In this document: piece after piece, positions 1-35,220 of the stretch
Layout of the letters: every line of letters begins with the position of its first letter
How positions within the stretch are numbered: the stretch's first letter is position 1
Origin: Acidobacteriaceae bacterium
GTDB lineage: Bacteria > Acidobacteriota > Terriglobia > Terriglobales > Acidobacteriaceae
NCBI GenBank assembly: GCA_030041515.1
Contig: JASHNS010000063.1
Coordinates: 1 to 35,220 of the forward strand
Direction: 5' to 3'
Length of the DNA: 35,220 nt
Translations under genes and position numbers: made by a program
Notes under the pieces: model-generated
What the model was told of the DNA's origin: nothing
What the model saw: the letters and a program-made list of their open reading frames with translations, nothing else
The model's database searches: none

Positions 1-1692
1 CAGCGCTCTGCGAATGGGCACCGCAAGTTTGGGCAGATTCGCCAGGATGTCCTGCTTGTTGGCGACCCGGATATCCGACGACGCGAGCTCCTCGCCGTTC
101 TCGGCGTCCAGAGCAACCGCCGAAATGTCGTATCCGTCGCCGCGCAGAGTGATCATGCCCGTGATCACCTCGTTGATGCCCTGACTCATGGCTACCAACC
201 GCGCTGACTGCTCGTCGAGCTGGTCTGAGGGATGAGGGAGTTTCTCCGCCAGCTTGCGCGCATCGATGCGGCTGAAGACGTTGACGAAGCTTGCGCCTTC
301 GAGGGCCTCGCCGAGCATGGGTTCGATCGTGTTGTTCAAGAGGGGATCGCCGGTTTGATTGTTAAAGTCGGCGATCAGCACCGACACCGGGGCGTGCGGC
401 CCTGATTTCGCGGTCTGTTTCGATCGGACGAGGAACCAGGCGAGGCCGCCGGCAAGCGCCGCCACCAGAACGCCGCTGATGGCGAAACGCGTCCATGGAA
501 TCTCTCGAATGCGGTTCATGCGCATTCGCAACGTCGTCGCGGAGACCTTTTTCCCTTCGCCTCTGCCTTGCCACGCGCGAAGATCCGCATCCAGCTCCGC
601 TGCGCTCTGGTAGCGATTGGCCGGGTCCTTTTCCAGACATTTGGCGACAATGTTGCTGAGCGAGCCGGGGATGTTCTTATCGATATCCACCAGCGGCGGG
701 GCTCGGTGCTGCGTGCGCATGAGCAGGCTGGCGATCGCGCTCTCCGCATAAAAGGGCGTCACTCCGGCCAGCAGCTCATAAAGGATCAGCCCCACCGTGA
801 AGATGTCGGAGCTGGCCTTGAGCTCCTGGCCCTGCGCCTGCTCCGGCGACATGTACTCCATCGTGCCCAGCATCGCGCCGGTGCGCGTGAGCCCATCGCC
901 GCCGACGGTGCGCGCCAGCCCGAAGTCCATGACCACGACGCGGCCGTGGCTGTCCCGCATTATGTTGCCGGGTTTCAGATCGCGATGGATGATTCCTTCG
1001 CGATGGGCAGCCGCCAGTCCGGCAGCCACCTGCTCCATGATGTCGACCGCATCCGCCACCTCCAGCTTGCGCTGCTGTTTCAGGATCTGATGAAGGCTCT
1101 GGCCGTCGATGTACTCCATCGTGATGAACTTGATTCCGCCGGCCTCCCCCAGGTCGAAAATCCTGATGATGTTCCGGTCGGTGACCTGCCGGGCAAGGAT
1201 CAGCTCCTGCTTGAATCGTTGCAGGATCTCAGGATTACGGGAAAGTTCAGGCCGGATTACCTTGAGCGCAACGTCCCGTTCCAGTTCGAGGTCGCGGGCC
1301 TTGTAAACCGCACCCATCCCGCCCTCGCCCAGGCTGGTTACGATTTCATAGCGATTCGCAAAGATGCTTCCCGGCTGCAGGGGCTCGCCACCCGGGAATT
1401 CGCTGGTGGCGCCAGCTATGGTGCCTCCCACGGAGCGGATGGCTGTTGCGGCAGCCAAACTGCCCCCAGCCGCGCGTCGCTCCGGGCCCGCTCCCGGAAA
1501 AGGAGAAGGGATCTCCCCCTCCGGGCCGTTCAGCGGCGGTAGAGATTGATCGCCAGCCCGTCCAGGCGCTTCTGCGATCGGCTCATTCTCGCCTGAGATC
1601 GGCCGAGCAGATACCCCCGTACTCACGACCATGGTCGGAGCTTGCGTGTCGTAATTCTTCCCCTTTGGGTCGTCCATCCCTGATTCGCCCAT
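1..1692 (-). CDS. Transmembrane serine/threonine protein kinase, C-terminus beyond window
   Basis: The first 564 codons of a bacterial Hanks-type (PknB-like) Ser/Thr kinase are visible; the C-terminus lies left of base 1. After a low-complexity Pro/Gly/Ala-rich N-terminal extension of about 110 residues comes a full kinase domain: glycine loop GEGGMGAVY (122-130), catalytic Lys144 in VALKV, HRDLKPGN (236-243), DFG (256-258) and SPEQ (282-285). One membrane helix (about 402-422) leads to an extracytoplasmic part beginning with SVLIADFNNQTGD, which in acidobacterial kinases usually precedes TPR repeats. ATG at 1692 is the first start after an in-frame TAA; ATG at 1677 is an alternative, and neither has a strong ribosome-binding site. 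Substrates are unknown. The long disordered N-terminus before the kinase domain is unusual and may carry phosphorylation sites (inference). Confidence 0.93.
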   Translation of the reverse strand, partial: MGESGMDDPKGKNYDTQAPTMVVSTGVSARPISGENEPIAEAPGRAGDQSLPPLNGPEGEIPSPFPGAGPERRAAGGSLAAATAIRSVGGTIAGATSEFPGGEPLQPGSIFANRYEIVTSLGEGGMGAVYKARDLELERDVALKVIRPELSRNPEILQRFKQELILARQVTDRNIIRIFDLGEAGGIKFITMEYIDGQSLHQILKQQRKLEVADAVDIMEQVAAGLAAAHREGIIHRDLKPGNIMRDSHGRVVVMDFGLARTVGGDGLTRTGAMLGTMEYMSPEQAQGQELKASSDIFTVGLILYELLAGVTPFYAESAIASLLMRTQHRAPPLVDIDKNIPGSLSNIVAKCLEKDPANRYQSAAELDADLRAWQGRGEGKKVSATTLRMRMNRIREIPWTRFAISGVLVAALAGGLAWFLVRSKQTAKSGPHAPVSVLIADFNNQTGDPLLNNTIEPMLGEALEGASFVNVFSRIDARKLAEKLPHPSDQLDEQSARLVAMSQGINEVITGMITLRGDGYDISAVALDAENGEELASSDIRVANKQDILANLPKLAVPIRRAL

Positions 1693-1721
1693 CGCAGTGG
1701 CTGGTTATGCAGATCTTCTGA

Positions 1722-1736
1722 GGGAAGCTGCTTCCC
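1722..1736. promoter_or_regulatory. 15-bp perfect palindrome upstream of the kinase
   Basis: GGGAAGC-T-GCTTCCC has 7-bp arms around one central base and lies 30-44 nt upstream of the kinase ATG at 1692. It could be an operator dyad or a short hairpin in the 5' leader. No binding protein can be named. Confidence 0.3.
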
Positions 1737-1772
1737 CCGCTTTCCCCTGAGGCAAATACTTCAGATCGAACC

Positions 1773-1795
1773 CCCACCGCCTTGAAGGAGGTGGG
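1773..1795. repeat. Strong 23-nt hairpin, possible REP-like sequence
   Basis: CCCACC-g-CCT-tga-AGG-a-GGTGGG folds into a stem of 6 plus 3 base pairs with one G/A mismatch and a 3-nt loop. There is no T-run on either side, so an intrinsic terminator is unlikely. Compact hairpins of this kind resemble REP sequences or ends of IS200/IS605-type elements, but only one copy occurs in the window and there is no transposase. Confidence 0.35.
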
Positions 1796-2373
1796 CTATC
1801 ACGATAAATGCAGCCCCGCTTGCGCTCCGGTCCGCCGACATTCGGTCGACGGATTTCTCGTCGTCTCTGCGGACCAGCTCCCTTCGCCCAAAGGCGAGGA
1901 ATTTCAACCACCCCGATGGACCCGCCCCAACTGGTTCCATGCCTGCCCCGCGCTCCAAAGCATCTGGTCTGCGGCGCCGTCGAAATGCATCCCGGGCCCT
2001 CGGCCGAAACCGAGAAACTGTCTGCGAAACCAGATCTGAGCCGCGAAAGATTCTCAGTAGTATACGCTTTCGATCAAACGCCGGTCCCTATTGAGAAATC
2101 GGCCGGTATCCACTTAATTCCCTGTCCCATCCGTCGCCACGCCGGTGCCTCAACCTGCTGCGGTTGGGTGGCGCGTTTCAGACCAGTTCACAAAACGCAG
2201 GCGCAATTCCCCTGGTTTCCGGAACCTAATCCCGACTCGTTCCGATTCGCTTTTCTGCTCTGATTGAACTTTATGAAAACGGCCCGAGGCGAAATTCGTA
2301 GCTGGGCGCCGCAATTCGCATCTTGCCGGAGCCGCTGAAAAGCCGATCTTCCCCGGCAACTCTCCGCAAAAAG

Positions 2374-2393
2374 TTACGACAAATTCTTACGAC
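2374..2393 (+). promoter_or_regulatory. Direct repeat upstream of the CusR-like regulator
   Basis: TTACGAC occurs twice (2374-2380 and 2387-2393), separated by 6 bp, about 70 bp upstream of the likely regulator start. OmpR/CusR-type regulators bind short direct repeats, although usually with a 10-11 bp period rather than the 13 bp seen here. Candidate autoregulatory site only. Confidence 0.25.
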
Positions 2394-2463
2394 GGAGAGT
2401 TCTCAACGAAAGGCGACCATAAGCTACTGGTTCTATTTTGCCATCCGGCGGGCCAAACTCGAT

Positions 2464-3096
2464 ATGCTGATTTTGCGTCAGCCTGTCGGGAACCATGTCT
2501 GTATTAACAGAACGAATCGAAGAGATAGCCTGCACCTGGCTCTTGAGGTCGATTTCGACCTCATCATTCTCGATGTCATGCTTCCTGCGCTGGACGGATG
2601 GCAGGTGTTGTCGCGCCTGCGCGGCGCAGGCCGCAAAGCCCTGGTGCTCATGCTCACCGCGCGGGACGCGGTGCACCACCGCGTGCAGGGATTTGAGCTG
2701 GGGGCGGACGATTATCTCATTAAGCCCTTCGCATTTTCTGAGCTTCTCGCCCGAGTGCGTTCGCTGCTGCGCCGCGCTCCTCCCCGCACGCAGGAGACGC
2801 TGCGCATGGCCGACCTCGAGATCGACCTGCTGCGCCACCGCGCGACGCGAGCCGGCCAGAGGCTGGATCTGACAGCGAAAGAATTTCTGTTGCTCACGCT
2901 GCTCGCGCGCCGTGCCGGCGAAGTGCTCTCCCGCACCCTGATCGCCGAAATGGTCTGGGACATGAACTTCGACAGCGACACCAATGTTGTCGACGTCAAC
3001 GTGCGAAGGCTGCGCAGCAAAGTGGACGATCCTTTTCCCCGAAAGCTGATCCACACGGTTCGCGGGGCCGGCTATGTTCTCGAAGTGGCCGCATAA
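2464..3096 (+). CDS. CusR/CopR-like OmpR-family response regulator with truncated receiver
   Basis: A DNA-binding response regulator of the heavy-metal (CusR/CopR) type. Numbered from the ATG at 2464, the receiver keeps the phospho-acceptor Asp37 (LILDVMLP context), Thr65 and Lys87 (YLIKPF), followed by a winged-helix DNA-binding domain with the typical [14 protein letters not shown] segment. The first receiver strand and the acidic pair that binds Mg2+ (usually a VVEDE-like motif) are absent: about 15-20 expected N-terminal residues are missing, and no other frame upstream supplies them. The open frame extends to an ATG at 2323, but that extra protein does not look like a receiver. No clear ribosome-binding site precedes 2464. 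It overlaps the downstream kinase gene by 23 nt, so the pair is translationally linked. Either the gene is 5'-damaged or it works without phosphorylation. Confidence 0.75.
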
Positions 3097-4522
3097 TGCG
3101 CCGGCGGCATCGCGCCTGCGCCGGACGCTGGCGTTTAGACTGGCCGCCGCCTACTCCCTGGTCGGGCTCGCGCTGGTGCTGCTCGCCACGGCCAGCCTCT
3201 ACTTTGTGCTGCGCACAGAGCTGGACAAGAGCACGGAACAGTTTCTGGCCGACAAACTGCACGTGGTGCGCACCATCCTGCAGGAGCGCCCCAGCGATCG
3301 GGATGCGCTGCGCGAAGAGATCGAGCTGGAAACCGCTGCCCGCCGGTACCAGCAGTTCTACATCCGCCTGCTCGACGATCATGGCGTTCCGATCCTGACG
3401 ACGCCCGGGATGGCCGACCAACTCGATGTCGCGGAGCTCATCCGTCGCACCCGGAACCGCCCCGAACACTCTGTTTCGATGACGGGGCTCCACGGGCGGC
3501 CCTTCCGCGTCGCCAGCGCCATTGCCTGGGCAGCCTTCTCGCCGCCTCGCGACGATACCATTCAGATCGCGGTCGACGTTTCTCAGGAAGAAGGATTGTT
3601 GCGGCACTACCGGTTGTGGTTCTGGGCGATCCTGCTGGCCAGTTCGATTCTGTTCCCCCTGCTGGGGTACGGGATTGCGCGCCGCGGCATTCGCCCCGTC
3701 GAGGAAATCGCCGCAACCGCGCGGAGAATCACCTCGACGAACCTGGGCGAGCGGATTCAGGCCGAAGGCTATCCTTCCGAGCTGGCATCGCTGGCCGGCA
3801 CGTTCAATAAAATGCTGGAGCGTCTCGAAGAATCCTTCGAGCGGATCTCGAGATTTTCGGCCGATATCGCGCACGATCTGCGCACGCCGGTGAATAACAT
3901 CCGCGGAGAGGAGGAGGTGGCTCTGGCGCGAGCACGAACGGTGGACGAATACCGCGAGGTGATCGAGTCGACGCTGGAAGAATCCGTTCGGCTTTCGGAA
4001 CTGATCGGCGATCTGCTGTTTCTTGCCCGTGCGGAGCGTCCTCTGACGGAACTGCGGCGCGAACGCGTCAACGTCGACAGGTTGCTGAGCGTGGTTTGCG
4101 ATTACTACGAGGCGTCTGCTTCGAACGGCGGTATATCGCTCGTCACCAACCAGGACGCGGAGCCGCTCACCGCGGAACTGGATCGAGCCTTGATGTTGCG
4201 GGCGGTGAGCAATCTCGTCGCAAACGCCATCGCCCACACCCCGACCGGAGGGCGAGTGACGTTGGCTGCCAGGTCCGAAGACGCGGCGACTCGCATCGAG
4301 GTCTCCGACACCGGCAGAGGCATTCCCGCCGAAGCCTTGCCCAGGGTCTTTGACCGTTTCTTCCGAGTCGATCCCTCGCGCTCCTCTGCCTCGGGTGGCA
4401 CGGGCCTCGGTCTGGCCATCGTGCAGAGCATCATTACTCTTCACGGTGGCCAGGCCGAGATCACCAGTCAATTGGGCCAGGGAACCTGCGTCGCCTTGCG
4501 CATCCCGCTCACAGCAAGCTGA
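3074..4522 (+). CDS. CusS-like sensor histidine kinase
   Basis: A 482-residue membrane histidine kinase, partner of the overlapping upstream regulator. It has two transmembrane helices (about 20-46 and 183-203) enclosing a periplasmic sensor of roughly 135 residues, then a HAMP segment ([10 protein letters not shown]) and HisKA with phospho-acceptor His267 in [11 protein letters not shown]. The ATPase domain shows N-box [12 protein letters not shown]1 DTGRGIP, F-box FDRFFRVD and G2 [10 protein letters not shown]. All catalytic boxes are intact, in contrast to the damaged regulator. The closest architecture is the heavy-metal sensor family (CusS/CopS/IrlS). No metal efflux or copper oxidase gene lies next to it, so the signal and target genes cannot be inferred from the neighbourhood. 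Confidence 0.9.
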
Positions 4523-4738
4523 CAGGATCAACGGACCGGTACTCGGGATTTGCGGTTCTCCGCTGTTCTTCGAGGACTGGACCATGCCGGAACGTCAACC
4601 GATATCGCGAAAAGTAGCGGACGATGATCGGGACCTGCTCAAAGCCCTGCGAATCCTTGGGCGGGTCATCGGCGACTGAGGGTCCAATACGGAAGATCGG
4701 GCGCCGGCGGTGCAAACCTCAGTCAGACAGCGATCTGA

Positions 4739-6331
4739 TTAACGCCCCTCGGCGGGCAGCGTTGCGCGCAGGGACTGTAAGCCATCAGCATGGGCGATCA
4801 AGCGCCCGTCGCAAAGAATCTCAAAGCCTTTACCGCAGTGATATCGTTGGCCCGTTCGGTCGTAGAGGATGGTCAGCAGGTGTCCGTGATAGGGCAGGCC
4901 ATCCAGGGCAAAGTAGCTCCATGTGTTGGGTGGCAGAAGAGGGTGCACGACGACTTCGTTTCCGGCCTGTGGCCTCAGCCCGATCAAACCGGTGATGATC
5001 AGATCGGCGTAGCCCGAATGGTTGTAATAGCGGCCGCGGTTTTTCGGCAGCGCGTGCCGGGCGAGAAGAATGTCGCGGGCAATCCATTCTCCCGTGTCGG
5101 GATCGAGATCCTCATCGATCCACGGAATGATTCGGCCACCGCGGAGACGAAGGTGCTGAGAGTGCGTATAGGTGCTGAGCAGGCGGAAATAGTCGTTTCT
5201 GGTCATGACCGTCTGGGCCGGCCCGTTGAGCAGATTCGCCAGGGCAACCAGCGTCTGGGTTGTGGCATACGGCCATGATGGACCGTTCCACAGGCACTCA
5301 TGATGCACCTTATACCGGAAGCGCGGACTGCTGCGCTCCGCGGTGGTCGGCCCGTACGCGCCCGCGAATCCATCCGGAAAGAACAGGAACTTCCACGCCA
5401 CATCGTGCTGCGGAGGTGGAATCTCGAAGTACCAGGGGATGTAGCCGATCAGCTCGCGCACGCCGGACCACCCCGATGCTGCGTGCCGCGCCACCGTCTC
5501 GTAAAACTCATCGTGCGGATTCCACAGGTGGCTCTCGATCAGCCCGCGCAGCCGGGCAGCCTCAGCCCGGTACTGGGCGGCAATCTGCTGATCTCCCGCC
5601 ACGGCTGCAATCCGCGAAATCGCCATGGCATCGCCGTACATATAACTGTTGATCGTCGGCCGGTAGCCGGTGCCGCTGATGCTGTCCTCCATCCCGTCGC
5701 GATCGTCGATCTGCCAGAAGAGGCCGTTCGCATCCTGGTGCGTTGCCTCCCACGCATGGTAGTTCCGTTCGAGCGCCGGCAGCAGGCTGACGGCCAGGCT
5801 GCGGTTTCCCGTCGCCAGATATAACTGATACACGGAGTCTGCCGCCCAGAAACTGTAGCGGCGCGGCTCTCCGTCGGGGCCGAACCAGAAGCGCGTGTAG
5901 TCGTCCACATATACCGGATCGCGCAGCCACCGCGCCTCTCTTATATGGTGGCCCGCGGCGGCGTCAATGGCATTGAATTTGCCCGCCCACGGAACGTCGT
6001 CGAGGAATTCGGTGATCACGTAACCGTCGGGCGTGCGCTCGAGATGCTTCTGGAACGCATACCAGCGGAAATAGTAGATCTGATTGATCTCCGCGTCGGG
6101 AGTGTCGAGCCACGGAATGTTCCGTACGAACCACTGCCACGGCAGCGGCGGAGCCGTGCCCAGCGTTTCCCGCTCATCGCGCGCAAAGCCGGTAAAGTAG
6201 TGCCGAAAATTTCCCGGCTCCAGTACCGACACCAAGGCCCGATCCTCGGCCCGCACTCCCGGGTGAAATGCAGCTGCCAGGGCAACGGCGAGGCACAGCC
6301 GCCTGGCGCGAAGTTTTACGGGAGTCATCAT
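4739..6331 (-). CDS. Secreted MGH1/GH63-like (alpha/alpha)6-barrel glycoside hydrolase
   Basis: A 530-residue protein with an N-terminal signal peptide (about 1-29, ending near GVRAED), so periplasmic or exported. The body looks like the mannosylglycerate-hydrolase-like / GH63 / trehalase-like toroid family: repeated aromatic- and acid-rich helical segments, DDRDGMEDSISG followed by RPTINSYMYGDAM, and NGPSWPYATTQT, which is typical of the active-site rim. It probably removes a sugar from the end of an oligosaccharide brought in by the neighbouring receptor; the linkage cannot be read from sequence. Its ATG overlaps the TGA of the upstream propeller gene by 4 nt (6328-6331), so the two are translationally coupled. 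It is the last gene of the minus-strand glycan operon. The family name is given from motif memory; substrate is unknown. Confidence 0.75.
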   Translation of the reverse strand: MMTPVKLRARRLCLAVALAAAFHPGVRAEDRALVSVLEPGNFRHYFTGFARDERETLGTAPPLPWQWFVRNIPWLDTPDAEINQIYYFRWYAFQKHLERTPDGYVITEFLDDVPWAGKFNAIDAAAGHHIREARWLRDPVYVDDYTRFWFGPDGEPRRYSFWAADSVYQLYLATGNRSLAVSLLPALERNYHAWEATHQDANGLFWQIDDRDGMEDSISGTGYRPTINSYMYGDAMAISRIAAVAGDQQIAAQYRAEAARLRGLIESHLWNPHDEFYETVARHAASGWSGVRELIGYIPWYFEIPPPQHDVAWKFLFFPDGFAGAYGPTTAERSSPRFRYKVHHECLWNGPSWPYATTQTLVALANLLNGPAQTVMTRNDYFRLLSTYTHSQHLRLRGGRIIPWIDEDLDPDTGEWIARDILLARHALPKNRGRYYNHSGYADLIITGLIGLRPQAGNEVVVHPLLPPNTWSYFALDGLPYHGHLLTILYDRTGQRYHCGKGFEILCDGRLIAHADGLQSLRATLPAEGR

Positions 6332-7299
6332 GCGGGCACGAACCCGAGGTCTTCCCCGTAGTGGAATGCCAGCCCGATCTGCTCAAAATGGTCGTTCCGC
6401 CCGTTGTACCAGAGCATCCAGCGGCCGCGCGAATAGACCGCGAAAGGCTTGTAGCAGGCGTCCGCATCCCATCCGCCCGGCGTCGGGCGAATGATGGGAT
6501 TCCCCGCGTTCCTGACCCAACCCGTAATTCCGTCTTTCGACCGAGCCATGCCGATCTGCGCGTGATCGATATCCCGAAAGCCGATGTAGAACGCGTAATA
6601 CCATCCCTTCCAGCGCAGAATCTGCGCCGCCGTCACCCGGTTCTTCTCCCACGGATACCGGGGATCTGCCTGCATCACCGGATTGGCCGAGTACTTATCC
6701 CAGTGCAGTCCGTCTCGGCTGGTGGCATAGCCGATGGCATTGGGCTCGTACTGCTCGCCGCCGGAATACCACATCTTCCATACCCCGTCGCTGCCGTCCC
6801 ACATGACATCCGGGCACATCACGGCTACGCCTTCCCACGACGCTTCCGCCGACAGCACCGGTTGCGACGATTGCCTCTTCCACGTCCTGCCGTCGGAGCT
6901 CGTCGCGTACCCGATCCACGATTTTCCCTTGGCCTGCCCCGTGTACCACATGTGATAACCGTCATTCCGGCGCACAACGCCGGGCCGATTGATGTCGTCT
7001 TCCCATCCCGTTTCCGGACGAGGTCCCAGCACGATCTCCGGCGGACTCCAGTGAATGCCGTCGCTGCTCTCTGAAAGAGCGATGCTCCGCTTCGGGCGCC
7101 AGGACAGCCACATCCTGTACACGCCGCGCTCATACCCCACACATACGTCGAAGCAGGTTCCGTATTTCCCTCCCAGCACCGGATCGCCGGGAAATTTGAC
7201 CCAGCTGCTTCCGCCATCGCCCAGCTGCCGCGCAGCGTGTGATAACGACGGTTCCAGCCCGGCGGCGGCCAGCATGAGCATCAGCTCTCTTCTATTCAT
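6328..7299 (-). CDS. Five-bladed beta-propeller glycosidase-like protein (GH43/GH130-like)
   Basis: A 323-residue protein starting with an RRE-containing signal-like N-terminus (MNRRELMLMLAAAGL), possibly Tat- or Sec-exported. It shows the blade repeats of clan GH-F/GH-J propellers: MWLSW, MWYTGQAKG, WIGYATSSDG, MWYSGG, IGYATSRDG, YAFYIGF, IGMARSKDG and MLWYNGR. Such proteins are glycosidases, phosphorylases or glycan-binding modules. The catalytic triad cannot be assigned by eye, although acidic residues after several blades (for example EDDINRP) are candidates. It overlaps the downstream hydrolase by 4 nt and follows the TonB-dependent receptor by 154 nt, in the usual order receptor then degradative enzymes. 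The start at 7299 lacks a strong Shine-Dalgarno sequence. Confidence 0.75.
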   Translation of the reverse strand: MNRRELMLMLAAAGLEPSLSHAARQLGDGGSSWVKFPGDPVLGGKYGTCFDVCVGYERGVYRMWLSWRPKRSIALSESSDGIHWSPPEIVLGPRPETGWEDDINRPGVVRRNDGYHMWYTGQAKGKSWIGYATSSDGRTWKRQSSQPVLSAEASWEGVAVMCPDVMWDGSDGVWKMWYSGGEQYEPNAIGYATSRDGLHWDKYSANPVMQADPRYPWEKNRVTAAQILRWKGWYYAFYIGFRDIDHAQIGMARSKDGITGWVRNAGNPIIRPTPGGWDADACYKPFAVYSRGRWMLWYNGRNDHFEQIGLAFHYGEDLGFVPA

Positions 7300-7396
7300 A
7301 GGTCACGCGATTTCGATCCTCTGTTGCCGGGGGAAAGAGCGGACAGACAGGTCCCGGCGCAGAACCCTGTCCATCGCCGATGCGCCGCAAAAGCAA

Positions 7397-7427
7397 GCCG
7401 TGAAAACCCGTCCCGGATGTTCACGGC
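7397..7427 (-). terminator. Stem-loop between the receptor and propeller genes
   Basis: A perfect 8-bp inverted repeat, GCCGTGAA / TTCACGGC, with a 15-nt loop, lies 27 nt downstream of the receptor stop. On the minus strand it is followed by TTGCTTTT. It could be a weak or attenuating terminator or an RNA-processing hairpin that lowers expression of the two enzyme genes relative to the receptor. Confidence 0.4.
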
Positions 7428-7453
7428 CTGATTGACAGCGCAGGAGGCACGTC

Positions 7454-10400
7454 TCAGAATTTGAAGTGCAGAGACAACTGTAGGTTCCTCGGCGCATTAG
7501 TGCTGGTGCTGATGATGCCGAACCCCTGTGTGTCCGGTCCCACCGTATTGTTGTAGTCCGGAGCGTCCAGCACCACATGGTTGAGCACGTTAAACGCCTC
7601 GAGCTGGAAGCCCAGCTTGTAGTTCTCGTAGAGTGTGAACTCCTTGTCGAGACTGGTGCTGAAATTTTCGACACCCGATGCCGGACCCTTGAAGACGCCA
7701 TACGTGGCGTCTCCGAGGAACAGCCTCTGTCCCTGGCCGGGAATCGTGGCGACAGTGCCGTTGATAACATCCTGATCCGCTCTGACAAACTTGCTGGGGT
7801 CAAGCCAGCTCACGCCGATCTCGCTGCCGCCTGAGTAGACCGGCGCCTTTCGACTGCTGAGCAGCGCCCCGCCCCCCACATAATTCGCATTGCAGCCGGC
7901 CGAACTGAAATCGAACTGCGCGCAGTCGTAGTCGCCGATGCTGCCATACGGGCCGGTGCTGGCATTAACCGTCGCCCCGAGAGCCCAGCCGTCGACGATG
8001 TGGCGCGTCAGCCAGGAATCGCCGGGCAGGCCAGGCAGGTTGTATCTCAGGGCCAGAGCCATCGCATGAACCGTACCCGGGCTGTAATAATCGAGGGCGC
8101 AGTCCGCTTCGTAGCGGCAGCCCTGCTGTCCGGTGCTGCTGCTGAACGTATAGTTTCCCAGCAGGGTCAGGCCGTAGGAATATCTCTTCTGCACTTCCAC
8201 CTGGAGCGAGTTATACATGGAGTTATAGTCGGAGAAGAATTCGCTGATCCCGTTAAAGCCGGCGGGATAATACGGCTCGCGGGAAAATATATTGGCAGCG
8301 TCGTTCGTGCTTCCTCCCGGAACAAAGCGAGGCCAGTTGAGATTGTGCTGCTCGCTGAGATGCGTTCCCCTGGTCGCCACCCACGCGGCGGAGAAAACCC
8401 ACGTGTTGATCGGCTCGATCTGGAACTCCAGATTGAACTTGTGATACTGACCCGCGTTGTATCCCGGCGCCATAGCCTGGGTTGACAGAGGGGAGGGAAA
8501 AACAAGGGTATCTGCAGCCGGCGACCCCGCGGTCGGAACTTTATAGGGGAAGGGTACGCTGCCATACTGGGCATAAGGCTGCGAGAGATCCAGCCCCGGC
8601 CCCTGGGCGGGCGAGTAATCCACGCCGAAAGGCGCCTGTGTCGTATAACCGTTGAATCCGAGCGTGGTCAGATAGTCCGTATATTCGCCGTAGCCGCCTT
8701 TGAGCGCAGACTTACCATTTCCGCGTATATCCCACGCGAAGGACACTCTGGGCAGGACGTTGTAGCGGTCGCCGGTTAGGTTATTCGGGATTCCGCGGTC
8801 TCCAATGGTTACCAGTCCGGTAGGAGCAGTCGGGAAAACGGAAGACTGCTCTCCGGGAACGAAGGTGACGAATGCATTATTGGTTGGGCGCAGTCCGTAA
8901 TAAGGTTCCAGCCGCGCTCCGGCCATGACGGTCAGACGCGGCTTGAGTTTGATCGTGTCCTGAACATAGATGTCGCGGGCCGGGTAGTTGATATTGAGGT
9001 TTTGCGTGCTGTTTTGGTAGAAGCCTGCCCCAAATTGCCCCAGAGGACCACCGTTCAGCATCATGTCGGCGATGCCGTTGCCGGTGCCGCCGAAAACGTT
9101 GTCAGAGTCGTCGAACCACACGTCGGCTCCGGAATCGTAGGTCTGCTGGAATATTTCGTGGAAATTACGAAGCTCAAATCCTGCCTTAATCGTGTTTTTT
9201 CCCTTTGTCCACGTGAAATTGTCCGTGATATCCCACGTGAACTGGGTCATGGGATTGACGTACCCATTCCAGATATCCACGCCCATATTGCGGGGAGTGG
9301 AGATCTCCGCGATGTCCGGGGCCAGGGTATCGCCGACTGCATTAATTCCGGTATTGGATGGGTTGACGACTCCCGTGCAGGGAGCGCACGTATTGGTGAC
9401 GGAAATCTCTGTTTGGGTGATGCCCAGAACGAAGTTATTCAACATCGAGGGCTTAATTTGATAGGTGTCATTGACGGCCCACACTTTCGTCTGGATCGGT
9501 TCGCCCCAGGTTGCACCTGGGTTGGGGTATTGGGTCGCCCACGACGCCTCGCTGAACTCGTCATACATGTCCTGAAAGGTGGGATTGTCGTTATACCAGT
9601 AGAGGCTCCCGAAGACACGATTCCTGCTGCCGAGGTTCTCGTCTACCCGGACCACCCAGGTCTGGATCACGCTGACATCGCTGGGATTCCACGTAAATGT
9701 ATCGATGCCGCTGGTGGGGGCGGGCATAATGGCAGTTCCGCCCGAGGCGTTGAGAGACTTTCCTATGGGGCCAAAGTCGGATTGGGGAATCACCGGCATG
9801 GGGGTCCCGTTGACAACCGGAACTCCGTCAGGGGAATTGGTGAAGTCGCCGGTTCGTTCGGCGTTGGTAATGGTCTGCCCGGTGGTCGTGGACTGTTTCG
9901 ACGTGCTGGTGCGCTCGTAAGAAAGGAAGAAGAAAGTCTTGTTTCTTCCGTTATAGAGTTTGGGAAGCCACACGGGTCCGCCAACGTTGCCTCCGTACCA
10001 CTGCTGGTTGAAGGGCTGCCGGGGTACGTCCTGAAAGTTGTTGGACCAGGAGTTGGCATTCCATGCGCCATTCTGCAGGTAGGTCCAGAATTCGCCATGG
10101 ATCTGGTTGGTTCCGCTTTTCAGGGTAGCCTCAATTTGCCCGCCGGCAGCCTGCCCCACGGATGCATCGGGGAGGGCCGAGGCCACACTGAATTCGGCGA
10201 TATTCTCCTCCTGGGGATAATCGGTGGCTGCCGAGCCATGCATGTAGTCGTTCACGGCGGCGCCATCGATGTCGTAGTTGTTGCTGTACTGCGACACGCC
10301 GTTAAAGGTGGTGACAGGAATGAAGAAGCTCTGGCCGGTCCCGGCCGCCGTTGCGCCCGGCATCAGCGTCTCCATCGACTCCCGGGGGTCGCGCCCCTCC

Positions 10401-10963
10401 ACGGGGATGGCCTCGATCAGCGCAGGATCGATGGTGGTGAGGTTATTGGCGGTCTCCGTGTCCACCATCACCGACGATCCGGATACCGTTACCGTCTGCG
10501 TGGCCACGCCCACCCGCATCCTGACCGGCAAAGTGGCCGCTCCGCCGGCGTGCAGGACGACGTCTATGGCCATGAACCTGTCGAAGCCCTGAGCTTCACA
10601 GGTGACGGTGTAGGTTCCCGCCTGGAGCGAGACAAACTGATACAAGCCGATTGCATTGCTGGTCGTCCGTGACGAAACTCCGGTGGCGACGTTGTGCACG
10701 GTCACCACCGCATTCGGAATCACGGCTCCGCTTTGGTCGCTGACCGTACCGGACAGCGACGCAGAGATGTCCACCTGCGCGTGCAGAGCGGGCAACCACG
10801 GCCCCGCACCGAGCAGCGCCAGAACCAGCAGGGCCAGATTGCGGGAAAGGAATGCGATGCAGCGCCGCTTCGCCAGACCTGCACGAACGCCATCGACTGC
10901 GCCTGTCTCCATATTGTCTCCAGTCAAAATCGAAACCGATGAACCCACTCGTGCCGTGCGCAT
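7454..10963 (-). CDS. Oar-like TonB-dependent outer-membrane receptor (glycan locus)
   Basis: A 1169-residue outer-membrane receptor. After a signal sequence (about 38-63, ending ALHAQ) comes a carboxypeptidase-regulatory/Ig-like domain (SGTVSDQSGAVIPNAVV, about 68-150), then a plug-like part and a long beta-barrel ending in an aromatic residue (LSLHFKF). This is the Oar/CarboxypepD_reg type abundant in Acidobacteria, the functional counterpart of SusC. It imports a bulky ligand with TonB energy. Its place between a sugar-sensing regulatory set upstream and two glycosidase-like genes downstream suggests an oligosaccharide ligand (inference). GAGGT sits 7 nt before the ATG at 10963. A promoter and a candidate regulator site lie upstream (11029-11095). 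Confidence 0.93.
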   Translation of the reverse strand: MRTARVGSSVSILTGDNMETGAVDGVRAGLAKRRCIAFLSRNLALLVLALLGAGPWLPALHAQVDISASLSGTVSDQSGAVIPNAVVTVHNVATGVSSRTTSNAIGLYQFVSLQAGTYTVTCEAQGFDRFMAIDVVLHAGGAATLPVRMRVGVATQTVTVSGSSVMVDTETANNLTTIDPALIEAIPVEGRDPRESMETLMPGATAAGTGQSFFIPVTTFNGVSQYSNNYDIDGAAVNDYMHGSAATDYPQEENIAEFSVASALPDASVGQAAGGQIEATLKSGTNQIHGEFWTYLQNGAWNANSWSNNFQDVPRQPFNQQWYGGNVGGPVWLPKLYNGRNKTFFFLSYERTSTSKQSTTTGQTITNAERTGDFTNSPDGVPVVNGTPMPVIPQSDFGPIGKSLNASGGTAIMPAPTSGIDTFTWNPSDVSVIQTWVVRVDENLGSRNRVFGSLYWYNDNPTFQDMYDEFSEASWATQYPNPGATWGEPIQTKVWAVNDTYQIKPSMLNNFVLGITQTEISVTNTCAPCTGVVNPSNTGINAVGDTLAPDIAEISTPRNMGVDIWNGYVNPMTQFTWDITDNFTWTKGKNTIKAGFELRNFHEIFQQTYDSGADVWFDDSDNVFGGTGNGIADMMLNGGPLGQFGAGFYQNSTQNLNINYPARDIYVQDTIKLKPRLTVMAGARLEPYYGLRPTNNAFVTFVPGEQSSVFPTAPTGLVTIGDRGIPNNLTGDRYNVLPRVSFAWDIRGNGKSALKGGYGEYTDYLTTLGFNGYTTQAPFGVDYSPAQGPGLDLSQPYAQYGSVPFPYKVPTAGSPAADTLVFPSPLSTQAMAPGYNAGQYHKFNLEFQIEPINTWVFSAAWVATRGTHLSEQHNLNWPRFVPGGSTNDAANIFSREPYYPAGFNGISEFFSDYNSMYNSLQVEVQKRYSYGLTLLGNYTFSSSTGQQGCRYEADCALDYYSPGTVHAMALALRYNLPGLPGDSWLTRHIVDGWALGATVNASTGPYGSIGDYDCAQFDFSSAGCNANYVGGGALLSSRKAPVYSGGSEIGVSWLDPSKFVRADQDVINGTVATIPGQGQRLFLGDATYGVFKGPASGVENFSTSLDKEFTLYENYKLGFQLEAFNVLNHVVLDAPDYNNTVGPDTQGFGIISTSTNAPRNLQLSLHFKF

Positions 10964-11028
10964 GGATTTACCTCTGTGTGCCTATCTGTTCAGCGCGGCG
11001 AGGGATGCGATCCGGGGAACGACGGAAC

Positions 11029-11056
11029 TTTATAGAGAGAAGCGCAGGGCGGTCAT
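11029..11056 (-). promoter_or_regulatory. Candidate sigma70 promoter of the receptor operon
   Basis: On the minus strand, -35 ATGACC (11056-11051) and -10 TATAAA (11034-11029) are separated by 16 bp. Transcription would start near 11022, giving a leader of about 60 nt. The -35 is imperfect, as expected for an activator-dependent promoter. The three-half-site operator ends 9 bp upstream of the -35. Confidence 0.55.
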
Positions 11057-11065
11057 GATGGCATT

Positions 11066-11095
11066 GCACCATTCTTGCGTGGTGCGGATGCACCA
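11066..11095 (-). promoter_or_regulatory. Operator A: three half-sites upstream of the receptor promoter
   Basis: Read on the minus strand: TGGTGC (11095-11090), N4, GCACCA (11085-11080), N8, TGGTGC (11071-11066). The first two halves form a perfect dyad and the third repeats the first. The block would span roughly -44 to -73 of the receptor promoter, a standard activator position. The same arrangement recurs at 15223-15253 beside the response regulator gene. NarL/LuxR-type regulators bind such inverted repeats, so the regulator at 14511-15155 is the obvious candidate (inference). Confidence 0.65.
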
Positions 11096-11246
11096 TGGCA
11101 GTCTGCGGGGCTCAGCCTGCAGCCGAGGCCAGGCGCCGAGAGGCGGCTGCGGTTGGCGATATATTGCCAGGTGCGCTCGGACTCTTCGGCCGGTTTCCGG
11201 GCGGGCGCCCGGCACGCTCCGTTCTGAGCCGCCTCGGGAGTGGAAG

Positions 11247-12728
11247 CTAACCCTCGCGGTCTGCCGCAGGAGTTGGCTTCCTGCCAGGCAGCATCCGCTG
11301 CAGCCGAATCCAGCCGGATGCGGAGCCCTGCCGCACAGCAGCCATGAGGCGTCCCGCAACATTGGTCCGCAGACTGACCTCGGCGCAGACGCTTGTGCCT
11401 TTGCCCGGTTCGCTTTCCACGCTGAAGTTGCCCCGCACGGCGCGCATCCTTTCCCGCATGCCCGCCAGGCCGACCCCCTGGGTCCGCAGCGTGCCGGACT
11501 TGAATCCGACCCCATTGTCGCGCACCACCAGACGCACGCTGGCCGGGAGATAGTCCAGATACACGTCCAGCGCTGACGGCCGTCCATGCCGTAATGCATT
11601 CGCGATAGCCTCCTGGGCCACGCGATAGAGGGTGTCGGTAGTGGCCAGAGGGAGGCGCGCAGCGGTTCCCCTGGTCACGAAGCGCGCTTCCAGCGCACAC
11701 TCCGTGGTGCTCTGCTCGAGCGCGGTTTGCAGCGCCGATTGCAGATCGGCGCCCTCGGCCAGCGGCTGCGGACGCAGCATCATAATGCTGCGGTGCGCCT
11801 CGGAGTGGCTGTGGCGCACCATATCCAGCGCCAGGTCGAGGTGCCGGACCAGCCTTTCGCTGTTGCCCGGGACAATCTTCCTGGCCGCCTGAATCTGGAA
11901 TGACAAGCCGGCGAAGCTCTGGGCCAGAGTGTCGTGCAGCTGGTGCCCCAGTTTGGCGCGCTCCGCTAGGATCGCCTGAAAGCGGGCTTTCAGCATCTGC
12001 ACCGCCGCAATGTGTCCCGCGAGAATCAGAGCGGCCAGCAGGATTCCCAGTTCGAGGAGATCGGTGAGGCTCCACCATGGCGGCCCCGCGGTCACCGATA
12101 TGTCCTGGGCCGAACGCAGCAGCACAGCGAATCCGCCCATGTACCTGGTGTCGCCTGGCCGAAGCGAGCAGATGCCCTGAAGGCGCAGCACCGATCCGGC
12201 TTGCAGGGCCGGCAACAGAGAATTTCCCTGCCCTCCGTCGAGGTGAGCGACGAATTTCTGGTGTCCACTCCTGAGAATCAGCCAGGTTTCCCCGTTCCAC
12301 TTTTTCGTATCGATCAATTCGCCATTCAGTTCGATGAGCAGGTCAGCGAATTTGCCCAGCGTGGCCTCCTCCGCCGTTACCGACAACGGCGGCATCGGAG
12401 AGCCGTGCCACAACAGGGCGGCGTGGCTCCCGCTGAGAATCAGCCCGGCTTCCGTTTCCTGCGCGCTCCCCGTAACCAGCAGTTCGTCTCCGATCCTGAG
12501 GCCCTGCGCCGGCAGACCCCGGATCGCCGCTCCGCCGGTGGAGTCCTGTATGTACGAAGGATTTCCGCTGAATGTAAGGGTTCCTCGCACGGTGACCATC
12601 TCGCCGACCACCTGCGGCAGCGCGGCGATCTCCGCAATGGAGGCGTACGGAGCGCTGCGCGGAGCCCTCGCGGCAGGCGCGGCCTGCAGCGTCATCACAA
12701 CGGACAGAAACGCGCAAAGTGCACCCAT
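11247..12728 (-). CDS. HisKA_3-type sensor histidine kinase with OB-fold-like sensor region
   Basis: A 493-residue kinase: signal/first membrane segment (1-20), a long periplasmic region (about 28-215), a membrane helix (about 223-243), then a NarX/LiaS-type kinase core with phospho-acceptor His265 in LGHQLHDTLAQS, N-box TLYRVAQEAIANALRHG, DNGVGF and GVGLAGMRERM. The periplasmic region looks like two OB-fold-type barrels: VGEMVTVRGTLTF...YIQDSTGGAAIRG...IGDELLVTGSA, and a second from about 130 to 190. Similar OB-type sensors occur in acidobacterial kinases. It follows the jelly-roll gene by 19 nt with a GAGGT site before the ATG, and belongs with the LuxR-type regulator two genes upstream. 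It may read the periplasmic sugar-binding protein rather than free sugar (inference). Confidence 0.88.
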   Translation of the reverse strand: MGALCAFLSVVMTLQAAPAARAPRSAPYASIAEIAALPQVVGEMVTVRGTLTFSGNPSYIQDSTGGAAIRGLPAQGLRIGDELLVTGSAQETEAGLILSGSHAALLWHGSPMPPLSVTAEEATLGKFADLLIELNGELIDTKKWNGETWLILRSGHQKFVAHLDGGQGNSLLPALQAGSVLRLQGICSLRPGDTRYMGGFAVLLRSAQDISVTAGPPWWSLTDLLELGILLAALILAGHIAAVQMLKARFQAILAERAKLGHQLHDTLAQSFAGLSFQIQAARKIVPGNSERLVRHLDLALDMVRHSHSEAHRSIMMLRPQPLAEGADLQSALQTALEQSTTECALEARFVTRGTAARLPLATTDTLYRVAQEAIANALRHGRPSALDVYLDYLPASVRLVVRDNGVGFKSGTLRTQGVGLAGMRERMRAVRGNFSVESEPGKGTSVCAEVSLRTNVAGRLMAAVRQGSASGWIRLQRMLPGRKPTPAADREG

Positions 12729-12747
12729 ATGCTTTACCTCAGGCGGC

Positions 12748-13410
12748 TCATGCGCCTGGCTGGCCTTTCAGTGCGGTGACGACGATATTCTTCCACTGCC
12801 CGCCGGAGTCATAAGAGCGCAGGCCGATCTCTCCCTGTTTGAAACACGGCGCCAGCTTTACATCGAGCCGGACTACGTCTCGAGCCGCGTCGCGCCAGGA
12901 GAGAGCCTTCAGGTCGCAGCCGCGGACCTCGAGGTGAATGTGATACCACACGCTGGGGACGATCGGACTGGGCAGCGGCTCCGCTCCCAGCTCGTTCCAC
13001 GCGTGATCCGCAACGCCGACCACCAGCGACTCATCGCGAACCCGCAGGCCCACGTAGATGCCGCTGTAGGAATCCACTCCCGGCTCGGCGTCTGAAACTC
13101 TGGCGATGATCCCCGCTTCCCCGGTGTTGCTCAGCGCAACATCGGCATCCATTGCATAGTTATTCCAGTAAGGCGAGCCAGTGACCAGTTTGGCTCCCCG
13201 TTCGTTCGACTCGTTGACCATGGCGCCGGACTGAACCGTCCAGTTCCCGTCGTACGCCACCCAGCCCGCGGCGTCTCCGCTCGCGAATTCGTCGTGGTAG
13301 GGCAGCCCCCGCGTCGGCGAATGGAGAACGCGGAGAACGCCGCCCGTCGCTAATAAGCCAAACGGTATCGCGGCGGCAAAAACGATGAGGTCTCTGATCA
13401 GCGGTCGCAT
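12748..13410 (-). CDS. Membrane-anchored jelly-roll (DUF1080/LamG-like) protein
   Basis: A 220-residue protein from the ATG at 13410, chosen because AAGGT lies 6 nt upstream; the open frame extends to 13473, but without such a site. One N-terminal membrane helix (about 7-27) anchors a single beta-sandwich domain with typical concanavalin-like strands: DEFASGDAAGWVAYDGNWTV, AMDADVALSNTGEAGIIARV, YSGIYVGLRV, WYHIHLEVRG, GEIGLRSYDSGGQWKNIVV. This fold (3-keto-disaccharide hydrolase / LamG / CBM66-like) binds or cleaves glycans. It sits between the sugar-binding protein and the sensor kinase in the same operon, so an accessory role in signal perception is more likely than bulk degradation (inference). 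No catalytic residues are identifiable by eye. Confidence 0.75.
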   Translation of the reverse strand: MRPLIRDLIVFAAAIPFGLLATGGVLRVLHSPTRGLPYHDEFASGDAAGWVAYDGNWTVQSGAMVNESNERGAKLVTGSPYWNNYAMDADVALSNTGEAGIIARVSDAEPGVDSYSGIYVGLRVRDESLVVGVADHAWNELGAEPLPSPIVPSVWYHIHLEVRGCDLKALSWRDAARDVVRLDVKLAPCFKQGEIGLRSYDSGGQWKNIVVTALKGQPGA

Positions 13411-13479
13411 GGACCGACCTTCTCGAGCCGGCTGCGCCGACCGGATTGGCCGATGCGCGGTGTGGCCGCGCACGGTTCG

Positions 13480-14451
13480 TCATTCACTGCCATTCGGTGC
13501 CGAACTCTCCCGGGTGAGAAGTTGCACGCTTACCTGGCTCGGCGGCGGAAGAGGCTGCCCGCGGATGCCAGCCAGAGCCGCCTGCGCTGCAAGATAGCCC
13601 ATTCGATATCCGTCGGCAGTAACCAGCGAGTCGAGTTTTCCTTCCTGAAGGCTGACGGCGAGAAAGAGATCGCGATCCGACCCGATCAGCGATATCCTGC
13701 GCCGCGCGTCGGTATCTTCCAAGGCCAGCATGGCGCCCTGGGTGGCATCGGCGCTCACGGCAAAAATCGCTCTGAGCTGCGGATAGCTGCTGATCAGTTC
13801 CCGGGTGTTCTGCTCGGCTTCCATAATCTGCACAGCTCCGGGTGTCTCCGCAACCACGCGAATCCCCGGCCAGGCAGCGATGGCCCGAAGAAAACTGTCG
13901 GCTCGGGAAAGCGTCTCGGGCGTTCCCCGGTCCATCCCCACAATGGCCGCTTCTCCGCTTCCGTGCATCACCATGGCCGCTCTGGCCGCCGCGAGTTGTC
14001 CGAGCTCCTCCTGGTCGGGGGTCACGGATGTCAGGTACGGTCCGGTGGGCTGGGCAGGCCCGGTTTGCACGAACACCACCGGGATATGCCGCTCCGTAAA
14101 TCCGTTCACCATGGTGGTCACACCCCAGATATTCGTCGGGCCCAGAATGAGCGCGTGCGCGCCGTGCTGCACTGCGTTTTCGGCGATGCGAATCTGCCGG
14201 TCCAAGTCGTCCTCCCGCGTCGGACCGTTCCAGTAAATCTGATATCCCGCGGCGCTCGCCGCCGCTTCCGCTCCGCGGCGCATGTCTTCCATGAAGTCTG
14301 TCCCGGTGGTGCGGGGAATAAACGCGATCGCCGGCGCCGGTGGAGGCTCCCGCAATGCGGGCAGCAGCGCGGCGAGACAGCCGCAGCCGCCGCCCAGCGC
14401 CGCTGCCGCCAGCGCCCGCGCGATCCGCCTCAAGTGGAGTATTATCGGCAC
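13480..14451 (-). CDS. Periplasmic sugar-binding protein (Peripla_BP_4 / RbsB-like), no ABC partner
   Basis: A 323-residue type I periplasmic binding protein of the ribose/galactose class. After an N-terminal hydrophobic segment (about 10-33) it shows the family pattern: IAFIPRTTGTDFMEDMRRGAE at strand 1, HALILGPTN, IPVVFVQTG, AIVGMDRGTPETLSRADSF, LRAIFAVSADATQGAM, ISLIGSDRD and DSLVTADGYRMGYLAAQAAL. No permease or ATPase gene is near. Instead the gene lies between a response regulator and a sensor kinase, which suggests it feeds a kinase, as ChvE does for VirA. The start is GTG at 14451 with AAAGGAG very close upstream. Whether it is a lipoprotein, membrane-tethered or soluble is unclear. 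Confidence 0.85.
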   Translation of the reverse strand: MPIILHLRRIARALAAAALGGGCGCLAALLPALREPPPAPAIAFIPRTTGTDFMEDMRRGAEAAASAAGYQIYWNGPTREDDLDRQIRIAENAVQHGAHALILGPTNIWGVTTMVNGFTERHIPVVFVQTGPAQPTGPYLTSVTPDQEELGQLAAARAAMVMHGSGEAAIVGMDRGTPETLSRADSFLRAIAAWPGIRVVAETPGAVQIMEAEQNTRELISSYPQLRAIFAVSADATQGAMLALEDTDARRRISLIGSDRDLFLAVSLQEGKLDSLVTADGYRMGYLAAQAALAGIRGQPLPPPSQVSVQLLTRESSAPNGSE

Positions 14452-14475
14452 GCTCTCCTTTGCAGCCTCCCGTCA

Positions 14476-14509
14476 CCCCCGGTGGGCGCGCTCGCGCCTC
14501 GGCCGGGGG
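14476..14509. terminator. Strong GC hairpin between the response regulator and binding-protein genes
   Basis: Outer stem CCCCCGG (14476-14482) with CCGGGGG (14503-14509) and inner stem GGCGCG with CGCGCC around a 2-nt loop. On the plus strand it is followed by TTTATT; on the minus strand (the direction of both genes) there is no T-run. It lies just after the regulator stop and 25 nt before the binding-protein GTG. It may protect or attenuate the mRNA, or stop antisense transcription. Confidence 0.45.
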
Positions 14510-14510
14510 T

Positions 14511-15155
14511 TTATTCCTTCAGCTTCACCAGCCCGCGGCGCAGAGCAATGGTGGCGGCTTCCGTCCGGTCCTTGGCGTTCAGTTTGGAGAGAAGGCTGAT
14601 CACATGATTTCTGGCCGTGATGTCGCTGATACCCAGCGCCTGGGCAATCTCCTTGTTGGTCAGTCCGTCCACCACCAGCTCCAGCACCTCCTGCTCACGG
14701 CCGCTCAGCGTGGAGCGGCCCATGTTTTCGGCGAGGCGCATGGCCAGCGCCGCGGGAATCCGCCGCTTGCCCTGGTGCACGGCTCTAATGGCCTCAATCA
14801 CTTCTTCCTGGGAAGCGCTCTTCAGCAGATACCCCAAAGCCCCCGCTTCGATGGCGTTGGAGATATCTTCGTCGAACTGATAGTTCGTCAGCACCAGAAC
14901 CCGGCTCTCGTGGTGAGCGCTGCGCAGTGCGTGGATCACCTCGACGCCGCTCATGTCCGGCATGCGCAGATCCAGCAGCACCACGTCGGGATTCAGCCGC
15001 TCCGCAAGCTCCAGGCCTTCTCGTCCGGAGCTGGCCATCCCCACGACACTGATGCCCGATTCACCATCGAGCATGCTGTGCAAACCCCGTCGCACAACCG
15101 GATGGTCATCCACGACCAATATCCGGATGCATTCTCTCTCGGCCGTTATCGCCAT
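14511..15155 (-). CDS. NarL/LuxR-family response regulator
   Basis: A 214-residue two-domain regulator. The receiver carries the acidic pair in RILVVDDHPVVRRGL, the phospho-Asp in DVVLLDLRMPDMSG and the Lys in GYLLKSAS. The C-terminal LuxR-type helix-turn-helix is LSGREQEVLELVVDGLTNKEIA followed by LGISDITARNHVISLLSKL. ATG at 15155 places the receiver at residue 9, as usual; an upstream in-frame start at 15236 would add 27 unrelated residues and overlap the operator. It is the first gene of the regulatory operon (regulator, sugar-binding protein, jelly-roll protein, kinase) and the probable binder of operators A and B. A TATACT -10 box at 15194-15189 would give a leader of about 27 nt. Confidence 0.92.
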   Translation of the reverse strand: MAITAERECIRILVVDDHPVVRRGLHSMLDGESGISVVGMASSGREGLELAERLNPDVVLLDLRMPDMSGVEVIHALRSAHHESRVLVLTNYQFDEDISNAIEAGALGYLLKSASQEEVIEAIRAVHQGKRRIPAALAMRLAENMGRSTLSGREQEVLELVVDGLTNKEIAQALGISDITARNHVISLLSKLNAKDRTEAATIALRRGLVKLKE

Positions 15156-15188
15156 CGTGCAGCCATCTTCGCGCTCACAACGCGGAAA

Positions 15189-15194
15189 AGTATA
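15189..15194 (-). promoter_or_regulatory. Candidate -10 box of the regulatory operon
   Basis: TATACT on the minus strand matches five of six consensus bases. The sequence 17 bp upstream (GAAACG, 15217-15212) is a poor -35. Operator B begins about 40 bp upstream of the presumed start, so autoregulation is possible. Confidence 0.4.
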
Positions 15195-15222
15195 GCAGCA
15201 GCTTTCCTGCCCGTTTCGGACA

Positions 15223-15253
15223 TGGTGCGAATGCACTACTCCGCGCGTGGTGC
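15223..15253 (+). promoter_or_regulatory. Operator B: three half-sites in the divergent regulator/TPR region
   Basis: On the plus strand: TGGTGC (15223-15228), N4, GCACTA (15233-15238), N9, TGGTGC (15248-15253). One mismatch in the middle half-site and one extra spacer base separate it from operator A at 11066-11095. A CA dinucleotide precedes the first half-site in both copies. It lies between the -10 box of the regulator operon and the candidate promoter of the TPR gene, 10 bp before the latter's -35. Confidence 0.65.
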
Positions 15254-15263
15254 ATGTGAATCA

Positions 15264-15293
15264 TTGACGCGCGTTTTTCCTGCCGCATACAGT
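15264..15293 (+). promoter_or_regulatory. Candidate promoter of the TPR gene
   Basis: -35 TTGACG (15264-15269), an 18-bp spacer and -10 TACAGT (15288-15293). Transcription would start near 15300, leaving a leader of about 20 nt. The spacing to the operator (10 bp) nearly equals that at the receptor promoter (9 bp), which supports both assignments. Confidence 0.5.
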
Positions 15294-15319
15294 TTTCTGC
15301 ACGGTCTTTTCCGCAGTCC

Positions 15320-16627
15320 ATGAAGCCGCTGCCTGGGCCAACCCGACACGTCCGGCATCGCAGCGTTGCCGCTGGCGCGCCATTCCTGTGGCGGATCGGC
15401 TGTTGCTGCGCCCTGATCCTGCTGGCCGTGACCGCGCATGGCTCGGCCGCGCTCCTGTACGCGCAGACGGCCGCAGCGCCGGCGCAGGACATCCCGGGCC
15501 TGGCTCAGCAGGCTGACGCCGATCTTCACGGCAACCGGCCGGCCGACGCCGCTGCAATCTACCGCAGGATTCTGGCTGACGCTCCGGACAACATCGCCGC
15601 CCGTTCTAACCTCGGCCTGGCCTACTATCTCCAGCGGCGTTACTCCGAGGCGTCCGAAGAGTTCCGTACCGTACTGCAGCGCAGTCCCGAGCTCTGGAAC
15701 ATCGTGGCTCTCTGCGGTCTCGCCGAAGCGCAGTCCGGCAAGGATGCGGAAGCGATCGGCCACCTCACTACCGGATTCGACCGGGTGAGCGAGCCGTCAC
15801 TGCGCATGGCCGCCGGTACGCAGCTCTACAGCCTGCTGATGGCCGCCGGCGATCTGGAGCGCGCCGCCCAGGTGGTCGCGAGGCTGCAGCAGATCGACCC
15901 GACAAATGTCGACGTGCTCTACGCCGCTCATCAGGTCTATTCGCTGCTTGCCGATCGCGCGTTTCAGTCGCTGGCACACGTCGCGCCGGATTCGGCTCGC
16001 ATGTTCGAGTTGCAGGGAGACGAGCTCGCGCAGGTGGGCGATATGCCCGCCGCCATTCTTGCCTACCGGCATGCGATCGTCCTCAATCCGCATCTCTCCG
16101 GCGTTCATTTTGCGCTGGGCGAAGCGCTGAGCGCTTCTCGCTCCCTCACCGATCAGGCGCAGGCTGAAGGCGAGTACCGCGAGGCTCTCGCCGACGACCC
16201 ACGGGACGAGCGCGCCGACTGCCGGCTGGGCACGATCGCCATGAAGCATGCGCAGCCGGGCGCCGCCGTACGCTATTTCGAGGACGCCCTCCGCCTGCGG
16301 CCCGACGATCCCGAAGCCAATAAGGGGCTCGGCATCGCGCTCACGGTCTCCGGATCGGTCCAGGAGGCGGTCATCTATCTGAATCGCGCCATTCAGGCCG
16401 ATCCCTTCGATGAATCCGCTTATTATCACCTGAGCCTTGCGGAAAGGCGCGCGGGCGATGTGCAGGCGGCCAAACAGGCGATGGACGAATTCGTGCGCAT
16501 CAAGACGAGGAGAGACCACCTCGCGCGCGACTATCAGAACCTGATGAATGCTGCCGCACCCTCGACGCGGAAAGGCGCTCCGGCTCACACTGCCGGCGCG
16601 TCCGCCGCGCCCCCGAGTGGACCGTAG
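15320..16627 (+). CDS. Secreted or membrane-anchored TPR-repeat protein
   Basis: A 435-residue protein with a hydrophobic export signal (about 25-50) followed by tetratricopeptide repeats over most of its length. Clear units include DAAAIYRRILADAPDNIAAR-, YSEASEEFRTVLQRSPE, PAAILAYRHAIVLNPHLSG, EGEYREALADDPRDERA, AAVRYFEDALRLRPDDPEA and EAVIYLNRAIQADPFDES. The C-terminus is an Ala/Pro/Ser-rich tail. TPR proteins scaffold complexes; in Acidobacteria they often accompany Oar-like receptors. It is divergent from the response regulator and has its own copy of the operator, so it probably belongs to the same regulon (inference). No Shine-Dalgarno sequence precedes the ATG. Confidence 0.88.
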   Translation: MKPLPGPTRHVRHRSVAAGAPFLWRIGCCCALILLAVTAHGSAALLYAQTAAAPAQDIPGLAQQADADLHGNRPADAAAIYRRILADAPDNIAARSNLGLAYYLQRRYSEASEEFRTVLQRSPELWNIVALCGLAEAQSGKDAEAIGHLTTGFDRVSEPSLRMAAGTQLYSLLMAAGDLERAAQVVARLQQIDPTNVDVLYAAHQVYSLLADRAFQSLAHVAPDSARMFELQGDELAQVGDMPAAILAYRHAIVLNPHLSGVHFALGEALSASRSLTDQAQAEGEYREALADDPRDERADCRLGTIAMKHAQPGAAVRYFEDALRLRPDDPEANKGLGIALTVSGSVQEAVIYLNRAIQADPFDESAYYHLSLAERRAGDVQAAKQAMDEFVRIKTRRDHLARDYQNLMNAAAPSTRKGAPAHTAGASAAPPSGP

Positions 16628-16724
16628 CACTCAGCCCCGTGTCTAATTTCCGAAAAGTCTGCATAAAACGCGACGCGAAGCCGAACCTACTGGAGGAGAA
16701 TCTCCCAACGACAAACGAGCCCGG

Positions 16725-17145
16725 AGTTGTCTCGCCCACCTCAAATCCACGCCTATGCGAAGCGGCCCGTGTCTCCGGCAGATCGTCGCGAACGAGGACT
16801 TCCCGGACCGTCGGCGTATCCAGCCAGAGGAGCATGGAAAGCAGAGGCACCTCTTCGGAAGCTTCGACGATCTGGCTTTGCACGGGAACATCGATCGACG
16901 ACAGGAGAAAGGATCCGCCGTCGCAGAGGTTACTCTTCTCCTCCGAGATCGATGCGCTTGCGGCCCTGGACAAAGACAGTAGGGCTCGGCTCATAGGTCG
17001 CCCGATAGCAGGCGGTCTTCCTCATCTCGAAACCGTTCCACGTGACCTCCCATTTTCCGCTTGCTGTCCTCAACTCGGCACCGGGCGTAGCCAGAACCAA
17101 CGTCTCCTGAACGCCACGTAGCGCGCTCGCGGCGATGACCACCAT
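16725..17145 (-). pseudogene. AraC-family regulator remnant (N-terminal arm only, frameshifted)
   Basis: Two adjoining minus-strand frames together read as the ligand-binding N-terminal domain of an AraC-type regulator. The first holds CYRATYEPSPTVFVQGRKRI and ends DLGGEE-stop at 16930. The second, offset by one base, continues SNLCDGGSFLLSSIDVPV, QIVEASEEVPLLSM and ends near VGETTP. The switch falls in GGAGGAGAAGAGT around 16935, so a single-base indel explains it. Similarity stops near 16725 and the DNA-binding half is absent, so the gene is both frameshifted and truncated. The 5' boundary is uncertain. Confidence 0.7.
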
Positions 17146-17439
17146 GCTCCCGTCGTGCCAGCGGCTGCCGAATCGATGCGGCCGATGACTATGCTTCGCG
17201 TACAAACAAGGAGCCGATCGGCCGAGAGGGCCGTTCCCATACATTTTCCGAGCAGGAGCCGATTCCACTCTCCCCGCCGTTCCGGTCCCGGGCTTTGGTA
17301 GCAGCCGTTCTCAAAATTGCGGGCACCTGTTGTCTGGGTATGCGACGCGAGGTTGATCCTCACCACGCCGGAAATGTGCCACAGTCGCCGCTCGCGCGAG
17401 CGGCTGCTGTGGTTGCCGCAATCGTCGGCGTGCGCGGAG

Positions 17440-17616
17440 AGCCTACGAGCAACTCGGGGCGCGTGACGGCAAGGAGAGACTTCGCAAACGATGTCGCGAA
17501 CGAAGCCCCCGCGATCAAGTGCTCAGCAGCCTCGATCTGCCTCACGGATTTCATTTTCGCAAGATTCCAAACACTTCGAGGGCAACCTGCTTGTTCATTA
17601 CTTCCTCATCAACCAA
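17440..17616 (-). pseudogene. RepB/ParB-like partition protein fragment (frameshifted)
   Basis: VDEEVMNKQVALEVFGILRK (ending in a stop) continues one frame over as MKSVRQIEAAEHLIAG, then FATSFAKSLLAVTRPELLV. This is the conserved run of plasmid-type RepB C-terminal domains, which normally read ...FxxLRKMKPxRQIEAAELM...AKALLAATP.... The frame changes at an AAAA run around 17553. Upstream and downstream parts of the gene are missing, and its 5' side runs into the last codons of the neighbouring hydrolase gene. It is a scar of a plasmid or integrated conjugative element (inference). Confidence 0.65.
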
Positions 17617-18497
17617 TTCAAATACTCAGGCAATGACTCCATCTCATCGACATGGTCGGGGCCAGAATTGCCGGCGAATCCGATCATGAGGAGCCGGCCC
17701 GCTTGTGTTTCGCTCAGCATCTGGGTTCCCATCGGTCCCCACTTCAGAACGGCGTGAGTTTTCAGCTCCCACTGCCGCAGCAGGTAATCCGACGTCTCCG
17801 TCGTGCTCGCGAATGTGCCGGGAAATATCTCGGAATGGGTGATGATCAGGCGCTTTTTCCCGGCTATGGCATCGCGTCCGAATTTCACCCATGGTTGCAG
17901 GGGCTCAGGTTGGATTTGGGACTCCAGCGGGCCCGGTTTCCCGTTCACATAGCCTGTGTGGACGCCATCGATGCAAAGCACGCGGCTGACGCGACGGTAG
18001 GAATCCGGATCGCTCAGAATCGCACCCTCCGCCCCGCAACCCGCACTCCAGCCGCCCAGATCGATTTCGCTGAACTTCACACCGCTCCTGCTCTCGGCCT
18101 CGGCAATCAACTTCGAAAACGCAGCTGGGTCTGTAAATAACCTCGCGTAGCGGCTCGATCCTTCCCCCGCGTACACAGTAAGGACAGCCATCCTGGACTC
18201 ACGCGCCGCAGCCGCTTCCGGCAGCCATGCATTGTTGCTGTGAAAGAAAATGAACAGGCGCAGACTCCTGGCATTTTCGTCGTTTTGCGGGATGAATAAG
18301 GTACCCAGCGTGAGTTCTTCGCGGTGGCCGGGTGGCGTTTCTTTGGCCAATCTGGGATGGGCGCGTGTGTGCTCGACCATCGGCGAGGGATTTTGATAGG
18401 TGTGCGGTCCCGGCAGGCCATGTTCCAATTGCGGTGTTTGCGCGGCTGGAGAAGAAGCAACCAATATAACGAGAAGACCAGGCCAACCCAGTTTCAT
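17598..18497 (-). CDS. Secreted alpha/beta-hydrolase-like protein, probable esterase
   Basis: A 299-residue protein with a signal peptide (about 1-19) and a good ribosome-binding site (GAGGT, 6-7 nt before ATG). The nucleophile elbow is visible as DLGGWSAGCGAEG (G-x-S-x-G); an acid candidate follows in VLCIDGVH and a C-terminal His candidate in SGPDHVDEM. LRLFIFFHSNNAW is the strand preceding the oxyanion loop. I recognise the fold pattern but not a named family; the substrate is unknown. The C-terminus (LPEYLNWLMRK) ends exactly where the RepB-like fragment begins, so the end of the gene may have been trimmed by that rearrangement. Confidence 0.7.
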   Translation of the reverse strand: MKLGWPGLLVILVASSPAAQTPQLEHGLPGPHTYQNPSPMVEHTRAHPRLAKETPPGHREELTLGTLFIPQNDENARSLRLFIFFHSNNAWLPEAAAARESRMAVLTVYAGEGSSRYARLFTDPAAFSKLIAEAESRSGVKFSEIDLGGWSAGCGAEGAILSDPDSYRRVSRVLCIDGVHTGYVNGKPGPLESQIQPEPLQPWVKFGRDAIAGKKRLIITHSEIFPGTFASTTETSDYLLRQWELKTHAVLKWGPMGTQMLSETQAGRLLMIGFAGNSGPDHVDEMESLPEYLNWLMRK

Positions 18498-18580
18498 CTG
18501 CTCACCTCATCCCCTTTAGCGTGCCAGATAACTTATTAAAGGGCCCCAGACACCAGTCGGACTGGATGCCAGACCATCGC

Positions 18581-19453
18581 CTAAGGAGAGGTGTCACCGG
18601 GGCATTCACCGGCGCGCAAGGTTTCAGGGTGCGCCGCCATCCATGCTGACAATAGACGATTGGTCGGACTTTTCAGCGCGGCCAGGAATTCCCTGCGAGC
18701 CACATTGAGCCATTCCTGTTGTGCAGCGTGCGAATTCACATTCGACATAACTCCGGCGTTGGGATAGCGCTCCGCAAATTGGCGCGGCAAAGTTCGCCAG
18801 AATCGCAATAACCCCGACGGGATGGACGTCACGTCGCCGTTGGGTAGATGAGCCAGTGCCTCCTGACGGGTGATCGGTATCTGATAGGTTGTTGCGTTCG
18901 GCTCGTGTTCGATTTCGACCGTCATACCGTTACGGAAGAAATAGTTCTTCCAGGGCGAAAAGTTCATGTTTTCCATCATGTCTCCGCTGATCGGAAACAT
19001 CAGACCGGAGTTCTCCTCGCCGCACTTCAACACAGTGGCGAAGCAGGCGCTTACGCCTGCCATTTGCTGATGACAGCTGGTCTCGATCCACTGTGCAATG
19101 ACACTCGGTTGGACGTCGAGTAAGTACACAACGCCGGTGCGCCGGTCACCGGGTGGACCTTCTGTGTAGATACAATGGCGTACCAGGTTCCCCGGCCATC
19201 CGAGCATGTCGGAGCCAAGGAGTGGGCATCCGTTCGAAGCGTCCGAAATGGCATACGCGGCCCTCTGCGCCTGACGAACCTCGGCGATGTGCCGGCGCCT
19301 TACCGACGAACTTATTAACTGCGGGGTCAGCAGAGATGTAACGGTTTGCCCGAACGCAGGAACGAACCCGTCTGACATGCAGAGCAGAACCACAGCAAAA
19401 GATCGGGTTGCGCGGGCAAACCGTTTTAGATTATTCAACGAAAGTCGGCACAT
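18581..19453 (-). CDS. Conserved-looking secreted protein of unknown function
   Basis: A 290-residue protein with an N-terminal signal-like segment (about 16-35, ending AFGQ). The rest is soluble, with several cysteines (CPLLG, HCIYTEG, SCHQQ, SACFATVLKCGEE) that could form disulfides in the periplasm. It has Pro-rich loops and an aromatic-rich central part (SPWKNYFFRNGMTVEIEH). No catalytic motif or known domain is recognised. It lies 83 nt upstream of the esterase-like gene on the same strand and may be co-transcribed. The coding frame is the only long one that carries a signal peptide here. Confidence 0.6.
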   Translation of the reverse strand: MCRLSLNNLKRFARATRSFAVVLLCMSDGFVPAFGQTVTSLLTPQLISSSVRRRHIAEVRQAQRAAYAISDASNGCPLLGSDMLGWPGNLVRHCIYTEGPPGDRRTGVVYLLDVQPSVIAQWIETSCHQQMAGVSACFATVLKCGEENSGLMFPISGDMMENMNFSPWKNYFFRNGMTVEIEHEPNATTYQIPITRQEALAHLPNGDVTSIPSGLLRFWRTLPRQFAERYPNAGVMSNVNSHAAQQEWLNVARREFLAALKSPTNRLLSAWMAAHPETLRAGECPGDTSP

Positions 19454-19591
19454 CTTCCTTGTGTCCGCCGCTATCCAGGCTGCAGGCAGAACGGTCCAAT
19501 TTCCCCCCTGCCACCAGCATCCCTGCTTCCAGCCAATTTGTTAAGACCCGCTCTGATACCTACGGGCCCTTCCATCCGCTAAATGTGCCGA

Positions 19592-22036
19592 TTACCGATC
19601 CGGATAAATCAGAGCGGCCCGGCGTTTCTCCATGAAGGCTTCCAGCGTCGGCCGCCATCCTTCCGAGATATACTCCGGGTCCTCTCCGGCAGTAATCTGA
19701 GCCAGCACCTGCTGGTTGGCCAGCAGAAAGTTCATCTTCTGTAACTGATACTGATCGGGATAGAAGCGGTGCAGCGCCGCGGCGATTTCGACGCCCAGTT
19801 CCGGCGAATTGAGCTCATTGCGCGCCGTCACCAGAATTCGCACCGCGCTGCATTGTTGGCCGGCATACGGATACGGCTTATCCGGCGTGAACTCCACCGG
19901 ATAGAAGCGCACGCCCGGAATATCGCGGCGGTTCAGGTACATGGCGAGAGCCCGGCCATGAATCCACGGCGCGCCAAACTCCTCAAAGGGCGTATCCGTT
20001 CCGCGTCCCACAGAGATGTTCGTGCCCTCAATCAGCCCCAGTGCCGGATACAGCGTCTCCTCCTCCACATCGTGCAGGTTGGGCGAGGGATCGACCCAGG
20101 AAAGTCCGGTGGAGTCGTACCAGTCGCCGCGCTGCCAGCCCTTCATGGCAACGACCGTGAGCGGCGCGTGCAGATTCAGCTGCTGGTTGTCATAGCGGGC
20201 CAGCTCGCCCAGCGTCATGCCGTTGCGCACCGGGATAGGCATGGAATTGACGTAGCTCTCCGGACCATCGGAGACCGGTCCCTGCACAAACGCGCCATTG
20301 ATGGGATCGGGGCGGTCGAGCACCACGATATCGGTCCCGGTTTTCGCCGCCGCTTCCAGAAAGTAGCGAATCAGCGTTTCATAGGTGTACTCGCGAACTC
20401 CGACGTCCTGCAGGTCGATGACGACCGCGTCCAGATTGCGCAAAGTTGCGAGCGATGGATGGCGCGACGCGGCTGTCGTGCCGTACAGGCTGATGACCGG
20501 CAATTCGGTGGCTGCATCCGTCGAATTGGGAATGCCGGGCCGGTCATAGGCGCCGCTGACGCCGCTCTCGGGACCAAAGAGCGTGGTCAGCTTCAGCCCC
20601 GGCACTGCGGCAGCCGCGTCGTGATAGAGCACGTCGATCGTGCTCCGTCCCTGCGAGTCGACGCCCGTCAGGTTGGTGAGCAGACCCAGCCGCAGATGCC
20701 CTCCATGCTCCAGCGCCAGCGCCGCCAGCTCCGCAAAGTGGTCGCTCTCCAGCACGTCGATACCGGTCTGCACGTTGGCATTGCGCGCGGCCCAGCGCCG
20801 CATCCCGCTCAGTGACTCGTTGTAGCCCGTAATGTGCGCAGCCAGCGTGCCGCCATTTGCGTGGATGCCGAGCGCCACTGCGACTACATTCGCAATTTCG
20901 CCGCGCAGCTCGGTGATGCCTGTTGGGCCGTTCGGATGGACCGCGTTCGCCAGGATGATAACGTAGCTGTCGCTGCTCGGATCAATCCACACGGAGGTGC
21001 CCGTGAACCCGGTGTGTCCGAACGATCCCACCGGAAACAGCGTTCCGCGGTTGCTGGAGTAGTGCGAGTCGATATCCCATCCGAAACCGCGCAGCGCTGT
21101 TCCAGTCGCAGGCTGTTCCGGCGCCACCATCTTTTCCAGCACGCGGCGTGAAAGCGGAAACTTACTTGGCTGGCCATTCAGACGATCCAGCAGATTCTGT
21201 GCATAGACGGAGAGATCGTCGGCGTCCATGAAGAGCCCCGCATGACCAGCCACGCCGCCCATGCGCCGCGAAGTCGGGTCGTGCACCACGCCGCGCAGCA
21301 TCACGTCGCCGGCGAAGGTGTGCGAGCCAGGAATGCCGGACGCCGCTTCTCCATGCTCCCATTGCGTTGGAGCGATGCGCTGAATCCAGGACTTCGGGGG
21401 CAAAAAGCGCGTGTATTTCAGTCCCATGGGCTGGAAGATGTACTTCAGCACATAGTCATTCAGCGGCATGCCGGAAATCTTCTCTACCAGCGCGCCGAGC
21501 ACGATAAAGTTGACGTCGCTGTACTGGAAGCGGACGCCCGGCGGACGGAGCGGTACGCTATCGAACGCGAGCTGGTAGCCAGCCTGCTTGCCATACCAGG
21601 GCTCGATGAGTGGCAGGTCAGGGATCAGGCCGGAGTAATGCGTCAGCAGATCGCGAATCGTGATGTCGCCCTTGCCGTTGGCCGCGAATGCCGGCAGATA
21701 CTGCGCCACCGGTGCATCCACATTGATCTTGCCTTCCTGATACAGCTGCATCACGGCCGGAGCCGTTGCTATCACTTTGGTGAGCGAGGCCATATCGAAA
21801 ATCGTGTCGACCGTCATCTTCTCGCGATCCGGCACCAGCGAACGCATGCCAAAGGCCTGCCGGAACACCACTTTGCCGTCGTGGCCCACGATCACCACGG
21901 CGCCCGGCAACTTATGGTTCGCGATGCCCTGGTTCACAATCGGAGCGATCGCCGAGAAGTTGTATTGCGCACAGGCTTGCCCGGCAAACAGCATCGTGCA
22001 CAACAGAAGAGGCCCAACGTTAAGAAAACGGCGCAT
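19592..22036 (-). CDS. Fusion: class C beta-lactamase-fold serine hydrolase + NamZ-type exo-N-acetylmuramidase (DUF1343)
   Basis: An 814-residue secreted protein (signal about 1-23) with two enzymes. Residues 25-395 are an AmpC-like serine hydrolase: Ser84-x-x-Lys87 in DMASLTK, Tyr172 in YSDVN, and HTG at 341-343 in place of KTG. Residues about 423-814 are DUF1343, the family of NamZ (GH171), which releases MurNAc from the non-reducing end of peptidoglycan chains. Diagnostic runs include IDVLESDHF, LFGPESGVSG (Glu490), VVIDLQDVGVREYTY, LDRPDPING and PALGLIEGTNISVGRGT. In Bacillus subtilis the corresponding activities are separate neighbours (AmiE/YbbE and NamZ/YbbC). Here they would remove stem peptides and then MurNAc from the same glycan. 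AAAGGAG lies 8-9 nt before the ATG. Confidence 0.9.
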   Translation of the reverse strand: MRRFLNVGPLLLCTMLFAGQACAQYNFSAIAPIVNQGIANHKLPGAVVIVGHDGKVVFRQAFGMRSLVPDREKMTVDTIFDMASLTKVIATAPAVMQLYQEGKINVDAPVAQYLPAFAANGKGDITIRDLLTHYSGLIPDLPLIEPWYGKQAGYQLAFDSVPLRPPGVRFQYSDVNFIVLGALVEKISGMPLNDYVLKYIFQPMGLKYTRFLPPKSWIQRIAPTQWEHGEAASGIPGSHTFAGDVMLRGVVHDPTSRRMGGVAGHAGLFMDADDLSVYAQNLLDRLNGQPSKFPLSRRVLEKMVAPEQPATGTALRGFGWDIDSHYSSNRGTLFPVGSFGHTGFTGTSVWIDPSSDSYVIILANAVHPNGPTGITELRGEIANVVAVALGIHANGGTLAAHITGYNESLSGMRRWAARNANVQTGIDVLESDHFAELAALALEHGGHLRLGLLTNLTGVDSQGRSTIDVLYHDAAAAVPGLKLTTLFGPESGVSGAYDRPGIPNSTDAATELPVISLYGTTAASRHPSLATLRNLDAVVIDLQDVGVREYTYETLIRYFLEAAAKTGTDIVVLDRPDPINGAFVQGPVSDGPESYVNSMPIPVRNGMTLGELARYDNQQLNLHAPLTVVAMKGWQRGDWYDSTGLSWVDPSPNLHDVEEETLYPALGLIEGTNISVGRGTDTPFEEFGAPWIHGRALAMYLNRRDIPGVRFYPVEFTPDKPYPYAGQQCSAVRILVTARNELNSPELGVEIAAALHRFYPDQYQLQKMNFLLANQQVLAQITAGEDPEYISEGWRPTLEAFMEKRRAALIYPDR

Positions 22037-22495
22037 CCTGAGGGCTCCTTTCGATTGGTACCACGGCGGGCAAACTGTGAGCCTGGTTCGCCATCGTCCG
22101 GTAACAGCCGTCGATCACGCCCGACTTCAAGGTGTATGCCTCATAATTGACCACGAAGAACGCAGCAGGATCCGCTTGCGAGCCGGCGCGTCGCTGGCCG
22201 GCAGTCCCGCCGTGCGCCGGGACCGTCAGTCAACGCGCGACCACCACTAGGGATACAGCGGTGCTGCAAAGTGGAGACAAACTTGACCTGGCTTCGGCAG
22301 GGTTACCCAGGCCATCCCGCCTTCGAACGTGTACGGCAGCATCAGCACGGAGAAGACGGCGACGGATGCGGAGCCCGATGTTCTGTCCTGCGTAAAAGTT
22401 GGCAATCATAGCTTGCAACAACTCATAAGGCGAGTCGTGCCGCAATGGCTGCGACTTCCCGAAATGGGGCAATTTATGCCCTCGGGCGTAAGGGT
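22037..22495. other. Gap between the fusion enzyme and the second receptor
   Basis: No coding region is convincing on either strand; short Arg-rich frames look like noise. The only structures seen are the ribosome-binding site of the enzyme gene and a weak hairpin (TTA-t-GCCC-tc-GGGC-g-TAA, 22474-22491) five bases after the receptor stop, which could mark the end of its transcript. A promoter for the fusion enzyme probably lies here but no convincing boxes are visible. Confidence 0.4.
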
Positions 22496-25400
22496 CTAAA
22501 AACTCAGATTCAGCGCGAATTGAAGAATACGGGGCTCCACAGTGTCCCCTAGTATGTCTCCGAAGGTGCTGTCGGTTTGACCCGTGTCCGGGTTAGCAAA
22601 GCTCACATTGTTGAAAAGGTTGAATGCCTCCGCGCGGAACAGGATGTTTGCTCCTTCATCGTGGAGTTTCAATCCAAAGGTCTTGGCGAGAGAGGCATCG
22701 ACATCTTTCTGGTCCGGGCCATTCAGAATGCCAGGACTTGAATTGCCGAATCCTGTGGCTAAACCGTCGGCCCCGACCACAGGGTAGCTGCTCGTGAAGC
22801 AGCTTGTATTGATGTAGTCATTGAGCTTGCTCACGACGGAACCCGAAGTGACATATTGGCCCGGATGGCATGTCCCACTGAGCTCAGCGAAGTCACCAGC
22901 GTCGCCGAGCACATTGTTGCCGTTGGTTCCGCTAACGGTGAGCGGGTCCCCATTCTGAATAGTGATCACTCCGGCGAGGGTCCAGCCGTTGACTGTGCCC
23001 CTGAGCAGCGAGTTGCCTGCCCTGAGAGTGGGGAGGGCATAGGCTCCGCTAAACACGAATCGTTGTGGCCGGATGAAGGTGGAGGGGCCGTAATTGCGAG
23101 CCAGATCAAACTGGTTGCCCAGCATCGAACCGGCGGTTGTGTCGCCGACTATTTCCTGACCGGTTTGCAGGGCCCTGGCCCATGTATAGGAAGCAAGATA
23201 CTGAAGTCCATTGTTGAAGCGCTTTTTAAGGCTGGTTTCGAAAGCGTTGTACCAGCTTTGAGCGAAGGAGCCAATTTGATCGAAGCACGTTGGACACCAG
23301 CCCTCTATCGGAACGCGATCATCTATATTCGCGACAGTATTGGTCGTCTGGCCACGAATGGGATTTGTCGCACTTGCATATTCCGCCTGGCTCGGAGTTT
23401 GGGAGCTGATCAGATGTTCTCCGCGGCTGCCAATATAGCCCACCTCCCAAATCATATCCTTTGCAATCCTTGTCTGCACGTTCAAGCTGTAATGCTGGAC
23501 CACCGGCGGCCGTATGTTCTGAGCGAATGCGGTAACGCTGCTCACAGTGCTTGGAGAGTAGGGGACAAATGTTGGGAAGGATGTCGGCGCTGGCTCGAAA
23601 GGATTGGCAAATGTCAAATTAGGCACTTGAGCCTCCAAGCGCAGATCCGCCCAGGGCTGTTCGAAGATCAGCTGTACTGTCGGCTGGCCGCTGATGGTCG
23701 AGTGAAACATGCCGTAGCCTCCCCGCAAAACCACACGATCGCTGCCCGGCACGAGCCACGAGAAGCCAAGCCGCGGATTGAGGGTGTTTTGCCCATCGCC
23801 GGTGTAGGCAAGGTCGGTGGGTTCGCGCGTGACTCCCGCCGGAGTGGCATACGGGTAGTTATGACCCACTTCAAAGCCCTGTAGCGTGCCCGAAGCCGGC
23901 GGATTGGGGTTCAATGCCGCAAAGTTGGTATTGGCGTTTCGGCCGGCCACCTCATCCATGCCGCCCAGCAGCTCGTATCGAAAACCGACGTTCACGGTAA
24001 GTCGTGGGGTTAGCTGAATGTTATCCTGCACATATCCAAAGGGGTTCAAGATTTTGAAATTGCGATCGATGATGCCCGGAACGTCCAGGTTTAGATATAT
24101 GTTGCTGTAAGGCGTGCCGTTTTCGCCGGGGGCGGCGCCACCAGCTTCCCCAAGCAGAAAATCGGGGTAAGTGAGGAATAAAATTCCGCCGTAAAACTTA
24201 TAGTCGTCGTACGCGATCTGGTCGAGGTTGATCCCGCCGCCAAACTCCAGCGACTGGCGCCCCCAGGTCCAGGAAAGGTTGTCGACAGCGGAATATTGGT
24301 TTTGGACGTTAATGTTCGTCTGCCCATTGCCGCCTAACTGGAATGAGCCGTCGACCCCCAGGACGGGCTGCGTATTGTCGACGGCGAACGCATTCTCAGG
24401 AGCATTTACGCCCAGTTGAGACCAATCGAAGGGTTCCTCCTGATTGGTTGCAGCCTGGATGCGGTTATAGCCGACAATTGCCTGGTTAACGAGATGCGGA
24501 GTAAAGGTGTAGAGATTGCTGAGGGTGAAATCGCGAAAATGATCTGGATTGTTCGTGCTAAAACCTGGGACCGTACTCCCGCCCAGGCTCGGCTGATTGA
24601 AGCTCAGCTCCGAGTGGCTGTTTACGAAGAAGAATCTCTCCTGCCAGATGCTCTTTGCAGACTGGTTCCACTCCATATTGCCCATGTACTGATCTTCGTT
24701 AAATGTGCATGGATCGCTGATTGTCACGGTGCCCGCAGCAGCAGGATTGGCGCCGGCGGTGACAATTTGCGGGTTCGGTATCAAATACTGGCCCTTAGCA
24801 TTCTTCAAGTTCAAAGCGGCAATAGCCTGTGGGGCAATGTTCGAGCCGTCGGCCTGGATTACGTTCGCGTCGTTGGCGCCAGGTCCCTCATATCCCGATT
24901 GCCCGGCCATTAGAGCTCCGATGCCCGCGGCGGTGCGATTGGTGTTTGTAAGAGCTGGTTCTTTGAAGGTGGTTAAGCACTCCGATTCGTCAAAGCCGTC
25001 CGCCTGCCGCGTTCCCTGGTAGGCAACAAAGAAAGTGGCCTTATCAGCCACGATCGGGCCTCCCAGGGTGAGACCGAACTGATTCTGCTGCAAAACGGCA
25101 CGGGGAGCGCCCACCTGGTTGAGAAAGAAGTCGTTTGCATTCAGGACAGTGTTGCGGAAAAATTCGTAGCCGCTTCCATGAAACTGATTCGAACCAACTT
25201 TGGTGACGACATTCACATTTGCGCCGCCGTTGTGCCCGTAGGAAGCATTGTAGGGGACGGTCTGCACATTGAATTCCTCAATGGTATTAGGGTTGGGAAT
25301 AGGATTTTCGCCGCTGAAGCTGGCGCTCCCTTGAAGGTCGTTGGTCCCGATGCCGTTCATTTCAAAGTTGTTGTCCGTTACAGAGCTGCCGACGGCCGAG

Positions 25401-25945
25401 AGCGATAATTGGCTGTCGCCGCGTCCAAGTTCGGTGGCATTCGTAACCTCGGTACTCACTCCAGGAGAAAGACCTATAATCTGGACGAAGTCCCCAGTCA
25501 CAAGAGGAAGACTCTGGATCATCTTGCTGTCTACGACAGATCCCAAACTGGACGTCTGGGTTTGTAGCTGCAGGGCAGATGCATTCACCTGGACGGTCTG
25601 GGTGGCGCTGCCCACCGCGAGAGCTACGTTCAGCGTTTCCACTTCCGATACGCTGACAACCTCATTAGTATAGCGAGCCTCTTTGAAGCCGCTTTTCGTT
25701 ACGGTGAGATTATAGGTGCCGGGCAGTAGCAGGGCGGCTGTATAGCGCCCGTCGGACGTGCTGCTGATCACATAGGTCGAGCCGGTGGCGCTGTTCGTGA
25801 CCCTGATCGTTGCGCCGGGAACAACGGCGCCGGTCGGATCCGTGACCACACCTGCGATCGCCCCGGTGCCTGCGCTCTGTGCAAATCCATAAACTGCGCC
25901 GAAAAGGAGAAGTGCAGCGACTGTAAGCCGAAGAAAACGCCTCAT
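22496..25945 (-). CDS. Second Oar-like TonB-dependent outer-membrane receptor
   Basis: A 1149-residue receptor from the ATG at 25945, chosen because GGAGG lies 8 nt upstream and the signal peptide (MRRFLRLTVAALLLFGAVYGFAQ without the extra N-terminal residues) begins there; a GTG at 25975 is in frame but less likely. It has an N-terminal carboxypeptidase-regulatory/Ig-like domain (GVVTDPTGAVVPGATIRV), then a plug-like region (GRGDSQLSLSAVG, NEMNGIGTN-like segments) and a long barrel ending LQFALNLSF. The ligand is unknown. It precedes the NamZ fusion enzyme on the same strand (459 nt apart), so uptake of peptidoglycan fragments is conceivable, but the spacing argues for separate transcription. 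Confidence 0.92.
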   Translation of the reverse strand: MRRFLRLTVAALLLFGAVYGFAQSAGTGAIAGVVTDPTGAVVPGATIRVTNSATGSTYVISSTSDGRYTAALLLPGTYNLTVTKSGFKEARYTNEVVSVSEVETLNVALAVGSATQTVQVNASALQLQTQTSSLGSVVDSKMIQSLPLVTGDFVQIIGLSPGVSTEVTNATELGRGDSQLSLSAVGSSVTDNNFEMNGIGTNDLQGSASFSGENPIPNPNTIEEFNVQTVPYNASYGHNGGANVNVVTKVGSNQFHGSGYEFFRNTVLNANDFFLNQVGAPRAVLQQNQFGLTLGGPIVADKATFFVAYQGTRQADGFDESECLTTFKEPALTNTNRTAAGIGALMAGQSGYEGPGANDANVIQADGSNIAPQAIAALNLKNAKGQYLIPNPQIVTAGANPAAAGTVTISDPCTFNEDQYMGNMEWNQSAKSIWQERFFFVNSHSELSFNQPSLGGSTVPGFSTNNPDHFRDFTLSNLYTFTPHLVNQAIVGYNRIQAATNQEEPFDWSQLGVNAPENAFAVDNTQPVLGVDGSFQLGGNGQTNINVQNQYSAVDNLSWTWGRQSLEFGGGINLDQIAYDDYKFYGGILFLTYPDFLLGEAGGAAPGENGTPYSNIYLNLDVPGIIDRNFKILNPFGYVQDNIQLTPRLTVNVGFRYELLGGMDEVAGRNANTNFAALNPNPPASGTLQGFEVGHNYPYATPAGVTREPTDLAYTGDGQNTLNPRLGFSWLVPGSDRVVLRGGYGMFHSTISGQPTVQLIFEQPWADLRLEAQVPNLTFANPFEPAPTSFPTFVPYSPSTVSSVTAFAQNIRPPVVQHYSLNVQTRIAKDMIWEVGYIGSRGEHLISSQTPSQAEYASATNPIRGQTTNTVANIDDRVPIEGWCPTCFDQIGSFAQSWYNAFETSLKKRFNNGLQYLASYTWARALQTGQEIVGDTTAGSMLGNQFDLARNYGPSTFIRPQRFVFSGAYALPTLRAGNSLLRGTVNGWTLAGVITIQNGDPLTVSGTNGNNVLGDAGDFAELSGTCHPGQYVTSGSVVSKLNDYINTSCFTSSYPVVGADGLATGFGNSSPGILNGPDQKDVDASLAKTFGLKLHDEGANILFRAEAFNLFNNVSFANPDTGQTDSTFGDILGDTVEPRILQFALNLSF

Positions 25946-25981
25946 TGGATCGCCTCCGGGGAAATTGCTGGCCACGCAGCT

Positions 25982-26002
25982 CTCTAGATGGGTTTTCTAG
26001 AG
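25982..26002. promoter_or_regulatory. Inverted repeat upstream of the second receptor
   Basis: CTCTAGA (25982-25988) and TCTAGAG (25996-26002) are a perfect 7-bp inverted repeat with a 7-nt spacer, 37-57 nt before the receptor ATG. A TTGACA -35-like hexamer sits further upstream on the minus strand (26041-26036), without a convincing -10 at the proper distance. The dyad is either an operator or a leader hairpin. It differs from operators A and B. Confidence 0.35.
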
Positions 26003-26059
26003 GAGTGGTGAATTGAACCATATATTTGTAATCAGTGTCAAATAGAGGTCTAGTCTTCT

Positions 26060-26690
26060 ATCACAGTTGCGTGCTGATCCCGGTAGCTGCCTTCCTCATT
26101 CCGCCTCCGCTGTGGGCCTGGATTGAGCTGCGCGTTCTGTTTTTGGTACCGAATCAGCCGGCGATGTGGCTGTTCGGCGTCGTCCTGATCTTCGGATCGG
26201 AGAGAAAGAATTGTGGTCGGGAAAGATCGTCACCGAAGTGCTGCGCGTCATCCCGGCGCAGGGGAGTCTGGCTCTGATCGCTCCGGGCGTGGGCGCGGGG
26301 GCTCGGCGGCCTGGCTGCGGTGCCGTGGCTCCGCCGGCTGGGGAATCCGGAGACGATCTATCTTTCGGCCTCCCTGATTCTCACCGGTATTCTCATCGCT
26401 CTTGCCGGACGAAGCCTGCAGGCGATGATCGTCTCCATGACCGTGATTGGGTCTGGAATCTCCGTCATTTATCCCGCCATTCTGGGGATAGCAGCCGATC
26501 GCTTTTCCGGAGAGACAGGAACCACGTTCGGCGCCATTATTGCGTCGGGAGGGCTGCCGACTCTTCTGTGGCGGGCTACGCTTTCGGTTATTGCCGCTGC
26601 GCGTGTTATGGATTCCAGCGGCCTCCGCATCCTGATTGCAATTGTTCAGGCAAAGACTCGGAGCCGGGACCGCAAGCGCACGCACAAGGA
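26060..26690 (+). pseudogene. MFS (FHS/sugar-type) transporter remnant, frameshifted
   Basis: Only a C-terminal half-like part remains, in at least two frames. A hydrophobic opening (FLIPPPLWAWIELRVLFLV) and SLALIAPGVGAG in one frame shift near 26300 to GGLAAVPWLRRLGNPETI, ILTGILIALAG, MTVIGSGISVIYPAILG and FGAIIASGGLP. The order RRLGNPETIY, two helices, then PAILGIAADRFSGE matches helices 8-10 of major-facilitator sugar transporters. The N-terminal six helices are absent. It faces the broken S9 peptidase gene tail to tail, and both look decayed. Confidence 0.65.
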
Positions 26691-26724
26691 GAGTTACGTT
26701 GAGCGCTGTGTTGTTAGCGCAGGA

Positions 26725-28829
26725 TCATTGCGGCAGGTCTTTTAAATAGTGGTTGAAGAAGCGCGCGCCGAGAGTGTAGGCGGTGATCCAATCGCGGTAC
26801 AGCAGAAATCCATGAATTTCGTTGGGGAAGACGTGCTCCTCGAAGGACGTGCCCTGGGCGCGCAGGGCCTCGGCCAGGCGGACGGTGTTGGCGAACTGCA
26901 CATTGCGGTCGTCGTCGCCCTGGATAAGCAGGACGGGGGACTTCCAGGTTTTAACGGAAGCGAGTGGCGAGGATTCCCACGCGAGGTTGGCGACGGCGGG
27001 ATCGGCGAGGGGATTGTAAGAGCCCCAGTTCTGAAGCTCGAGGTTCCAGTCTTCCACGCCGTGGAGGTCGACGCCCGCGGCAAAGAGATCGGAGGCACGG
27101 GCCAGCGCGAGCGCGGTGAGATAGCCACCGTAGCTTCCGCCCCACACGCCGATGTGCGCGCCGTCGACATCGGCCCGGCTGCGCAGGTAGAGCCCTGCGC
27201 CCCCGACGTCGTTGAACTCACTCGCGCCGGCGGCGCCGTAGTTGAGGGCTTCGCGGAAGTCGAGACCGTAGCCGATCCCGCTGCGGTAGTTGACAGATAG
27301 GACAATGTAGCCGAGGCTGGCAAGGTACTATTCATGGCATAGGCATCGGAATAGTAATCCATGTAATGCCAGCCGAGGAGCATCTGGCGCCGCGATCCGC
27401 CGTGGAAAAAGACGACGGCGGGAAGACGTTGGCCCGCGCGATCCGTGGCGGGCAGGAAGAGCTAGCCGTGAATCATCATGCCGTCGGCGGCGGAGAAGAT
27501 AACCTGCCGCGGGACGACAAGCTTCGAGGCGGGAAGTCGGCAGGGATCATTTGCGGAGCGATGCCGTGCAGCGTGCCGCTGCGGGCCACGATGGCGGGGC
27601 GAAGAGGCAGGCGCGCATCGGAGCGCAGAACGGCGACCGTACCGTTGGGCGCGAGCACGGGGATGACTTCAAGTCCATCGCCGTGGGTAAGCTGGCGGGG
27701 TGAACCGCGGTCGACGGAACCCTGCCAGAGATGGCGGCGGTCGATATCGTTCTGGTTGGAGGAGTAGACGAGGGTGCGGCGGTCGTGGCTGAAGGTAACG
27801 TAATCGACGACGAAGTCGCCGGGGGTAAGGTCGGTGGCCGGCCCACCGCTGGTGGGGACTGAGTAGAGATGCAGCCAGCCCGTGCCTTCCCCGGGGGAAG
27901 ACGATGCGGTTGTCGGCGGTCCAGAAGAGCTGATGATCGGATTCGGTTCCGTGAAAGATGCTGCCGGGGCCGCCGTGGGCGATCCAGATCTGATGGCCCT
28001 CGCCCGTGGCCACGTCGGCAATGCGGATGGACCAGGGAACCCCGGTGCGGCGGGGTTTGAAGGTGACGCCGGAGGTGTGAGGGGGAATGCGAATGAAGGC
28101 GATCTGGCGGCTGTCCGGAGACCAGACGGGGTCGATGTCGATTTCCGTGGAGGGGTCGAGGTAGGCGAGCATCTGCGTGGCGAACGAGAAGACGCCGATG
28201 AAGGCGTGATCGCCGCGATTGCTGGACCAGGCGAGGTATTGGCCGTTAGGGGACCAGGTGAGCGAGCGTGGCCGGCCGCGGCCATGAAAGAGCTGCGTGG
28301 GTTTGGCGGGAGAATCGCGCAGATCGAGCGTCCAGATCTGATCGTCGAGGATGTGGGCGATAGCCGATCCGTTGGTCGAGATGACCGGATTGCGGCCGGG
28401 AGCGAGCATGCGCGTGCCGGTGCCGTCGGCATTGACGATCCAGATATCCTGCTGCACGCCCTGGGGCAGCAGAGCTGGATTCGGCGACGGACGCTCCGGA
28501 AATTCAAGGTCGCCCCCGCGGACGTAGACGATGTGCTGCGCGTCCGGGGTCCAGGAGATCTCGCCGATCTCGATGCCGTCGTCGGCAACGTCATGGGTCA
28601 CGCGACGCAGGGTGTAGCCGGAACCCGACGGCTCGGCCACCCAGATATTGCGGTGACCGTCCTGATTGTAGATCCAGAGAAAGGAGCCCCCGACAGGTGC
28701 GGTCTCGAGATCGGAGGGGAAGGGCGCGCTCATGACCTGCTGCAGCGTGAACGCCTGGGCGGCGGCGGAATTCCTGAGGATGAAGCAGAGGAAGAGAGCG
28801 AGGAAGCAGACAGCCAGACATCGGATCAA
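26725..28829 (-). pseudogene. S9-family peptidase (DPP4/acylaminoacyl-peptidase type), multiply frameshifted
   Basis: A full-length S9 peptidase is readable only by changing frame. From a TTG start at 28829 (AAGGA upstream) come a signal peptide and WD40-like propeller (to NRIVFP near 27895). A second frame continues EGTGWLHLYSVPTSGG to about 27515, and a third reads KLVVPRQVIFSAADGMMIHG, then an in-frame TAG (near 27465), then LFLPATDRAGQRLPAVVFFHGGS. After another shift near 27330 comes YLASLGYIVLSVNYRSGIGYG. The catalytic part is complete: Ser in GGSYGG, Asp in GDDDRNV and His in NEIHGF. Three frameshifts plus one nonsense codon make it non-functional unless errors are present; the first shift lies in a C5G4 run. 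Confidence 0.85.
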
Positions 28830-29004
28830 CGGTGAGTCCTTGAATGCGTGGATTTCCCATTATTCCGATCCGGAGCGCACGCGACAACTCTACGAGTCGC
28901 CACCCGACAAATTTGGCGCAGAGCCTCATCAGGAACCGAAAGCCATCCTCATTATTTACACTCGCCTGGTGGAATATTCATCGCGCTCGTGCACGCTGTT
29001 AAGG

Positions 29005-31722
29005 ATGTTTCGCCGGCTGTTGTGCCTTCTCACTCTGGCTCCTGCTGCGCTGACTGCCGCACAAAGTCCTCCTACGGTTCAGACGCGCGTCACCGCTGTT
29101 CTGCCAAACGGCCGTGAGATTCATCCCGTGGGAAGCTGGATTCCGCTGGCTCCGTATCCATTCGCGATTGCGGTGACGCGCGACGGCAGCGAGGCGGCAA
29201 TTCCGTCCATCGGGTTTCCGTTCGCGCTGAATGTGATTGAGAATCCAGCATCGGCGGACGCGACGGAGCAGCGGCTGCCCGCGGGCCCCAAGTCCGTTGC
29301 CAGCGTTGCAGTTCACGCCGGACTCGTATATTCACCCGACGGTTCCACGCTGTGGGTGGCGACGGGCGACTCTGGCAAAATCCGCGCCTATCGCGCGCGA
29401 AACGCGGCCGGTGCACCGTCTCTGATGCCGAAATTTGATATTCCCTTGAACGGTCCCATAGGCGGGAAGAATTACGCCGACAGCTTTGCCGCCACGGTGA
29501 TCGCTTCGGCGGATGGCAGCACGCTTTATGCGCTCGACCAGGGCAACTGGCGCGTGGTCGTGATCGATGCGCGCACGCACGAGCGCATCGCGTCCATCCC
29601 GACTGGTCGTTATCCCTTTGCCCTGGCGCTCTCGCCGGACGGCCAGCGTCTCTACGTTACGAACACAGGGCTTTTCGAATACACCAAAATTCCCGGAGCC
29701 GACCCACAGCATCCGCTGGCCACCGGGCTGCGCTTTCCGCCATTTGGCTATCCATCGAGAGCGGCGCGCGACGGCGTGACAATTGACGGCCGGAAGATTC
29801 CCGGTCTGGGCGATGAGAACTCGCTTGAGGGCAGCTCACTGTGGACGTATGACGTCAGTGATCCGAGCCATCCGATATTGACGGCGCGCCTGCACCTGGG
29901 AGCCCAGATTTCGGAAATTCCGGGGGCCACCGTGGGCGGCTCGGCACCCACCGGCGTGGCGGTGGCAGCTGACGCGGTTTACGTCACGCTCGCTCACGAC
30001 GACGCAGTGGTGAAGGTGAGTCCGGACGGGCGCTTCGTCATAAGCGAAGCGCCGCTCTCGCCGTTTTCTGAGCCGCGCCTCGGCAGGCGTTTTCGCGATG
30101 CCAAAGGTCAGCCTCTGCGCGGGGTGATGCCCAGCGGTGTCGCCGTGGACGGACGCCGCCTTTATGTGGCTGAGTCCGGAATTGACGCGGTCGCGGTGCT
30201 AGATGCCGAAACCCTGCAGAGGATCGAGCAGATTCCCGTAGGCTGGAATCCCACAGCCATCGCGCTTTCCTCTGACGGCTCTGTTCTGTACGTAGTGAAC
30301 AGTAAAGGTAAAGGCGCGGGGCCAAATGGCGGCAGGGGGCACAAGCCGGACACCCCCACTTATATCGGCTCGCTGGAGTTTGGAAGCCTCAGCGTCATTC
30401 GTTTGGCCGATCTGCCCGTTTCGAAGGCGCTGACGCAGACGGTGATCGAAGGGAACCTGGCGGCTATAGGCCATGAGCCGAAGTTACCGCACCTTCGCCA
30501 TTGTTTTCTGATCATCCGCGAGAACCGCACCTTCGACGAGTTGCTGGGCGATCTGCCTGGCGTCAACGGCGATCCCTCGCTGGCCCGCTACGGAATGGAC
30601 GGATGGGCGCAGGAAGATCTTTCGTTGCGCGATCTGCACGTCACGCCCAACCTGCACGCTCTGGCGCGGCAGTTCGCCGTCAGTGACAACTACTTCGTCG
30701 ACAGCGATGTTTCTGCCGACGGACATCGCTTTGTCCTGGGTGTCGATCCGACTACCTTCTTCAATACCGCGTGGACTTCGACTTACGGCGGCCGGCGCAG
30801 CGGAAGTCCAGAGGCCCCACAGCCAGGACGCCGCGCGATGTTCGGCGGCCCCGATGCGCCCATGCCGGAAGATCTGCCGGAGTTTGGCTCGCTGTGGGAG
30901 CACATCGCGAATTCCGGCAAGGGCGTGTTGAATTACGGCGAGAGCTTGGAGATCGAAGGCTCGGATGAGTTGTCCGGCAGCGAGCCGGAGGGGCAGCGTC
31001 TGTTCCTGAACGCGCCGCTGCAGCTACCGGTTTTCGAACATACGGACAGAAACTATCCGACCATCAATCTCGGCATTCCGGACCAGAACCGGGTGGCAGA
31101 ATTCGAGCGCGACTTCCGCCGTCATCTCGCAGCCGGAGACGTTCCAGCGCTCATCGTGATGCGTCTTCCTGACGACCACACGGCCGATCCGCGGCCAGCC
31201 GACGGCTATCCTTTCCGCGCCTCTTACGTCGCCGACAATGACCTCGCAACGGGAAGAATCATTGCTTTTCTCAGCCGCACTTCGATCTGGAAGGAATCCG
31301 CGGTGTTCGTGACCGAGGACGACGCGCAGGGCGGTGTCGACCATGTGGACGCGCACAGGAGCATCCTGCTGGTAGCCAGTCCCTGGGTCAGGCCTGGCTC
31401 GGTGTCGCACCTACACAGCAGCATGGGGTCGATTGTACGCACTATTGATGAACTGCTGGGCCTTGGCCCGCTGAATCTGGAAGACGCGCTCGCCGGACAA
31501 ATTACGGGCATCTGGGCGAGCCAGCCGCATCTGTGCGTTTACCGTGTGCGGCCATCCGATCTGAGAGTCTTCGATCCCGCCAAAGCGAGGGTGGCCCGGC
31601 CGAAAACCGCCGCGCAAGCTGCCGAGCTGATTGACCTGGACGATCCAGCCCGGATTCGCAAAGAGATGATCCGTTCGGCGCAGACACTGCGCCGGCCTCA
31701 GCGCCAGGGGAGTGTGCACTGA
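29005..31722 (+). CDS. YVTN beta-propeller + phosphoesterase (alkaline-phosphatase superfamily), secreted
   Basis: A 905-residue protein from the ATG at 29005, chosen because a signal peptide (MFRRLLCLLTLAPAALTAA) starts there; the open frame begins at 28732 but that part is antisense to the peptidase start. Residues about 40-510 are a YVTN/Lactonase-like propeller: STLWVATGDSGKIRAY, STLYALDQGNWRVVVID, QRLYVTNTG, RRLYVAESGIDAVAVLD, SVLYVVNSKG. Residues about 510-830 are a PF04185-type phosphoesterase with metal-site motifs IRENRTFDELLGD, DVSADGHRFV and TEDDAQGGVDHVDAHRS. Enzymes of this fold are phospholipases C or acid phosphatases. It is divergent from the broken peptidase, and its stop is 3 nt before the next gene's first possible start. 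Confidence 0.88.
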   Translation: MFRRLLCLLTLAPAALTAAQSPPTVQTRVTAVLPNGREIHPVGSWIPLAPYPFAIAVTRDGSEAAIPSIGFPFALNVIENPASADATEQRLPAGPKSVASVAVHAGLVYSPDGSTLWVATGDSGKIRAYRARNAAGAPSLMPKFDIPLNGPIGGKNYADSFAATVIASADGSTLYALDQGNWRVVVIDARTHERIASIPTGRYPFALALSPDGQRLYVTNTGLFEYTKIPGADPQHPLATGLRFPPFGYPSRAARDGVTIDGRKIPGLGDENSLEGSSLWTYDVSDPSHPILTARLHLGAQISEIPGATVGGSAPTGVAVAADAVYVTLAHDDAVVKVSPDGRFVISEAPLSPFSEPRLGRRFRDAKGQPLRGVMPSGVAVDGRRLYVAESGIDAVAVLDAETLQRIEQIPVGWNPTAIALSSDGSVLYVVNSKGKGAGPNGGRGHKPDTPTYIGSLEFGSLSVIRLADLPVSKALTQTVIEGNLAAIGHEPKLPHLRHCFLIIRENRTFDELLGDLPGVNGDPSLARYGMDGWAQEDLSLRDLHVTPNLHALARQFAVSDNYFVDSDVSADGHRFVLGVDPTTFFNTAWTSTYGGRRSGSPEAPQPGRRAMFGGPDAPMPEDLPEFGSLWEHIANSGKGVLNYGESLEIEGSDELSGSEPEGQRLFLNAPLQLPVFEHTDRNYPTINLGIPDQNRVAEFERDFRRHLAAGDVPALIVMRLPDDHTADPRPADGYPFRASYVADNDLATGRIIAFLSRTSIWKESAVFVTEDDAQGGVDHVDAHRSILLVASPWVRPGSVSHLHSSMGSIVRTIDELLGLGPLNLEDALAGQITGIWASQPHLCVYRVRPSDLRVFDPAKARVARPKTAAQAAELIDLDDPARIRKEMIRSAQTLRRPQRQGSVH

Positions 31723-31733
31723 CCCATGAAAGG

Positions 31734-31739
31734 TATAAT
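31734..31739 (+). promoter_or_regulatory. Consensus -10 box placed for a leaderless transcript
   Basis: TATAAT ends 7 nt before the ATG at 31747, the normal distance from a -10 box to the first transcribed base. No good -35 is seen. If used, it would give the hydrolase gene its own leaderless mRNA, independent of the phosphoesterase upstream. Confidence 0.4.
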
Positions 31740-31746
31740 TCCGCGA

Positions 31747-32700
31747 ATGAGACTACGGCTTCCGTCGGGCTCCTTGTTGGTGGTTTTCTGTTTCCTCCTC
31801 TGCATTCCAGGATTTTCCGCAGTCGCTCAGCAATCCGCTTCTTTCCGGCAGCTGGATGCGCGGGTCCAGGCACTTACTCGGAATTTCAAGGGGAATGTCT
31901 ATATCGATGCCGTGAACCTGAAGACCGGCGCCAGCTACTCCCTGCATGCAGACGATCCCGTGCCGACAGCGAGCACCATCAAGCTGCCCATCATGATCGA
32001 ATTGTTTTACGAGGCATCCGAAGGGCGTCTCGACTGGAATCAGAAACTGACGCTTACCGACGCTGAGAAAGTGTCGGGAAGCGGCGTGCTGCAGGAGTTA
32101 TCCGATGGAGACGAGCTGACCATCCGCGATCTGATGCACCTGATGATCGTGGTGAGCGACAACACCGCAACCAACCTGATTCTTGAAAGAATCGGAGGCA
32201 ACGCCGTTAATCGGCGCATGAAAGAACTTGGGCTGCGGGAGACCGCGGTCATGCATAACATCATGGAGCCGAAGGTTCTGCCAAGCACGGCCTTTACCCC
32301 TGTCCAGATTGGAATGACCAAAATAGGCGCGCAGCCCGGAAACCAGGAGTGGGGCACCGGCAGGAGCTGCCCACGGGACATGGTGATGCTTCTCACCCGG
32401 CTCTACCGCGGCCAACTGGTGAGTCCTGCAGCCTCCCAGGAAATGCTGGCCGTCCTCAAGCGGCAGCAGGAGCGCGACGGGATTGGACGGGATATGACCG
32501 ATACTGTCATCGCCAGCAAGGGCGGCGCTCTCGATCATCTGCGCAGCGGTGTTGCCATTCTGTATTCGCGCGGCGGCCCGCTCGCTATGGCGATCACGGT
32601 GAATAATATTCCCGATGTGAACTGGACCGTCGACAACCCGGGAGATATCCTTATTTCCTCACTGTCAGAGGTGCTTGCTCAGGGACTGGCTTCGCCCTGA
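31747..32700 (+). CDS. Class A beta-lactamase-fold serine hydrolase
   Basis: 317 residues from the ATG at 31747 (324 from 31726, which has no ribosome-binding site). A signal peptide (ending AVAQ) precedes a PF13354-type domain. Numbered from the longer start: Ser83-x-x-Lys86 in TASTIKLP, Ser144-Asp145-Asn146 in VVSDNTATN, and Lys265-Gly-Gly in IASKGGALD in place of KTG. The omega-loop RxExxLN motif that supplies the deacylating Glu166 of true class A beta-lactamases is not recognisable after LGLRETAVM. The protein may therefore be a penicillin-binding or esterase-like relative rather than a resistance enzyme. It follows the phosphoesterase directly on the same strand. Confidence 0.85.
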   Translation: MRLRLPSGSLLVVFCFLLCIPGFSAVAQQSASFRQLDARVQALTRNFKGNVYIDAVNLKTGASYSLHADDPVPTASTIKLPIMIELFYEASEGRLDWNQKLTLTDAEKVSGSGVLQELSDGDELTIRDLMHLMIVVSDNTATNLILERIGGNAVNRRMKELGLRETAVMHNIMEPKVLPSTAFTPVQIGMTKIGAQPGNQEWGTGRSCPRDMVMLLTRLYRGQLVSPAASQEMLAVLKRQQERDGIGRDMTDTVIASKGGALDHLRSGVAILYSRGGPLAMAITVNNIPDVNWTVDNPGDILISSLSEVLAQGLASP

Positions 32701-32873
32701 ACAACAGATGGCCCAGAAGGGCTACCCACGATAACAGTCGCTGCCTGACGCCCGCCCCGCCTGCACGAATCCTGTCGAGATACCCATCGTTGAGCTGAAC
32801 GAATCGTCTCCGCCGACGTCACTGACTGGAGCGCGGGCGTTTTCCCAGCCGTCGCTTTGCGAGGCCCCTGCCG

Positions 32874-33150
32874 TCAGAAGTGAAGCCGCACCGCGATCTG
32901 GATCGAGCGCGGACTACCAGGTTCATAGAGAGACCCGGTTGGGCCGAAGCTCTGGTTCAGCAGGAGCGTGGCCTGCCCAAAGAGCAGATCGGTGACGCCC
33001 GGGTCGATGTATCCGAGATCAGAGTGGTTGAGGACGTTAAACGCTTCCAATCACAGCCGGAGGTCAAGCCGTCCCCGCAACCGAACGTCGCGCCGTAGTG
33101 CGAGGTTCACCTGCTCATCCCCGAACCCACGCAGCAGATTGCGCCGTCGG
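32874..33150 (-). pseudogene. C-terminal fragment of a third Oar-like TonB-dependent receptor
   Basis: On the minus strand the last barrel strands of an Oar-like receptor can be read: RRNLLRGFGDEQVNLALRRD, then RLDLRL, an in-frame TGA (near 33050), LEAFNVLNHSDLGYIDPG, FGQATLLLNQSFGPTG and SPRSIQIAVRLHF-stop at 32874. EAFNVLNH and the aromatic C-terminus are hallmarks of the family and match the two intact receptors in this window. About 90% of the gene is missing and the remainder has a nonsense codon. Confidence 0.8.
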
Positions 33151-33258
33151 CAACCAATGAGCGACACTTATGCAGGGTGAATTCCTGCCCGTGTCGTCCC
33201 ACGCGGTTGCCGAAACAGAGCAGGCCCCGGCGACCCGTTGCTTCACAGGGGAGAGTGG

Positions 33259-33621
33259 ATGGGTAGTGAGCCTCGGACGGTCAATGAGAGCTTCCAGGTA
33301 TCGGCTAAGCCTGCGCCAGGATTCACCATAACCCCAACTCCGCAAACCGAGACAGTGAACCGAGGCGACGTCGCCGCCTTCCTGCTTGAATTGAAGTCAG
33401 TCAATGGTTTCATGGGAGACGTGACACTGGATTGCTCGAGTTTGCCCACCGGTTCCAAGTGTCTCAATTTCCCGCAAGGGGTGTATCTGGACAAGGAGGC
33501 CTTCGCGATATCTGGCGTCCTGTTCCCGAAAACCACGCCCCCCGGAACTTATCGCATCACCTTCACGGGTACTTCTGGTCCCATAAAGGCCACGGCGGCA
33601 GCTGATTTCATCGTGAAGTAG
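33259..33621 (+). CDS. Orphan Ig-like domain protein, possibly a gene fragment
   Basis: 120 residues from an ATG with GGGGAGAG just upstream. The sequence is one Ig-like domain of the kind repeated in acidobacterial surface proteins: FTITPTPQTETVNRGD, FMGDVTLDCSSLPTGSKC, FPKTTPPGTYRITFTGTSG and a final ADFIVK. There is no signal peptide, and single domains of this type normally form the C-terminus of larger secreted proteins. It lies in a cluster of gene fragments, so it is more likely a remnant than an independent gene. Confidence 0.45.
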   Translation: MGSEPRTVNESFQVSAKPAPGFTITPTPQTETVNRGDVAAFLLELKSVNGFMGDVTLDCSSLPTGSKCLNFPQGVYLDKEAFAISGVLFPKTTPPGTYRITFTGTSGPIKATAAADFIVK

Positions 33622-33758
33622 CCGACATTGGCGGTCACGATGGAAGAACTGCGGGCAGAGCTGCCTCCGCCTTCGTCGCAACGCGGCACCGATCGAGGAG
33701 CCCCGCACCGACAAGGAGAAACACCCCAGTACAGGTCGATGCTACGCGCCGAGTGTAA

Positions 33759-34049
33759 GCGGCTCGCTCTCACAAAGCAGGCCCCAGGAGCGCCGCGCGC
33801 TACACCGCGCAGCATTACAGCCCGAACAGCGCCAGGAGCAATCTCGCCCGCTCGATTCTCGCAAACCCGGCGAAGGTTGGAGCGTCCGACCTTGACTCAT
33901 CGGGCATCGGCGACTGGAACAGGCAGCACACCGACCGCGTCAATCTCTTCGACCCGGCAAACCTGGGTGATCCGATGCTTTCTCTGCTCGAATCTTTCCT
34001 GCACGTCCGACGGAAGCCCGTGTTTGAGGGCATCGGCGGAGACGACTAA
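33759..34049 (+). other. Open stretch of 96 codons without a start, possible gene fragment
   Basis: Between TAA at 33756 and TAA at 34047 an open frame without an early start codon reads protein-like sequence: NLARSILANPAKVGASDLD, IGDWNRQHTDRVNLFDPANLGD and MLSLLESFLHVRRKPVFEG. Its composition (balanced acids, bases and hydrophobics) is more natural than the competing Arg/Pro-rich frames. I do not recognise a family. It ends exactly where the DinB-like fragment begins. Confidence 0.3.
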
Positions 34050-34242
34050 CCGTCGACTGTTCGATCTGAACTCGTACTTCGCATCAGTCGAGGGGGAGCT
34101 TAGTCCGGAGCTCCGCGGACGTCCAATTGTCGTCGTGCCGGTAATGGCCGATACCACGCGCGCTTTTGCCGGCAACTACGAAGCCAAGGACTTCGGCGTG
34201 CGCACCGGGACGAGAGTACTGAAACCAACCCCAACGCCCTAG
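34047..34242 (+). pseudogene. N-terminal fragment of a DinB-like Y-family DNA polymerase
   Basis: The frame reads RRLFDLNSYFASVEGELSP, ELRGRPIVVVPVMADTTRAF and GNYEAKDFGVRTGTRV, the start of a Y-family polymerase (normally LFVDLNSYFASVEQQ...). One residue appears lost before DLN. Similarity stops after GTRV, and the frame ends a few codons later at TAG. The palm, fingers and little-finger domains are missing. It is a truncated copy, not an active polymerase. Confidence 0.75.
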
Positions 34243-34629
34243 ACTGGGTGCAACTTTGGGGGCAACTATTTCCTGCCCCTACACGGGATATGCAGTATTC
34301 ATGCTGCTATGGACGCATTTGTGGTAGCCGATGGCGCTACCATATTTTCAATAACTTAGCGTGATTACGGCGATTCACCGCTGACGCATCGGGCAATTTT
34401 CGGGCAATTTTGCTATTAGCCGATCTCGTGCTTGAGCAATTTAGCGCTGTGCGACACACGCTAAGCATGATGCGCCATGCGACCCCCCACTCCCCGGTAA
34501 AAGCGACCCTCCGGCGCGGGAGCCCCCATCGGCAAGATCGAGGTACATAACGAAGTTCGGCCATGCCCAGATAACGTAGCGACGGTATCGGAGGATGACA
34601 TTGAAGGATGGGCTCATCTTTGCATTTCG
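34243..34629. other. Non-coding stretch with short direct repeats
   Basis: No convincing coding frame. Two sets of GGG-(N)-GCAA repeats stand out: GGTGCAACTTT followed by GGGGGCAACTATTT near 34247-34270, and GGGCAATTTT twice in tandem (34391-34411). The stretch separates the gene-fragment cluster from the small gene at 34691. Confidence 0.4.
34391..34411. repeat. Tandem GGGCAATTTT repeat
   Basis: GGGCAATTTT at 34391-34400 and again at 34402-34411, one base apart. Similar GGGGGCAACT-type repeats lie about 140 bp to the left. Such direct repeats occur at recombinase binding sites, but no integrase gene is present in the window. Confidence 0.4.
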
Positions 34630-34658
34630 TTGACAGGCGGCCAACTGGTGTTTATGCT
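34630..34658 (+). promoter_or_regulatory. Consensus-like promoter of the small gene
   Basis: -35 TTGACA (perfect, 34630-34635), a 17-bp spacer and -10 TATGCT (34653-34658). Transcription would start near 34665, giving a leader of about 26 nt that contains AGGAG (34678-34682) 8 nt before the TTG start. This is the best sigma70 promoter in the window. Confidence 0.7.
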
Positions 34659-34690
34659 TCGACCAACTATCCACATCAGGAGATGAGCAC

Positions 34691-34903
34691 TTGAACGTCA
34701 AGATTAAGGATTTCGACGTAGCAATGGAGATTAAGAACAATGGTATTGAATTAGATGTGGCCGATACGGATGGTGTCCACCTTGGTGATCTCTACGTTAC
34801 GAAGACGAAGCTTGTATGGTGCAAAGGAAGAATCAGCCGTGAAAATGGCAAAGAAATCAAATGGGCGGATTTCATTGAATACATGGAAAATTTAGAGGAC
34901 TAG
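34691..34903 (+). CDS. Small conserved-looking protein of unknown function
   Basis: A 70-residue acidic protein starting with TTG, supported by AGGAG 8 nt upstream and a strong promoter. It is soluble and probably a small beta-rich fold: MEIKNNGIELDVAD, VHLGDLYVTKTKLVWCKGRIS, and a helical end (IKWADFIEYMENLED). I recall similar small proteins annotated only as hypothetical. Its codons are richer in A/T than the neighbouring genes, which suggests horizontal transfer. The TAG stop lies inside the CTAG target site of the adjoining inverted-repeat element, so the coding frame survived that insertion unchanged. A three-codon ATG frame (34683-34694) overlaps the TTG start. Confidence 0.7.
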   Translation: MNVKIKDFDVAMEIKNNGIELDVADTDGVHLGDLYVTKTKLVWCKGRISRENGKEIKWADFIEYMENLED

Positions 34904-35172
34904 AGCCTGTTATTAACTTTCGCGCAGGCGGCGTTGCGAGAGAAAACCGCGCCAGACGAGGCGGAGGACGAAGACTGTGGCGGCCCCACTGTCGAGGACG
35001 ACAACGAAGTATGGCGCGGTTTTCGCCGCAACCCGCAGGGCTGGGGCCAGTTTTCCCCATTTCCGCGTCGCTCGTTGCTCGAAGATTCCCGATATTCGTC
35101 GCTCCTCGCTCCTGGAACTGAGAAAAACTGGCTCCCAGCGCCACCCGCGGGAAAGTTAATAACAGGCTCTAG
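34900..35172. mobile_element. MITE-like element with perfect terminal inverted repeats and CTAG flanks
   Basis: A 265-bp element (34904-35168) with perfect 18-bp terminal repeats, AGCCTGTTATTAACTTTC and its complement, flanked on both sides by CTAG. This is read as a 4-bp target duplication (IS5-like); alternatively the duplication is TA with longer terminal repeats (IS630/Tc1-like). Inside are two hairpins: GAAAACCGCGCCA (34942-34954) pairs perfectly with 35012-35024, and GCTGGGG-CCAGTTTT (from about 35040) pairs imperfectly with about 35124-35139. There is no transposase frame, so it would need an enzyme supplied elsewhere. Confidence 0.85.
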
Positions 35173-35220
35173 TGGACTGTCGCAGAGTAAACATTACTAT
35201 GCGTGTTGACGTCTAATGAG

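Follow-up and report, generated by a model that had tools for sequence, protein, structure and literature searches.

Close counterparts of the locus treated here are described in three papers. NarL of Escherichia coli activates ogt from sites at -44.5 and -77.5, and an engineered ogt derivative with a site at -67.5 also works (PMC7419079). ComA sites of Bacillus subtilis consist of inverted hexamers with a 4-nt spacer and a weaker second site downstream, which is needed by the promoters tested (PMC4797271). Three-component sugar sensors are represented by CuaD-CuaS-CuaR and XylFII-LytS (PMC10384115).

The window analysed here is a stretch of 35,220 nt from a member of the Acidobacteriaceae, a soil group in which, to our knowledge, regulation is little studied. 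It contains two similar elements, one on either side of genes for a sugar-sensing system (Table 1). Both are very probably operators of the NarL-family regulator encoded between them, through whose tandem 7-2-7 sites the sensor system would activate the receptor-glycosidase genes. Such an operator code for glycan uptake in the Acidobacteriaceae would be readable, so that sequence alone could show which sensor governs which receptor operon.

Table 1. Genes, operators and predicted promoters of the locus, in window positions
Feature	Position	Strand	Remarks
MGH1/GH63-like glycosidase	4739..6331	-	PF22422, E 2.1e-76; same strand as, and downstream of, receptor gene
GH130/GH32-like protein	6328..7299	-	same strand as, and downstream of, receptor gene
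TonB-dependent receptor, main predicted target	7454..10963	-	OMP_b-brl_4 PF25183, E 1.2e-129; carboxypeptidase-regulatory-like N-terminus
TonB gene promoter, predicted	11027..11056	-	-35 ATGACC 11056-11051, 18 bp, -10 TAAAGT 11032-11027
Operator 1	11056..11095	-	upstream of TonB receptor gene; sequence and ortholog alignment
Operator 1 palindrome 1	11095-11080	-	TGGTGCATCCGCACCA
Operator 1 palindrome 2	11071-11056	-	TGGTGCAATGCCATCA, right half degenerate; 8-bp spacer after palindrome 1
Sensor histidine kinase	11247..12728	-	HisKA_3 and HATPase_c
LamG / 3-keto-disaccharide-hydrolase-like protein	12748..13473	-	PF06439, E 2e-8
Periplasmic sugar-binding protein	13480..14451	-	Pfam PF13407, E 1.1e-43; PDB sugar-binding homologs
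Response regulator, NarL family	14511..15155	-	receiver PF00072, E 2e-29; GerE/LuxR HTH PF00196, E 3.6e-18 (Pfam)
Regulator gene extended -10, possible	15189..15197	-	TGCTATACT, read from sequence
Operator 2	15223..15263	+	between TPR gene and regulator gene; ortholog copy in L020, 7053-7014
Operator 2 palindrome 1	15223-15238	+	TGGTGCGAATGCACTA
Operator 2 palindrome 2	15248-15263	+	TGGTGCATGTGAATCA; 9-bp spacer after palindrome 1
TPR gene promoter, predicted	15264..15293	+	TTGACG-18-TACAGT
TPR protein, predicted operator 2 target	15320..16627	+	ortholog, 53%, in L020; no match in L058

Probable tandem operators of the locus

A previous sequence-only reading had placed the same motif, TGGTGC-N4-GCACYA-N8/9-TGGTGC, at two promoter regions and had judged it hard to explain by chance. 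Both statements hold: a pattern scan finds the motif exactly at 11095-11066 on the minus strand and at 15223-15253 on the plus strand, two matches in the window against none in any of 100 dinucleotide-preserving shuffles. The three half-sites of that reading are present, but its count was incomplete, as a degenerate, inverted fourth half-site follows in each copy (CCATCA, 11061-11056 on the minus strand, in operator 1; GAATCA, 15258-15263, in operator 2). Each operator thus consists of two 16-bp palindromes in tandem, 24-25 bp apart from centre to centre, with a -35 element directly adjoining. Compared by eye, the first palindromes are one mismatch away from TRGTNCA-NN-TGNACYA; the motif is also an inverted repeat with a 4-nt spacer, as in ComA-type sites.

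Few copies were returned by the scan of the genome and its relatives, none of them unrelated. In 398 genomes of the family the exact pattern occurs at four places in three genomes, all at this locus. Two of them are the copies of the window; the third is in G009, where the contig differs hardly at all from the window, and the fourth in G326. The reversed pattern, used as a control, occurs at one place. A single palindrome, TGGTGCNNNNGCACYA, shows no enrichment: with up to one mismatch allowed it gave 58 rows in the own genome, and its reversed control 113. What distinguishes the window copies is their tandem arrangement. A generic palindrome in its exact form was found at nine places in nine genomes and at none in the own genome; its reversed control was found at 20. 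By a double-palindrome score the window copies carry two mismatches, and no other examined flank of TGGTGCNNNNGCACYA-like places in that genome scored below five. This search detects tandem copies with at least one palindrome within one mismatch of TGGTGCNNNNGCACYA; it yielded no third copy, in agreement with the earlier reading, which had seen only the two exact matches of the window, and the regulon therefore looks local.

Genes and orthologous loci

The regulator has the receiver and GerE/LuxR HTH domains of the NarL/FixJ group, both Pfam models scoring above cutoff; NarL is its top-scoring NCBIfam model, yet far below the cutoff of that model. A sugar-binding protein is encoded together with the kinase and the regulator, as in three-component sugar sensors, and this grouping is kept in both orthologs. 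The ORF at 13484-14476, a further candidate for the sugar-binding protein, was rejected, being out of frame and overlapping the true gene. The LamG-like protein is fused to the kinase N-terminus in 67 of 71 paralogous kinase ORFs. With respect to SusCD systems, the TonB receptor is present and no SusD match was found among the subset of window ORFs scanned.

Two orthologous loci were found, L020 and L058, with regulators 78% and 74% identical to that of the window. The tandem operator lies upstream of the TonB receptor gene in both, the conservation that the sequence-only reading implies, and by eye operator 1 forms a clearly conserved block in the three aligned upstream regions. The second tandem operator is also kept in L020, beside the TPR gene, where no obvious promoter is seen by eye at the corresponding distance. 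In L058 just one palindrome is kept, next to the regulator gene, and there is no TPR match in the stretch examined, which makes the TPR gene a less secure member of the regulon proposed earlier.

Predicted promoters and proposed mechanism

The -10 element earlier assigned to the receptor gene is TATAAA, 16 bp from the -35, but the orthologs show nothing that corresponds to it. TAAAGT, 18 bp from ATGACC, is the likelier -10, because it is aligned with TAACGT and TAGAGT of the orthologs; ATGACN and TANNGT recur there at identical spacing. Promoter elements have weakly similar positions across 41 paralogous sites (see below), with a weak -10 signal. We infer this promoter from the alignment, as it is too weak for detection by a sigma-70-like scan of 10900-15400. 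The sole match of that scan is the TTGACG/TACAGT promoter at the second operator, as had been read before. On the opposite strand, given the possible extended -10, operator 2 palindrome 1 may be centred near -48 relative to the regulator gene.

According to the proposed mechanism, a sugar fragment would be captured by the periplasmic sugar-binding protein, which would pass the signal on via the LamG-like protein to the sensor kinase, and this in turn would phosphorylate the regulator. Two regulator dimers would then occupy the two tandem 7-2-7 palindromes TRGTNCA-NN-TGNACYA, a strong distal one centred near -67.5 and a weak proximal one centred near -43.5 that abuts the -35 hexamer, both positions being counted from the predicted -10. 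So placed, the dimers would recruit RNA polymerase to promoters whose spacer measures 18 bp. The targets would be the TonB receptor-glycosidase operon and, via operator 2, the TPR gene and probably the regulatory operon itself.

The sign of regulation is not fixed by position alone, operator 2 stands between two divergent genes, and the regulator could act as a repressor at the same sites, phosphorylation releasing or rearranging the complex. We regard repression as unlikely, since neither palindrome reaches the predicted -10, both lying upstream of it and stopping at the -35. Moreover, at 11 of the 41 paralogous sites, LacI-type sites, which usually serve repressors, lie downstream of the predicted start (offsets 97-108), suggesting a separate repressor layer.

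Paralogous loci and regulators with a LacI headpiece

The analysis was extended to 78 paralogous Acidobacteriaceae loci. The generic palindrome, TRGTNCANNTGNACYA, was defined on seven of them and then tested in the other 71, where it gave 26 exact matches and 58 with up to one mismatch, against 0 and 3 for the reversed control and 0 and 4 for the Markov control; 52 of these 58 matches have a TonB, binding-protein or regulator gene as their neighbour. Sixty loci are eligible in having the 5' end of the receptor gene within the stretch examined, and 41 of them carry the palindrome before this gene (a looser rule makes 61 loci eligible, again with 41). At up to one mismatch these 41 sites have the NarL-type 7-2-7 layout TRGTNCA-NN-TGNACYA, and they share the third half-site with the window copies (offset 25, z 7.6). 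The inverted fourth half-site at offset 35 (z 4.0) is a weak signal, other offsets reaching z 3.3 when inverted and 3.7 when direct; a ComA-like direct repeat in its place was rejected (offset 36, z -3.3). The heptamer of NarL is TACYYMT and the half-site here TRGTNCA; because the third base is G in 41/41 sites, they are arranged like NarL sites without being NarL sites.

The regulator has gained a LacI headpiece in seven loci. Of the 55 eligible loci whose regulator is of the ordinary kind, 41 have a receptor-directed NarL-type palindrome and 14 lack one at up to one mismatch; none of the five eligible LacI-headed loci has one (headpieces identified by Pfam; Fisher p 0.0021, relatedness uncorrected). 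In four of these five, LacI-type palindromes lie between the binding-protein and receptor genes. The LacI-headed loci L147 and L065 have TGKAAGCGNTTMCA sites. Across paralogous loci, the palindrome type thus tracks the type of DNA-binding domain of the linked regulator, and this domain swap, made by nature, speaks most strongly for the proposed binding of the operator by the regulator. The covariation of Ile179, in the recognition helix, with operator base 5 (ranked second among 213 columns when all 44 sequences are used and fifth among 213 with 39 representatives; the LacI-headed L065, L137, L147, L152, L153 and L157, misaligned in the HTH part and carrying no base label, are left out of these counts) lends weak support because of clade structure; residues outside the helix, among them Leu137 and Thr90, rank equal or higher.

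An unlinked regulator might own the operator while the neighbouring response regulator acts elsewhere, and the LacI-type sites that 17 of the 41 ordinary loci contain do suggest that further regulators act there. This seems very improbable to us, given that the tandem operator is specific to the locus in 398 genomes, that the generic palindrome has no match in seven loci without a kinase in the stretch examined, and that it is missing before the receptor gene in the five eligible LacI-headed loci. A third possibility is that the similarity of the two copies, which lie 4.1 kb from each other in the same locus, says nothing about regulation and reflects duplication of a piece of promoter or the ends of a mobile element. 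It is strongly disfavoured, to the point of being negligible, as half-sites and spacing agree between them while spacer sequences differ, the half-sites are kept in orthologs amid diverged DNA, and the architecture persists in paralogs with other half-site bases.

Operators of the linked regulator thus being the preferred reading, we lean, by a narrow measure, towards a wider one: the Acidobacteriaceae would possess a large family of sugar-sensing systems, in which binding protein, LamG-sensor kinase and NarL-type regulator jointly control TonB receptors from tandem 7-2-7 operators upstream of them. Within one branch, DNA binding would have been handed to an added LacI headpiece, the old HTH would have decayed, and operators in the same intergenic position would have changed from NarL-type to LacI-type. 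If so, the LacI-headed response regulator would be a LacI-type regulator under the control of phosphorylation, and nature would have carried out a domain-swap experiment that tests how output domain and operators are exchanged jointly in evolution. Among the titles and abstract openings listed from the open-access literature, none treats this operator family or a LacI-headed response regulator, and no description of such a family of sensing systems was found.

Comparison with known systems

The known systems share some features with this locus and differ in others. Like NarL at ogt, a NarL-family regulator would act on inverted 7-mers with a 2-bp gap, at two tandem sites of which one abuts the -35, and the distal site, predicted to lie near -67.5, corresponds to one functional in the engineered ogt derivative. 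The site centres are 24-25 bp apart here and 33 bp apart in native ogt, and the signal is probably a sugar instead of nitrate. The first three half-sites are arranged as in ComA sites, whereas the second ComA site is built as a direct repeat, its halves 5 nt apart, and the fourth half is inverted here. As in the Cua system, a sugar-binding protein gene lies beside kinase and regulator genes that would control uptake genes; however, CuaR has an AraC-type output domain in place of the NarL type, and the LamG-like domain at the sensor and the TonB receptor target set this locus apart from both CuaD-CuaS-CuaR and XylFII-LytS (PMC10384115). Two-component control of polysaccharide utilization genes is also known from the hybrid systems of Bacteroides, where one hybrid protein takes the place of the separate kinase, regulator and binding protein encoded here (PMC11253607).

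Occurrence and architecture of the operator

The pattern TGGTGC-N4-GCACYA-N8/9-TGGTGC, described in the sequence-only reading as an operator of three half-sites, is present at 11095-11066 (minus strand) and 15223-15253 (plus strand). These are its only exact matches in the window, with none in 100 shuffles. In a set of 398 genomes from the family, three genomes carry the exact pattern, at four places in all, and the reversed control has one place; the four are the two window copies, one copy in G009 and one in G326. The G009 copy is not independent, because the matched proteins of its 9,069-bp contig are 99.5-100% identical to those of the window. This contig (C448, locus L056) matches the window to the right of 15223 and belongs to a genome classed as a different species of the genus; possible sources of the near-identity are shared binning and a very recent transfer. 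The window itself is one complete contig, C97, from a draft assembly of 4.77 Mb.

A single palindrome is by itself not special in this genome, where 58 matches were found with one mismatch allowed, versus 113 for the reversed control. Inspection of the flanks of these places, which covers tandem sites with at least one palindrome within one mismatch, gave no further tandem copy.

The number of half-sites had to be revised from three to four. Against a double-palindrome model with 24 specified positions, each window copy departs at 2 positions, which both fall in the final half-site, and an orthologous copy in L020 (7053-7014) departs at 1, with GAACCA as its fourth half. The element is therefore a tandem pair of 16-bp palindromes separated by 8 or 9 bp. 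At paralogous sites the third half-site stands out at offset 25 (z 7.6) and an inverted fourth half-site at offset 35 (z 4.0, other offsets reaching 3.3). A direct-repeat fourth half-site at offset 36 was rejected (z -3.3), although a direct match at 34 nevertheless reaches 3.7.

Orthologous loci

A search with the sugar-binding protein (E up to 1e-60) gave matches in three of the 398 genomes, one of them the own genome, and led to two orthologous loci, L020, which is the contig found in G326, and L058 of G354. Both keep the gene order of the window (regulator, binding protein, LamG protein, kinase, receptor, GH130-like), with identities to the window proteins of 78% (L020) and 74% (L058) for the regulator and 75% and 62% for the receptor. 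The operator is conserved in tandem form upstream of both receptor genes (see table). In a three-way alignment of the receptor upstream regions, what stands out by eye as conserved is the operator block, which continues into ATCATGAC; TAAAGT, TAACGT or TAGAGT comes after a further 18 bp. The operator is also present between the regulator and TPR genes of L020. G354 has no TPR match within the stretch examined and carries one palindrome, TGGTGCATATGCACCG, upstream of its regulator gene, an arrangement that favours autoregulation.

Coordinates of receptor-side operators in orthologous loci and of LacI-headed regulators with a decayed GerE domain (Pfam on six of the seven regulators)
Feature	Locus	Coordinates	Mismatches
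Receptor-side tandem operator	L020	11247-11286	4 or 5, depending on strand
Receptor-side tandem operator	L058	7048-7009	3 or 4, depending on strand
LacI-headed regulator	L065	4653-5594	
LacI-headed regulator	L137	7838-8911	
LacI-headed regulator	L147	8018-8902	
LacI-headed regulator	L152	2018-3202	
LacI-headed regulator	L153	8071-8940	
LacI-headed regulator	L157	8006-8917	
LacI-headed regulator	L176	3724-4656	

Elsewhere in the window, a beta-lactamase-family domain is fused to a NamZ exo-N-acetylmuramidase (19592-22036) near a second TonB receptor (22496-25975); together they perhaps form a peptidoglycan-fragment locus.

Paralogous loci and the generic palindrome

Sugar-binding homologs at about 28-38% identity led to 78 paralogous loci. 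One search contributed 18 of them; a second, whose 91 rows included 11 of those 18, contributed the other 60, and 17 rows of this second search were left out, one being added later as L176. A kinase is present in the stretch examined in 71 of the 78. The kinase carries a fused LamG-like domain at its N-terminus in 67 of 71 paralogs, and in the window a separate neighbouring gene encodes this domain (12748-13473, kinase 11247-12728). The arrangement suggests that the two window proteins are a split sensor, with the LamG part probably a sensor domain.

The generic palindrome TRGTNCANNTGNACYA was fixed from seven loci and then tested on the remaining 71, giving 26 exact matches (none in reversed or Markov sequence) and, with up to one mismatch, 58 matches versus 3 and 4, respectively. 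TonB, binding-protein or regulator genes adjoin 52 of these 58. None was found in the seven loci lacking a kinase in the stretch examined, one of which, L165, is on a contig that ends soon past the binding-protein gene. Sixty kinase-bearing loci were eligible under a strict rule on receptor 5' ends; the palindrome is found in the 500 bp preceding the receptor gene in 41 of them and is absent there in 19 (41/61 under a looser rule). The exact generic pattern has 9 places, spread over nine genomes, versus 20 for the reversed control. Six of the 9 are inside binding-protein loci or no more than 170 bp upstream of them; the own genome has none, its two sites being one mismatch off.

An extra palindrome (up to one mismatch), not directed at the receptor, lies shortly past the regulator gene in 16 loci. 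Four of seven scanned downstream ORFs are GH127 arabinofuranosidase-like, and the other three have no Pfam match. A second tandem operator seems to be present there in L163 (8819-8858) and L071 (4935-4896, minus strand); its palindrome 2 ends in CTCATGC or ATCATGC, like that of receptor-side operators.

Regulator types and linked palindromes

Six regulators among the 78 loci carry a receiver and, at the C-terminus, a LacI headpiece (PF00356, E 3.1e-15 to 4.7e-17); their GerE domain either goes undetected or scores below, or only just over, threshold. A search of the 398 genomes (E up to 1e-52) gave seven full-length examples in six genera. The NarL-type palindrome precedes the receptor gene in none of five eligible LacI-headed loci versus 41 of the 55 eligible ordinary loci (Fisher p 0.0021, loci treated as unrelated), the remaining 14 having no recognizable site there. 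Anywhere in the locus, at up to one mismatch, it occurs in 1/7 versus 46/65 ordinary loci with a kinase, the sole match (L153) lying inside the kinase gene.

LacI-type palindromes such as TGTAAGCGCTTCCA, counted at up to one mismatch, occur two or three times between the binding-protein and receptor genes of L065, L137, L147 and L152; L153 has none. L157 has one 370 bp past the regulator gene, and L176, devoid of NarL-type sites at up to one mismatch, has a one-mismatch copy 50 bp before the binding-protein gene and an exact one 1.1 kb away. Ordinary loci carry such sites as well, within 260 bp of palindrome 1 in 17 of 41. At 11 of the 41 sites, TGNAANCGNTTNCA (up to one mismatch) lies 97-108 bp from the palindrome 1 start, just past the predicted transcription start (e.g., L064, L071, L136 and L163). 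A separate LacI repressor may act on the same promoter in ordinary loci, and the LacI-headed regulators may have taken over an already existing LacI-type site.

Recognition-helix residue Ile179 covaries with half-site base 5: F or Y pairs with A in 7/8 cases, N with C or T in 25/26 and I with G in 3/4. Its column ranks second of 213 with 44 sequences and fifth with 39 representatives, columns outside the helix ranking as high or higher. Taken together, the analysis shows the sequence architecture of the operator, that it is conserved and that it tracks the regulator's DNA-binding domain; the sequence-only reading was right about the operator and, most likely, about the neighbouring regulator. 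Binding, phosphorylation, activation and the ligand are inferred.

Promoter geometry

In 41 sites aligned on palindrome 1, TGGT stands at 25-28, C at 37 and CATGC at 39-43, with T64, A65 and T69-70 much weaker. Taking TANNNT at 64-69 as the -10 element would centre the palindromes near -67.5 and -43.5. The E. coli ogt promoter is activated by NarL at -44.5 and -77.5, and a site engineered at -67.5 is functional as well (PMC7419079).
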